Assembly (NCBI RefSeq): GCF_028009165.1
Contig: NW_026611616.1
Span: 1 to 64,000, forward strand
DNA length: 64,000 bases
Source of the DNA: Akanthomyces muscarius
Taxonomy: Eukaryota > Ascomycota > Sordariomycetes > Hypocreales > Cordycipitaceae
Direction: 5' to 3'
A model generated the notes under the pieces. It saw nothing but the letters and a program-made list of their open reading frames with translations. It ran no database searches and had not been told where the DNA came from. The position numbers and the translations under genes are program-made. Positions 1 to 64,000 of the stretch are shown here, piece after piece (the stretch's first letter is position 1; each line of letters opens with the position of its first letter).

Positions 1-78
1 CTAACCCTAACCCTAACCCTAACCCTAACCCTAACCCTAACCCTAACCCTAACCCTAACCCTAACCCTAACCCTAACC
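1..78. repeat. Telomere repeat tract (CCCTAA)n
   Basis: Thirteen uninterrupted copies of the C-rich telomere strand start at base 1, so the chromosome end lies to the left. The complementary G-rich strand is TTAGGG, the usual repeat of filamentous fungi. The tract is short and passes straight into variant repeats. Confidence 0.97.
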
Positions 79-121
79 CGGACCCGGACCCGGACCCTAA
101 CCCGGACCCGGAGGGTCACCC
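79..121. repeat. Variant telomere-like repeats (CCCGGA)n
   Basis: CCCGGA units alternate with one CCCTAA unit and end in GGAGGGTCACCC. The same variant recurs at about 7937-7963, at the inner end of the retrotransposon array. They may be the 5' terminus of the retrotransposon, as MoTeR-type telomeric elements are known to carry variant telomere repeats at the 5' end, or simply degenerate telomere. Confidence 0.75.
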
Positions 122-189
122 TAACCTTTGTATTTACTAGGCGAAGCCTAGATTTCGCTTTTAAAAGATACTTAGGGTTTCTTCTATAG

Positions 190-1240
190 GGAACGTAAAA
201 AGTAGCTTAGGGTCTAGGTTTAGGTCTAGGTTAGGGTTTGAACGTGTCTTTTAACGCGAATTATTTCCGCTAGCGCGAAAATATAAGTCCTTTATAGTAC
301 TTTTAAACGTAGGGTCTAGGTTTGGGTTTAGGTTAGGGTCTCTTCTATAAGGAACGTAAAAAGTAGCTTAGGGTTTAGGTTTAGGTTTAGGTTAGGGTTT
401 CTTCTATAGGGAACGTAAAAGGAAGCTTAGGGTCTAGGTTTGGGTCTAGGTTAGGGTTTGAACGTGTCTTTTAACGCGAATTATTTCCGCTAGCGCGAAA
501 ATATAAGTCCTTTATAGTACTTTTAAACGTAGGGTCTAGGTTTGGGTTTAGGTTAGGGCTTCTTCTATAGGGAACTTGAAAACATAGCTTAGGGTCTAGG
601 TTTGGGTTGAGGTTTGGGTCTAGGTTAGGGTCTCTTCTATAAGGAACTTAAAAAAGTAGCTTTGGGTCTAGGTTAGGGTCTCTTCTATAAGGAACTTAAA
701 AAAGTAGCTTTGGGTCTAGGTTAGGGTCGGATATAGGGTTACTTCTATAAGGAATGTAAAAAGTAGCGTAGGGTTTAGGGTTGGGTTTAGGTTAGGGTTG
801 CTTCTAGGAGGAATGTAAAGAGTAGCGTAGGGTCTAGGTTTAGGTTTAGGTTAGGGTTACTTCTATAAGGGTTAGGAAAACGTAGTGTAGAGTTGGACGT
901 AGGGTTGGACGTAGAGTTGTTATATGTCTTTTAACGCGAATTATTTCCGCTACCACGAAAATATAAATCCTTTATAGTACTTTCTAATATAGGGTCTAGG
1001 TTTAGGTCTAGGTTAGGGTTGCTTCTAGAAGAATCTTAAAAATATAGCTTAGGGTCTAGGTTAGGGTAGGACTTAGGGTTACTTCTATAAGAAATATAAA
1101 AAGTAGCGTAGGGTCTAGGTTACAGTTAGATATAAGGTGGCTTCTTTAAGGGGCATTAAAGGTAACGTAGGATCTAGGGTAGGCTATACGTAGAGTGGCT
1201 TCTATAAGGCATAGAAGAAAGTAGCGTAAAGTATAGGGTA
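190..1240. repeat. Degenerate G-rich, TTAGGG-like repeat region
   Basis: The plus strand repeatedly reads GGTCTAGGTTTAGGTTAGGG followed by CTTCTATAAGGAACGTAAAAAGTAGC, so the telomere-like motif is here in the opposite orientation to the terminal CCCTAA. A block beginning AACGTGTCTTTTAACGCG recurs at 241 and 461 (220-bp spacing) and, diverged, near 921. No coding potential is seen. It may be the 5' leader of the retrotransposon or older subtelomeric satellite. Confidence 0.7.
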
Positions 1241-1558
1241 GGGTCTTATAGAAAATAAAACGTAATAGTAAGAAGAAAAGAAATAACTATAAAGTGTAAG
1301 ATAGAGTAAAAAGGTTTTATAATAATATATACTTAGTAAATAGTTTAATAAGATAAGTTATAATAGTGTAAAAAAGTCCTTTTTATATATACTAGTATAG
1401 AAAATAAGGTAGAATTAAAAGTACTTTTAGTATAGGGTAGGGGAATAAAAAATAAAAAGAAACTAGTATAATAGAAAAAGAAGAATAGAAATAGTAGATA
1501 AGAAAAAGTAATATAGAGAGTGAAAAATAGGCCTAAAAGAGGTAGGAGTGTCTTATAC

Positions 1559-1799
1559 GACAGGTAGGGGTCCTAGGGCGCTAGAAACAGGGGTCTAGCT
1601 ACGTGGGTAGCCCTATAAGACATGGAGAGCCTTGTAGAGAGCTGAAAACAGGCCGGGAAGAGTGCTAGTTGCCTTCCGAGACAGGTAGGGGTCCTAGGGC
1701 GCTGGAAACAGGGGTCTAGTTACGTGGGTAGCCCTGTAAGACATGGAGAGCCCTGTAGAGAGCTGAAAACAGGCCGGGAAGAGTGTAAAGGCTGTGAAA
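1559..1799. repeat. 121-bp tandem duplication
   Basis: Two units starting GACAGGTAGGGGTCCTAGGG at 1559 and 1680 share a long, nearly identical stretch ending GGCCGGGAAGAGTG. The flanking DNA is AT-rich and non-coding. About 1240-1558 is purine-rich and about 1860-2500 is pyrimidine/AT-rich; no genes are seen in either. Confidence 0.75.
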
Positions 1800-2517
1800 T
1801 TGCCTTGTAAGACTTGGAAGGGCCTGGAATCACCCTAGAAGACCTGTCGGAGTCTTTCCGAGGCCTTTCTAGCTATATAATACCTTTCTTTCCCTCCTTC
1901 TTCCTTCCTTCTCTCTCTTACACACACACTTCTTCTTTTCTTTGTTTTTCTACCTCTTCTAAGTAGTCTTTCTACTTACCCTCTTTCTTCTCGAAGAAAA
2001 CACATCTTCCCTTTTTTACTAAGCACTTCTCTACTCTTTACTCTCTACCCTTTACTTCCTACTCTTTACTCTCTATCCTTTTTACCTTTTTACTTTTACC
2101 TACCTACCTTTACCTTACTATAAGGTCCTTTCTAGTAGAGAATACGTTTATTCTCTTTAGATACTTTTCTCTACTAGAAGATACTTTATATTTTCTACTA
2201 GATGTCCTATCTCTCTATAGAGGATACCTAGTATCTTTATAGACGTCCTATCTCTCTACTAGAAGCACACTTTAGAAGTCCTTCTAGTAGATATATATAG
2301 TAGAGGCACACTTTAAAAGTACCCTCTAGTATATACCTCTTTCTACTAGAAGAATCTTAGTTTTTCTAGTAGGTGGCCTCTCTTTTACCTACTTTTTAAA
2401 ATACACTTTATAAGTGCCTTTTACTAGTAAATCGTCCTATCTTCGCCTTTCTAGCGATAAAGAAGTATATAGTACTTTTAGTAGCTAGAAGGGTTCTTTT
2501 TTCTCTATAAAAATCCT

Positions 2518-2835
2518 TCCAGCACACGCCCAGAGCCGCCAGCACACGCCAGCACACGCCCGAAGCCGCTAGCAGCCTTCCGGCACACGCCCACAGCCAC
2601 CAGCACCCTTCCAGCACACGTTGGCACACGCCAGCACACGCCTGAAGCCGCCAGCAGCCTTCCGGCACACGCCAGCACACGCCAGCACACGCCCGAAGCC
2701 TCCAGCAGCCTTCCGGCACACGCCAGCACACGCCCAAAGCCTCCAGCACACGCCTGAAGCCGCCAGCAGCCTTCCGGCACACGCCAGCACACGCCAGCAC
2801 ACGCCCGAAGCCGCTAGCAGCCTTCCAGCGCCTAT
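2518..2835. repeat. CAGCACACGCC short tandem repeats upstream of the RT gene
   Basis: Irregular repeats of about 10-13 bp (CAGCACACGCC, GAAGCCGCCAGCAGCCTTCCGG) run almost to the start codon at 2869. The plus strand is nearly free of T, which opens long meaningless reading frames on both strands. It may act as the leader of the retrotransposon transcript. Confidence 0.7.
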
Positions 2836-2868
2836 AGCAGCCTCCAGCACTGGCCCAAGGCCGCTACG

Positions 2869-5800
2869 ATGGCAAAGGACAGGTGCCCGACCTGTAAAGG
2901 CTGGTACGCTGACTTGCTCGACCATATACGCAAAAACCACCCCCAAGCCCACTATACGGACCGTCAGTTGCAAATTACAGGCCTTGTTAGCTGCCCTGAC
3001 TGTGGCACAGCCTGCCGTGGCCGCCACGGCGTGGCAACCCACAGAGCCAAGGTCCACGGCGTAAAAGGAACCTCCCAGGTCTCTACACTTCCACGGGTAC
3101 ACACACAGCCTGTACAAGTCAAAGAGCCCTCCCCCACGCCTTCAGACGACTCGACCCTCCCTATAGACCTCCTAGTACACCTAGAAGGCTCTATACAGTA
3201 CCCGGAACCCTCTCCAACCCCCTCAGAAGGCCTCTACGACAGCCTAGAAGACTCCCTGGCACCTTCTATCGAGCTAGGAGACGCTAGAAGCTGTACGCCG
3301 GCCTCCCAGGTCTCCTCGGTACCTGTGGAAGACTCTCTAGCGCCCTCTAGCGACCCTTTCGCCTCCGAAGACGACGTTCCAGCGCCTTCCCAGGCTATCC
3401 AGGTCCAAATAGGCACAAAAAGACGCCTATCAGGACCTTCAGAGGGTCCTAGACCTGCTAGAAGACCCGTCCCACCTGCAAAGGACGCCCCTAGCAGCCA
3501 GGAAGAGACAATCCGAGCCCCAGAGAGGCTAGCAGGCCTCCACAGCTCTATCAACACATCCCAGGCCGCTGCCTGGTTCGAACCACCCACCCCAGCACAA
3601 AGACCTACCCTATACACATCCTCCCCGAGCGCCCAGGAGGCCCACGCGGCTATTCTAGCACCTATACTCGCCAAAACAGCTATACAGCAGCTGCAACGCT
3701 TTATGAAGGTACCTATACCGACCTATAAGCTCCGACCTAGGCCTGCCCGGATCTTCCATCTAGCAGCGAACCGGCTTGCTGTAAAATTCGTCGCTAGGCC
3801 TTCGGAAACAACCCTCCTACACTTCCTACTACTCCCTAGGATCCTAGGGCTCGGGTTAGAGCAGGGAAACCTCCCTAGGCTCTTAAAGGACTATCCAGAC
3901 AACCTAGATACCCTAGAGGTCCCTACCTACCCTATACGAGAAGACACGTCCTTCTCTACCGCCGAAAAGAAGGCTACACACCTTCTAGAAGCCGGTTTCC
4001 TAGGAAGAGCGTCTAGGACGATAGTGGACAATTCGCCACTAGCGCCTATAGACGCCTCTACCCTAGAGACCCTCCGTCAGAAACACCCTATAGGGCCTTC
4101 TGACCCCTTCAACGCCCCAACAAGCCCGTCTCCAGGCCAGAAGATCCCTATAGAAGCGATCCTATCCACTATAAGCTCTATAAGCAGGGAAAAGGCCGCC
4201 GGACCGTCCGGCTGGACCCGGTACCTGCTAGACATCGCTATAGCGAAGGATTCAGCGGTCCTAGAGCTCCTACGGCTGCTGGCGGACATGATACGGCAAG
4301 GCACAGCACCTGGAAAGGACCTCCTAACGTCCTCACGGCTTATTGCCCTGAAGAAGAAGGACGGGGGTATAAGACCTATCGCGATAGGCGATATACTCTA
4401 TAGGGTAGCTACGAAAGCGATCCTAGCTACCCTATACCAGGACGGCATGCTCCTACCGAACCAACTAGGCGTTGGAAGCCCGGGAGGCGTGGAACCAGCG
4501 ATCTTCCTCCTTTCAGAGGCAATTACAGGGGGGAATAAGCTAAAAGCACGCTCTATCGGCTCGTTAGACGCCGAAAACGCCTTTAACGCCCTCCCTCGGA
4601 AGGCTATAGCGGCTGCTGTTAGCCTCTATGCCCCTGTATTTTACAGGTCAGCACAGTGGGCGTATAACCACGCCGCGGTACTCTTCCTAGAGGACGGAAG
4701 CACTATAGCGAGCTCTTCAGGGGTACGCCAGGGAGACCCTCTTAGCGCCTTTATCTGGTCCCTAGCGTACCGCCCTACCCTAGAGGCTGCACAGAAGGCC
4801 CTGCCAAAGGACGTCTTTATCTCGTACCTAGATGATACCTATATTATCTCTAGAGAGAAGGACCCTAGGGAAAAGGTCTTCCAGGCCTTCCACGGGTCCC
4901 CAATCAAGCTAAACCCCTACAAATCCACCTTTTATACCCTAGAAGAGGTCAGAAAAGAAGGACTTAACGCCCTAGGAACCTATATAGGCCCCCTAGAGCA
5001 AAGAAGAGCCTTCCTACAGGGTAAGATAGAGACTCTTAAGAGAGTCTTATCTACTCTAGAGAATATGCCTAAACAGTATGCTCTCCTTCTCCTACGAGGA
5101 AGTATAACCTTCCTACTTAGGCACCTTCTTAGGCAGCTAGCTCCTAGTGGCCTGGAAGACCTATACTACGAAATCGACCGCCTTACCCTACACACCGTCG
5201 AAAAGCTCGCCTCGAAAGATCCCTCAGCACCTATCCAAGCCAACCAGGACCTTCTAGCCCTCCCAACACGTATGGGAGGCCTAGGACTTACCCTGTACGC
5301 GGAGATGCCTCACACACACTATAGCCACGCCCGGAAAGCGTCCTCTATAGTGCTCGACGGCTTCCAGAGAGGCCCCCTCCTCTCTAGCGCCCCTATAGCG
5401 CTCCCAACGGACCTCCCAGCGGACCTGGCGTCCTTCCCAGCGCCTAGCTGGGGCGTGCAGGTACCCCTGGAAGCCCCGGAAGGGCCCGGACAGGTCCGAA
5501 TCCCCCCAGATAAGCCCTCTATAAAGGACATCAACCAGGGAAGGCTCCAGAGGGTCAAGGACCAGCTTACCCTACACGGACAACGGGCCCTACTGGAAAA
5601 TTCGACCTACCTTAGCCGGAAGTGGCTGGAAGTGCTGCCAACATCAAAACAAACCAAACTAGCAGACTTCCAAGTGACAGAAGGCCTTAGGGTACGTCTT
5701 ATTCTTCCTGTACGCCCACTTAACGTACCCTGTACCTACTGTGGCTCTATAGTCACGATAGGACACGAGGATACCTGTAAAGGCGCTGAAAGGCACTGGC

Positions 5801-6903
5801 AAATCCGCCATAACGCCATCGTCAGGGCCCTGTTTAACGCAACCGTTGCTACCCTGGACCCAAAGCTCGAGCCGAAGCTCCAGGGTAACCAGGACCTCCG
5901 CCCAGACCTATCCACAACCTTAAATGGCTCGGTTAGGTACTATGACGTCCAAATTGTCGCTATAAACAAGGCGTCAGCACGAGAGGACCCCCAGAAGGCC
6001 CTACAGGAGGCTGCAGACGCTAAAAGGGCTAAATACAGGTCCCTAGGACCCCAATTTTACCCGATTATTATCTCTGCCGGTGGCCTGATGGAAAAGGCTA
6101 CCACGAAGACCTATAAGGACCTACAGACCACTATAGGACCTGTGGCAGCCACCTGGCTAGACACAATGGTCTCTTTAGCGCTCTATAAAGCCCGGGTACA
6201 CTCTAGCGCCTCTATCGCTAGGAAGCAGCCGCCTCCTAGCACCTCGTGGGCCGCTATACGCGAAGGGCTCCGGGGAGGACCTGCCACACAGACCCTCATG
6301 CCCCCCCAGCACGTCCAGCGGTCCTTTCAGCGCTCTTCAGCGCCTACAACAGCCGCCCAGCGCTCTTCAGCGCCTACAACAGCCGCCCAGCGCTCTTCAG
6401 TGCCTGCAGCAGCCGCCCAGCGCCCTTCAGTGCCCGCAGCAGCCGCCCGGCGCCCTTCAGAGCCCGCAACAGCCGCCCGGCGCCCTTCAGAGCCTGCAAC
6501 AGCCGCCCGGCGCCCTTCAGAGCCTGCAACAGCCGCCCGGCGCCCTTCAGAGCCTGCAACAGCCGCCCAGCGCCCTTCAGAGCCTACAGCAGCCGCCCAG
6601 CGCCCCACGGGCGCCTCCCGGTACATGCAGCACCTGTTGGAAGGAACCCAGCGCTCTCCAGCGCCTTTAGAAGGCTCCCAGCCACCGGAATCCTCGTCCC
6701 AGCGCTTCCAGAGGGAATATAGGGCCATGACAGCCGCCCAGAAGGCCCGGAATAGAGCCGCTAAAGGCCTGCCGGACCTCCCCTCCCCGCCGCCGCCTCT
6801 CCGGCGCTCCCAGCGCTGCACAACAGCCTCCCAGCAGCCACCCCAGCGCTCCCAGCGGTCAACCAGCTCCCCAACCGCCTCCCAGCAGCTCCTAGGCAAC
6901 TAA
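2869..6903 (+). CDS. Retrotransposon polyprotein: zinc fingers, reverse transcriptase, REL-type endonuclease
   Basis: A 1,344-residue single ORF. Two C2H2 fingers lie at the N-terminus (C6, C9, H19, H24; C42, C45, H58, H63) and probably bind target DNA. A Ser/Pro-rich linker follows to about residue 230. The reverse transcriptase fills the centre, with GVRQGDPLS and the catalytic YLDD at about 653-656. After the thumb come a CCHC knuckle (C955, C958, H966, C970), an R/H-rich segment, then RPD (about 1011-1013) and YYDVQ with D1026: the spacing of the PD-(D/E)XK nuclease of CRE/R2-type elements. The tail (about 1155-1245) is a decapeptide repeat coded by a 30-bp tandem array. No stops or frameshifts interrupt it, so the copy could be active. 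The start is the first ATG before the fingers. Sequence-specific cleavage of telomere DNA and target-primed reverse transcription are inferred from family and location. Confidence 0.9.
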   Translation: MAKDRCPTCKGWYADLLDHIRKNHPQAHYTDRQLQITGLVSCPDCGTACRGRHGVATHRAKVHGVKGTSQVSTLPRVHTQPVQVKEPSPTPSDDSTLPIDLLVHLEGSIQYPEPSPTPSEGLYDSLEDSLAPSIELGDARSCTPASQVSSVPVEDSLAPSSDPFASEDDVPAPSQAIQVQIGTKRRLSGPSEGPRPARRPVPPAKDAPSSQEETIRAPERLAGLHSSINTSQAAAWFEPPTPAQRPTLYTSSPSAQEAHAAILAPILAKTAIQQLQRFMKVPIPTYKLRPRPARIFHLAANRLAVKFVARPSETTLLHFLLLPRILGLGLEQGNLPRLLKDYPDNLDTLEVPTYPIREDTSFSTAEKKATHLLEAGFLGRASRTIVDNSPLAPIDASTLETLRQKHPIGPSDPFNAPTSPSPGQKIPIEAILSTISSISREKAAGPSGWTRYLLDIAIAKDSAVLELLRLLADMIRQGTAPGKDLLTSSRLIALKKKDGGIRPIAIGDILYRVATKAILATLYQDGMLLPNQLGVGSPGGVEPAIFLLSEAITGGNKLKARSIGSLDAENAFNALPRKAIAAAVSLYAPVFYRSAQWAYNHAAVLFLEDGSTIASSSGVRQGDPLSAFIWSLAYRPTLEAAQKALPKDVFISYLDDTYIISREKDPREKVFQAFHGSPIKLNPYKSTFYTLEEVRKEGLNALGTYIGPLEQRRAFLQGKIETLKRVLSTLENMPKQYALLLLRGSITFLLRHLLRQLAPSGLEDLYYEIDRLTLHTVEKLASKDPSAPIQANQDLLALPTRMGGLGLTLYAEMPHTHYSHARKASSIVLDGFQRGPLLSSAPIALPTDLPADLASFPAPSWGVQVPLEAPEGPGQVRIPPDKPSIKDINQGRLQRVKDQLTLHGQRALLENSTYLSRKWLEVLPTSKQTKLADFQVTEGLRVRLILPVRPLNVPCTYCGSIVTIGHEDTCKGAERHWQIRHNAIVRALFNATVATLDPKLEPKLQGNQDLRPDLSTTLNGSVRYYDVQIVAINKASAREDPQKALQEAADAKRAKYRSLGPQFYPIIISAGGLMEKATTKTYKDLQTTIGPVAATWLDTMVSLALYKARVHSSASIARKQPPPSTSWAAIREGLRGGPATQTLMPPQHVQRSFQRSSAPTTAAQRSSAPTTAAQRSSVPAAAAQRPSVPAAAARRPSEPATAARRPSEPATAARRPSEPATAARRPSEPATAAQRPSEPTAAAQRPTGASRYMQHLLEGTQRSPAPLEGSQPPESSSQRFQREYRAMTAAQKARNRAAKGLPDLPSPPPPLRRSQRCTTASQQPPQRSQRSTSSPTASQQLLGN
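6330..6603 (+). repeat. 30-bp coding tandem repeat in the RT C-terminus
   Basis: About nine units resembling CGCCCTTCAGAGCCTGCAAC encode a Ser/Pro/Ala/Arg-rich decapeptide at the protein C-terminus. Period 30 keeps the frame in every unit, so copy number can vary without breaking the ORF. Confidence 0.9.
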
Positions 6904-7299
6904 GAGCCACTATAACGCCCCTCCACCCACTATAACACCCATACCAACACCCTCTACCAGCTAGAACACACATTCCAGCACCTTCTAGCAGCTAGAACAC
7001 ACACTCTAGCGCCCTCTATTAGCTAGAACACACACTCTAGCGCCTCAAGCAGCTAGAACACACACTCTAGCGCCTCTATCAGCTAGAACACACATCTTAG
7101 CACCTTCCACAGCTAGAACACATATTCTAGCACCCTCCCTCCACCTACCCTACACTACCTCCTACCCTATACTACCTACCCTATACTCTCTTTCTTAGGA
7201 CACTCTCCTTTTTACTTTCTTTCTTTACTATTACTTTCTCTAAATGTATTATTAGAAAATTCCCGAGCGAGCTAGCTTAGATAACTCAATTTACAGTGT
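6904..7299 (+). other. 3' UTR of the telomeric retrotransposon with six 30-31-bp repeats
   Basis: Six units starting AGCTAGAACACAC begin at 6959, 6990, 7021, 7051, 7081 and 7111. A pyrimidine-rich stretch and a unique 3' end (GAGCTAGCTTAGATAACTC) follow before the telomere junction. The 3' end is the part likely bound by the reverse transcriptase to start cDNA synthesis. The duplicate copy preserves it exactly. Confidence 0.75.
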
Positions 7300-7319
7300 C
7301 TAACCCTAACCCTAAGTAA
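7300..7319. repeat. Interstitial telomere repeat at the junction of two retrotransposon copies
   Basis: Sixteen bases of CTAACC repeat (7300-7315) plus GTAA filler separate the 3' end of the outer copy from the 5'-truncated start of the inner copy. This is the signature of insertion into, or capping by, telomere repeats between successive integrations. Confidence 0.9.
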
Positions 7320-7921
7320 CCCAGCGCTTCCAGAGGGAATATAGGGCCATGACAGCCGCCCAGAAGGCCCGGAATAGAGCCGCTAAAGGCCTGCCGGACC
7401 TCCCCTCCCCGCCGCCGCCTCTCCGGCGCTCCCAGCGCTGCACAACAGCCTCCCAGCAGCCACCCCAGCGCTCCCAGCGGTCAACCAGCTCCCCAACCGC
7501 CTCCCAGCAGCTCCTAGGCAACTAAGAGCCACTATAACGCCCCTCCACCCACTATAACACCCATACCAACACCCTCTACCAGCTAGAACACACATTCCAG
7601 CACCTTCTAGCAGCTAGAACACACACTCTAGCGCCCTCTATTAGCTAGAACACACACTCTAGCGCCTCAAGCAGCTAGAACACACACTCTAGCGCCTCTA
7701 TCAGCTAGAACACACATCTTAGCACCTTCCACAGCTAGAACACATATTCTAGCACCCTCCCTCCACCTACCCTACACTACCTCCTACCCTATACTACCTA
7801 CCCTATACTCTCTTTCTTAGGACACTCTCCTTTTTACTTTCTTTCTTTACTATTACTTTCTCTAAATGTATTATTAGAAAATTCCCGAGCGAGCTAGCTT
7901 AGATAACTCAATTTACAGTGT
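7320..7921 (+). mobile_element. 5'-truncated second copy of the telomeric retrotransposon
   Basis: A 602-bp segment matching 6698-7299 at a constant offset of 622, with no indel seen. It holds the last 67 or so codons of the polyprotein (stop at 7523-7525), the six UTR repeats and the 3' end. 5' truncation is typical of incomplete target-primed reverse transcription. It has no start codon or catalytic domain and is a dead copy. The near-identity points to a recent origin. Confidence 0.93.
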
Positions 7922-7965
7922 CTAACCCTAACCCTAACCCGGGCCCGGACCCGGACCCGGACCCC
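7922..7965. repeat. Internal telomere and CCCGGA variant repeats at the base of the array
   Basis: CTAACCCTAACCCTAA passes into CCCGGGCCCGGACCCGGACCCGGACCCC. It marks the former chromosome end before the retrotransposons were added, or the 5' remnant of a still older element. Confidence 0.8.
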
Positions 7966-7994
7966 GTGGCGGACGGGTACTTCTGCACGTGCTT

Positions 7995-8215
7995 GGGTTG
8001 TTTGGGCTCCCTGTGTTGTGTGGGCTGCTTGGGCTCCCTGTGTTGTGTGGGCTGCTTGGGCTCCCTGTGTTGTGTGGGCTGCTTGGGCTCCCTGTGTTGT
8101 GTGGGCTGCTTGGGCTGCTTGTGTTGTGTGGGCTGTTTGTCTTGTTTGGGCTGCTTGGATTGCTTGGACTGCCTGTGTTGTTTGGGCTGCTTGCGCTCCC
8201 TGTGTTGTTCTCGGC
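7995..8215. repeat. 27-bp tandem repeat with 9-bp substructure
   Basis: Units of three related 9-mers (GGGCTGCTT, GGGCTCCCT, GTGTTGTGT) repeat regularly four to five times, then degrade to single 9-mers. Every frame is open because the plus strand lacks A. No gene is called. Confidence 0.9.
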
Positions 8216-9930
8216 TCGTTGGGCTACGTACGTCTACTACGTTCACTTGGGGCTGTCTGGGTTCGTTTCTGGACGCGCTATGTTAACCTTGGCGTCTTTA
8301 CTGCGTATTCGCGTTCCCCCCCGGCGGCGTGCGACTGTCCGGGGTCTCTTTGCGTGAACTGCCTAACCCTGGGTTTCCTCGGCCTCTCTCCACGCTCGGT
8401 ACGGAACCCTTGCCCTGTCTGGCCGGTCCCTGTCTTCTTCGCGTTCGCTTGTGGCTGCTTGGGGCGTGTCCTCGCCTTCGTTTCCTGCTTTGCTCCGCTA
8501 CTCCGTCCTGCGTCCCGTTCTTCGCGGTTCCCTTGCGTCGACGGCCTGTACTCGGGCTTTCTTTGGGTCTACTACGTTTGCTCTGCCCTATCGGTGCCTC
8601 TTTGGCCTACTGCTGGTGTTTTGCGGTGCTGCCGGTTGTTTTGGCTTTCCGCCGCACCGGGTTGACGTGCGCCTGTTCTCTGTATGCGTTGCCTGCTTTG
8701 CCCTCCTACCAACCCTTGGCCTGTCTTCTCACGAACTACGTCTTCCTCTCGCCCACCGTGCTTTCTTTTGCCGTACTACGGACCCTTTTCTCGCCACGTG
8801 CGCCCTGAAACGGGTCGACTTCCCCTACCTATGCCTTGTTATCGCGTAAACCGGCTACCTATGTTTACGTATGCTTCTTTGTTATCTTTCTCTTGTACTG
8901 CCGGCTGTTTTCGGTCTCTGTACACACCGTCGCTTTCTTGGGGCGTACCACGTCTATTTCCCTTTTTTCGCTTCTTGTTTGGGTCTCCGACGTAACCCTG
9001 GGCTCTCCTGTGCCTAACCACATCCGCGTTGGCTCGGTTGGCCTTGTCTTGGTTCTGCGGCCTGTACTACTGTCGACTTGGCGTTAAACCGGTGAACCAC
9101 GTCTATCTGTGCTTCTCCACGGCTTGGACGGGGTTACCTACCTCTACCAACGCTTCCTCACCGCTTTTCTCTCTTGCTGGTCGCTGTTTGGCCAATCTGC
9201 GCTTTGTCGGGGCGTACCACGTTTGCTTCGGCTTTTTTGGCGCTCTTCCGGCTTACTCCCTTTACTTGGCCTTATCTGCGCCTACTCCGTCCACCTGCGT
9301 TTCCGTACTGCATGTGTCGACTGCCTGTCCTTCGTTGCTTGGCGTTGCGTTGTCTTGCTACCGTACCCTGGCTTTTGTTGTGGCGAACCACGTATACTTT
9401 CGCCTGCTTGCGGTTCTTTTGCGTGTATAACCCCTACTTCTGTTTACTTGGACGTTAAACGGGTCAACTACGTCTACCTTCGGTCGTTGTGGTTGTAATT
9501 CGTGGTAACTACGCTTACTTCGGCACTGTCTGTTGCTTGTTTGGCTTCTTTGTGTAAATCCCGTTTAACCACATTATACTACGCTTGTTCTACGCTTGTT
9601 CTACGCTTCGGCGGCTTAACTACGTACTTGGGGCTTGTTTCGTCCCCGGTTGGGCTATCCACATAATACTGGGTTTGTTCCTGGCCCGTTTACGTTTTCC
9701 GCGTAACCCTAACCCTTGCTTCCGGCTTGCTTATCGGTGCTATATAACTCTGTCCTGCCTCTGGTTTGTTTGCCTTAACCACTTACCTTGGGACTTGCTT
9801 TACGCTTATTTGGCTTAACCACGTTATACTTGGGTTTTTGTACGCTTATTCCGATACACCACACACTTCCTGGCTTCTGCGTGTCTTCCTTGACCTTATA
9901 CTGGCTCGTTAATGTGGTGATGCCTCCCCG
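8216..9930. other. A-poor subtelomeric DNA without genes
   Basis: The plus strand is very poor in A, with A mostly confined to recurring motifs such as AACCACGTCTACTT (near 8946, 9097, 9216, 9387, 9465, 9618, 9826). Stop codons need A, so many overlapping frames look open, but none carries a recognisable domain. Isolated telomere-like TAACCCT motifs occur, for example near 9711. Confidence 0.7.
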
Positions 9931-9940
9931 AACACTTAAT

Positions 9941-10180
9941 AACTCCCCCTAACTATCAACGACTCCCCCTAACCCTCAACGACTCCCCCTAACCCTCAAC
10001 GACTCCCCCTAACTATCAACGACTCCCCCTAACTATCAACGACTCCCCCTGACCCTTAACGACTCCCCCTGACCATCGGCGACTCCCCCTAACCCTCAAC
10101 GACTCCCCCTAACCATCAACGACTCCCCCTGACCCTTAACGACTCCCCCTAACCATCGGCGACTCCCCCTAACCCTCAAC
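9941..10180. repeat. 20-bp tandem array with telomere-like core
   Basis: Twelve consecutive units of exact 20-bp period, consensus AACTCCCCCTAACCATCAACG or close variants, differing by a few substitutions (ACCCTCAAC, ACTATCAAC, ACCATCGGC). No spacers are present, so it is a minisatellite. Most units contain CCCCCTAAC, close to the telomere C-strand. Confidence 0.95.
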
Positions 10181-11395
10181 GACACCCTTAATAACACCCA
10201 CTATAATATATTATACACTCTTAATAACTCTCTCCTAATTCTCTTTACTATTACATCTTAATACTGGGTTCCCCTCCAACTATCTGTTGAAACTTGCCCC
10301 TGTTATATACTATGTCCTCCTACCGATGGTACAACCGGTATGGTGAAACATACCCCTACCAAACCATTGTACTTGGTAATTGACCCTATTCGCCTGTCTC
10401 TCTACGGTGGAAATATGCCTGTTGATCTTCTGTGTCCTCTTCCGATGGTCCTCCTTGACTGGGCACACTGTCCCGTGCTTGTACTATAACCCTTAATACG
10501 GTAACACACACAATACTCACCCTAACTCGCTAACTACGCCTTGAAACTATCCGCTAATAATAAATTGCTTAACACCTTGTCGTTCTCCTTCTAAATCGCA
10601 AACTCCTGCTCTCTGGGCTGTGTGTATATCTCCACGTCCAACCCTGCTTCTCCTGTCTTCTTCGTAACCGCTGGCCGCGCCAAACCTATCATCCGTCTGA
10701 CTTTTTAATAAACGTCTATACCTCCTCTTATGGATACTGCGCCTGCTTACACTATATTATGGTGGACGGTTGGGTCTGTGAATAATTGTTGGGTGCGTGG
10801 GGTTATGTTCAATTTTATATCCACCTTGTTCTATGACACATCCACCCTATAATCTCTACCGCCTATTTAACATATAACACCTTACTACTACAATGAAAAT
10901 ACTCTTACTCCTATACTCTTTAAACTGCTCCTATATAATATTAATAACTTTTTTCTCTTTTACCTCTTTTTATCTGGGTAATAAACTATATATTCTCTTT
11001 TTAAACCCTACGGCCACTACCCTATATCACACAACCTAAGCCACCTTTTAACCTTATCCACCTATTCTTCTCTATAATGCTTTACTCTACTAACCCTTTC
11101 CCTTTTACCTTAAATATAATATATAAATAAACTCTTTCTCTAATTACCTTTCTCCACCCTTAAACTTTTTCGCTTCGCTTTATCCTCTACTAACCCGTCC
11201 TTAATGGTTACTTTCACTTTCCTAAACACGGACGGCCTGCTATACACACCACTGTAAACCTCCCCTACCCTGGACACTGCATCACCACTTATACTATACC
11301 CGAAATTACCGATTTTAATGTAAACCAAATATACTCTGTTATATTTCTGCCACACTTCCCCCCCCTCTGCCTGTATATGGTTATATCTGCCTTGG
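10181..11395. other. AT-rich intergenic DNA downstream of the TLH gene
   Basis: No ORF with recognisable similarity is seen. The segment lies between the 20-bp array and the 3' end of the helicase gene and presumably contains its 3' UTR and terminator. Confidence 0.6.
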
Positions 11396-14332
11396 CTATG
11401 GCCGGCCTTGTCTCTGCTGTTTCCGAACCTTCTGATCGATCTTTGTGAATAAAACACACATCTGGTTGCTCTCCATTCCCTGCCGCCCCTCTACCCTTCT
11501 CCCCATCCATTGATAAAATGCCGCCGTGCCTGCCTCTGCGCCGACCTTGCCGGCAACCCACCGCTCATATATGAAAATCGTCGCGCCTAACACGCGAATT
11601 AACAACCCGCCGTGCTGGCACACGCCGTCCTCCAACCTCTGCCACCGACCTTTATCGCCCTCTACCGCCCGCCATTGTTCGCATATTTTCTGCGGCAACC
11701 CACATTCCCAACACCCACTGAACCGTTCCATCCGCTGCTTGGTCCATACCTCCTTCTCTAATGCCGCCCTCGCCTCCGTCACCTGCCGCTTTAATGTGCC
11801 TGCCTGCATCCTCACACAATCGGCTTCGTCGTGGTCGTCCGCCCGACCTATCAACCGGCACACCGCGCATCGTCCTGCCGCCCAATCCTCTAAATGGATC
11901 TCAAACTCGCTCCACGTCTGCGCCTCCTCCATCTGCCTTGTCAACGCTGCGCACTCGGCCACCCGTGCCGCGGCCGCCTGCCGCTCTATTGTCGGCCTTG
12001 CTTCGCTGTATGCCCACTCCGCCGCCTGCACTGTATCCTCCTTGTCTGCGGTCGCCGCCGCCTCCCCGCACACGTCGCACACCTCTTCGCCTTCGCCGCA
12101 TTCCTCCCGGTCCACCTGGCCGTCCATCGTCCTGTCCAACGTGATCCGCCGACACTGTCTCTTGCTCGTGTACTCCACCGTCGCCGCCTCCCGTGCCCAC
12201 GGGCCCTCCTCCGCTGCCCCGTCTGTGATCGGCCCACACACCACTACCGACCGGCTCCGTCGTCCATCCCGCCCGGCCCGCCCGCTCTCCTGCACTAAAT
12301 CCCGGATCCGTCGCGGCATCCATGCGTGCACCACCAACCGTACGTCCGGCACGTCGATTCCCATCCCCAACGCATTTGTCGCCACAATCACCCGCTCGTC
12401 CGCCTTCCACGCCTCCATCATTCGACTTTTCCCGTCTCGCGTGTCGGCGCTGCTGTAATATGCGCTGCATCCTAACGTCGCCGCTAACGTTCGCACACGC
12501 TCTACCGTCCCTGCGTATATAATCGCCCGCCCTCCGCTGTCTTCCGCCTGCCATGTCTCTATAACCTGCTGAACCCGCTTGTTCTCGGCTTCCTCCTGCC
12601 TGGCCTGGGCTGAACCCGTCTTGTTGCCCGTCGTCTTACCTGTCGTCTTGTCTGCTTGTGTCTCCACGTCCCCACCCTTCACCACGTCCACCCTGTACGT
12701 AATGTTTCGACGTGTCGTCGGCGATCGGAATACGCGACAACTTTGCATCTCCACCGCCGCCACTTCGGCAAACGCCGCTATCTCCGCCGGCCCCAACGTC
12801 GCTGTCAAAAACACCCGCTGTATACCCCAATCCCGAATCACCTGCCCGACCTTCCTCATCTTCGGTCGAAACGTCGCACTCGCGTCTAATAACGTATGGC
12901 ACTCGTCCACCACCACGCGGTCTAATACCCCTTGCTTCTGTAACCGGTACACGTAATCGCCAAATCCCTTCGTGCATGCTGACTCTGGCGTCACGAACAC
13001 CACGCTGCTGTGCGCTATGCCACGTCCGCTCTGCCACACGCTTGATGTGATGCCCGCCGCCTGGCAACGCGTATGTAAATCCTCCTGCAATGCCACCAAC
13101 GGTACAATCACAATTGTCGTGCTGTCTGGTGAACAATACGCCGGCAACATGAATGATACGCTTTTGCCCTCCCCGGTACTCGCAATCTGTAACACCGCCA
13201 TATCGCCCTGCACGATCGACTGCACCACCGGCTCCTGCTGGCCGCGGAACCTCGCACCGGCCCCGACCATTTGCTGCAATGCGCCGGCCGTGTTGATATG
13301 CTGTATCCGCTCGAACCGTCGCCGCTTGGCCTCGCTTCTTTCGTTATCGTATCGTTCCCTCTTCCGCTTCGCCCCCGGCTGCACCGTATGCCCGCCCCGA
13401 AATCCGAACAACCGGTGCCACCGCTCGCTGACCGAACGGAACCTCTCTCGCATCGCCGCCGTCCCGTTCGTGTTCTCGAACATATCACGGGCGTATATCA
13501 TACCCGCCACGTGTGACCCGTGCCCGGCCTGTAAATCCACCGGGTCGTCGTCGATCCCGTCTTTATCCTCGTATCCCTCCGAACTCTCCGCACTGGCGCC
13601 CAAAAACCGCCGCGCGATCGCGATCGCCATGTGCCGCCATCCCGCGATCGACACCTGGCTTCCCACATACCGCTCGCTGTACCCCTGCATCACTCGCCGT
13701 ACCCTGTCTGTCGTCCATTTGCGCTCGCGGATCCAATCTTGCCAATCTGTCGGCAATGATGATGCGCACGATATCATCGACCGGCCCGACTCGCTCTCGT
13801 ACCCGTCGTTCTCTCTGTCGCTCCCGCTGTGGTACCCTTCGTCCTCCCCGGGCTCGCCCTCCAACACCTGCGCCGCCCACAAAAATGCACTTACACGCCC
13901 CGCGCCCTTGACGATGCCTTGAATCCTTTGCCAAAACGGCAACACCAACCATAAATACCACACTAATAACTCCCCCACTTCACGGGGCAAAAAACGATGG
14001 ATGATCTTCGCCTCGTTGGTCTGGCGGAAATTCTTGTGGTATGCCGTTACGAACCCGACCTGCTCGTGGCTGATGAATATGTTGCGTGCCCCGCCGTTGC
14101 GCGTGTTGCGGAACCGGATCTCTAACGACTCGCTGGCCCGCGCCGGCTGGCCCGACGTCATATGCATTAAACACCACATCACTTCCCGGAATCGTTCGAC
14201 ACACCGCTGGTACCGCCGCACGGCCTGCTCTCGTAACGGGGTTCGCAAACTGCTCTTGGCCGTGATCCACGCGCGCCGATGCTTCTCCTGCTCCACGACA
14301 CGATGTATCACATACCCTTCGCCGGTCCGCGC
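11396..14332 (-). CDS. Telomere-linked RecQ helicase, C-terminal part: recombinase-like and helicase domains
   Basis: This is the larger piece of a gene read from 15484; an in-frame TAG at 14333-14335 precedes it. Counting from the GTG at 14311: residues 40-280 look like a tyrosine-recombinase core, with R58 (GQPAR), K93 (YHK), R226 (WRHMAIAI), H264 (AGHGSH) and Y273. A RecQ helicase follows: Walker A TGEGKS (about 379-384), DECH (469-472), TAT (about 503-505), QESGRAGRDG (674-683) and a RecQ zinc site (C720, C738, C745, C748). The end (810-900) holds a cysteine/histidine module with GCWECGLP that also ends the neighbouring 15.6-20.1 kb gene. RecQ genes next to telomeres (TLH type) are known in many fungi and are linked to telomere maintenance; the role here is inferred. 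Without an in-frame ATG at its head it depends on the upstream piece. Confidence 0.85.
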   Translation of the reverse strand, partial: ARTGEGYVIHRVVEQEKHRRAWITAKSSLRTPLREQAVRRYQRCVERFREVMWCLMHMTSGQPARASESLEIRFRNTRNGGARNIFISHEQVGFVTAYHKNFRQTNEAKIIHRFLPREVGELLVWYLWLVLPFWQRIQGIVKGAGRVSAFLWAAQVLEGEPGEDEGYHSGSDRENDGYESESGRSMISCASSLPTDWQDWIRERKWTTDRVRRVMQGYSERYVGSQVSIAGWRHMAIAIARRFLGASAESSEGYEDKDGIDDDPVDLQAGHGSHVAGMIYARDMFENTNGTAAMRERFRSVSERWHRLFGFRGGHTVQPGAKRKRERYDNERSEAKRRRFERIQHINTAGALQQMVGAGARFRGQQEPVVQSIVQGDMAVLQIASTGEGKSVSFMLPAYCSPDSTTIVIVPLVALQEDLHTRCQAAGITSSVWQSGRGIAHSSVVFVTPESACTKGFGDYVYRLQKQGVLDRVVVDECHTLLDASATFRPKMRKVGQVIRDWGIQRVFLTATLGPAEIAAFAEVAAVEMQSCRVFRSPTTRRNITYRVDVVKGGDVETQADKTTGKTTGNKTGSAQARQEEAENKRVQQVIETWQAEDSGGRAIIYAGTVERVRTLAATLGCSAYYSSADTRDGKSRMMEAWKADERVIVATNALGMGIDVPDVRLVVHAWMPRRIRDLVQESGRAGRDGRRSRSVVVCGPITDGAAEEGPWAREAATVEYTSKRQCRRITLDRTMDGQVDREECGEGEEVCDVCGEAAATADKEDTVQAAEWAYSEARPTIERQAAAARVAECAALTRQMEEAQTWSEFEIHLEDWAAGRCAVCRLIGRADDHDEADCVRMQAGTLKRQVTEARAALEKEVWTKQRMERFSGCWECGLPQKICEQWRAVEGDKGRWQRLEDGVCQHGGLLIRVLGATIFIYERWVAGKVGAEAGTAAFYQWMGRRVEGRQGMESNQMCVLFTKIDQKVRKQQRQGRP

Positions 14333-15484
14333 CTACTCGTTATGCTCGTCGGCCAAAAACCAATACCCATCTCGCTGCTCGCTATTGTTGTCCTTAATGC
14401 TGCCCCACGGGATCGCCGGCAACTGTCTGATCTCGCCCTGATCCACTAACGTCAACTCCTCCAACATGGTGCGCGCCTTATCGACCATCCCGTGGAACAT
14501 GCTCGCTAACTGGGCCATGCCTACTTTCGTCTGCTGGAAACGCAACGTCTCACCCTGCCAATCGACGGTCCCCGCCGCTGTCGTGTTAAACCGGATATGC
14601 ATTCCGTACGTTCGCGTCTCCAACATCCATTCCATCGGCACCGGGTACTGGTCGCTTTCCTCGCCGATCCGCGCCATAAATCGGCGCACCATCTTGCGCA
14701 CGCGCGGGAACACGCCCGCCACCCTCTGCTTGGCTTCTTGCTCTGTTAATACCACCGCGCCGTTCCCCCCGGACAACTGGCGCCGCTGGTCTGCGGCAAT
14801 CACTCGGCGAATGTCCTCTTTCCGCGCCTGATGCGCGCTGTACACTGCCATCATCCGCGCCACCTTGATGATGGCTGACATTTTGGGCGTGTAATTCATC
14901 GGGCTGCACCAACCACCGTCCTCCCCCTCGATACCTATCACGGCCATGGCGCTTATAATGGCACTGCTGTACTCGTCGTCTTTAATGTCGTGGTCTAACA
15001 AATGCATCACGGCTGCTAACCCCTGCTGGTCGAACTCGGCGTCGTCGACCACGGCCGCCTCGGTCGCCGGGGTGCTGGCTCTGCTCGCGTGACTGGCCGT
15101 ACTCGCCTTGTCGGGCGTCAACTGCCTATATATCGCATCCTGTCTCGCCTGGGCCTGGCGTCGGACCTGGCTGATGGCCGCCTGGCTGCGTGCCTGGGCG
15201 CTGCTCTCCCACGCATCCCATGCGTCGCCCTGCTCCTCTGTCATCACGTACGGCGGCCGCTTCTCGTCCTCCACCTGCTCGGCGCGGTATATAATGCGAA
15301 TTATATGTGTCCACGTCTCTTTATACCGTGTCCATGAATCGCTTTCCATCCGCGCGTCAAACGGCCGGCTGGCTCTTTTACTGGCTTCCCTCCGGTTGAT
15401 CTCGAACATGGTCGCTAACCCGACGTGGCGGCGATGGCATACCCGCTTGGCTGCTTCTATCACTCTTTCGATACTGAGGTGCAT
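14333..15484 (-). CDS. Telomere-linked RecQ helicase gene, N-terminal part ending at an in-frame TAG
   Basis: 383 residues from ATG at 15484, ending at TAG 14333-14335. The downstream helicase piece is in the same frame only eight codons further, so both are one gene. The region resembles the N-terminal domain that precedes the recombinase-like core in fungal TLH proteins: helical segments followed by PMEW and RFNTTAAGTVDWQGE. The two adjacent OrsD-like genes have matching segments (PLGEFFSLLAYG, PSSFDELFSLMNYG). The stop interrupts a stretch that aligns without a gap to the family pattern as I know it, so a nonsense mutation is more likely than an intron. It may be a pseudogene, an assembly error, or read-through. 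Confidence 0.75.
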   Translation of the reverse strand: MHLSIERVIEAAKRVCHRRHVGLATMFEINRREASKRASRPFDARMESDSWTRYKETWTHIIRIIYRAEQVEDEKRPPYVMTEEQGDAWDAWESSAQARSQAAISQVRRQAQARQDAIYRQLTPDKASTASHASRASTPATEAAVVDDAEFDQQGLAAVMHLLDHDIKDDEYSSAIISAMAVIGIEGEDGGWCSPMNYTPKMSAIIKVARMMAVYSAHQARKEDIRRVIAADQRRQLSGGNGAVVLTEQEAKQRVAGVFPRVRKMVRRFMARIGEESDQYPVPMEWMLETRTYGMHIRFNTTAAGTVDWQGETLRFQQTKVGMAQLASMFHGMVDKARTMLEELTLVDQGEIRQLPAIPWGSIKDNNSEQRDGYWFLADEHNE

Positions 15485-15599
15485 CGCGTCAACTGCCGCT
15501 TAATGTACATCCCGTCGCAGTATTAGTGTTATAGTAGTAGTGGGCTGTTAATTGCTGTTTTTTAACCGCTAATCAGCTATCTAGCCCACCATCCATCTA
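15485..15599. promoter_or_regulatory. Short intergenic region upstream of the TLH gene
   Basis: Only 115 bp separate the TLH start from the stop of the next gene on the same strand, so the TLH promoter must lie here or inside that gene. A TAGTAGTAG run and a T-run are present. Co-transcription of the two genes is possible. Confidence 0.4.
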
Positions 15600-18500
15600 T
15601 CAGCCCTGGCGCCGAATGGCCCTATAGAGTATCGCGTTGTCTTCATCCTTCTCATTGAACCACTCCATGAGTAAACTCATACCTATGCATAAGTTATTCG
15701 TCTCCATCCCACCCCAGTCTTCCCTCTGCTTTTCCCCGATCCGCAGCACGTCTTGTATATGGTATGGTGTCTTGGGCGCTTTCCCTGCTAACCATGAGAA
15801 AATATTCTCCACGGCTTCCTTTGCACCAGACATCGCAGTTCCTAAAACTTGCGCTAGTAGGTTGGGGTATTGGCACGATGTGGCCGTGGTCCGCCGTATA
15901 GCCACCCTACTATCTTCTCCGATATCAACCCAGCGGCTACATACCTGGAATGGTAGCCCGCATTCTTGGCATCCGGAGTATCGGCCACGTCGCGCTGCCT
16001 CACTCAGCCATGTCTGCACTGCTTTAATATCTTTGTTGATTATCCTCTCTGCACTGGTGCGGTCTGTCGCCCGGGGACAGACTGATGGATCCTCGTCGTC
16101 GGCGTAGTGGTGAGGCTCATTGTGGACCAGGCAGAATATACAGCTATACTCCCAATGTCGTAACTGCTCCTTGAATATATGTCGCACCCATGCGTCTTCT
16201 CTAACCCTCTCAGTCTTTTGCCAATAGAGGAACTCTTCCTTCCGTTTCTCTAGGAAAAGAGCCGACGTTGTTGCCTCCTGCGTTGTATAGTCTGTGCTCG
16301 GATGCTGTCGAGTGGTCAACGTGCTCTTGCCTAACTTGTTGTCCTCGTCGCTAGTGATCGACCGCTCTGAGCCACCCCATCGTAGGCTAGTGTCGCTCCA
16401 AGGTGGGTTGAGGGGGGCATTCTGGCTTGTTAATGCCCCCTGTGCTGTATTGTCCGCGCTTGGAGGTTGTTGAGTGGTCAACGTGGGCTCTACTGTCTGT
16501 TGCCCCTTGGCGCTGGTGGTCGACCGCTCTGAACCACCCCAACGTAGACTGTCGTCGCTCCTATGCACATAGATGGGGGTATCTTGTCTACGGCTGCCAT
16601 CTGCTGCTGTCTCTGGCAGTTGTGGTGTATGCATCTGGTTGCGGTCGCTTTGTTGGGTGTTATCTGCACCGCTACGACAGGCACGAACGCTATTCGTGGG
16701 GAACGTCAGGGGTATAGCCCTTCTGCGTCTCTGAAACAGCTGGGCGGCTACCCTAGCCGACGCCACTGTTGCCGTCCTGTGAGACTCTTCCAGCTGTGGC
16801 TGAATTTCGGTCTGAGCGGCGACTGCTACTGGTAGCACCCCCCTGCAAAGACGCTTACTAGCCGGGCCGTTGTGGAGGACTATGTCATCGTCAATTGCGG
16901 CGGCGGCGTCGTCGTCGTCACTGCCACTGCTGTTGTGATTGATCGCGGTGTGGCTGTGCCTCTCTCGTTTTAGCGACGCCTGTGGATGACTTTCTGTAGT
17001 GCCACGGCGAGAGCCAGCCTTACTAGGGATACGGAGAAACTCATGCCATCGTGTGGACGCCCATTGATATAGGTTTAGCAACTGTGGCTGTAATGTGGTC
17101 GGGAATGCGCCGTCCAGCCCGTAGGTGGACCCTCGTTGTCTTGGTCGGTGGCCCGCTTGCCAGGCGAAGATGATGTTCCGGTCAGCCGCTGCGCTCTTGT
17201 CATCGTACTGGTTGAAAGGCTCGTACACCTCCCGGACGTGTTTCTCCGTGACGCCGATAGAGAGCTGACGATAGATGCGCGAATTGACTACTTGGCCCCA
17301 TTTCTCAACCGTAACGGTCTTGAGCGTTTTGTTGAATCGTGCGGATGGCCACGGCTTGCTGTCTGGCATAGGGTGCGACCGAAAGAGCAAAGGTGAGCTC
17401 GACAGGAGGGGCATGTGGTGTACCTCGCGGTAGAGAAGGTCTATAAAGGGCCGTATGTATACTAGATACTTGAAGAGGGCGATGCTTAGTTCGGCCCCGA
17501 GGAAGCGGGCGACGATGAACTCGTGGTTGGTCGACCGTTTAGCCTTGTGGTGCCGCGAGATGTACATAAGCTGGGACCCGTACACGAAGAGACCCCGTGG
17601 GCCATACTCAGTATTTTGACACCACAAGCTTAATAGCTCTGTCCATCGCGCGGCCTGGCCACCCTGGGTTTGCATGGCCACGCCGGCGGACGTGCGGAAT
17701 GCCTCTTCCTTCTTGAGGTATGCTTTAACCGCTTGCCGATCCCAGCGACCGCGCTTTGACAGGCCTGTCCGCCGAGTAGTGCACGCATGCTCTGCCAGCT
17801 GCAGATATGCTGATGTCAGCTTGTTCGCCGGCTCGGTAACAAACGAGTATCCGCTTGCTGTATTTGCTATGATATCCTTGATGCCTGCAAGGTCAACGGC
17901 CGGTCCTAGCCCTAGCATCAGCTCGTCACAGAGTCTGCCTGACTCCTCAAGATAATACTGGGCAACGAGGCGGAACTGTGCCATGGGCAGCCACGCAGAG
18001 TCGTTCCAGCGCACCGAGCCGCCGTCATCACTCCAGAAGAGAAGGACAGGAGGCGCGTCTGTTCGGGCTATCACGCGGCCGTAGTTCATCAGGCTGAATA
18101 GCTCGTCAAACGATGATGGGGCTCCCATGACCATGAAGCGCTGTCGGACGCTATTGAGCAGCTGGAGGGATTCGGTATGTGGTCTTTTGCTGATTGCTAA
18201 TGCTTTATACGGCCGTATTGGGAGTATGCTCTCTAGGAATAATAGTCGTTGGTTGTAGAGCTGGGCGGCGAGGTAGGGTGTATATGATCGCGCGGATAGG
18301 AAGCTTTGGCGCGCGTCCGAGAACCCCAAGATGCCGCTGAAGAAGACGATTGTCAGCGATGCTGGGTTGTCGTGTAGTGGCTTTTCCTTGCAGAGCGCAA
18401 GGCTAATTCCAAACAATAGCTCGAGCAGTCTTTCCTGGTCTGGGCCTTGTTTGTTGTCCGCAGTTGGACGGTAAGTAGTCCATCCTCCTTGAGCCGCCGT

Positions 18501-20105
18501 AATAGCTGACTTCTTCAGTGCCTCGTTCTCATAGTCTGCCGTCATCGAATTGTCCGTCTCGTAACGAGAGTCATCGTCCGTGGTGTCAATAATATCTTCC
18601 TCCTCCTCCTCCTCCCCTTCCCCGCTCTCACCACCTTCTTCCACTTCCACTTCTTCGTCTCCTTCTCCTTCTTCTTCTTCTTCTTCTTCTTCTTCTTCTT
18701 CTTCTTCTTCTTCTTCTTCTTCTTCTTCTTCTTCTTCTTCTTCTTCTTCTTCTTCTTCTTCTTCTTCTTCTTCTTCTTCTTCTTCTTCTTCTTCTTCTTC
18801 TTCTTCTTTATCCTCGTTATTATCGCTATGCTCTCCGCAACCGTGCTGTACATGATCGTAGACATGACGAGTTATATGGGCGCCGGAAGGATGCTGTACC
18901 CCTGTTTCACGCTCTGCCCAGTAAGTGTCCTGCCAGAGCGCATCAATCAGTTGCGTTGTAGCTTTGTCGAGTCGGAGGCCGGTTAGCTGTCGCCGTAGAG
19001 GCGCAACCATTCGGTAAAGTCGGAGGACGAACGCCAACAGCTTCCGCTGGAGCACCCTGTACCGCTGGGTCGTTGTGGCTAGCCTGACTAGGCTGAAGGG
19101 CTTGGGGGCGGCGGTGTCCGGTTTTACGCTCTTGAGCCAGCGGCGGATATTATGGCTGGTTCTTCGTGCTGTCTCGTCGCACCGTTCCATCATAGGATCG
19201 ACCAGGGCCACGATGGAGGCAATTCTAGCCTCGTCGTCCGCTGTGGTTACTAGGCCGCCCTCCCAGTCGGGCGTGCCTTGGCCGACGACGAGTGGGAGAG
19301 CGCGAAAACGCTGGTTGGCCTGCTGCTCGGGCAGGGATATGAGCTGCAGGAGGGCGGCCCGGTCGCGGCCATGGAACATGGCCTCCCAGCACGTTCTCTC
19401 CATCCACGGGCTCTCTTCGCCAAAGGTCATCCTCCGGCCACTAGCTTGTGCTGGTGTGCCGTTAGACTGGGCGGCGTCCTGGAGGGATTCAATCCGTGCC
19501 ATGACCTTGGCCTCGTGTTGCCTGACGGATAGGAGATGCTCTGCCGAGACTGCAGAGTGAAATGGGCGCACTGTGCTGCCGTTGTGGCTGATCAGCCAGT
19601 ACTGCGACCTGGGGCCACGACACCACGTCTGAAGGTAAACGTATTCGATGAGCTTGTCGATCTCCGCGAGACGAGGCCGTCCGCATGCCGCCGCAGGACA
19701 GACGGGCTTGGTGCTTGGGTTATCGCTGTCGGGGTCGGTGTCGCGGTCGCGGTTGAGGCGAGAGTAGTGGCGCTTCAGGATACCGAGGTTGATGTTCCGC
19801 TCGCCGCAGGAAGTGCAGTAGTAGCCGTCGACTACCTGCAGGTGTGGGTGCTGTGGCGATCCGTCGGGTCGGGGCTGCACATTGGCTGGGTCGGGGCTGT
19901 AGAGTTGGAGCTGGCGCAGAATGCTCGTTAGGTGCCTTCGTTGCCGTAGCGGGACCTGGTGCTTGTCCCGGAGGTGCGTCGAGGGACGAGAACCCTCCAC
20001 CGGTAAGGCCGTCTTGCAGGTATCGCGACAGCAGAGGAGGACGTTGGCGTCATAGTCCACGGTGAGAGCGAGATCGCTTAGGTATCGTAGCTGGGGATTG
20101 CTCAT
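15600..20105 (-). CDS. OrsD-like zinc-finger protein with recombinase-like core and poly-Glu tract
   Basis: About 1,501 residues from ATG at 20105; the longer frame to 20150 begins at GTG. The N-terminus has the OrsD (DUF3505) layout: a first finger with final HLRDKH, the link SPQHPHLQV, a second CTSC finger, then an LQTW...SQYW stretch. From about residue 430, a CTT microsatellite adds a run of roughly 50 glutamates. Then comes the helical region shared with the TLH N-terminus and a recombinase-like core: R near 817 (GGQAARWTEL), K near 852 (HHKAK), R near 945 (IYRQLS), H near 984 (AGHRP), Y near 994 (STYGLDGAFP). The C-terminus has CIFC...GCQECGLP, homologous to the TLH end, but no helicase. 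Function unknown; a nuclear DNA-binding role is inferred. Confidence 0.85.
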   Translation of the reverse strand: MSNPQLRYLSDLALTVDYDANVLLCCRDTCKTALPVEGSRPSTHLRDKHQVPLRQRRHLTSILRQLQLYSPDPANVQPRPDGSPQHPHLQVVDGYYCTSCGERNINLGILKRHYSRLNRDRDTDPDSDNPSTKPVCPAAACGRPRLAEIDKLIEYVYLQTWCRGPRSQYWLISHNGSTVRPFHSAVSAEHLLSVRQHEAKVMARIESLQDAAQSNGTPAQASGRRMTFGEESPWMERTCWEAMFHGRDRAALLQLISLPEQQANQRFRALPLVVGQGTPDWEGGLVTTADDEARIASIVALVDPMMERCDETARRTSHNIRRWLKSVKPDTAAPKPFSLVRLATTTQRYRVLQRKLLAFVLRLYRMVAPLRRQLTGLRLDKATTQLIDALWQDTYWAERETGVQHPSGAHITRHVYDHVQHGCGEHSDNNEDKEEEEEEEEEEEEEEEEEEEEEEEEEEEEEEEEEEEEEEEEEEEEEEGEGDEEVEVEEGGESGEGEEEEEEDIIDTTDDDSRYETDNSMTADYENEALKKSAITAAQGGWTTYRPTADNKQGPDQERLLELLFGISLALCKEKPLHDNPASLTIVFFSGILGFSDARQSFLSARSYTPYLAAQLYNQRLLFLESILPIRPYKALAISKRPHTESLQLLNSVRQRFMVMGAPSSFDELFSLMNYGRVIARTDAPPVLLFWSDDGGSVRWNDSAWLPMAQFRLVAQYYLEESGRLCDELMLGLGPAVDLAGIKDIIANTASGYSFVTEPANKLTSAYLQLAEHACTTRRTGLSKRGRWDRQAVKAYLKKEEAFRTSAGVAMQTQGGQAARWTELLSLWCQNTEYGPRGLFVYGSQLMYISRHHKAKRSTNHEFIVARFLGAELSIALFKYLVYIRPFIDLLYREVHHMPLLSSSPLLFRSHPMPDSKPWPSARFNKTLKTVTVEKWGQVVNSRIYRQLSIGVTEKHVREVYEPFNQYDDKSAAADRNIIFAWQAGHRPRQRGSTYGLDGAFPTTLQPQLLNLYQWASTRWHEFLRIPSKAGSRRGTTESHPQASLKRERHSHTAINHNSSGSDDDDAAAAIDDDIVLHNGPASKRLCRGVLPVAVAAQTEIQPQLEESHRTATVASARVAAQLFQRRRRAIPLTFPTNSVRACRSGADNTQQSDRNQMHTPQLPETAADGSRRQDTPIYVHRSDDSLRWGGSERSTTSAKGQQTVEPTLTTQQPPSADNTAQGALTSQNAPLNPPWSDTSLRWGGSERSITSDEDNKLGKSTLTTRQHPSTDYTTQEATTSALFLEKRKEEFLYWQKTERVREDAWVRHIFKEQLRHWEYSCIFCLVHNEPHHYADDEDPSVCPRATDRTSAERIINKDIKAVQTWLSEAARRGRYSGCQECGLPFQVCSRWVDIGEDSRVAIRRTTATSCQYPNLLAQVLGTAMSGAKEAVENIFSWLAGKAPKTPYHIQDVLRIGEKQREDWGGMETNNLCIGMSLLMEWFNEKDEDNAILYRAIRRQG
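18666..18808. repeat. CTT/GAA microsatellite encoding poly-glutamate
   Basis: An almost pure CTT tract of about 47 units lies in frame in the minus-strand gene. The reverse frames give poly-Ser and poly-Lys shadows, which are not genes. Length variation by whole triplets would only lengthen or shorten the acidic run. Confidence 0.97.
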
Positions 20106-20150
20106 GATTTCTCTATTTGGCGTCAACGAACTACTGCGGTCGGCCACCAC

Positions 20151-20605
20151 CGCTTTTGTTGGATCTACTGTAATAAGTTGTTAATGGATGGCCAAGTGAA
20201 TTGGATCCGATCGAAACCGTGGTATTATGGCTCTACTACTGTACTACTAGGTCTACTGTGACGATTGATGGGATGCCCCTTTCTCGTTGGGCTGTGCACG
20301 GACTTAAAGTATGTAATTTCATGAAAACACGAAAATGCGCCTAAAAGGGAAATCACTAGTGGCCGCGGGATGAACCTTGCGTTCTAGTCAGGGTTCGTCA
20401 AGGCTAGTGCGGGTGCGCACGGGTAAAATTGTTGTTTTTCAGCATTTACGCAGTACTCTGCCCACAGTAGTAGTGATAGGTTACCTGTGGACAGTTGTGT
20501 TCCGCCTTTACTGGTCTGATCCATGTATGGCGATAGGTTCGCGGTGTAGATAGCTTGCGGGCTGACCGGCAATGTCGAATCCTCCATATTCTCCGCAGAA
20601 CGCTT
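20151..20605. other. Intergenic region between the two OrsD-like genes
   Basis: About 500 bp, counting from the chosen start at 20105, separate the start of one gene from the stop of the other. No repeats or domains are seen; the promoter of the poly-Glu gene should lie here. Confidence 0.5.
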
Positions 20606-23600
20606 CTAGGGGACGGCCAGTCGCATGGCGATATCCGGAGCTACGGGATCCGCTACACGGAGGAACGCGTGCCATTGCCGTGAAACATCATGATACATGC
20701 GAAGAAGCCCAGGTTGAAGCTTGTCAGGGAATGCGCCATCCAGGCCGTACGTCGAGTGCCTTTGCATTGGCCGATGGCCGCTCTGCCACGCGAACGCAAT
20801 GTTGTCATCCCATCTAGAAGCCGTCTCGTCATAGCGGTTAAAAGTAGTGGCACCGATAACGTGTTTCTCTACAATGGCTACAGACAGCTGCCGGTAGAGC
20901 TGGGCGCCTATACCCGGTGGTACTGCAGGTAAGTCCAGAGCGAGCTGCTTGAGGTGCTTTGAGAATGTGGATGTCTTCCATGTGTAACCTGTAGCCGCTG
21001 GTGAAAATAGAAGTGCTTCCTCTTTGTCTGCATGGAGGCAAACACGGCGTAGCATAGACACCGTTGGCTGGATATAGACAAGGTACTGGTATAGAAGCTC
21101 ACCCAGCCGAGTAGGCAGGAATCTCGCTACTTGAAACTCGCTATTGGTACTGAGCCGACTTTTCACATGACGAGTGATACAGCAGGCTGACCCTCGGTGG
21201 AAAACCACACCTCGAAGCTGAGAAGATGTGTTGACGCGAAGAAGCGTCAAGAGTTCAGAAATGCGGCTGCCCTGGCCACCATATCCATGGACGGCTATCA
21301 TTAAATCTTTTAAAAGCGCATCATGCTTCTCAATGTAGCTTATGACTGCGCGCAGATCCCATCGCCTTGTGCCGTCCCCAATACGGTCTTTTCGTAATAA
21401 CCCATCTATTGGCGCGATGCAAGCTCTTTTCACAAGCTGTATGTACGCGCTCGACAACCCGTTGGCGGGGTCTGTCACGAAGGAGTAGCCGGCAGACCTT
21501 TCTGAGATTCGGTCTCGGAGTTCCCGGACCCGCGGTGGAGGAGGTTGCCAGCTGTATAGCAAGTGCTCACTCTGCTTGGCAACCCGTTCGGTCGCTGCAG
21601 CCAGGAGGTTACGAAACCCGTCCATGGTCAAATGGTGCTTCCCATCCCAGGAGATCTCCTCCCCGTCCTCGCTCCACTCAAAGAGAAACGCAGGGCCATC
21701 TGCACGGCTCAGACTTATGCCGTACGCCAAGAGGCTGAAAAACTCACCAAGAGGCGCGAGGGTGCCGTCACACATCTTCTCACGTCGCACACGGCAGAGG
21801 AGGTCGAGCTGGCCACGTCTCGGCCGCGCCGGCAGGCCAATATACTCATGGGCCACACGAGGCAGGGTACCTTCTAGAATGATGAGGCGTGCGCAATAGA
21901 TGAAGCCTGAGAGGTGCGTTGTATAGGTCGCCGGGCGTGCAAATTCAGCCCCGTTGTCGCCAGAAAGGCCACACACAGCGCTAAAGTAGACGAGCAGCGT
22001 GGAGCTTGCTTGGCCATCGTCGAACTCTTCCATGGCCATGAAAAGACAGAATCGCAGCACAACATCTAGCTGTCGATCTTGCGCAGGCTTCGTAGTAGCC
22101 TCCTCCTCCTGGCCACTCTCCGCGTCAGGATCGCTCACTGGGCTTGCGCGGCCTGACTCCATGTAGGATGAGGGCGGCGTATTCGCCTCCTCCTCATCGT
22201 CGCCGTCATCTGCACTGTCGTCTTGGAAGTCAGAGTCTTCCCTACTGCTGCCATCGCTATCGGAGTCGTGCTCAGACTCGGAGCTGGAACCGCTGAGCAA
22301 TCCATAGTTCATGTCATTGTGCTCTCCCACCCCGGCGGCTGGAGAGAAATTCATTGTATCGTTGACACATGGGTCGGAGGCAGTCCCCGGATCCATTCGG
22401 GTCCCATGGAGGCCGCGTGTGCGGCGGACGCCACCGGTGAACTCGACAGTCCCTGACCACACCGGATCTTCCCATAGCTTCTGTAAAGCCTGGCCCTGCT
22501 CAAAGGTAATGCTCCGTCTCGTTACCGCCTTGGCGGAGGCACGGGGCATGCGCCATAGTCGCAGCCACATGCAGAGACAACGCTTCAGAAGACGCCGATA
22601 CTGGCGCTCGGAGCGCTCATGCACGACGAGCTGAAACGGCGCCTTGTATGGTCGGTCGATAAACCTACCACGCAGCCATCGTCGTATGGCCGTGTCGGTA
22701 TGAGCCACTGTATCTGCGCATCGATCAAATAGTCTATCGAGCGCGTGCATGATAGTTTGGAGTCTTGCTTCATCTTGTGCCGGACTTTCCAGTTGGACAC
22801 AGCCGTACGCACCAAGATAGTACGGTCCGTCTGCCGCCGGCGTTTGATACAGTGCAATGAGAAGGCGCCGGTCCGCCTGCGCGAAGAGCGTCTCCCACTG
22901 CGTTCGGCGCATCCAGTTGCTCACGAGGAGAAGGGAAGGCTGTTCCCGCACCGTTCGAGGAGTAGATTGCGTAGACGACGGTAGAGGCGAAGATAGCGAT
23001 GTGCTGGTGAGACGATGCAGCTCAGCGTCGCAGATCGCCTCGGCCTGCCTATCCAACTCGGCGTCCTTAACAGCCAGGGCCGCCAGGTCGGTTGTGCCAG
23101 CAGTCGGGTCGGCAGACACACGCCAAGCGGCAAGGATGTCACCAGGGAGCCAGCTCTGGAAGTGGATGCCCTCCTGGAGGTGCTCTCGCAGCCACGGTTT
23201 GGACGAACGTCTCGCTGTGATCTCGCGAGGATGCTGCTTCTTCAGGTGTCGGGAGAGGAGGTCTAGGCTTGTGGAGCGAAAGCGGCAATGAGAGCATGAA
23301 GCCGCTTTCTGCACGGCCAGGTGCGGATGCTGCGGACAGCCATCTTCCCTGGGTGGCAGCTGGCGAGGGTCAGGGAGCTGCAGCGCGTTGATGAGCTTGT
23401 TCAAGCCGTGTCTTGCCTTTCTCGGGATACCATGCTTCTCCCCAAGGTGCCGAGACACACGGTCTTTGTCCGCCTTTAAGGCGAAGCCACATTCGATGCA
23501 TATAATCGCTAATTCTGGCTGATTGAAGTAGAGGCCGAGTGCAGCCATACGTTGCACGTCCTCGGGTCGCAGCGACCCGCATACCTGGGGCGCCGCCGTT

Positions 23601-23620
23601 GGGACATCAGGTCCCCCCAT
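20606..23620 (-). CDS. OrsD-like zinc-finger protein with tyrosine-recombinase-like C-terminus
   Basis: 1,004 residues from a true ATG, no interruption. Two C2H2-like fingers (C41, C44, H58, H63; C109, C112, H125, H130), joined through GCPQHPHLAV, give the OrsD (DUF3505) signature. An acidic, Ser-rich linker lies around 430-510. The second half matches the neighbouring 15.6-20.1 kb gene closely and the TLH protein more distantly. Recombinase-like residues are about R786 (GQGSRISEL), K820 (HVKS), R910 (LYRQLS), H949 (SGHRP) and Y958 (STYGLDGAFP). The usual H before the second R is replaced, so catalysis is uncertain. It lacks the C-terminal cysteine module of its neighbours. The name comes from the A. 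nidulans orsellinic-acid cluster; no such cluster is seen here. Confidence 0.85.
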   Translation of the reverse strand: MGGPDVPTAAPQVCGSLRPEDVQRMAALGLYFNQPELAIICIECGFALKADKDRVSRHLGEKHGIPRKARHGLNKLINALQLPDPRQLPPREDGCPQHPHLAVQKAASCSHCRFRSTSLDLLSRHLKKQHPREITARRSSKPWLREHLQEGIHFQSWLPGDILAAWRVSADPTAGTTDLAALAVKDAELDRQAEAICDAELHRLTSTSLSSPLPSSTQSTPRTVREQPSLLLVSNWMRRTQWETLFAQADRRLLIALYQTPAADGPYYLGAYGCVQLESPAQDEARLQTIMHALDRLFDRCADTVAHTDTAIRRWLRGRFIDRPYKAPFQLVVHERSERQYRRLLKRCLCMWLRLWRMPRASAKAVTRRSITFEQGQALQKLWEDPVWSGTVEFTGGVRRTRGLHGTRMDPGTASDPCVNDTMNFSPAAGVGEHNDMNYGLLSGSSSESEHDSDSDGSSREDSDFQDDSADDGDDEEEANTPPSSYMESGRASPVSDPDAESGQEEEATTKPAQDRQLDVVLRFCLFMAMEEFDDGQASSTLLVYFSAVCGLSGDNGAEFARPATYTTHLSGFIYCARLIILEGTLPRVAHEYIGLPARPRRGQLDLLCRVRREKMCDGTLAPLGEFFSLLAYGISLSRADGPAFLFEWSEDGEEISWDGKHHLTMDGFRNLLAAATERVAKQSEHLLYSWQPPPPRVRELRDRISERSAGYSFVTDPANGLSSAYIQLVKRACIAPIDGLLRKDRIGDGTRRWDLRAVISYIEKHDALLKDLMIAVHGYGGQGSRISELLTLLRVNTSSQLRGVVFHRGSACCITRHVKSRLSTNSEFQVARFLPTRLGELLYQYLVYIQPTVSMLRRVCLHADKEEALLFSPAATGYTWKTSTFSKHLKQLALDLPAVPPGIGAQLYRQLSVAIVEKHVIGATTFNRYDETASRWDDNIAFAWQSGHRPMQRHSTYGLDGAFPDKLQPGLLRMYHDVSRQWHAFLRVADPVAPDIAMRLAVP

Positions 23621-24738
23621 AGCGCTAGAGGGGGCCCGCTAACTTTCCTCCCTTGAACCCCGAGCGAGTAGCAGACCGAGCCTACTTGCAGGACGGAGCG
23701 GGAAGAAGCGAGCCACATGTAGAAGAAGCTTACAGACAGTAAAACAAGGGAATTTGCAAAGGAGAAGCAGTGGCCGCGTAGCATATACTATAAAGCACCT
23801 CTACGGCAATCTTAATTTCACACGCGTTTGAGTACACTCGTACGCGTGCAGGCCGACCTGGGCGCTCCGCGGCCTGCGCATCACTGTATGGTGTCGTCTG
23901 ATTGGCTGCCTACGGTTTTGGGAACGGGCCCCGTTTCGAGTGCTTTGGGACGCGTCTCGCGCACCAGGGTGGCCATTTGGGGGAAACGGGGCCCGTTCCC
24001 GAACTGATCTGGGCAGGGGTCGACGCACGTAGTTGATTGGGCGAAAAGCGGGAACGGGCCCCGTTCCGGTAGACAATACTTGAGTAGTCCATGGTTGACT
24101 TGCTTTACATCGCTCGCTGCACGCTGCGAAGGATATCCCGCCTCTACCCGGGGCCACAGTGGAAGTCAGGCCAAGTTCACACGCAAGTGCCAGAAGACTA
24201 GCAGCCTCTCCCACCTGTGTTGAGGAAGACCGCGTCTGAATCTAGTACGGTCGGCCAAATAAGGCGCAAGTGAGGACACCGAAGCAATAGCAGGCGGCGA
24301 CATTGTCGACATCACGTCCCCGTCAAACTAAACAAGAACCAGGTTACCAGGGCCGTTTGGCCAATTTTCCTTGCTCACCGCCTAGATAGCGGCGAATTTT
24401 AAATGGTCAGCTATGGGTATGCCTTGACGAAAGAGCAGATCCAGGATGCCGAGGAGGAAATCTCGCGGGAGGAATCCACATACAGATTCGCTAGACAAGT
24501 GGACAGGCCATCCATCGGGCGTCAGTTAACCAACTAAACAAAAGCCCGACCAATATCGGCCTCTCGTCGACGTAAGGGTTCGTTGGTTCCAACATCAGCT
24601 TAGTCGACTGGTCTGGGCGAGGTCACGGCGGCAGCGTCGGCCGCGTCGGCCGCGTCGGTAGTCGCGACGCCTCATGAACTTGTCACGCGGGAGTAGCGGT
24701 ACATGGAAGTAGTATTAGCAAATCGTATGTTCTTCGCT
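23621..24738. other. Intergenic region upstream of the OrsD-like gene
   Basis: Apart from the three palindromes and a GTCGGCCGC direct repeat near 24638-24659, no gene is seen. It separates the helicase/OrsD block from the LTR-split gene. Confidence 0.55.
23920..24069. promoter_or_regulatory. Three GGGAACGGGCCCCGTTCC palindromes upstream of the OrsD-like gene
   Basis: Near-palindromes lie at 23920-23937, 23981-24001 and 24049-24069, spaced about 60-68 bp, 300-450 bp upstream of the ATG at 23620. They could be sites for a dimeric regulator (the half-site GGAACGGG is symmetric) or the ends of small repeats. No binding factor can be named. Confidence 0.55.
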
Positions 24739-27700
24739 CTATAGACTTGCGTCACTATTGTCGCTTTCAGCACCGGCAGTGCTGTTCCCACTGCTGCGCT
24801 CTATGTCTTCGTCTTCGTCCGCGCTCTCGTCACCCTCGTGTAGAGCCCTATCGTCAACATATCTATACGTCTGAGGTGCTTCTGCTTGGTCTAGAAATTC
24901 GAAAAGTAGCCTATCATCACCTGACCCGTTATGCATGCTCTTGATTTCTTCTAAGAGTCTAAGTTTGGTGATAATCAGGCTCCGTTTACCTGAAGGGTCC
25001 TCAAAGAGCTGCTCAATAACGTTAACAAATTCTTGGAGACGGCATAGCTCACCACGGGCTTGGGCAGACGGCGGTTCGGTGAGCAGAGGCATGGCACCAA
25101 CGGCAGCTCGGCTGGCGTGCCGCAGAAAATTCAGGACAGGTAGTGTGGGCAGGATCACGGTCGGCGTCGCCCCCCCATGCGGCGAACCACTCTCGACCGG
25201 CACCTCCCACAGCTGAAGGTCGATCGAATCCGGATCATTGAAGTTCCAGAAGCCAGATGGTGGACTCCCTGGCAAGCTCAAGTGCCGAGGTCCGGCCACC
25301 GGCAAGAGACATGCAAAGCACCTTTGAAGATCACCAGCCAGGCGCACCACCGTATCCAATGGTTGGCGAGCTACCCAGCCTGTTGTTATGGACAGTCCGC
25401 GCACCGCGCGGAAACTTTGGACGAGCTCTGCATTTCTATAGTGAAGCGCCTGATATGCTCTTTTCCACTTCGGTGAAAGAGGGAAAGCCGTTTTTTTTAT
25501 CTAGACGTTCGCGTCTTAGTATAATGCTGAATCTACTCATGACCATCTACGTACCTCGAACGTGTCCGCTAAGTACCGGTATGGGTTGATGAGGGGAGCC
25601 CAGAATTGTATGCGAAAGAATGTTGGCAGATGGTTATAGCAGCAGCTCCGTCCGTGGCTTACGCTCATCTCTTTCGTCCGGTCTGGATTGAACATGACGG
25701 TGATGTAGCGACCAATGGTGTCCCGAAACAGGTTGCCAAATGGGACCGCGTCCGGGTGGCGCGCTGCGTTGTATAGATCGCGTAGTCGCTCGTAGAAGAC
25801 CCGGAACGCGTTCCCGGCCCATGTCACTTTGTTCGGCGTCTCGAACAGTGTGTCGAACACGTTTCTGCTCCATAGCTGCTCTTTGGGAGCCCGTTTTGCC
25901 ATCCAGTTTGGTAGGCCCGTAGGGAGGTGTGGTGTGCTGTCCGGCGTCCCTGCGAGCTGCCGAATCTCCCACGCCTCGTCCAGAATATCCAGTATAGTAT
26001 GCGGGGTGACCATGCGCCCAGTAGGAGTTTGAATGGACTCGAGAGCTGTCGCGAGCGAGTTTGGTCCATTGGGATACTTACGCCGTATTTGGCTGTTCTT
26101 TACTTGGTCGTATTCCTCCAATGCCTTACGCCAATACAGCAACAGCTTGCTCAGCATGTGGAGCCCGTATTCTCTTGCCACCTCCTGCGCTGCAATGTGA
26201 ACCGCCGTTTTTTCGTCCGTTATGGCTATGTGTAAGCTGGCTCGGTCGTGTTCGCGTAGATGTGCTGCTTTGAGCATTAGGTCTTCGATGATGTACGCAG
26301 CCGACACGTTACTACACGCAAAAGCCCGGACACTAGACTGGGCTGCCCATTCCGGGTGCAGAGGATTGCGAGGTATGTACAATTGCAGCAGCTTCGGAAT
26401 GGACAGGTGACCGTGCATCCAATCGAGCTGGTCTAGTCTGAGCCAGAGAAAGCCTAAGTCGCAGACCGTTTCGCGTAGGCCGAGTCCACGTCGTGTGTAC
26501 TGGACACGCCGTCCATCTTTGATCTGCTTCAATCGCCATTGGTTCTCCCATATCCATTTGTCGGCGAAGTAGTCCCTATCGCTATTTAAGGACGACACGA
26601 GCAGTCGCAGAAAAAGCTCGGCGGTATAGAAGCACACGAGTGACCGTGAGCTCCGCTTGGCATGGGAGGATGCCTCGTCTTTCTCGCCGCTTTTAGCGAA
26701 AATATAGTCGAGTGGTTTGACAAACCGGCGCGCCATGGTGCAGACAAAGTCATTCACGTCTGCTGTTGGCAACACCCAAAAAGGCTTATGCTCAAGATCT
26801 CCCACGGACGTACAAGAGGCACCACCTACAGTTTGGTGGTCTAAAGTCCCGTCCTGCTCCCCTCGGTTAAACTTACCACCATGAAGCATCGTGAGAATGG
26901 CGTCAAGCCGAAACATGATCTCTTTGCGGACGGCGTACCCGTTCGTGGGCGCGTCGTGGTCTGCTACAGCATCAAGATGGCGTTTATTGGCTTCCCACGC
27001 CCCCACCAGCTTCCGCCTCTGTGGCGCCCCGGTAATGGCGCTGGCACGGTCATGGCCCGCAGTGAAAACATCTTTCATCATGGTGTCTGTCAGTGCCAGG
27101 GCTGCAAGCGAAGGCGCGGCAAACGGCCGGTAATCACTGGCAATGACAGAGAATCGTTCTTTATCACAGTTGTACGCCTTCGCATGGACGACACCTAGTT
27201 TTGGACAGCTGGGGTGGCCAGGGTCGGTTGGTTGGGGCACACGCGCCGCCACACTTCGCACTTTGGCGTCGTAGGTAGCCGCATCACGAAGGTGGTACGT
27301 GCGAAAGTACTCGGACTGGAGCCCCATATCTAGCGAAATGTCTCGAAGATCAGCGTGAAATTTCTCTAGACATCGTTTCTTCCACAAAAGTGTGACGGGG
27401 ACTTCGTCCCGACCCTCTGTGGTGGACGCCGTGGCCAGATCGCGGAGCCCGATATCCAACCAGCAGGACCGGAAGTCGAGGAACATCGGGTTGAGTGCGC
27501 GCATCAAATTGCTCACAAAAAGGTCCAAGGACTGACCAAGAGTCGGCTGCGCAAAGCTGTTCTTAGTGTCATGGACCTGGAATAACAGTTTGGGGTTCTG
27601 GAAGTAGGCGAATGCAGATGCGCCGTTTATGACGGAAATCCTGATTTGAGCGCATCTTGCCTGGAAGGCCTGCCAAAATTCGCCAAGGTACTGCCCTGGA

Positions 27701-28301
27701 ACGGTGTAGCGTAAGTGGGCGGCACGAGAGCTGTCGTCTGCCGACCAGCGGTCCGTCGCTGGTTTCTCCTGATAGGATTTGCACTTGGCATTGGCGATGG
27801 CAAATGTGGAAGGCATTTCTTGTCGAAACAAAGCCGGTAGCGTGGACTGGACGGCTGGCAAGATAGCACCGTTCACCAGTTCCTCCTGGCGCGCGAGCGA
27901 CAGGGTGTAGGGAGACTTGGCGGCACGTTGCTGTCGTGCTCGCTGTGGCTTTACCGGCTTGCCATCGTTGGTGTTGGGGAAAAAGACAAACACGTCCATA
28001 GGAATGCCGCCGGCGACGAACGAACCGAGCAGCGTGTGTCGTGTGTGGCCCAGGTCGACGCCATGCGGCGCGATGATCTGATTCCCCGCGATGGACCGCG
28101 TATAGGGCGGGTTGAAGGAGAGCCGGAATGAGTTGTTGTCAGGCCGGATGGCGGCGAGGCTTGTGGGGCCGAGCCAAATACTGTCCACATCCCATGCTCT
28201 CGTGATGCGCACGTCGTGTATGCGGATGTCGCACTCCGACTTGGACAGCGACAGCGATGCTGGTGGTTGGGCAAGAAGTGACTGCCATTGTCGACCCTCG
28301 G
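24739..28301 (-). pseudogene. Large unrecognised gene, 3' part (after the LTR insertion), two exons
   Basis: The frame is open from the LTR edge (28301) to a consensus donor, GAG followed by GTACGT at 25554. A 105-nt intron (25554-25450) ending CAG restores the frame at 25449, and the second exon ends at TAG 24739-24741. The open frame has no ATG until well inside it; the start at 28212 is GTG. Removing the solo LTR and one target copy joins this piece in frame to the one starting at 30182, giving a predicted ancestral protein of about 1,637 residues. The C-terminus is acidic and Ser-rich. No domain is recognised; the long helical central region has no motif I can name. The gene is probably inactive in this strain unless the LTR is spliced out. 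Confidence 0.75.
25450..25554 (-). other. Predicted intron (105 nt)
   Basis: GTACGT donor at 25554 and CAG acceptor at 25450. Phase 0 on both sides, joining the codon for Glu to the reading frame ALHYRN. Alternative acceptors (TAG at about 25436) do not keep the frame. Confidence 0.7.
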
Positions 28302-28721
28302 TGTTACGAACCAGAATGCACGCAAGGCAGACCGGGGAAGCGGCCCAAGGAGCGACCAGACGGGCGCCTGCAGGTCGCCCGATTAGGATGCTAAGTCACG
28401 TGACTGGATCACCGTGGATCACGGTGAGCCAGCAGCGATCCAAGGTAGCATCTTCATCGGATGGATCACTCAGGATCACTGGTGATCCAAGTGATCCAAG
28501 GAATACAATAGAGAGATAGACGGGTACTTAAGGAGGAGGTATTCCAGTAGCTAGGTAGTCTAGATCTCTATTGATCAATCTAAGCAATAGTTTCACTATT
28601 GAGAGTTCTACTCTTAACGAACGCCTACGATACTGCTCAACGTGCTACCCTGTAGCTTCAAGCCTGACTTACTCTCTAAGAAACAGACCTACTGTGACTT
28701 AGTAAATAAGCCATCGTTACA
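28302..28721. mobile_element. Solo LTR, 420 bp, inserted in a coding exon
   Basis: It begins TGTTACGAACC and ends ATCGTTACA, so it has the TG...CA ends and short imperfect terminal inverted repeat of an LTR. It is flanked by the 5-bp duplication CTCGG at 28297-28301 and 28722-28726. The inside is non-coding with repeated GGATCA motifs around 28405-28500. No internal retrotransposon region remains, so it arose by LTR-LTR recombination. Confidence 0.9.
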
Positions 28722-30182
28722 CTCGGTTCGCTCGTGCTGCGGTTCCAGTGCAGGCTCGAGCCTATCTCGGATCCACTGTGTCATTTCCTGTATGGAAAAG
28801 CAGTCCCGGTCTACATCAGGCGACTGCTGATGGGGCTCTTGACCTATATGCTCCGTCAGCTCTGCAGATATGTTGGTATGTAGAGGATACATACAAGCGC
28901 AGCGACCAGACAGCATCTCTTGGAATATGCGCAGGTAGGCATCGGATTGACGTGAGAGAAAGGTACGACCGGCGGTAGACTCAGCCGACTCAATGGCGGC
29001 AACAATCTCATCAAGAGGATGGGGAGCAACGGATGATGCTGACCCAGCTTCAGTGGGTAGTGCGTGCTGAGGTCCGTCTGGAGAGGACAAAGTCTCGACG
29101 CACGGCGTAGAATCGTCCCCAACATACCCCTCCACACTGAGATCCCAACTCTCATCCGACACAAACAAGCCGGACTCATCTCTCGCACTGCATTCTGGCT
29201 CAGAATGGTTGTCTTGGTGCTCACCCGCGCAGTCGCTGACCGTCTCGTTCACGTTTTTCGTCTCGTCGGCGGCGGACGGGTGGTCGCGTTCTTCCTCGTC
29301 ATTCTCTGCGGTGGTACCAAAAAAGGTCTCGCCCGTCGACACAACAATCACCGATCGTACAAGCGTGGCGTCCGCTCCATTAGCTTCCTCTGCAGTGTGC
29401 TCATCGCCCGGGTCGGGCGGGTCGGCCGCTGTGGGGAAGGTCGCACTTGTCGATTCGACTGGCGGTTCAATCGGAGCGGGTGACAGGATACGCACTTGAC
29501 TCTGGGGTGTGTTTGCCTCGTCGATGTGCTCCTGCCAGCGCGTAATGCGCTGCCTGGCCCTGTGTTGCTGGACTCGACGGGTGGAGGAAGATGTTTTGGT
29601 CGCCGACAGTGTAGGTGGAGCGTCTTCACCTCGCTTATCCGGGATAGAGACACTGCCAGTAGCAGGCCGTAGAGCAAGGCAAACAGGTGCGCTCTTCACC
29701 GTTGTTTTCTCGTGCTCTCTTGAGACTTTCGTTGTTTGGTCTGAGAGGAAGGCGTTCGGCGTAGGGCTCTTGCGCTCACGGAGGTTGTATCGTTGCTCGG
29801 GTGCTGTCAGACATGGTGGACTCTGCCTCGTCAAGTCAGGTGCTTCAACGCGGCCTAAAGCAGCACTATGAAGACCATATGTCTCGCATGACTTTTGAAG
29901 TTGATCCTTCGAACGGCTTTGTTGGTCTTGCCGTTGACCATCGTCGGTGTCTAGGACATTGTCTTGTCCGGCATGTGTTGACGCCGCGTTGTCTCTGATC
30001 TGCTCTTCAGCATGATCGACTGTGTCTATAATGCTGATGGCAGGTTCTTGCGCCACCTCGGCAATGGTTTGGTCTCGTCTTGCTTGGGTGGCGGCTTGTC
30101 GTCGACGGAGTGACCGCTGTCTCTCCAATTCCCGCCGAAGTTGTTGCTCTTCGGAGGTGAGACTCACTTTTCGCCGCGTCAT
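28689..30182 (-). pseudogene. Large unrecognised gene, 5' part truncated by the solo LTR
   Basis: 497 residues from ATG at 30182; the last ten residues and the stop lie inside the LTR, so the native sequence ends at 28722. The N-terminus (residues 1-45) is highly charged and probably a coiled coil. The rest is low-complexity, Ser/Thr/Glu-rich and probably disordered, with a small ordered patch near 410-480. The frame continues exactly across the insertion site. If still expressed, it would yield a truncated, mostly disordered protein. Confidence 0.75.
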
Positions 30183-31144
30183 GGCAATCCTTCAAATCAC
30201 GTAGTTGGGTACCTGTATACACGTTTTATTTTCAAACTTGGTTATTATTATAGCAAGAGAGCATAGAGATAGCTGTGTTGGGTCCTATTGCAACCGCATC
30301 CTTCTATCTAGGGTAGAGCCCCTGGGCGCAGACAGGAAAGAATGTGCGACGACACCACCGCTTGGCCATTGTTGTCTCTTTCCACCCCCTATTCTGCGCC
30401 TGTACACTCGCCGTACAAAGAACGAGCGGGTGCAGTGTGGTAACGCGTCGCAGTTGAACAGATCATCTCTTCTTTGTTTACACATGGCCGTCACAATCAC
30501 ACGAGGCTGAGCTATGGACAAGGGGTCCGACCGAGCATTTCGACCAACGGGAGGTACTGTGGCTTTGACAGGGGTACCGACCATCCATTTCCATGGTCTG
30601 CATTGGCTGCCTTGCCCTTGGTGGGGAAAACGCGCTCGTTAGGAGCCGGGATGTGTAACGCTGCGGCCCGTGCCGTATCGCAGCTTGATATCTGCGTCGT
30701 CTCGAGCCAGATCTGCTTCTGCTCCATCCTACCGCACGTTAACAGGAAGATGGCATGCGCAATCCGGAATACCACTGATTTGCAGTCTAAAATCTTCGTA
30801 GAGCCGACCAAAATGTCCATTACAATCTGCTACAGTCAGCTATCAACTTTTTAGAGCGTGCATCCTTACCGCCCGTTCGCTGTTCCCACCTCTTGCTCTT
30901 ACTCTTGCTAGTCACTTCACTTTTTTTTCTGCCAAGTTTTTTTCTATTTGCTATCCAACTGTCTAACCCGACCCCAAACCGCCCCCTAATCTAAGTAACC
31001 CTAAGCTCATGACAAAAACGCCACATTGATTTCCAGTAGTACAAAATTTTCAAAGAATCATCCAACCCCAAGCGAATACCACCAAATCTTTTCCGGAATA
31101 ATCGATTAAGAAAAAGTCTTAGAACTTGCACCCAACGCCTGCGG
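30183..31144. other. Intergenic region upstream of the LTR-split gene
   Basis: No recognisable gene. A degenerate telomere-like patch (CTAACCC, CCCCCTAATC, TAACCCTAAG) lies at about 30961-31005. The promoter of the split gene and the 3' UTR of the DUF3638 gene should be here. Confidence 0.5.
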
Positions 31145-34100
31145 TTATACTATTTTACCCGTTTCGTCAAAATCCGCCTCCGTGAGTAGCTCCCCGGCAA
31201 GGATCCTGCCCCAGTGAGTCTTGTCAATTTCCTGGCAATCGCGACGCAGAACCATCAAGAGAGTTTTGAGACTTTTGACAGGACTCTTGCTAAACGTTGC
31301 CCGGCGATCATTGCCAGCATTTATTTCAGCTGATGCCAAGAGAATAAAGCCATCTGCTTCCGCGACATCATCTCCCGACGGTGGCCTCCAAGCTAGGCTC
31401 AACATCTCACAGGTGTTTTTGTAACCCTCATAGCTCGAAAAGTAGAGCTGCCCGGCAAACAAGTTCAGCTGCAGTCGCAGGTGGTCCGGCAGGTCCCAGA
31501 TCGCAGGCAGCTCCGGCACTGTGTACAGCCTCAAAGCGTCCAGTGGCTTCAAGGCCAAGCTCGCCCGGGGAGTATAAATATGCAGATTCACGGTCTTGGA
31601 TACCATAATTCGCGGCACAAGCTCATGTGCCTCGTGGGGGCTGATGATGACTGCCCTCGTTTCCTCCGTAGTACACGAGCTCGTGAGGACCCATTGAATA
31701 GGTCGTTGGTAGGAGTCGCCAGCGCCCGGCAACTTCTTTTGCGAAGCATCCATCTTGACTGTTCGTGCAAAATCGGTAGTTGCGAGGAGAGAGCCAGGAA
31801 ACTGGGTCAGGTTGATCGTGTCGGCCACGCTCGTATCGGAGAGTGCAAGGAAGGCCGGAGAGAAAGGTGACCTTTCGCGTATTGTGCCGTCGCGAATAAA
31901 GTCGATGAGGTCTTGATGGATCTCGTGCTTTTCCGGGACAGTTGGTTCCGGCCGCTGAACTTCGCGCTCTTGCTCAATCTCGGGCGCCAACTTCTTCTCC
32001 TGTTCTTCTTGAAGAACGGCCGAATAAGCGTTTGACACACCGAAGTCTTCACATCGAGACTGAATGGCAGTCAATGCCTCGTTTCCTTCGCTTTCTAAAC
32101 TCGATCGCCCAAATTGCAACTTCGATTGTTTTGCAGCGTTGTGGGTAGTCGGCTGATATCGGTACTCTATCGTCCGCGCTTCTTCCTCAAGAAATTCTTC
32201 GGCCTGATCTTGGGACATGTTGATACCCGTGGGATTCTTGCATTTCGCCCATATTTTCTTCTGTCGCTCGAATCGGGACCCCTGAATAGCCCACAGAGGC
32301 ATCACTCGTTGCAGGTCAGCATGTGTCTCGTAGATGGACCACCGTAAAACTTCGTCGACGGTAATTTCATCGTTTGGCGCGTTACACACTGCCTGATTGA
32401 CACGTAACTGCATTTCATGCGACAGACAAAACACAACAGACTGGCCGTTTCCAAGCTTACGCATTCTCATACAAGCTTGAACGAGCCCATCCTTTGTGAG
32501 ACCTGGGCCCAATGTGACTGCGGCCCTGTAGTATTCGGGAAGCTGAAGGTCGGTCCCGCGAGTATGGGCTTGATCAAGGAAGACAAGGCATCGATCAAGC
32601 TGATCGCCGTATGGCGAGGTCCACAGGCTCTCAACCGTTCCTTTCCGATCAATGACGCAAATGTCGTCGTGATCGTTAAAATAAACAACGGCCTCTTGCT
32701 GATGACCCTCGGGTAGAAGCTCTAGCCACTTTATCGCAACTTCAACGTTTGTGAGCTCTAGAACCTGGGCACCGACATCAAGAATAACGTGCATTCCGTT
32801 TTCAATGTCCGCCACAAAAGTAAATAAATTGTCGATGAAAGAATACTCATCTCGACCTGCCGTGATCCCGTGAGCGGGTGACTTCAGTAGGTGGACCTTA
32901 TTCTCCCCTCGTAGCAGGTTTTCGAGAACCAGTGCGTTTGTGTGAGTCTGCTCTTCGATGTCAAGCTGCTTCACGTCGAGTGGAAGGACGTGGCGAGAGT
33001 CATTGGTCCCGCTGAAACCCGTGGTAGGGTAGCGCTTTTGCTGCCCGAGGTCCCAGCCCGACGCCGAAAGCTTGTGTGAAAATTCTTTCATCTCTTTCGA
33101 GAACACAAGATGTGAGAGAAAGTAATCGATAGCACCTTTGGCATAGCGAAGTGGCGGGAAGACCTGCTGGATGACCTGGCCGATATCTTTGATATTGACA
33201 CCGCCCAGTCTTCGAAACGCACCAGGTAGTTCTGGAGCGTCTCTTACCCACTCCTGATACTCAATGTCGGCCTGATCGGATCTCATCAAGTGGTCGAAAG
33301 CGGCCAGCAGTTCCTCATCTGACAGGCCTTTGTAGTAGTAACTGAAACAAGTCAACAGGATCACTACGTCGGGATGACTGAATTCAGACCTAGGTGACGG
33401 GCTGTCTTTCGCTCGGTAGGGAACAGCCAGTTTCGTATTTGGAAGACGGCTGTCGTCCAGGCCATAGTTGACTCTCCACCTCTTTTGCTTCAGCGCGAAC
33501 ATGAGCACTCGTCCGGCAATCAGGCCTCGAACAAGAAGAAGTGGTCCCTTTATTGCCTCAGTAAAAAAACAAGATTCTTCTACCGCAGAAATCTGATGTT
33601 CGGAAAGCTCAGCTGAGAAGATATAGTCAAAAATTGCTGCCCGCATAACGCTGTCTTGCCGTGCGATGGGAAGGCCGGGGAGACCTGTATCGCAAATTTG
33701 TTGCGTAAGACGTCGAAGGAGAAGCATGGCCCCATCGTCTCGCAAGATGCGCATTCTGGGGAAACGGCCAGCAACATTGTGAGTAACCTCCACGGATTCC
33801 GGGGAATGCTTCTGCACAGAAATCATAATCGAGGTGACAATACGCAGAACTCTCTGCAAAGTGGTCCAGCGCTCTGGGCTCAGCTCAATTGGTCGCTGCA
33901 CACCCATTGTATATATAAGCTCAAATTTGGGACTGAAATTTTCATCGCTCTCGTCCACAATATCGCGCGCGCATGACTCAAATTCGTGGTACAAGCCTAG
34001 CAGCGCCGCGCCCGCATCTTTGCGATCTTCCAAAGATTGGTATTCGATAGCCATGAGTTTGAAAGAGAGAAGATGCTCTGGCTGGCAAAGCACCACTCCA

Positions 34101-37100
34101 CCGTGCGCCCGACACTGCTTGTACAGATTCGCCAGATCTCTTACTTGATGGCTGGTCAATCTCAGAGACCGATTGAATGGTATGTAATAAATTCGTCGAC
34201 TTAAGAGACCCCCAAGTTTTGAGACCAGGGTTCGGGACAGCTCTTTGGCCTGCGGCTTGGCCACGATGACGCGTACGAGTTTGTAGCCATCCGCAAGACA
34301 CGCCGCAATCATCGGGACAATCACAGATGACTTGCCTTCACCCATGTTCAACTGCATGACAGCGTTTCCTCCGGATGGTCTGTCTCGCATCTGCGAAGCA
34401 ATCTCTTCTTGAACCTCTCGAATCATAATACCGCTTTCAATCTCGAGAATCAAAGATTCTGGGCTGTCCAGCGGACTCCAGTTGCTGTGACCCGAGTTTA
34501 ACAGTTCCTTGATGAGATCTGTAGAACTAGTCATTCGAACTAATCGACAAGCCTGCTGAAGTTTGGTGATGGCAATACCCTGTAAAACAAGGGCTTTTTG
34601 CCATGAATTTGACAGTTGCCGCCATGGTGCGACGGCCAAATTTCCTAAGACGATCGAAACAGACATCCGCGGAGCCATGAACGTAGCTAGAGTTTTGAAT
34701 ACGTACGAAGACATAGATCCAGCGTCATATCGTCGTTGTAGACTCATGCGAATGCCGGTGTGCAAGGCGGAATAAATTCTATCCACTTCGTCTTGACACC
34801 GTTGTACGTTGTCCGCCAACGGTCCCTGCATACTAGAAATTTCAAGTCTCAATGAGCTTGATGCTGAGCGTCTTTTCAAAGCCTCCAGGCTCTTTTCTAG
34901 CTCCAGCACATATTTTTGTGTATATGGGTATTCTGAACTGGCTGTGGTGTTTAGCTGGTTGAGCAATGCTCCTAGATTGGCACCAGATACAGCCGAGAAA
35001 AGGGGCTTGCACAAGTCCAAGGTAGTCCCTTCAACAGAAGAGAGCGTGAAGTCGGAAAGAGAGAATACATCACCCGTGTCAATATACGGCTGTGTGTTTC
35101 GAGTCCGCCAGATTGGCTCCGCAGGGGCGCTCTTGGTCAGCAATGGGGTTTTCGTGATTGAATATGACTCTAGGGCGGCAGCTATATTGCATAAATATTG
35201 GTAGAAACAATGGTTTTCAAACCACAACTTCCATTTTTGCTGGATCGAAGCAATTGCCGAACGTGTGTCGAAGTACACCCCCGCATCTGTTAAATCTGGT
35301 GTTTCACAGAGCCACTGGCTTGCCATTGCGTCTGCGAAGTGACCGATGGCTGAATGTCTCCGAGCGATGAAGAGATTGCGCCGCCTTTCGTGCAAGTCTG
35401 CATCAGTCTCATCTTCATTACGAAGCAAGCTGAATTCGGGACAATCCACAAAATCGTAACCGTTCTCTTCGGCAGTGTTTACCAGGTAGGATCGATCCAC
35501 AGTGCAGCCCTCTGGGAGGCTAAAGTGACTCGCGAGTGGGATTTTGATATTTTTGAGTGCCATGATCTGACTGCCTTCTTCGTGTTTAGATGACACGTTA
35601 CTCTTGAAGATGGCAACCAAAATTTGGAGTATTGAGGTATTCCCAGAGGTAGCGTATGCAAGCGTGGATAGAAAGAACAACAGTTGGAACAAACTGATTT
35701 GCGACGGCCGTGTAAACAACTGGTGCAGCTGACACCAGTGGCGCTGGAGGATATCGCTCTGGTCTTTCAGCCATTTGGAGTCGTATCCCAAGTCATTCGA
35801 GGTCATTTCTCCGCTTGGCCCAAGAACAGTACCATGGAGATAATTCCATAGGGTGCTCGCAGGGTTCAAGCTCAGAGTTTCAAGGAGTTCGGTTTGTGGT
35901 CGAAACAGCATATGCGCAATGCTGAATACTCGTTCAGATCTGACCGAAAATTGAAGAGCGTCACGGCTGTCGTAGATGACATCATTCTCCGCTAAACGAT
36001 TTTCGGCGCCGAAGCCGAAAGTCTGAAAGCTGGATGCTCTAATCATCTGTCGTTTTCCTAGTCTAGGATTGACATGATCTAGTTGAGGGAGTTTAGTGAA
36101 TGACGAAGGATAAAACAACGCTGTCGCGGATGCTTGGCCAAAGATGGCCTGGACTTCTTCGTAAAACGAGTTGTCTTGACACAAATAACCCAACGTCTCA
36201 TCCCAGGTAACAGATTCCATGCATTTTAGCTCCGGAGGATAGAACTTCCTCGCTGGGGAGAGTTTTGCAATTTTTTGCAGTTTTAGGCTATCCCAAGATG
36301 AGAGAAACTCAATGATCGAAGAGCAGCGGAGCGAAGAAGAAACAGCGCCTGCTCTGTGCCGGTTCGTCCCGTGAGCCCATCCGGTAAGCACGAAGAGGTA
36401 AGCGCATGCAGGTAGCAAATCACAAGCTTGCTCTGAAGGCTCCCGTTGTCTACCAGACGCTGCAGTAGGGTGTCGATCTCGTACAAATGAACTTTCCGTG
36501 AAGTTCCAGGAGGTATGAAAACCCGGGTATGTTTCGTTTCAGCATCCCAAGACCATGTTGGATCGCCATCTGGGATGAGGACTTTTCGTTGACCGAGGTC
36601 ACTTTTCAAAACAAGTTTGCTATCCAATCCAACAAAGCAGTTAATTCTGGTAGTAGAGTCGATGTACATCCCACGGAATTGACGCGACTGGACTTTGGTA
36701 GAATCAGGCTCCATATAGAAGTCCAATTTGAGACGCGCCATCTCAATAGCGACAGAGCCTGACCTCTTGTCTAGTATGAAATGCAGATGATGCTTCTCTT
36801 CCAAGGGCTTCAGCATGCTGGAGAAGTACTTCACCGACTCTGTTTGAGTACCAATGAGCACCCGTCCATATTTACGTCCAAGAACCCAGTCACTTCCTTC
36901 GCGTCGCAGAATCCAGTTGCATTCCGGTGATGCTCCCCAAGGAGCATTCTTGTCACGAAACTCAATACTTTGTGAGCTTCTGGAGTACCAGTGAACATGA
37001 TTGCTCACGAAAGAATCCGGTAGATCATGCGTAAAGACTCGAGCCGGAATGAGATCGTATAGCTGTGAATCAGACTTAGCTACGACAAGCGTGTCGTTGT

Positions 37101-40100
37101 TCGCGGTATTGCTCAAACCAAAAAATAGTGCATATCCATGATGCAGATTTTTCGACGAGAAGGCCATTCCAGGTATGTTGGTTGGCAGAATCTCCAGTGC
37201 AGCCTTGCCAAAAAGCGTTGCGTAAGTCGGATGTTGCTGGTACGGCGTTGGCAAACGGGACAAAGGGAGACCGTTCACCAACAGTTCTCCGGTAAGAAGA
37301 TTGTATTGAACACGTAGCGGAATGTCTTCCTCGCTTGTTGAAGTCGAGGCAAGCAGCCAATGCTCATGTTTGCTCGACCATGTGCTCCAAGCTGCACCAC
37401 CAGGGTAGCCAGCCCAAGTCTTGCGCAGCGCCATATCGAGCGATGGGCTGTTCTCTAAAGCAATAGAATTTTTGAGAAGATTACGCGCCTTGAATAATGT
37501 TCTTTTCAAGCGGATAGATTCAGTATCTGAGCTTGAGTCTCCCACGGAGGCGTCATATGCAATAATGGACGATTCGAGAAGCACCGCAGCTTGTGACGAA
37601 GATTCAAGGATATTGTGCAGATGACACTCATCAACGTCAAAGGAAGCGACGCAAATTTGTGCAATGGAAAGCACTTTTGAAAGAAGCGCATTTCGAAGCT
37701 CTCCATTCTCTGAGCCTTTTACCCTTTCCTTCAGTAGTGCTAGCCAATGTGCAGCTACCTGTCGACAAGCGGCCAAGAATAGAAGGCCTTTTGAAGAGAC
37801 GGCAGCCGTCGGGGAAAGTGACAGCAGCCTTGAAGCCAAAAGGACCAGACAATCCAACGCATGGTAGGCTTCCCAATTCTCACTTGTTCTTCCCAATGAA
37901 GCATCAAGGCCCTTCAGAAAAGCAAGAGCAAATGCCTCATCATTGAGCGGCCAGTGCCCCGCTCTGTAGATACCATCTTTGCTGGGCGGTCCAGCTTGCT
38001 GGCTTGCTTGAAGTATCATAAGAACGACGTCGGGGTTTGTAAAATTGATTATCGGCATGTGCAGTTGCGCCAAGATGTTAAGCCATTGGATACGATATCC
38101 ACAAGGCAAGACTGCCAAGGCTTTAAACTCCTCCAGTGAGAGATACTCCGGGCACTCTGATTGTTGCGATATGGCATGATTTGCTGTCATGCCATTTGGA
38201 TTCTGGTGCGGACGGATTATAAACTGCTGCAGGCTGCTGCATGGCTTCGAAAGTTGATATGTGCATTCAGTGGACAGGATCTGTGTCTCAGCAAACGGGA
38301 CCACCCATTTGGAGGCAATTTGGTCGTAGTATTTATAACGCAGGCCATTTTCCAGTAGAATATCGTCTTCTGATACAGTTTGAAGTGATTGCATTTTTCT
38401 GTGAGTTCTCTGGTTTGATTTGGCTATTGAGGCCAGAGTAAATCGGCCGCATGAACTTGAGCTTGTGAAATCGCGGGCCATGTACCTATACAAGTACTCT
38501 TCCGGAGCGGCTTCGGTCGAATCGGGCTGTTGAAATTGCAAAACGGTCAAGACGACAAATGCAGTAGCATCACGCCATATACTAAACGCGTGAGGAACGT
38601 GCAATTCGAAGACCACATTCTGTGCCAGCTCGGGGGCGTCTGGAAGCGGCCACTCGTGCACGGTGATACTGATGGCTTCGGCTTGTTTTCGGAGTCTGCA
38701 CTTCTGGCAGTTGTTATCATGATTGGTGAATGTAACGCCGTTTCTCCGATTGTAGCCTGTGTAATATTCGCATTGGCGCTGTTGACTCTGCTGCATGAGA
38801 GTCCTGTATTGCGCACTCTTTTGCTGGAACTCCGCGATTTTGGCTTGTCTTTCGCGTTGCGCCCGAGCCTCGATAGTGGTCTTGACGCTCTGATGATGAG
38901 CTGATGATAAAAAGAATTTGACACCAAAGGACTTCGGCTGGCCAAAAGAGTGGAAGATCGAAGGCGTTGCTCGTCGCAGGGCAGAGCTGTGACGGTCTTG
39001 CATGTACGTCTCGGCGCGATGGAGCCGCTCCATCTGGGACTTAGATGGTAAGATGAGCGACTGAAGGATATCAATTGGCATTTGGTGTGTATATTCCATT
39101 AGGAGAGGTTGAGATTTGCAGACGGATTTATCACAGGCGACCCAGAGTTCCAGAATGGTGAGAACCATCAGAGAGATGGACCTAGGGCTGTGACAATAAT
39201 GGTTCAGTGCGGAAGAGTGATATGCTTCCATCAATTTGAACAAGGCTGATGGAGTTGCCTCCTTGTCCAAATGCAATGAAGTCCATGTATCCAAGTAGAC
39301 GGCAACCCAGGCTTCAAAAGCGAAAAGGTCAACGACAGCGCCGTCGCCAGTCTGACGAAAAGCAGGATCAGGGAGACTTGATGATGTCCATTCCGGCACT
39401 GACCAAGTTGGCGTGAATGACCCGTCATTCACAATTGGTTTACGCAAGCCCAAGGATTCAATAAACTTGTCCAGAGCGGGAAGCTTGATACGCGTGTCGC
39501 GGTCGAGCAACTTGGAGGGAATGAGCTTGATGTCTTGCGGTGGGTCCGCCTGCTGGTTAGTTGCCTCCCATGACTGCTCCATTGACAAGACTGCGGCAGC
39601 AACGACTGACTCCACTGACTGTAACCACGGCCTGCTCGAAGTCCTCTCCATCTTCTGCAAGCGACCGGAGATTTTGGCTACCATACAGTAGATGACCTCG
39701 CGGGGAAGTGATCGCGGCAGAGCCGCAGCCAAGATTTGCGCCATGAAGAAGACCATAAATTGTTTGTAGAGAGCGTCATCATGGTGGCGCGAGAGAATAG
39801 TCTGAATAGCGACACGTGTAAGCAGCCAGGATGGAGAGCGTCTCCAGGGCAGCCGCGCATCTTGCCAGTTGACTTGCTCTCGAGTGTTCTTTGCGAGGAC
39901 GGGCACTTGTACCACATCACCCTTTGTGCGAAGGATGGTGGCAAGGAAGTCGGTGACGATGCTGGGATTGTTGGTGTCGCGCTCTTCAATTTGATCATGC
40001 CTAGATTTCCTCGCGCGCGGCCTCATTTCGGCGACCTGCTGCCGATTCATCTTGTCAATGGCGGCGGCGAGCGCTGCATGGATGTCATCGTTGTGAAAAA

Positions 40101-40635
40101 CTGATAGAGCGAACGAGACCGCGGAGGCAGGGAAACGGCGTCGGAGACGGCCTTCGGTACTCATGACGGCTTGGTTGGTAGGACTGAGCTCAAAGAATTC
40201 AAACACGATAGTCTTGTCTTCGCGGCTCACAAGAATGGCAGCGTTCTGGGCATGGACGTGAAGAGGAAGATAGCCACCTAGAAACAGTTCATTAGTTACG
40301 CCCAATGACGGTATCGATTTTGCGAGAGGGGGACAAAGTATACCATCTTTGCATAGATTTCCAAATGCCTGTTGAAGTTTTTCCTGTGAGAGGTCTTTGA
40401 GGGTATAGAGCTGGAGCACGGCTTGATGTGCTTTTTCCACGGCGGGCGTCTCATCAGGCGCGACATGGGCGGAGAAGGAAGCGAGTGCATCGCCAGCCAG
40501 CTTGAGAAGGGTAAGTTCATTTGAGAAGGTGACTTCATCATCGTCTTCAGCGGCCTGAGGGACTTTGGGTGGGAGGAAAACATGGTGAATGATGCTCTCA
40601 ATCCCCTGTTTGGAGATGGTGGGCGTCGGAGGCAT
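31145..40635 (-). CDS. DUF6606/DUF3638/DUF3645 giant protein, one apparent frameshift
   Basis: About 3,160 residues from ATG at 40635 (M followed by PPTPTISKQ), read to TAA at 31145, with one frame change near 36290-36312. The N-terminus is the DUF6606 domain. The second half holds DUF3638, with Walker-A-like MGEGKSSVI, and DUF3645 (FSGTNDSRHVLPLD). Fungal databases usually label such proteins ubiquitinyl hydrolase; the activity is not shown by the sequence and the motifs look more like a NTPase/helicase fold. Both sides of the shift match the family continuously (LTGRTGTEQAL, then IAKLSPARKFYP), and about 32 nt separate them, too few for an intron. A 1-nt indel (mutation or sequencing error) is therefore likely. 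Otherwise the length is normal for the family. Confidence 0.85.
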
Positions 40636-43600
40636 TATTGTGGCCCGGAGCAGGCGAAGCAAATAGTAGCAAAATCTTCTTTTTTTTTCCTTAGGGTTTG
40701 TCTTCTTTTTTTGGGGGAGGGGAGCAGGGTTATTCAATGCAATAAAACAGAATGCTCTTAGAAGATCATTAGCAAACCGCACAAGAAGAGCAGAAGGTGA
40801 GCAAATAAATGGCAGGAATGTAGTGATATTTTGGTAGGCCTCAACTTGTGGGCCGTGGGAGAGGAAGTAGTCCAGAACGCTCTCCTCCGCACGCAGGAAT
40901 GCAGCCACGAACTTTCTCGCGTTTGTCTGAAGCTACTCCAGACGGTCAATCACTGCAGAGTTCCCTCTGTGCGGCGAGGTGACTGGTTCGTGCTGCAGTT
41001 TGCTCACGACTTGGAGATGTATGTCGCATACCCTAGATGCGAAGGCGTGCTTACTCTGTCTGTTTCTTTGTGATTTCGTATGAGCCTGAAGGGCCATTTT
41101 CAACATGCAGTAGCTGGAGGCCATGCTGAAAAAGCTGAATAGAAACGTATTAGAGTGGATTAGTCGGCGGCGGTTCTCGTTCTCGAAGCAGAGGATTACA
41201 CCGGGTTGGCTACAGTAGACAGACCAAGTTGCGGTTCCACAGCTCAAGCCAAGCGAGATTCAGCGAATGTTTGCCATGCAGGTAGCGGAAAGTTTGAATG
41301 GCATATATTACCGTAGGATATTTTCTCGCCAATTATTTGATACCACTTTGAGACAATCAATCCGTTCCAAGCGATGGCTAGTCCCCTGCTCCTGTGACCA
41401 AGTGCACAACTGACGGTCGGCATCATGCAGCGAACAGAAGTAAACGGCGCAGGCTGCACTAATTTCAGGCGCCTGGGGCCCACAGGCGTACCACGATATC
41501 TACGTGCTGAAAATATTTGCAAAGGTTAAGAAGCGCCTGAGAAAGACCCATCGAGAGCCGCGGGCTTGAGTTCGGTGGCAATTCTAGGAGACTATGCGCC
41601 AATTTGTTAAGGGATTTCTTCCGCGTCACAGCAATAAAAGGAAGTAAATGAGGGCTCTACTGCCCAGCTGATACAGTAGCAGGTTTTCATTACGCAGTCA
41701 CGAGCTGCTGCATCAAGATCTCGGATTGTGCCCGTCACTTCTCGTGTGTGCGGGGATTCCACTGAGTTGGAAGGCCTGCTGCATTACGGATACTGTCACG
41801 GAAATAACCACCCTCGTCGAGAAATGATCTTTTTTCCGAGGCACGCCCTTGTGGAGAAGTAGGTGCAGTTTACGGTGTTATCGCCTGCGCTAACCTCGGT
41901 GGCGGCCGCCACTCGGTGTGGGAATCGGGTAGGGTCGAGCAACCTTGGCTAGCCTGTGCTTGGGGACCACTTGCTGCCCGACTCGTCAGCCACGGCAGCT
42001 ATTCTTGTAGCCGGAATAAATATTTCTGTAACCGCACGTCAGATTCAATTTAACATAAACTATGTTACGTGTCCATACTGGTCAAAGCGATACATCGCTA
42101 CAGTGGTTGGGGTGTAGGACAGAGACCGTGTTAGATTTAGGCTAGTTCGGGATTTTTATAACATTTAATCCCGCGCCCACGCCGACCTTGAAATTCCAGT
42201 TGCGCTCCCTCCTCCGCTGCCGCTGGGGTCAGAGACCAGACTGCATGCCCTCAGGCGAAAGGCTGCAATCCATCTTATGCGAACATTCTACGGCTTTCTA
42301 GAAGCTTCCGTCCGCGATTTTCCCGGCAACGTTGCACGAAGCCCCGTTCAGATTCATGTGTAGTTGACTAGTCAGGTTTAATTACTGATGATTGTCTTGG
42401 TGTCTCTCTCCGCTCCTGCTCGTCCAAGAGTAGGGTTGATAACACTCTGACAGCGAATACAATCCTGTGAGAATAGATTCACGCCATTTCTCCGACTAGC
42501 GCCTACCAATGCAAAGACTACGCCCTAGCAGTGACATGCTTCTTGTCTTGCGAGCACGCTGTTATTCGATTGTCAATGCCATGCCGAATACGGCCTGACA
42601 GCAGGCTACTGCCTGGAAGCAGCTGAGCTATCAGGGTACTGGATCACCTGGCAGCATAGGCGCCGACGCCAGCTGGCCGGCATCCGCGCCCAATTCGACT
42701 CCGGTAACAGGTAGCCCTGCAAATCGCGCGCGAGGCAGGGGAGGTAGGCTACGTATCGAGACCCCGAGCTCAACGTCAAATCCCTTTTTACTTCGACGTA
42801 ATGCCTTTTCACAACTTGTGGTCTTGCACGTAGAGCTTACACAAAACATTCGTGACAGAGGCTCAAGTCAGTGACGTATTCATCATACCTTCGGTCAAAC
42901 AATGCCGATGATTTAAGTGCTTGCATTCGAGCGTCGTGCAATCGAGCTGGAATCGAGTAATCATTAGCAGATGACACGGGCTTCTTCCTCCTCTGCAGCC
43001 TGCCCTGATGAGTGACTGGCCGAGCAATAGAGCTGACCCATTCGATCTGCCTGTTTGCAAGCCCTTCCTGCCGACCGACCGCTCTCCCTAATAATATTTA
43101 TATGTAAATGGATGAGCCAGAATTTTCGCTATCCACTTATCTCTGTGGTGAGTGACTCTTTACCCTGTCAAGAGCAAATTTTCGGTGTGAAAGGGTGCTC
43201 ACTCGGGGTGGTCGACACTACCGCCAGTCTGTCCACTTGCCTGGCACGAACATGCATGCCTACGTTGCTCATGCAGTGGATGATAGGGAGGGCCGCCTAG
43301 CATTGTGGTTATAACTAGCCCGAAAGGCCACAGAAAACCAGTGTGCGGGTACGTTGAATGCAAGGCTGCCGCTGTGGTAGGCGGCCAGCACCACCGCCAA
43401 GCAACACCGGCGAGGGCTGAACTCTGTTACGAAGCCGTGTCCGCATCGGGCAAGATACTTTGCCCAACTGACAGAGTAGAGGACCAGTCTTGGAGTTGCC
43501 TTGTGTACGAGTGTAGTACTTCTCGAGCCGCGTCGTGGCAGGGCCCCCGAGTATTCTCTAATTTGCGTCAGACCGCCGGCATGGGCTGAGGCGCCAAGCT

Positions 43601-44599
43601 ATCACGTCGAACAGTCAGGGCGCGTGTGTACGTGGCCACGCGTCCCGCCAAGACACGCATTCATTTCACGCGAGCCTCTTAGCTCGAGCTCTAAACCGAA
43701 TAAGCGAAAGAGGGAAAAGCGAATCACTGCAGTACGCGTCGATCGATTGTGGCATCGGTTGGGTTATCGAATGAATGGGCATCGTTGGCGCCGTCATCGC
43801 ATCAGGATGGGGTCGATTTGTCTATCTGCCTGCCCTCTAATAAAGGGCAATGAATATATACTTCAATTGCCCTGGAAAATAGGTGGCAACGCAAGTTACA
43901 TTACCTCTACAGGGGGGTGTGTAGTGTGCGCCACCTAATTTACCCAGCCCAGCCCAGCCCAGCCGCCCCTTTTGTCGAGGCAGGCTGGCGTATTTCCTCC
44001 CCTGCACCTGGAATCGGTATGCTAGTTGTTTCGCAGGTAGTTGATTGCCCCTTTATCTGGCGTTTATGCCTGTCAGCACTCCGTGCATACCACGAGGTTA
44101 TGCTCCCGTTGATGTGAATGTATCGATCCATAGCTCTAGTTGGACGCCTGCCTTACTGTTTCCTCTTTCTAGCCTCTTTGTACATTGTAGCGATACCCTG
44201 ACCCGCGCTCTGGCCCTCGTCGACAGTACCTTGGTCTGCACTCTGATCCGCGCCGCGTCCTGGTGCCCATGCGGTCTCTGATCCCGAAAATCTGAAATGA
44301 GTCGCCCTACCAATTTCTCGCAGTCGTTTTTGTTCTACGTATTGATCCATGGAGAAATTTCTTATGCCCAATACTAAGCAAGTTTTTCAATGACGCACGA
44401 GCGCTCCCTTCTCAACCACAAAGAAACTTGCCAGTGGTAAAAACTAAGGAAGTTATATAACCCTCGGAACGCAAACCGTCCTTATTTACTGTAGCCACTC
44501 ACACGGCCGGCTTATCGCTCTACGGAGTGCCCCGCTCGAAGGAGAAGACTAGGCAAGCAAACGCTCCTCGAATCCCCATGAATTGTCCAGCTTGAGCTT
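40636..44599. other. Gene-poor region
   Basis: The promoter of the DUF3638 gene should lie just after 40635. No ORF here has a recognisable domain; those present are short and lack compositional support. A short (CCCAG)n patch lies at about 43943-43965. It probably holds decayed repeats not recognised by eye. Confidence 0.5.
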
Positions 44600-45640
44600 C
44601 TAGCGCAGCTTATTCAGAGAATAGCATCCATAGTATTCATCCCCTGTCTTTTCGACAAACGGCGACGGTCCTCTGTGTGTAACATAACGCTCAATCTGAT
44701 ACTTTAAACAGTCTTTAGCGATTGTTTTTGTGGTCTCTGTGCCATCCAGCCCAATATCAACATCACCTGCGTCCCCTGTCACCCATGCTTCACTCCATCC
44801 ATTCGTTAATGAACCGCTAAATTGAATGTGACCTAACATCATCTCTTCCTCGAGGAAGTTCATAAATAGAATCCACGAGCCCCTTCCATGCTCATCCGGG
44901 GGACTCGCCTGTTTGAACTGAATGGTCGACAGCTCTAAAGACTGAAGGGTCTTTGACAGCCTTCGCATGAGCTTTCGCAAACAGCCCTCGGTGGTTCTGA
45001 CTGCAGTCAGTGACAAAGCCCGGAGGCAGCCCAACTCTGCTCTGTCGCTAATGACGTCAGGAAGGTAAATCACCGCTCTCGGATCGTCGAAAGAGAAATA
45101 TCAAAGGACAGCCGGAGAGTTCGCAGTGATGGGGCATGCGTGATCATGTCAGACAGTTGCGTAATTTCGTCTTGCCCATGCTGCGCGAAGGCAAACTCGA
45201 GAGAGAGATCATGGAGTGCTGGTAGCTGCTTGTGGCATTCCAGTGCTGGTGCGGTCTCGTTCCAACGCTTGAGATCCAGCTGTTTCCCATGAACGCCGCC
45301 CAGGTGCACAGAGTGGCCTGTTTCGCACAGTGCCTCCAACAATGCCCAAAATTGCTCTTCACTGCGCATATACCGGGGATGGCTCTCGGGTTCTGCCAGG
45401 ATTTTCCGCGCTACCGGGCTCAGAGAGTCCCAGGACGGCACAGCCCTGCCAAAGTCTCTACCTGATGGAGATTCATTGCCATAGCGCATGTTGTGTATGG
45501 CTGGAAAGTGCTGTAGAGCTTCCACAAGCTGCCATTTCACCACACCTCTCTCTACTAAGTTACGTACCCACGGCTTTAGCACCGATGGAACGCCAACGAC
45601 GCATGCCCGCGTCAAATGGCATGCGGGAGACACTCGCCAT
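44600..45640 (-). pseudogene. F-box/LRR-like protein relic
   Basis: Two overlapping frames (45633-45070 and 45073-44600) together resemble the body of fungal F-box-type proteins: SWDSLSPVARKIL, HGKQLDLKRW, an LRR-like SLRTLRLSFD, then YLPDVISD, LSKTLQSLELS and FSGSLTNGWSEAWV. The frame changes at 45070-45073, and the first frame begins at GTG without the F-box, so it is probably a truncated, frameshifted copy. F-box proteins recruit substrates to SCF ubiquitin ligases; the assignment here rests on overall pattern only. Confidence 0.55.
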
Positions 45641-46982
45641 TACAGTCCATCAACCAATTTATTTCCAGAGATCTTGTCCGACTAAAGCTCGCCGGCGTAA
45701 TCGGGAACATTGAGTCTATTGGCGCGTCGGAACTGCAGCGGCTGGGCAGAATGCGCAACTGACAATGGTCGTGGACAAAGTAGCCTAACCATTTCGATTT
45801 GCGGTGATATCACCTCCCGAAATTAGGTTGGATCTTCCACAAAGGTCGAACCGATCAGCCCGCAATCTGCCTCGAGACTGTTACCGACTGCTCTTCGCCC
45901 AAGGATACATTGACTTTGGTGGATCAGGTCATCATCTACCCGCGTCAAGCTCCACAAAATGGGAGAGTCTCTAAGCAGTTACTGGTAGAAGGTCACGAAT
46001 GGTGAACTGTACCATGGGCATTAAAATTCCACAATAACTATGTGTGTTTACTCCGTGAGCTGCGTAGCTTGAATCCTGTCCGTTGCTGCGAGGGTGCTCC
46101 ATCTACTGATTGTTTTAGGCAAATGCGCACAGACCACCAGCGCATAAGCCGTCAGATTCAATGTCGCGGCTGCTATGCTTTTTAATCAAAGTTGACGGTT
46201 AGAGTCGAGAATGCTTGAAAGAAAGCCCAATATGTCCACCTTCAACTTCTATTACGTGCAGGCCATGCTTTTAGGTCATCTTGCAACAATGCACGGGTGA
46301 GTCTGTCGTGAGCATGGCCGAGCCAGGCAGTTGGCGGCCAAGAATCAGAGCACTAAACGTGGCAATGGCAAAGGTCTCGACACTCGAGCTACAGTGCCGT
46401 TATTGGAGGTACTGTGCTGTACCATCATGTTGCGGCCACTGATAGCCTGCCACAGTTTTAGTAGAAGGTCAGTTTCGGATTAGTGTATTCGAAATACCCT
46501 TGCCTCACCCCCTATCCCAGACCAAAAAAGTGGCTGCCTTGCTGTGGGCGTGGCTTCACACGAGGCTGCCAGCACCAACTCAACTTCCACTACTTTTATG
46601 ACTGGGCACGCAGCCTCTACTGGATACGCTCTTTAGCGCAGAGATCTGATGTAACAGGCTAACCCACAGCAACCGAGCCCGCCGGCAGACCACTGTGTCA
46701 TCGTCTTTACCAAAAACCCCCCCAGTGGCAGGGAAGAAGCCGCTGCTGTCCGTATTGATCTAACCAGAAACCTGTTTGTTCGAAGCATGATACTGTTCCA
46801 ACACAAGTCTGCCTGGTCGACGAGCCTGGCTATTTAAATGGTTGTCACCGAATAGTGCATCACTACAGCGGGCAAAAGTAAGCTGTGGTGGTAAACAAGC
46901 GCTGTTGGTACAGGCACGCTACAAGCAACCTCGAGAGCCATGCAGCTCGCCATGTCCGTCTAATCCTTCAGCAATGGCGCCG
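45641..46982. other. Intergenic region, nothing recognised
   Basis: No ORF of interest, repeat or RNA gene is seen in this stretch. Confidence 0.5.
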
Positions 46983-47393
46983 TCAAAATAGAGTACTTAG
47001 TAGAATAAGAACCGCGATCAGTGTACCACCAAGTCCACAAGCATAGATTCCAGCCGTTAGCGCATTTTCAATGCTACCAGTTCGAGCAGCCATGATTGCA
47101 GCAACGAATGCCCTGCTAAGCATCGCCAAGCCGATGAGCATGAAAACGTATCGCGCGTTCCAACCCTTGACCAGGAGAAATGCGGAAATTGATCTCCCGT
47201 ACGAAGAGGCAGCGTCGCTAAATTTGTCGTATTGCAACTGTTTGAGGTCAAGATTAAAAAATGGGAAATCTTTTGTGGCATGAAATAGGAACTCACTCGG
47301 ATCTTCACCCCGAGCGGCTGTGAGTCGCTTCGGACCGTCCCAGTTTCGGCTCCGTCCATGGTAACAGATCCTAACAAACGGACCAGATAGCAC
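46983..47393 (-). pseudogene. C-terminal fragment of a fungal membrane protein
   Basis: 136 residues starting at GTG. GEDPSEFLFHATKDFPFF and SYGRSISAFLLVKGWNARYVF are followed by two hydrophobic segments (about 80-100 and 112-133), the second at the very end. It looks like the C-terminus of a larger fungal membrane protein of unknown function whose upstream part is missing, so a relic or a last exon. No precise family can be given. Confidence 0.5.
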
Positions 47394-48180
47394 GACTTAG
47401 AACGGGCAAGTGGTAAGGTCGAGGTAAGAAAATAGTTGTGTAAAAAAAATAGGCCAGGATTTCGGTTAATCTTCGTCGAGCAATGGTACATCACGTGTAT
47501 GCAGCAAAAGGAACATGTGTAGCTAGCGGAAAGAAGGCTGTGCATCACGCCAGCCTCCTGTAATGTGTGGGGCTGCATAGGCCTTGAAGTCCGCCTTGAA
47601 GTCCGCCTTGGAGTCCGCTTTAAGTTTGCCTTCGAGTCTGCCTTGACATTGCAAGTCAGCCAACTCAGTGACGACAGGCAGAGCCAGGTTGAGTCTACGG
47701 CAGTGGTGGAAACAGGGCATAGGTCCGAAGTCGAGGAGCTCGTGGCCAAAGAGTCAGCACAGCGAAAAGCATCTATCAGTCGTCACAAACGACGCAACAG
47801 GTACCGTACTAGTAGCAAACTGTGTTTCCTCTCACTTAATCTACAAACTATGGCGATACTTCTACGTTCGTTAGCGGATTTCGGGCTTTGCCATGCCGAG
47901 CTAGCCGTTTCTAGTCCGATGGCAGCTTCCTTTCTCCCACTTGTTCGTGTGGCCCTCGAACTGGTAGGTGGCTAGTGGCTTCCCTTCAGAAGCCGTAAGG
48001 CCAATCGTTCCCGGTAATCCGGCTGCGCTTAACAAGTTAATAAAATGATGCGCTATTTACTATGTTTTAACGATTGGAGCTTGCGAGAGAAAAGCGTTTG
48101 ATGGACCGAAAAATCAGTCTGCCCACGTATTAAATATTGTCCCTAATACAGTGCATCCTGGGATGATCGTATTCTAGCCT
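47394..48180. other. Intergenic region, nothing recognised
   Basis: A short direct repeat (CTTGAAGTCCGC, period about 12 bp) lies at about 47583-47630. No gene is called. Confidence 0.45.
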
Positions 48181-48230
48181 GTACGGGTCGGTTGGAGCTT
48201 CGGGTTTGGGTTTGATTATGTGCTGGCTGG

Positions 48231-48470
48231 CTACATACCCCTGGGGGCAGCCAAAGCCAGACCCTGACACAAGGCTGGCACGCTAGATACCCCCAAGGGT
48301 ATACCCCCAAGGGTATCCTCAGCCTCAGCATATGAGCCAAGACACATATAGCTTGGATAGCTACTACGTACATACCCTCGGGGGTAGCGAAAGCCGAACA
48401 AGCCTGAGTCAAGGCCTTTAGGCTATCTAGCCAGATACCCCCGGGGGTATCGCTCAGCCACCAGCCACGT
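48231..48470. repeat. Two diverged tandem units bounded by GATACCCCCGGGGGTATC palindromes
   Basis: Units of about 140 bp begin at about 48231 and 48371. Each starts with CATACCC(N)GGGGG and ends with a palindrome of the ATACCCCCGGGGGTAT type; in the first unit the end palindrome is duplicated (ATACCCCCAAGGGTAT twice). No coding. It could be a MITE or a structured-DNA repeat. Confidence 0.7.
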
Positions 48471-50213
48471 AGTTTTCTTGTTCCCACTTTTCCATTATTA
48501 CCAGTAGGACGGTACCCAGGCACTCGAGGCCCTCTCAGCTGGCGATTGAATGATGAACAACGGCCCAAGCAGCGATAACTGCTTGAACATCGTACCACCT
48601 CACTGTAGGACTTTCCTTTTGTACGCGGAAACCCGTGGACGAGCCTCACAGGATAACAAAGCTGCACCACAGCACAGCGGCTCTCCACCGACGGAAGCGG
48701 CGCTCCCAGCACAAGCTATTCCCTGAGCAGAACAGTCTTGTCTCGATGCATGTGCTGCTGCTGTTATAGGAGGGCTTTCACTCGGGTCATGGAGTTGTTG
48801 CGAAACCCCTGGCGAGAACGTGGGTACACCTTGTCGGATCTACCGAGGAATTTCCCTATCGCCGTCTCTGGGTCGGGTGCTAGCCGAACCCGGAGATGAC
48901 CAGGGATCTTCCTGCAGTAGAAAACGTGGATAGCTGACTTCTGGTGCCCGCGAGGACACTCCAGCGTCGCCTGCCCTGGTGGAATCCCTCGTGGTATTCC
49001 GCAAAGTCGCCGTGCTATGACCGCGCTGTCAGAGATAGCCGAGCACGCGGCAGGGAAAGCTGAGTTTCGGGAGTTTCTTCAGCTCAGCGCCAAGGCCGAG
49101 CTTCAGATACTCCGTTTTTTAAACCGACGCCCACCAGGCTTGATGATCAATTGTTATCCGCTTCTTCAAACTGTCTTTTCCTATACGAGACAGATGGCAC
49201 GTGTTTGCTGTGGGGAGCGTAGCGCTATGCTTTGCAAGTTGGTCCGCCAGCTCGTTACAGTTGAAAATGTGATTCTTCAAGTGTACTTCTTCTCTATCTA
49301 GAGAGATCAGATAGACCTCTTTATAGGTATAAGCAAGCTGCTTGCAGCTTGCTTTTGTTGCGTTGTGACACTACTGATACATTGTGATGTTTGATACCTT
49401 GATAATTGCTTTTGGTAGCTTCAGCCTCTGTATCAGAGCTGCTGACGTCACCTGCCGTTCGGAAACAACTGTTACCGAAGATGCGGGTGTGTCCGGGGGG
49501 CCATTTGACTGAGATCACTGTTACAGCCTTGTCTTTGGTGAGCCTCTTTCCAGTCCTTCTACTTGTACGTTGTCAGAGGGCCTCTGTGGGATGAGTCTTG
49601 GTCGCTCGACCTTGGGAGTGCGGGATGAAGTCCGTAGGAGCCTCGAATGCCGCAGCGCCATTCGTTCTGCGATGAGTGGTTTCTCATCCAACGCGACTTC
49701 TCTCTGCGACTGTCGCAGCCGTCTGCTGATTGGGTGCGCTTTATCCAGTGTAACCTATCGTATCGCGAAGCGTTCCTGGATATGTCGAAGCAGGACGCTC
49801 GCGGGCGGGATGCCGGCTTCTTTCCAGAGAAATTCTAGAGGTGTAGTCTTCCACGTAGGTAGAATCATTTTGCACGCGGGGTTTAGCACGCGTTGTATCT
49901 TGCCGAGGTTTGTCTTCGAGATGTGGTTTCTTTTGAAGCGTGAATTGCTTGTGTCAGAGCTGGGCAGCCAGGCGTCTAATCCGTGGAATAGGATTGGCAT
50001 AGCCACAGCCCATGCGACTCGACGGGCCGCTATTGCCGCCATGCCTCGCACGGTATTGTTCATGGCTCGGAGGTGATTTATTACCCTGCGAGCCTTCTGC
50101 GTCCACTCCTAGATATGGTGGTTGAAGGTGAGTTTCTTGTCTAGCCAGATGCCGAGCCACCGCGTAGATAGCGCTGCCCGTATCTCTTTGTCGCCGTAGT
50201 AAATGATAGGAGA

Positions 50214-50870
50214 TTAGTTGTGATCTGCTTTGCGTCTAGAAAAATGCATGACTTCTGTCTTTTCTAGGTCAAAGTAGATTACCTCTCCACTTCCCCAGGA
50301 TTCCATGGCTGCGATGGCCTCCTTTGCTCGCCTCGCAGTGTCCTCCAGCGAGTCTCCGATAAAGAGCGTCGCCGTTTCGTCCGCGTATCCGTATCTCTGG
50401 GCAGCGCCGGAGAGGAAGTAGATTGCCGCTGTGATCAGGATATAGAGTATCGGGGAGATGGGGGAGCCTTGAGGCAGGCCGCATCGTAACCTCGCGCTTG
50501 GTGTGGTCGCGTCTTGGAAACGCACGCTGGCTAATCTATCAAGCAGGAAACTGGCTATCCATCGGATCAAGAAGTCTGGCCACCCCTGTTGTCGAAGGCG
50601 AAAGATCATGCGGTTGCGGAGGATTGCATCGAAAGCGCCCACGCCATCCTCCGTAACTAGAGTTGCCACTTGGCCGGCTGCGAGGGCTTTCTCTATATCG
50701 TAGATCGGGGAAACCACGATGTCTACGGCGGACCGCTTCGGGAGCGCGCCAGCCTGGTTCGGATGAAGGATGCCATATTTGATGGTGGCGTATGCCATTC
50801 TTCCTGCGATCACCCGTTCTAAACCTTTGCTGAGGCAGGAAAGGAGTGTTATCGGTTGCCATGTGGACAC
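50214..50870 (-). pseudogene. Reverse transcriptase fragment of the dead LINE
   Basis: 218 residues with recognisable RT blocks: PITLLSCLSKGLER, GALPKRSAVD, CGLPQGSPISP and YADE in place of YADD. The conserved D of the first catalytic block is also lost (TEDGVGAFD). It matches the intact RT at 56.5-59.9 kb along its length. Confidence 0.85.
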
Positions 50871-51614
50871 CTTACTGAGGTCCGCTTCTTGAGCTTCGGA
50901 TCATGATAACCTCCACAGTCTTGAAGACGCTGGGATGATGACCGAGCCGTAGGCAGGCATTGTATAGTGTCGTGACTGGCCGGGCAATATGTGGCCAGGC
51001 TGCCTGCAGCATTCTGGTCGTGATTTCGTCTGAGCCGGGCGTTGTGTTTCCTGTGTGTAAGACAGCCTTCTCGGCCTCCTTGGTCGAGATGGTTCTTGCA
51101 AATGGGATCTCCCTGGTAGGGTTAACAGATGGTTGCCATCTATCGGCGATGTTGTCTGACGTGCCGCGGCGTTCCAGTTTCTCTTTCCGTAGCGCCATGG
51201 TCTTCTCCACGTCAGTAGAGCAGGTCATGTCGCCCAACTGGGTCGGCGGGGGTTGGAGTCGTTGTCGCGGTCTCATCCATCTGGTGAGTTTGTATACGCC
51301 TTCCGCCGTAGTTACTTAATCGCGAGTATTGCGCTAGAATCTCTACCTTGTGCGTCTTATTACGGCAGAATCTGACCCTGGTCCGTTGCACTTCCTCTTC
51401 TCTTTGGTTCGCGTGGATGCGTCGTGTAATACGAAGGTCGTTGTGTGCGTCTTTGCACTCCTGGTTCCACCATGGACAGCTTCGGGCGCGGCGACCGCGG
51501 CTAAGCCTGCCACATGTCTTGGCAGAGTTCTGGAGGATCTTTTGGAGTCGTTTGGCCGTGTCCTCGATCTGCGCTTCTGAGTCTATGTCGGTAGGTAGTG
51601 ATTTACCGCCTTGC

Positions 51615-52324
51615 CTACATGGTCTCTAAAAGCCTTGTGTAGTGGAGAGATCTTGTCGCGAGATGGACTTCCACCGTGGCAGACGCTTCTGGTATGTTCG
51701 AAAAAACCAGATCGATTGTGCTTCCTTTTGTCTTACGTTTGCCTATGGTTGTAGCTTCGTCGGGTTCGTTTAACAGGTGAAGGTCGTGTCTTTCTGTCCA
51801 TTCGTGGATGCGATTCCCATCTTGTGAAGCTGGTCGATCCGCCTGCCAGGATCTGTGGAAGGCGTTCACATCGCTGGCAACTACACAGATTTCTGGTGGA
51901 GACCATTCCTCTAGCAGTGTGCTCTCAGCCTCTGGCCTATTGTAAAGGTTGAGAATAGTAATTCTGTTCATTCTTACTAACAGAACGTCTCTGTGTTTCG
52001 TTGGTATGATCTGTTCAGCTTGGATCTTGTGGTCAATTTTGACATACCTCATCACGCGGGGGCGTGTGTCGTTGTTATGCCAAGAGTCGAGCGGACTAAT
52101 ACAAAGAAAGCCTGAATGATACTGGGTGCGGCAAAGCTTTTCTGCTTGTTGTATGGCGTGCTTGGTTCTTGTAGGATCACAACGTTGTAGCCCTCCAAAA
52201 ACGCAAGCTGCAGGGCGGCGCTGTGTGGTTCTTGTCCCTTGTCCACGTTTGCCTGAAAGATTTTGATTGTCACCGGTTGGGGATTGGTTCGTCTTTTGTT
52301 AATCATGCGCGGACAAGTCGTCAT
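51615..52324 (-). pseudogene. AP-type endonuclease fragments of the dead LINE
   Basis: Two frames (52324-52052 and 52055-51615) overlap by 4 nt. They keep IFQANVDKG, VVILQEPS, NLYNRPEAE, VVASDVNAFHRSW and STIDLVFSNIPEA, the order of LINE AP endonucleases. The residue order matches the intact copy at 59.9 kb. SDH is degraded. Confidence 0.8.
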
Positions 52325-54375
52325 TCGACGTTTCTGTGGCGACTGGTCCCGTCGCCGAGCTTCCTGCGGTGGGCTGCTCGGGGGAGGGTGTCGGGGGGAT
52401 GTTCGGACGAGGATCTCTTGTTCTGCCGGAGCATCACTAGAAGGGTTCGTGGTTCTCGGAAGGGATGATTTGTCGGGCCATATCTGCGCTGATGTACTTC
52501 TTTTTTTTTTAAAATCGTCGGCCTTGATGCAAGCTGCACCCTGATTCCTTTTGTCATTGGGGCTCCCGTTCCTTGTGTGAGTGTTGTGCGTGCAACGTTC
52601 TTCGGGTTGACAGCGGGCTGCTCCTCATGCGGGTGGTTCTGTTCTGTGTCTGCGTCGTCGTCGTTGTCTTCGTTCTCGTCCACGCTACTTTCACTTTCGT
52701 ACTCTCCTTCAGTTGTCTCGTGTTCCGCAGTATTCCCAGTTTCATTTTCCCCTCTTCCCAACTGTTCTTGGCTATCCGGTACTCCTTCAGCCCTTCCTGG
52801 CTCGGCATCTTCTTCCATAATCCCCTCATTGTTCTGTGCTTGTTCTTGTTCGGTGTCTCTCATATCCTCGTCTCCCTCGAGAGCGGGGAGGCAGTCCTCC
52901 TGTGGTGTCGTGGTGACGTCTTCCTCGGTCGTGTCCGCCATCTCTGTATCGACTTCGTCCACGTTTCTGTTTGCTGTGGCCTCGTTGTTGTGCACTTGTG
53001 GGTTTTCCAGTGGCTGGGTCATCACTTCTATGTTCGGTCGACTATAGCCGTCTGCTCCAAGTCTCCTCGTGTGGATTTTTCTGAGACTTGGAGAGTTTGT
53101 GTTAAGTGTCACCAACTCTCTCGGGTCGTGCGTAGCGCTGTCCAAAGTCTTCGTGGTGGGGGTCGTGGCAGTTGGTACATCTCGGGATTGTCTGGCAGTT
53201 TTCAGTGTCGTGCTCGGTGTGGCTGACGCCGCAGGTTCTGCGCGACTTCGTCGCCGTGCACTGCACGGGCGAGTGGAATTGCCAGCAGTTCTGGCATTGC
53301 ACGAGTCGTTGGAGCTTTGTTATGAGGAACGCGTACGCTCCTAGGCCAAGGAGTCTAAAGGTGCCTCGTACGGGCTTGTCGAACGATATAATCAGAGTTG
53401 TCTTTGTTGATTCACTGCTGGGTTTGATTGAGCGGCGCCACTGCACAGGAGTTTGGCCTGTCTGGGCTACAATTTCTTCGCTAACAGTTGAGTTGAAGTC
53501 AAGGATGGTCTCATCATATGAGCGTAGTTCACTTGGAAAATCTTTGATCAGGTATGTGAACCATGTCACTTGTTTCTCTGCTATGGTAAGGTCCACATTT
53601 GGTCCCCATCGCTCTTGTGACTCCAGTATCTTCTTCTGGATCTCTTTATTGCTGCTACAACCGACCAACCTGTATTTGTCTTTGTGATGTTCTAGACATC
53701 ATTGGCACTGAGCGTAAGGTTCTCGAAAATGGCAGATCGGGTTTGGAAGGGTTGCTTCTCGAAGAAGCTGGATCCCTCTTTAAGGCGAAGCAAAATTCGG
53801 CGGTCTGTGTAGTTGCTGGCGGTAGTGGGCTGCCTGCGGGCAGGAGCGACGTCGTGTGCACATCGCCCGGGGCTTGACGCGCCGCCGCTTTGGTGACGTC
53901 TGCGAAGCTCACTGTTTTTGGGCGGAGCAGCTGATTCTCAGATTGGCGGCCTGGCCGTTGGCTCCTGTCTGACTGGTAGATTCATCAGTGGGGGATCATC
54001 GTTGCATCCTGCAGTGTCTCCAGAGTGGAGGAACTGATTCCAGTGGTGGAGCAGGGACCTGGTGAAGTCGTTGGCAACGGCGTGGGCGTAGCTATGGTCG
54101 AATTTTCTTGCGCAAGCGGCCATGGATTCCGCAAAAGTGCGTAACACATCGGCTCGGGTTGTCATGCGTTCTTTCTCTTTGGCGATAATTCTGCGTGTCT
54201 CGGATTCCAGGTCTAAGGCATCGAGTGTGTCGACAATTCCGTCTTCGTCGGCTTCTTCGTCGGCGAGGATCCTGTAATAATTGGCGTTAGGGTTGGTGTC
54301 TCTCCTGGGGTGTCGGCGTTGGCGGCCAGTTCTGGCGGCGCTCGTCGGGCGTCGCGCTGGGCTACTGCTGTGCAA
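52321..54375 (-). pseudogene. gag-like ORF1 remnants of the dead LINE
   Basis: Broken frames cover the same order as ORF1 of the intact element: N-terminal region (54375-53938), zinc-knuckle region (53668-53102; CQNCWQFHSPVQC, CTNCHDPHHEDFG) and an acidic C-terminal region (53145-52321). At least three frame changes occur. Confidence 0.75.
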
Positions 54376-54622
54376 AAAGGGGCGGATTGTTAACTACTGG
54401 AGCGGCGCCTCTCATGAGCTCTGTCTGGGCGTCATAATGGAAGCCTTGCAAGAACTGTCGGCGGCCCCTCGCTCCGGTCGCGGGCGTAGACGACTGGACA
54501 ATCGCCATATGTTTCGCTGGGTGCTTCTTTCTACTGGTAATACGTTTGCGTGGCCTGAAATTTCATCTACAAAGGTGGGTACCCGTGTAGATGGAAGAGG
54601 AAGGTTGGGGATCGCCGTCTGC

Positions 54623-55631
54623 TTGATTTGATTTGATTTGATTTGATTTGACTATTACGTCCGTTGGCGCCCTAGTGTAGGCTTTTGGACGTGCTATCGA
54701 GCTATCAACAGACTTGTCGTTACATGACCGCACCCACTTAGTAGGTTTCCACAGAACGCGACAAGTCGCGCTCATGCTCTCAACGGAATACCTCCGGGGA
54801 ATTCCTCCATATAACCGTCCTCCAGCTGTAGCAGTTTCGCGCCCAATGGCATATATCTGTCTCAGTCGATACCCGTCAGCGGGATCACGACGATGTTTTC
54901 TATGTGCTTCCTGGACTCCTCCAGCTAGAATTCTCTCACAGGAAGAGGGGAAAAAACCTATGCTATAGTATAGCTCGGGAAAACCCTCAAAAGCCAGAGA
55001 TGATTCGCAGGAAGCGTGTTTCCACCCGAGGGCGGATGTTTGTCCGTTATCGCTACCCGTCAGCGGGATCACGACGATGTTGGCCGGATGATCGCGTGTG
55101 CAACCGCGGGTCCGTCAACAACTTTTGTCGCTTGGTCTTGATACGGGGACCAACGGGAGCCCTATTGTCATCGGAAGGTAGCATGCTACCAAGTAAGGTG
55201 AGAAAGATAAATCCCCCTCGTGGTGACCTCGTCGAGCCTGTCGTGTCTGAGAAGGCTGCCGGGCAAGACATCGTGGCTCAAGAGGAATAGAAACTCCCCA
55301 AAATTCGTCCTTTTTGTGGCTGCCGTGGCTGCCGCGGCGGCGACGGCCTTTGCCATCAAAACCGCGAGACTCTAGGCAAGGGAGAGTTGAAATAGCAGAC
55401 CCTCATCCTCATCGAGGCCTGGCAAACCCGACGAGGTCTATTGGCGAGACGCGCAGCTCAAGAGGAATATGAACTCTCCAAAAATTCTTCCTTTTTGTGG
55501 CTGTTATGGCTCTGCTAGCCATGCCATCAAAACTGCGGGCCTCTAGGCCTGCAAAAGCCCCACCACTAACAGCTGCTAACAGCTGCAAAAGTGGAAGAGT
55601 TTTTACAGGGGAGAGTTGGATCGCCGTCTGC
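54623..55631 (-). mobile_element. 1-kb non-autonomous Tad-related element
   Basis: It begins at 55631 with the same GCAGACGGCGATCC as its two LINE neighbours and ends in a pentamer tail (ATCAA)n at 54652-54623, directly before the next element. There are no coding domains. It contains two internal direct duplications: ACCCGTCAGCGGGATCACG at 54871 and 55055 (184-bp spacing), and CTCAAGAGGAATA with following sequence at 55277 and 55457 (180 bp). It is likely mobilised by the LINE proteins, or is a truncated LINE leader. Confidence 0.7.
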
Positions 55632-56229
55632 AGTAGTAGTAGTAGTAGTAGTGTATTTTTCGTCCAGCGGCCGTAGGCCGCTCAGGTCCCCTAATAAGAG
55701 GCACAGGACGTGCTGGGCTAGTTGTCTGTCTATGGATCTATCAACATTACATATGATTGGTTGGGTTAGAGTTATGGTGGGGCTACCTGGGTTAGCTCAA
55801 CCCCATCACGTTCTCTCCAACGTAAACAAACCACCATCCAGCATGGCATCAGCTCAAAGGCACCCACGTTCAGACCCTTCGCCTGTCAACGGGCTATGGG
55901 ATATGCGAAAAGGGTCGCAAGAGTCGCCGGTTTTGTGGTGGGACCAGGCGAGAACCCTCTTCAGGGGCTGCATAGGCGGCCGGAAAAGGGGGAGAAGCCA
56001 GCCAGTCATAGGATGCTGCTACATCCTATGTCTGGTCAGGTCCAAGAGAAAGAGAGAAAAGAAAGAGAAGAAAGAGAAGAAAGAAGAGAGTGGAGAGAAA
56101 AGAGAGTGTTTGAAGGCACTTAGCTGCGCCTATTCCAGGTGTTTGTTTAGTGGCGTCGGCAGATTGTGCCGAAGAAGCCGGATGTGGCTGCCAGGTCGAT
56201 GAACTTGCGAAAGTCCTGACCTATGGTAT

Positions 56230-56455
56230 GTGGTATTGTCGCGTTTGGCGATGGAGCCAGTCTTAGCCGTTTGTCTGGTGGTATCTTTCTACAGAAGAAG
56301 ATGTGACTTGGGGTCTTCCGGCGCCCGCATGAGCAGGTCAGCCTCGCGTCGTCGTGGTGAAATCTCTCATGGTAGTCAGCAAAGTCACCGTGGTGTGATC
56401 TTGCTGCTAGCAGGTTATGCAGAGCTGCCCTAGGGAGCTGTAGCTCCGGCGGTCA
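56230..56455 (-). pseudogene. Severed C-terminus of LINE ORF2 after a premature TGA
   Basis: In-frame continuation of ORF2 beyond the TGA: PPELQLPRAALHNLLAARSH, a histidine-rich stretch, then CSCGRRKTPSHIFFC (C-x-C...H...C). The dead neighbour carries a matching, decayed motif near 48.9 kb. Its loss may leave the RT partly active, but the domain is conserved in this clade. Confidence 0.75.
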
Positions 56456-59400
56456 TTTATTTGATGCCTGAAGGTTAAGCTGCCTGTACCGTTCTGGTAC
56501 GGAGTCACGCCACCAGGTGGCAAACACGTCTTTGGGGTGCTGTCTCGCGATCTTGCGTAGAAATGCCAAGGTCGGGGTAGCATCTGGAGGCGCAGGCAGA
56601 GAGGATCCTGACTTTGCTAATGCGTCGGCCTCCTCATTGCCTGGTATCTTCGTATGGCCGGGTATCCAGCGCACCTGTATTGCACCGTGCGCCAGTGCAA
56701 GGGCCTGGAATTCAAGAAATACGGCTTGCGATGAGTCTGACGCGGTTCCGTGCAGGCAGGTTGCAGCTGCAAGATTGTCCAAGCAGACGATGATTTCCTG
56801 CGTCGCCGCCTCGGCGATGTTCAAGGCAGCCTTGAGTCCTTCGAGGGCACCGACTGCCTCGGCGTCGAACACTTCGGCAGGTCCTAAGCGGCCAGAGCCT
56901 CTTATGATGGAGCAGTTTTGTCTATGGACAGTATACCCATAGCCTGCTGATCCGCTCTCAGACAGGGAGCCATCCGAGTAGACGACTAGCGTGGATGGGG
57001 GTGTAGAACAGAGCCAACGGCGAAACTCGGCTGCTGACTCTTCTTTTGAGGAAGTCTGTAGGTTGCCCTTGTGATGTTCAAGTCGCGGTGCTAGTAGCAC
57101 TGGTCGGTCGCATCGTGGGAGGAGTTGATCAGTTCTGCGCAGTCTTGTGGGGAACTGCCTCAGGTCTTGCTGGTATCTGCGTTTGACGTACGGATTGATT
57201 GGTCGATGGGGCAGCCGCGTCGTGCGTTGCACCAACGGGTGTGATTTATCGAGCGCCTTGAGACGCGCGGCGAACCTGAGTTGTCGCGCTTCTAGGAGCA
57301 GGTTAATTGGAGGTATGCCACTCTCTCGGTGCAGTATCGCAACCGGTGTCGTCTTCCATACCGGCAGGATAGCTCTCATTGCACTGTTCAAGGTTTTTGC
57401 CATCCTTCGAAGTAGGTGCTGGATCCTGGTTGGGATGGTGCGGTCTGGTCTTGACCATCTAGGGCGCGTCTTGCCTGGGTACCAAGTCTCGGCGCCATAC
57501 AGTAGAACCGGTTCGACGCAGGCCATGACGGCTGCTCGTACTGCGCTTGGCGTTGGGCCATGTTGTGTGTTGGTAAGCCGTCTAAGGTGGTTTGCCACTG
57601 CTTGCGCCTTGGCCGCCCATTTTTCGACATGAGGTTTGAAACTGAGGTTGCGGTCTAGCCAGATCCCTAGCCAGCGCATGGCGACGTCAGGGTACTTTTC
57701 CGCATTTCCGTGCTGTACTGGCGGAGGTGCTGCCAGGCGGCGTTTTGAGAAGTGCATGACTTCTGTCTTGTCAGGGTCGAAGGAGACGCCATTGTCAGTT
57801 CCCCACAGTAGCATTTCTTCGACGCAAGCGGACGCTGCGGAAGATGTTTCTTCTATCGAGCGTCCTGTGCACAGGATGGCGGTGTCATCCGCATAGCCGA
57901 ATCGACCGCTTTGATTCCGTAGCTTGTATATGGGCTCTGTGTAGAGTAAGAAGAGAACGGGCGACGCCGGTGACCCTTGGGGGAGGCCACACTGCAGTGG
58001 TGAGCTAGGTGTGGTGATGTCTTGGTATCGTACGCGGGCTGACCTGTCCTTCATGAAGGATCCGACCCAGAGTGCGAGGTGTTCCGGCCAACCTTGCTGG
58101 CGAAGTCGCAAGATGAGCCTGTTGCGCATGACTGTGTCGAAAGCACCTTGTATGTCCATCGTCACCAGTGTGGCTACTTTTCCTTGGGCAAATGCCTCCT
58201 CAATGTCATGGATTAGTGCAGCCACCAGGTCTACTGCCGATCTCTTGGGCAGGGCTCCTGCTTGTTGTGGGTGGAGGACGCCATGGTAGACAGATGCCCA
58301 AGCCAGACGCCGCGCAATAAGCCGTTCAAGGCCCTTGCCAAGGCATGACAGGAGTGAAATGGGTCTCCAGGCCCTGGCTGTCGACAGATCTCGCCGGCCA
58401 GGTTTAGGGATCATCACAACTTCTGCTTCTCGGAAGGGTGTTGGGTGATGGCCTATGGTAAGGCACCCTTCGTAGAGTCTACGGATGTATGGTCCGATGG
58501 CGTGCCACACTGCCTGTAGCAGCTTGACAGTTATGTTATCAGCGCCGGGTGAGGTGTTTCCTGTCCGGATAGTACAATCCCGTGCTTCCTCTAGTGTGAC
58601 TGTCTTGGAGAAGGGAATAGATTGAGTTGGTGTGACGGGAATCCAGGGGTCTGCGATGTCGTCTGACGTGGCGCGGCGTTCTAAGGTCGCGCGACGTAGG
58701 GCGTCGGCTTTGTCCCGCTGAGATTCGTAGACGACGTCACCTACTTGCAGGGGCGGTGCTTGAAATTGGCCTGGTGACTTGAGCCAGCGTACGGCCTTGT
58801 ATACCGAAGCGCTGTCGGTGAACCCGTCAATGAGTGTACGCCAGTACCGCCTCTTTGCCTGTCTTACTACGCGTTGGAAGTCGCGTTCAGCGGTCTGTAT
58901 CTCGTGATCAAAGCCAGCAGTATACAGCTGTAGAGTAGCTCGGTACTCCTGGTGTGCTTTCGCGCAGTCCTCGGTCCACCAAGGCGCATTTTTGGTTCCT
59001 TTACGGGAAACCCGTCCTGCGGCTTGGGCGGCGGATTGCAGTAGCTTGGTGAGACTGTCCGCCAAGTTGTCCAACTCGGTCGGAGTGGAAGCTTCGTCAG
59101 GAAGTAGCGCGATTCCATTCTCAACTAATTCTGTGAAGCGCTTGATCTCGCTTTCAGAAGTCACTCGTATCTTCTTCGGTTGGAAGGGAACGGGTGAGAC
59201 TTCAGGTAGCGTGATGCTAAGAGTGAAGTGATCTGAGCTTGTGGCAAGATGGTCCTCAACTGTGACGTCTGCTAAAGGTATGTTTGTAAAGGCAAGGTCG
59301 ATAGTGTTGCCATAGGAGTTGGTCGGGACATCAATTGTGTTTAAAAGATCCAGATTGTTTGCCTCGGCCCAAGCAGCAACATCTTTTCCACCGTGCAAGG

Positions 59401-59878
59401 TGTTGCCGGTCTGCCAGGTATGGTGCCGGGCATTGAAGTCTCCCGCCACTAGGCATCGAGGCGGGATGTGCCAGGACAGGAGTATATTGAGTGCTTCATT
59501 GGTGCTAGGCTGGCGGTAGAAGTTGACAATAATTATGTCGTTAATTGTGGTCCAGAGGATGTCGCGCGTTGGCGCAGGTCGCTGCTGGTCTGCCCGAAGA
59601 GAGTCGTCTCGTCGAACGTATGTCATAACCCTAGGTCGGGTGTCGTTGGCTTCCCAGCTACTGACAGGAGCAAACGTGTCGTAGGCTGGGTGTGTCTTGG
59701 TGAGACAGCGTGAGTTTCTGATTGCTGTCCATGGTTCTTGCAGTAGAACCACGTCGTACTTTTCTGCGTCGGCTAGTGCAAGCGCGCAGTCGTGGGTTGG
59801 GGCGATCTTGGCTACATTTGCCTGAAAGATCCTAAGACCTCTCTGTCTTCTAGTTCCCCGGTATGGTTGTCTGCTCAT
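56453..59878 (-). CDS. LINE ORF2: endonuclease, reverse transcriptase, RNase H
   Basis: 1,141 residues from ATG at 59878. AP endonuclease (1-225): IFQANV, LQEPW, GDFNARH, TIDLAF, SSDHFTL. Reverse transcriptase (about 430-720): GALPKRSAVD, MDIQGAFD, CGLPQGSPASP and intact YADD near 662. RNase H (about 966-1090): YSDGS, DAEA, LDN, EEADALA. The frame then meets TGA at 56453, but continues in the same frame to about 56230 with a conserved C-terminal CSCG...HIFFC motif. CGA to TGA, one transition, would explain the stop. The start ATG overlaps the ORF1 stop (ATGA), as in termination-reinitiation. Otherwise all catalytic residues are present. Confidence 0.9.
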   Translation of the reverse strand: MSRQPYRGTRRQRGLRIFQANVAKIAPTHDCALALADAEKYDVVLLQEPWTAIRNSRCLTKTHPAYDTFAPVSSWEANDTRPRVMTYVRRDDSLRADQQRPAPTRDILWTTINDIIIVNFYRQPSTNEALNILLSWHIPPRCLVAGDFNARHHTWQTGNTLHGGKDVAAWAEANNLDLLNTIDVPTNSYGNTIDLAFTNIPLADVTVEDHLATSSDHFTLSITLPEVSPVPFQPKKIRVTSESEIKRFTELVENGIALLPDEASTPTELDNLADSLTKLLQSAAQAAGRVSRKGTKNAPWWTEDCAKAHQEYRATLQLYTAGFDHEIQTAERDFQRVVRQAKRRYWRTLIDGFTDSASVYKAVRWLKSPGQFQAPPLQVGDVVYESQRDKADALRRATLERRATSDDIADPWIPVTPTQSIPFSKTVTLEEARDCTIRTGNTSPGADNITVKLLQAVWHAIGPYIRRLYEGCLTIGHHPTPFREAEVVMIPKPGRRDLSTARAWRPISLLSCLGKGLERLIARRLAWASVYHGVLHPQQAGALPKRSAVDLVAALIHDIEEAFAQGKVATLVTMDIQGAFDTVMRNRLILRLRQQGWPEHLALWVGSFMKDRSARVRYQDITTPSSPLQCGLPQGSPASPVLFLLYTEPIYKLRNQSGRFGYADDTAILCTGRSIEETSSAASACVEEMLLWGTDNGVSFDPDKTEVMHFSKRRLAAPPPVQHGNAEKYPDVAMRWLGIWLDRNLSFKPHVEKWAAKAQAVANHLRRLTNTQHGPTPSAVRAAVMACVEPVLLYGAETWYPGKTRPRWSRPDRTIPTRIQHLLRRMAKTLNSAMRAILPVWKTTPVAILHRESGIPPINLLLEARQLRFAARLKALDKSHPLVQRTTRLPHRPINPYVKRRYQQDLRQFPTRLRRTDQLLPRCDRPVLLAPRLEHHKGNLQTSSKEESAAEFRRWLCSTPPSTLVVYSDGSLSESGSAGYGYTVHRQNCSIIRGSGRLGPAEVFDAEAVGALEGLKAALNIAEAATQEIIVCLDNLAAATCLHGTASDSSQAVFLEFQALALAHGAIQVRWIPGHTKIPGNEEADALAKSGSSLPAPPDATPTLAFLRKIARQHPKDVFATWWRDSVPERYRQLNLQASNK

Positions 59879-61617
59879 GGAGAAGCGATAGTGGCGCGTC
59901 GGCGGCGCTTCTTAGGCGAAGCTTGTCTTACCATGGGTTCTTCATCTTCAGCGGCGACCATGATGTATGAGGCTGCCGGGCTAGGTGCTGAGGTAGTAGT
60001 GCGCTCGGAGAGCCCATCCACCTCTTTCTCCTTTTGGTGTCTCACTTGTGGTGCTGGTGGTGTCTCTGCTGGGGCGATGCTGTCCCCGGTTTCAGCCTGG
60101 GCCAGTGTCACTGGCGCGGACTGTTGTTCCATCTGCGGGTCTGCTGCTGCATCTGAACTTTCTGTTGCTGTTGTGGGCGCCGTGGAGGCGCCCGACTGAT
60201 GTTTGTTCTGTTGGTGGTACATTTGTGCTCCGAGTCGTCTGACGAGGGATCGCTCCTCCACGGTGAGACGGCGGAGCATGCCGTGCGTTCTCTTAGGTCG
60301 GGCCGGGCATGTAGGCACATCCGCCACGTGGGGCCCGAGGCAGTTGATGCATTGTTCTGGAGCAACGCATTCTTCGTCGGAGTGTCCGGGTTGGCCGCAT
60401 CTTTTACAGCGTGGTGTGCGCTGGCAGTCACGGCGGGGGTGGTATCCCCAGCATGTCTCGCATTGGTTAGGTGGGTTGGATTTCTTCCGGAACCTGGCTG
60501 GCTTGCTGCACCCAAAGAGCTTCCATGGTCTGCTAGGCTGTTCGAGGAATGATACAGTGAGGGTTTGTGTGAAAGGGTCGCCAGAGTCGTTGCGGCTAGG
60601 CTGAACTCTGACTGGACTAAGCCCTGTTTGACAGAGTATGTCTTCTCTAGCGGCAGTCACGTAGTCCAGTTCCTTGCCTTGTAAGTCGGTGAGTCTACGA
60701 GGACACTCTGGTACTATGTACGTGAACCATTTCTGTGCCTTTTCAATAGCAGTCGCTCCTAGCTCCTCGGACCATTCGCAATGACGCTTCATGAGTAGGT
60801 CATGAGTGGCTTGATCTGTTGGGTGAATAGCCCATCCAGTGGCTATTTTCGAGACGCGTGGGATCTTTTGCTGGTCAATACCAACTTTCTTAGCAACGTG
60901 GCCGCGGATGGCGACGCCACTATGGCTCCTGGCTGAAGCATCATTCGGGAGCCGGATGAATACTCGGAGGTCGTCCTTGGGTGCGGCCGGGTGCGGCCGT
61001 TGTCCCTGGCGACTACTTTGCTGTGGCGGCACGAGTGGGGTCGCAATGTTTTGACCCCCGGAGGCGGAGGGCTGATGTGTCGCGCTGTCGGTGACGATGC
61101 TGCTGTATGTTGGCGCGGTTGGGACGGGGGCGGATTTGGCATCACGAAGTGCTTGGCTCCAGAATTCAATAAAGCTGTTCGCGAAGTGCTCTGCGAAGTG
61201 GCGTTCCGGTCCAGAGGTGAATTGTTTCAGGGACTCTTCAAGGGAGCTCACGCAGGCTCTAAACACAGCGACTTTGGCTTCGTAAGCTTTCACCTGTTCC
61301 TGTTCGAGTCTGTTGGCTTGTTCCGCTACCGAGACTGGCTCGGGAGCAGTTAGCGATGGGATCTCCGGCGTGACAAAGCGGTTGCGGTGCTGTGCTCCTT
61401 CCTTAGCGACAGCGAATGGGATAGGTAAAAGGGGCGACGAGGGCGTGTGCGTCGCGCGAGTGAGTCGTCTAGGTGGTGCATCGATGGGAGAATTCACAAT
61501 CGCTGCACTGTTGCGTAGAAGGGCAGCGCGTGCACCTCGGGCTAAGTTCGCGGGAGTATGAACTCCAAGATCAAAGGGATCTGGAGCATTCAACGGGTTG
61601 GTCGTGGCTGGTGCCAT
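59875..61617 (-). CDS. LINE ORF1, gag-like nucleic-acid-binding protein
   Basis: 580 residues from ATG at 61617, ending TGA at 59875 and overlapping the ORF2 ATG. The first half has a coiled-coil-like helical stretch (about 95-170) and an Ala/Pro/Gln-rich linker. Three zinc knuckles follow (about 384-440): CETCWGYHPRRDC, CKRCGQPGHSDEEC and CINCLGPHVADVPTC. The end is Gln/Pro-rich with basic KKRRRR. It binds the LINE RNA and forms the retrotransposition particle in this clade; no lesion is seen. Confidence 0.88.
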   Translation of the reverse strand: MAPATTNPLNAPDPFDLGVHTPANLARGARAALLRNSAAIVNSPIDAPPRRLTRATHTPSSPLLPIPFAVAKEGAQHRNRFVTPEIPSLTAPEPVSVAEQANRLEQEQVKAYEAKVAVFRACVSSLEESLKQFTSGPERHFAEHFANSFIEFWSQALRDAKSAPVPTAPTYSSIVTDSATHQPSASGGQNIATPLVPPQQSSRQGQRPHPAAPKDDLRVFIRLPNDASARSHSGVAIRGHVAKKVGIDQQKIPRVSKIATGWAIHPTDQATHDLLMKRHCEWSEELGATAIEKAQKWFTYIVPECPRRLTDLQGKELDYVTAAREDILCQTGLSPVRVQPSRNDSGDPFTQTLTVSFLEQPSRPWKLFGCSKPARFRKKSNPPNQCETCWGYHPRRDCQRTPRCKRCGQPGHSDEECVAPEQCINCLGPHVADVPTCPARPKRTHGMLRRLTVEERSLVRRLGAQMYHQQNKHQSGASTAPTTATESSDAAADPQMEQQSAPVTLAQAETGDSIAPAETPPAPQVRHQKEKEVDGLSERTTTSAPSPAASYIMVAAEDEEPMVRQASPKKRRRRATIASP

Positions 61618-61737
61618 CGCCGCCGCCGAGGCTGCGCAGTGCGCAGAAAACAGAAGTTGAGAGCAGTGTTAAGAAAATTGGTGATATTAGCCCTACTTTC
61701 TTAACAGGACGTGCCAAGAAAGTGGATCGCCGTCTGC
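61618..61737 (-). other. LINE 5' end and leader
   Basis: 120 bp from the shared 14-nt start GCAGACGGCGATCC to the ORF1 ATG. An inverted TTAAGAAA motif could form a hairpin. Internal promoters are usual in LINEs, and this leader would carry it. Confidence 0.55.
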
Positions 61738-62125
61738 GCTCGTCGGGCTCGACGGTCTAGGGTAGGTTGCAAACGCGCCATGATTTTGCAGAAGTCTAAA
61801 CTTGAGGCAAATCACAACTCGCTATCGAGTTCGCTATCGTACCCGAAAGCAATATCTCGCTATATGGGTCTCCCGGGTCTACGCGAGTAATAGTGTCTGG
61901 TTCGAAGGGGGTTTCCGAGACACTGCGACGTCTGTAAAGTTTGCCAGTCGGCAGAACCCAAAAGCCAGTATAATCGAGAGAACTGGTATTGTGCATCCCT
62001 TATTGCCAATAGAGGTCTGTCCTTATAACGTCACGAAGCATAAGTTTCGCCTTGGAGTTGGTAAAGTATGCCAATATTATTACTATTGAACCGATGAATA
62101 AAAAAAAAGCATCTTAACTTATTCA
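61738..62125. other. Intergenic region, no recognised gene
   Basis: A short ORF on each strand covers about 61796-62089, but neither has a recognisable domain. Confidence 0.45.
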
Positions 62126-62126
62126 C

Positions 62127-62525
62127 AAAAAGCTCGGTCAGAGCGCTGATAAAGCGAGCATCATTGAGCTCGCTGCAGCGCTCGAGTATATGCCACTAGC
62201 CATCGCTCAAGCAGCGGCCTACGTTGTGCAAAGGCGTCCCCGATATTCTTTACGGAAATATCCAGATTATCTCTGCAATAGTGACAAGATAAAAGCCAAT
62301 CTTCTTAGTCTTAAGGGCGGAGAACGCCGTCGAGACGCCGAAGCAAGAACTCCATCCTTATCACGTGGCAAATTTCATTTGACTACATTTACAAAAACAG
62401 ACCATTGGCGGGGGACTTGCTGCCACTTATGAGCTTTTGCGATCGGCAAGGAATTCCGGAAATCTTACTATGCGGCAAAATCGACGATGCAAGCGGTATC
62501 GGTGAAAAAAAAGCAGCCTGAAACA
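62127..62525 (+). pseudogene. Fungal NLR (NB-ARC type) remnant
   Basis: The frame LAAALEYMPLAIAQAAAYV...GGERRRDAEA is typical of the end of the NB-ARC domain of fungal NB-ARC/TPR proteins. After a 1-nt shift the next frame continues the family sequence (ILITWQISFDYI, LMSFCDRQGIPEILL). Both ends are missing: no P-loop, no TPR repeats. NLRs of this type act in self/non-self recognition in fungi; this copy is dead. Confidence 0.75.
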
Positions 62526-62632
62526 GAGTTTCCTGGGGGAGAAAACGAGAACTGGACCAAATGCTAGTCGCTTTCCCCGCATGCACAATCTATATCTGTA
62601 CAGCGGTTAGTCACAAATGAGTCAATACAAGT

Positions 62633-63352
62633 GTGGGCAACACTGCGCGACAGTCCAACCGCGAAGCTGCAATCACACATACGTTTTCAAGACAACCGTC
62701 ACCACAGCCATCTCCATTCTACTTTAAATCAGCGTACGAAGATACCCAACCGATTGCAGAACCACAGCGGCTTCTGCTGGTTTTGGACTTGAATCACACA
62801 CTCATATGTCGCGAAAAGTCTACGAGCCTGACAGCGTATACTTCACGGCCTGGGCTTGCCCAATTTTTGGATTACGCCTTCCGCAATCATGACGTAATGA
62901 TCTGGGCCTCTGCAGAACCTCGCACGGTGAACGCAATAGCCCGAGAAGTTTTGTCAAAGGAGCTGTATGGGCGACTGATAGCCTGCTGGGCACGAGACAA
63001 GCTTCGCCTGCCTACCGCATTACATGGACAGAAAATTCAAATCTTCAAGCATCTCTCATGGGTGTGGCAGGATGAATTTATCCAGATGAGAAACAAGCAG
63101 CCGGGTCAGAGGTGGACACAACGAAACACCGTTCTTGTGGACGACAACGCAGGCAAAGCCGCCAGCGAACCATATAATCTCGTGCAGATTAGTGCTTTTG
63201 ATGCAACCTCAGCCATGGCAGAGAGCGATGAGGTTCTTGGCCTGTTGATTGAGTATTTAGAAGTCCTGAAACATCAAGGCAATGTTAGCTCGTTCATTCG
63301 CCAACATCCGTTTGCAAGCAGCCAGTCGACAGCAACGGACGGTCGACAGTAG
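62633..63352 (+). CDS. FCP1/NLI-interacting-factor-like HAD phosphatase, N-terminus uncertain
   Basis: 239 residues from GTG at 62633; no in-frame ATG precedes the domain, so an upstream exon is likely missing from this call. The NIF/FCP1 domain starts near residue 47: LLLVLDLNHTL, then TSRPGLAQFLDYAF, MIWASAEP and NTVLVDDNAGKAASEPYN. The catalytic signature reads D-L-N-H-T, where active members have DxDxT, so the general acid is changed to N54. Activity on phosphoserine, as for FCP1-type CTD phosphatases, is doubtful. The nearest upstream DNA is the NLR remnant. Confidence 0.75.
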   Translation: MGNTARQSNREAAITHTFSRQPSPQPSPFYFKSAYEDTQPIAEPQRLLLVLDLNHTLICREKSTSLTAYTSRPGLAQFLDYAFRNHDVMIWASAEPRTVNAIAREVLSKELYGRLIACWARDKLRLPTALHGQKIQIFKHLSWVWQDEFIQMRNKQPGQRWTQRNTVLVDDNAGKAASEPYNLVQISAFDATSAMAESDEVLGLLIEYLEVLKHQGNVSSFIRQHPFASSQSTATDGRQ

Positions 63353-63800
63353 TTTTGTCACAATAGTCACAACAGTCACAACAGTCACAGCAAAATGCAG
63401 GAGTAGGGTTGAGTCAGAATAGTGCTTGATTCCTAGCTACAGACAAGGCAGCCATACCGTCTGTGATAGGCAAAATACAGATCTTTCAGGGGCTTTGTCC
63501 CATACACTATTGACACGGTGGAGGTCTTACTACTCCGAGATAGGCGTGGAACGTGACAAAATCAATGAACAGTACGCTGCAGGAAGTGGAACGGCGGCCA
63601 TACAAAGTAATACCATTAAGATTACAGCTAGACGTGCAGATAGAAGCATAAAAATACATAAATAAAGGCGAGCGAGAACAAGCATTCGAGCCTGACGAAG
63701 ACAGATACAGGACCGTAAACAGAGCAGCTTGGCAAGGCGCAGACTGGCTTCTGTGGTGGAGAGCGGGCAGCGCAACTGGAAGAGTCCGCACGCTCATGCC
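63353..63800. other. Intergenic region
   Basis: GTCACAACA 9-bp repeats (about four copies) lie at 63357-63391. Nothing else is recognised. Confidence 0.5.
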
Positions 63801-64000
63801 TTAGCCCGCGATGGTCACCCTCCCGCGTGAGCCTTTGCCTGATGCCTTCGTCTTCGCTGCAGCGCCGAGAGACCAGCTTTTCCTTGTAGCATCTGCGTCG
63901 AGAGGATCGCCGCGCGCGAAAAGTTCCACCGCTGGCGTAACTGCGGAACTGGCAAAGCGTGCTTGTACTCTTACACCATGCTGCAAAAGGACATAGAGCA
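63801..64000 (-). CDS. Possible 3' end of a gene running off the window
   Basis: A minus-strand frame is open from the window edge to TAA at 63801. It ends in a Lys/Gly/Arg-rich stretch. TTTTGCAG at about 63979-63986 could be an acceptor. There is no recognisable domain, and the opposite strand is also open, so this is weak. Confidence 0.3.
   Translation of the reverse strand, partial: LYVLLQHGVRVQARFASSAVTPAVELFARGDPLDADATRKSWSLGAAAKTKASGKGSRGRVTIAG

Follow-up and report, generated by a model that had tools for sequence, protein, structure and literature searches.

A predicted tyrosine-recombinase-like domain precedes the RecQ helicase of a telomere-linked gene in Akanthomyces muscarius

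The telomere-linked helicase (TLH) gene described here carries, ahead of a RecQ-type helicase, a region which very probably has the fold of a tyrosine recombinase (YR), as judged from predicted models. The explanation that we favour, and consider likely, is that the fungal TLHs of this family are two-enzyme YR and RecQ proteins with a role at chromosome ends. In this view, the YR-type domain and the RecQ helicase are preceded in many members by an OrsD zinc-finger region and followed in some by a zinc knuckle at the C-terminus. The gene is located in a window, by which we mean the whole stretch of DNA that was analysed, comprising the opening 64 kb of contig C9 (119,961 bp) in a genome of 36.2 Mb and 12 contigs. 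C9 opens with telomere repeats and copies of the gene lie near contig ends, which places it in a gene family found beside telomeres. Two genes which encode OrsD and YR domains are located directly upstream of it, so that the minus-strand row reads OrsD-YR gene 3, OrsD-YR gene 2 and TLH gene (Table 1).

Table 1. Positions of the telomere repeats, genes, domains and catalytic-type residues in the window. R58 to Y273 are numbered in the downstream ORF (ORF2) of the TLH gene.
Feature	Position	Strand	Description
Telomere repeat (CTAACC)	1..103	.	17 tandem copies, opening contig C9
TLH gene	11396..15484	-	One frame, 1362 codons including one internal TAG
RecQ-type helicase	12062..13237	-	ORF2 residues 359-750; Pfam, TIGR00614, RECQ1-type chains
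Predicted YR catalytic domain	13331..14569	-	AlphaFold model residues 176-588, pLDDT 79, pTM 0.70
Presumed nucleophile Tyr (Y273)	13493..13495	-	110/110 rows; inside model helix 530-540
Catalytic-type His (H264)	13520..13522	-	110/110 rows; opposite known His/Trp in structural alignments
Catalytic-type Arg II (R226)	13634..13636	-	108/110 rows; inside model helix 483-498
Beta-hairpin Lys (K93)	14033..14035	-	109/110 rows; directly after model strand 345-352
Catalytic-type Arg I (R58)	14138..14140	-	Kept in 109/110 rows
In-frame TAG between the two TLH ORFs	14333..14335	-	Column is Trp in 82/110, Phe in 19/110, Leu in 6/110 rows
Helical N-terminal domain, positioned where a core-binding domain would be	14585..15043	-	Model residues 18-170; weak
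OrsD-YR gene 2	15600..20150	-	1516 aa; OrsD E 2e-7; blastp match to TLH; 141 relatives
OrsD-YR gene 3	20606..23620	-	1004 aa; GSRISELL, HVK, YRQL, SGHRPMQRHSTY; OrsD E 8e-9

The original prediction had treated the TLH gene as separate ORF pieces, but the two ORFs lie in a single frame which is parted by one TAG. The downstream ORF encodes 971 aa (14311..11396, minus strand) and, apart from the TAG, the frame is open across the 1362 codons. The TAG sits inside a conserved stretch where the relatives in the 110 aligned rows have no insertion. Because both ORFs share one frame and no sequence is inserted with respect to the relatives, an intron across the TAG was ruled out in favour of an in-frame stop. 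A programmed stop shared among copies was also rejected: the stops of a copy on C10 fall on mixed columns and the TAG of a C7 paralogue falls on a column of mostly Arg/Gln. Since these stops are found on differing columns, decay is the simpler reading of the TAG. A Pfam domain search of its ORFs revealed no OrsD domain in this TLH copy, and an OrsD N-terminus is seen in many TLH relatives, for example P0003. As OrsD was not found and a stop is present in the frame, the window copy may be non-functional, unless the gene is restored by editing of the UAG in its mRNA. A-to-I editing of a UAG at this mostly-Trp column is possible; editing of UAG in mRNA is known from the sexual stages of Fusarium and Neurospora, according to the available part of PMC4817773. 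That the window copy itself yields a full-length protein is unlikely.

Five residues of recombinase type precede the helicase in the 971-aa ORF, namely R58 (GQPAR), K93 (YHK, then IIHRFLP), R226 (WRH), H264 (AGH) and Y273. They were found exactly where the original prediction had placed them and are kept in 108-110 of the 110 rows of the TLH alignment; the pattern is therefore more than chance. E61 (RxxE) is also kept in 109 rows. This alignment is composed of the window sequence, a second cut of the neighbour protein and the 108 of 121 matches that passed the coverage filter (13 dropped). ORF2 residues 1-345, used as query, retrieved 433 relatives, and 106 of the 120 listed carry a precomputed helicase domain. 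The spacing and local pattern of a YR, which had also been claimed, were confirmed with one correction. The residues follow in the expected order with an H-to-Y distance of 9, as in LGHxxxxTTxxY, but the first His of the HxxR motif is missing, where S is present in 98 of 110 rows and A in the window. Known YR members also vary at this His. The H-to-Y distance is likewise 9 in gene 2, gene 3 and a YR-RecQ gene on C7, and R, K, R, H and Y are conserved in this order in all three families to which these genes belong.

The catalytic fold of the YR/topo IB superfamily was recovered in the predicted models. When the TLH model was compared with known structures by VIA-align, rows 1-23 were all YR or topo IB, and rows 1-27 for the model of a second family consisted entirely of relatives of Xer, Cre, Int and topoisomerase IB; the two models come from separate alignments of families that are 20-23% identical. 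The last aligned residue is H264, which is placed opposite Cre 315, XerH 335, lambda Int 333 and topo I 632. As judged from the model and from the extent of these alignments, the YR domain appears to contain an insertion of about 75 residues. Some of the alignments with Cre and XerH extend over the helical N-terminal domain, although this likeness is weak. Foldseek alone returned no significant match for the models searched. A profile comparison with XerD (hhalign) was uneven: none of 40 shuffles scored as high as the OrsD-YR profile, by a narrow margin, and the TLH profile had no significant sequence match. Neither a Pfam YR family nor NDC10_II was among the families listed for the window ORFs, for 31 members (25 of 36 families) and for 6 proteins. 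DUF3435, the family of the Starship captains, was absent from the window ORFs and these 6 proteins. Both DUF3435 and NDC10_II occur elsewhere in the same genome, with DUF3435 matches on C3. The YR is probably active as an enzyme in the TLH family.

The presence of a RecQ helicase after the recombinase-like core was confirmed by the Pfam domains DEAD (359-510) and Helicase_C (584-683) in the 971-aa ORF and by matches to RECQ1-type chains with E about 1e-24. The RecQ subfamily TIGR00614 was matched with E 1.4e-39, yet under the cut-off of that model. Overall, the interpretation of TLH as a recombinase-helicase is partly supported; the mobility and the Crypton origin that had also been suggested are hypothetical. 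A C-terminal C..C.[LFM]P stretch was observed not to be general, occurring in 27/70, 9/27 and 42/51 of the proteins of at least 1300 aa in the three families.

Gene 2 shares the YR core of TLH together with a C-terminal CxxCGLP stretch resembling that of TLH, and no helicase was found in it. Its closest named relative among those listed is from Aphanocladium album (88%). A precomputed helicase domain is absent from 119 of the 120 relatives listed (of 141), one of which is nevertheless named telomere-associated RecQ helicase. The single listed relative with a helicase is a 2032-aa prediction in which two YR cores are accompanied by part of a helicase, and has the appearance of a merger of two adjacent genes. 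The five residues are highly conserved in the OrsD-YR family (R 113/113, K 113/113, R 112/112, H 113/113 and Y 108/108, with 8 of 120 matches dropped for coverage). The third family is represented by the gene at 35.9-40.5 kb of C7, where OrsD is found in one ORF and YR with RecQ in the next. Its identity to any other row in the tree sample does not exceed 25%, and it has 124 relatives, some of which are named tlh1 or tlh2-like among the 120 listed. Conservation in this family, over 102 rows with 19 of 120 matches dropped for coverage, was R 102/102, E 102/102, K 102/102, R 101/102, H 99/102 and Y 102/102. A tree of 37 rows separates TLH from OrsD-YR by a branch with SH-aLRT 99, and the C7 lineage has a branch too long to place. 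No relative was found in the prokaryotic genome contigs scanned with P0003.

The TLH gene is identical over 4089 bp, TAG included, near the ends of C7, C8 and C9, and the identity extends to adjoining DNA, up to position 24,060. Further YR-RecQ copies were observed at no more than about 54 kb from a C10 end and on C5 and C6 at 21-24 kb; on C7 they reach up to 104 kb when fragments are included. Matches at internal positions of C1, C4 and C6 involve the helicase part only. Copy numbers in this genome are lower bounds, as the best 30 of 51 and the best 15 of 28 candidates were scored. DNA similar to gene 3 (73-77%) is also present at an internal position of C3. No mobile-element boundary was found, and a single comparison at the C1 end gave no empty site, where the shared flanks enclose other DNA. 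The window TLH gene has no RIP signature (0.61, 1.08). Among the 7 other copies compared, all 3 without RIP marks keep the five residues and the 4 that are RIP-marked do not. Comparison of the window gene with the C10 copy at 1,346 kb gave a dN/dS of 0.33 for the YR core and 0.27 for the helicase; these values are rough, as dS is above 1.2. The C10 copy itself has stops, and the C-terminal part is saturated. Both enzymes thus seem to have been under constraint, with a rough sign of purifying selection. For gene 3 against its C7 copy, which has 6 stops, dN/dS was 0.52.

These observations allow other readings. A chance match, in which a helical domain conserves R/K/R/H/Y for another reason such as a subtilase-like GHGTHVAG motif, is very improbable. 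In 11 of 31 members Peptidase_S8 does fit the stretch around H264 (best E 0.016), a window ORF matched it at E 0.0029, under the cut-off, and Foldseek was not significant, all of which would agree with chance. Against this, the subtilase match is one short stretch, and the OrsD-YR family differs there (GHRPxQRxxTYG) while H and Y persist; models from two separate alignments also retrieved YR/topo IB folds throughout their leading rows. A subtilase itself was rejected, as no domain with the Asp-His-Ser triad was found and the match, at positions 32-75 of 288, is a lookalike motif. A YR fold which has lost its enzyme activity and binds DNA in the manner of Ndc10, a Crypton-derived kinetochore protein, anchoring RecQ at chromosome ends, is unlikely, for binding alone would not require five catalytic positions to be nearly invariant in three families.

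We give about an even chance to the reading that this copy, like many others of TLH, is a decaying repeat, that such copies were spread by recombination between chromosome ends and that the protein is idle here. It agrees with the in-frame TAG and the OrsD domain not found in the window copy, with the strong RIP signature of two C10 copies and one C6 copy (GC 0.26-0.28) and the weaker one of the C5 copy (GC 0.41), and with the 12.7 kb that are 100% identical near three contig ends. However, the frame is otherwise open and not RIP-marked, and its dN/dS of 0.27-0.33 to the C10 copy argues for past constraint. This reading is compatible with the others, including the two-enzyme explanation. For the latter, the domain order OrsD, YR, RecQ suggests a proposal in which the OrsD fingers would find DNA, the YR domain would cut and rejoin it via a 3'-phosphotyrosine on Y273 and RecQ would open or branch-migrate the DNA or junction. 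The site of action would be the chromosome ends, where the proteins would spread or repair the subtelomeric blocks in which their own genes lie, and TLH with the adjoining OrsD-YR genes might be a selfish or half-domesticated mobile system. That the TLH system spreads or rearranges chromosome ends is plausible, if somewhat short of an even chance. It is more doubtful that TLH and OrsD-YR together make up a mobile element of chromosome ends, belonging to a class so far undescribed, where YR-RecQ would integrate, resolve or amplify subtelomeric DNA and where spread, with RIP as the host answer, would explain the telomeric location.

Compared with the Xer, Cre, integron integrase and lambda Int proteins, TLH shares the predicted catalytic fold, the R-K-R-H-Y order and the H-to-Y distance, but differs in its probable insertion, the S or A in HxxR, its fusion to RecQ and the lack of a significant sequence match. 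It also differs from Cryptons, Ndc10 and Starship captains, as DUF3435 and NDC10_II were not among the families listed for TLH and OrsD-YR; we know of no RecQ fusion in these three groups. Academ transposons, likened here by description, resemble TLH in carrying RecQ, and their transposase is DDE-type and not a YR. The RecQ helicase of these DNA transposons is described in the available part of PMC3627910, where RecQ, Crypton, tyrosine recombinase and helicase co-occur and RecQ belongs to Academ.

Like other fungal TLHs, the gene encodes a RecQ-type helicase beside telomeres in several copies, some of which are RIP-damaged. It can be likened to Ustilago UTASa and Fusarium tlh and, by name only, to S. 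pombe tlh1/2 and Magnaporthe TLH1. From the portions available, reports of TLH genes at the ends of fungal chromosomes go back to 1998 (U. maydis, as cited in PMC10532341), the role of these helicases being unclear; Fusarium TLHs are located at chromosome ends (PMC12857005), and in U. maydis the 12 chromosomal recQ-related genes are all near telomeres (PMC7593156). The YR domain is not named in the TLH accounts checked, and the word "recombinase" is absent from the accessible text of PMC12857005. No publication joining a telomere-linked helicase with a tyrosine recombinase was found in the open-access literature searched, which covers the core TLH papers incompletely, so that priority is not established.

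If many TLHs carry a YR, their function becomes testable by replacing a single Tyr with Phe and assaying for a covalent DNA complex. This would add a eukaryotic branch of helicase-joined YR-type proteins and offer a possible mechanism by which fungal subtelomeres exchange so fast. The order of the window genes 2 and 3 also has a parallel, by description, in UTASb of U. maydis, a helicase-free OrsD gene 5' of a RecQ gene. In the excerpts available of PMC10532341, UTASb (OrsD and/or 'core' sequence) is located near telomeres or 5' of the UTASa RecQ gene and is possibly derived from a homing endonuclease gene. Removal of a truncated RecQ gene and its neighbour in U. maydis, as given in the accessible part of PMC7593156, raised both Congo Red sensitivity and UV resistance and left virulence unchanged.

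A block of approximately 12.7 kb that includes the telomere-linked helicase gene (TLH) was found to be 100% identical at three places in the genome, each located near a contig end. This identity is due either to a very recent exchange or to an assembly effect. The only stop within the TLH frame is a TAG, which falls in an alignment column occupied mostly by tryptophan. The C7 paralogue, a diverged YR-RecQ gene, also carries a single internal TAG where the aligned residues are mostly arginine or glutamine. A previous study (PMC4817773) describes A-to-I editing that, in some Sordariomycetes, alters stops of the type seen in the TLH frame.

Relatives of these fungal proteins (P0046 and P0279, from searches with the TLH recombinase region and the C7 paralogue) carry Massilia and Planctomycetes labels in public data, which are probably contamination. 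A long poly-glutamate run in OrsD-YR gene 2 was observed to be encoded by 58 CTT units. Elsewhere in the genome, two DUF3435 (Starship-captain-type) genes received equal scores and are perhaps two copies; they are oppositely oriented and separated by about 137 kb. An NDC10_II (Crypton-type) gene is decayed, its sequence broken by 29 stops, and lies roughly 30 kb inside a contig end.

Features of the window and of other contigs (C3, C5, C7, C8) of the same genome
Feature	Position
Identical block	window 11396-24060; C7:11384-24048; C8:851569-864233
TLH in-frame TAG	window 14333-14335
CTT units	window 18635-18808
Subtelomeric repeat	window 2542-7311
Tandem-repeat series	window 6804-7187; 7426-7809
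Multicopy segments	window 24068-28302; 28710-31005
Two large overlapping ORFs (DUF3638 and DUF3645; DUF6606)	window 31145-40908
Non-LTR retrotransposon (endonuclease, reverse transcriptase and RNase H in one ORF)	window 56453-61617
DUF3435 genes	C3:411319-412610; 549669-550960
NDC10_II gene	C5:3940713-3941507

The subtelomeric repeat shares 94-96% identity with 13 places among the matches listed, most of them near contig ends, and one tandem-repeat series is present twice with a spacing of about 622 bp. Both multicopy segments have at least 12 genome copies each at 98-99% identity, mostly near contig ends, and a Pfam search with their ORFs of 891 and 497 aa gave no match. The two large overlapping ORFs may represent one gene. 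In the retrotransposon, a 580-aa ORF is located upstream of the enzyme ORF on the same strand.
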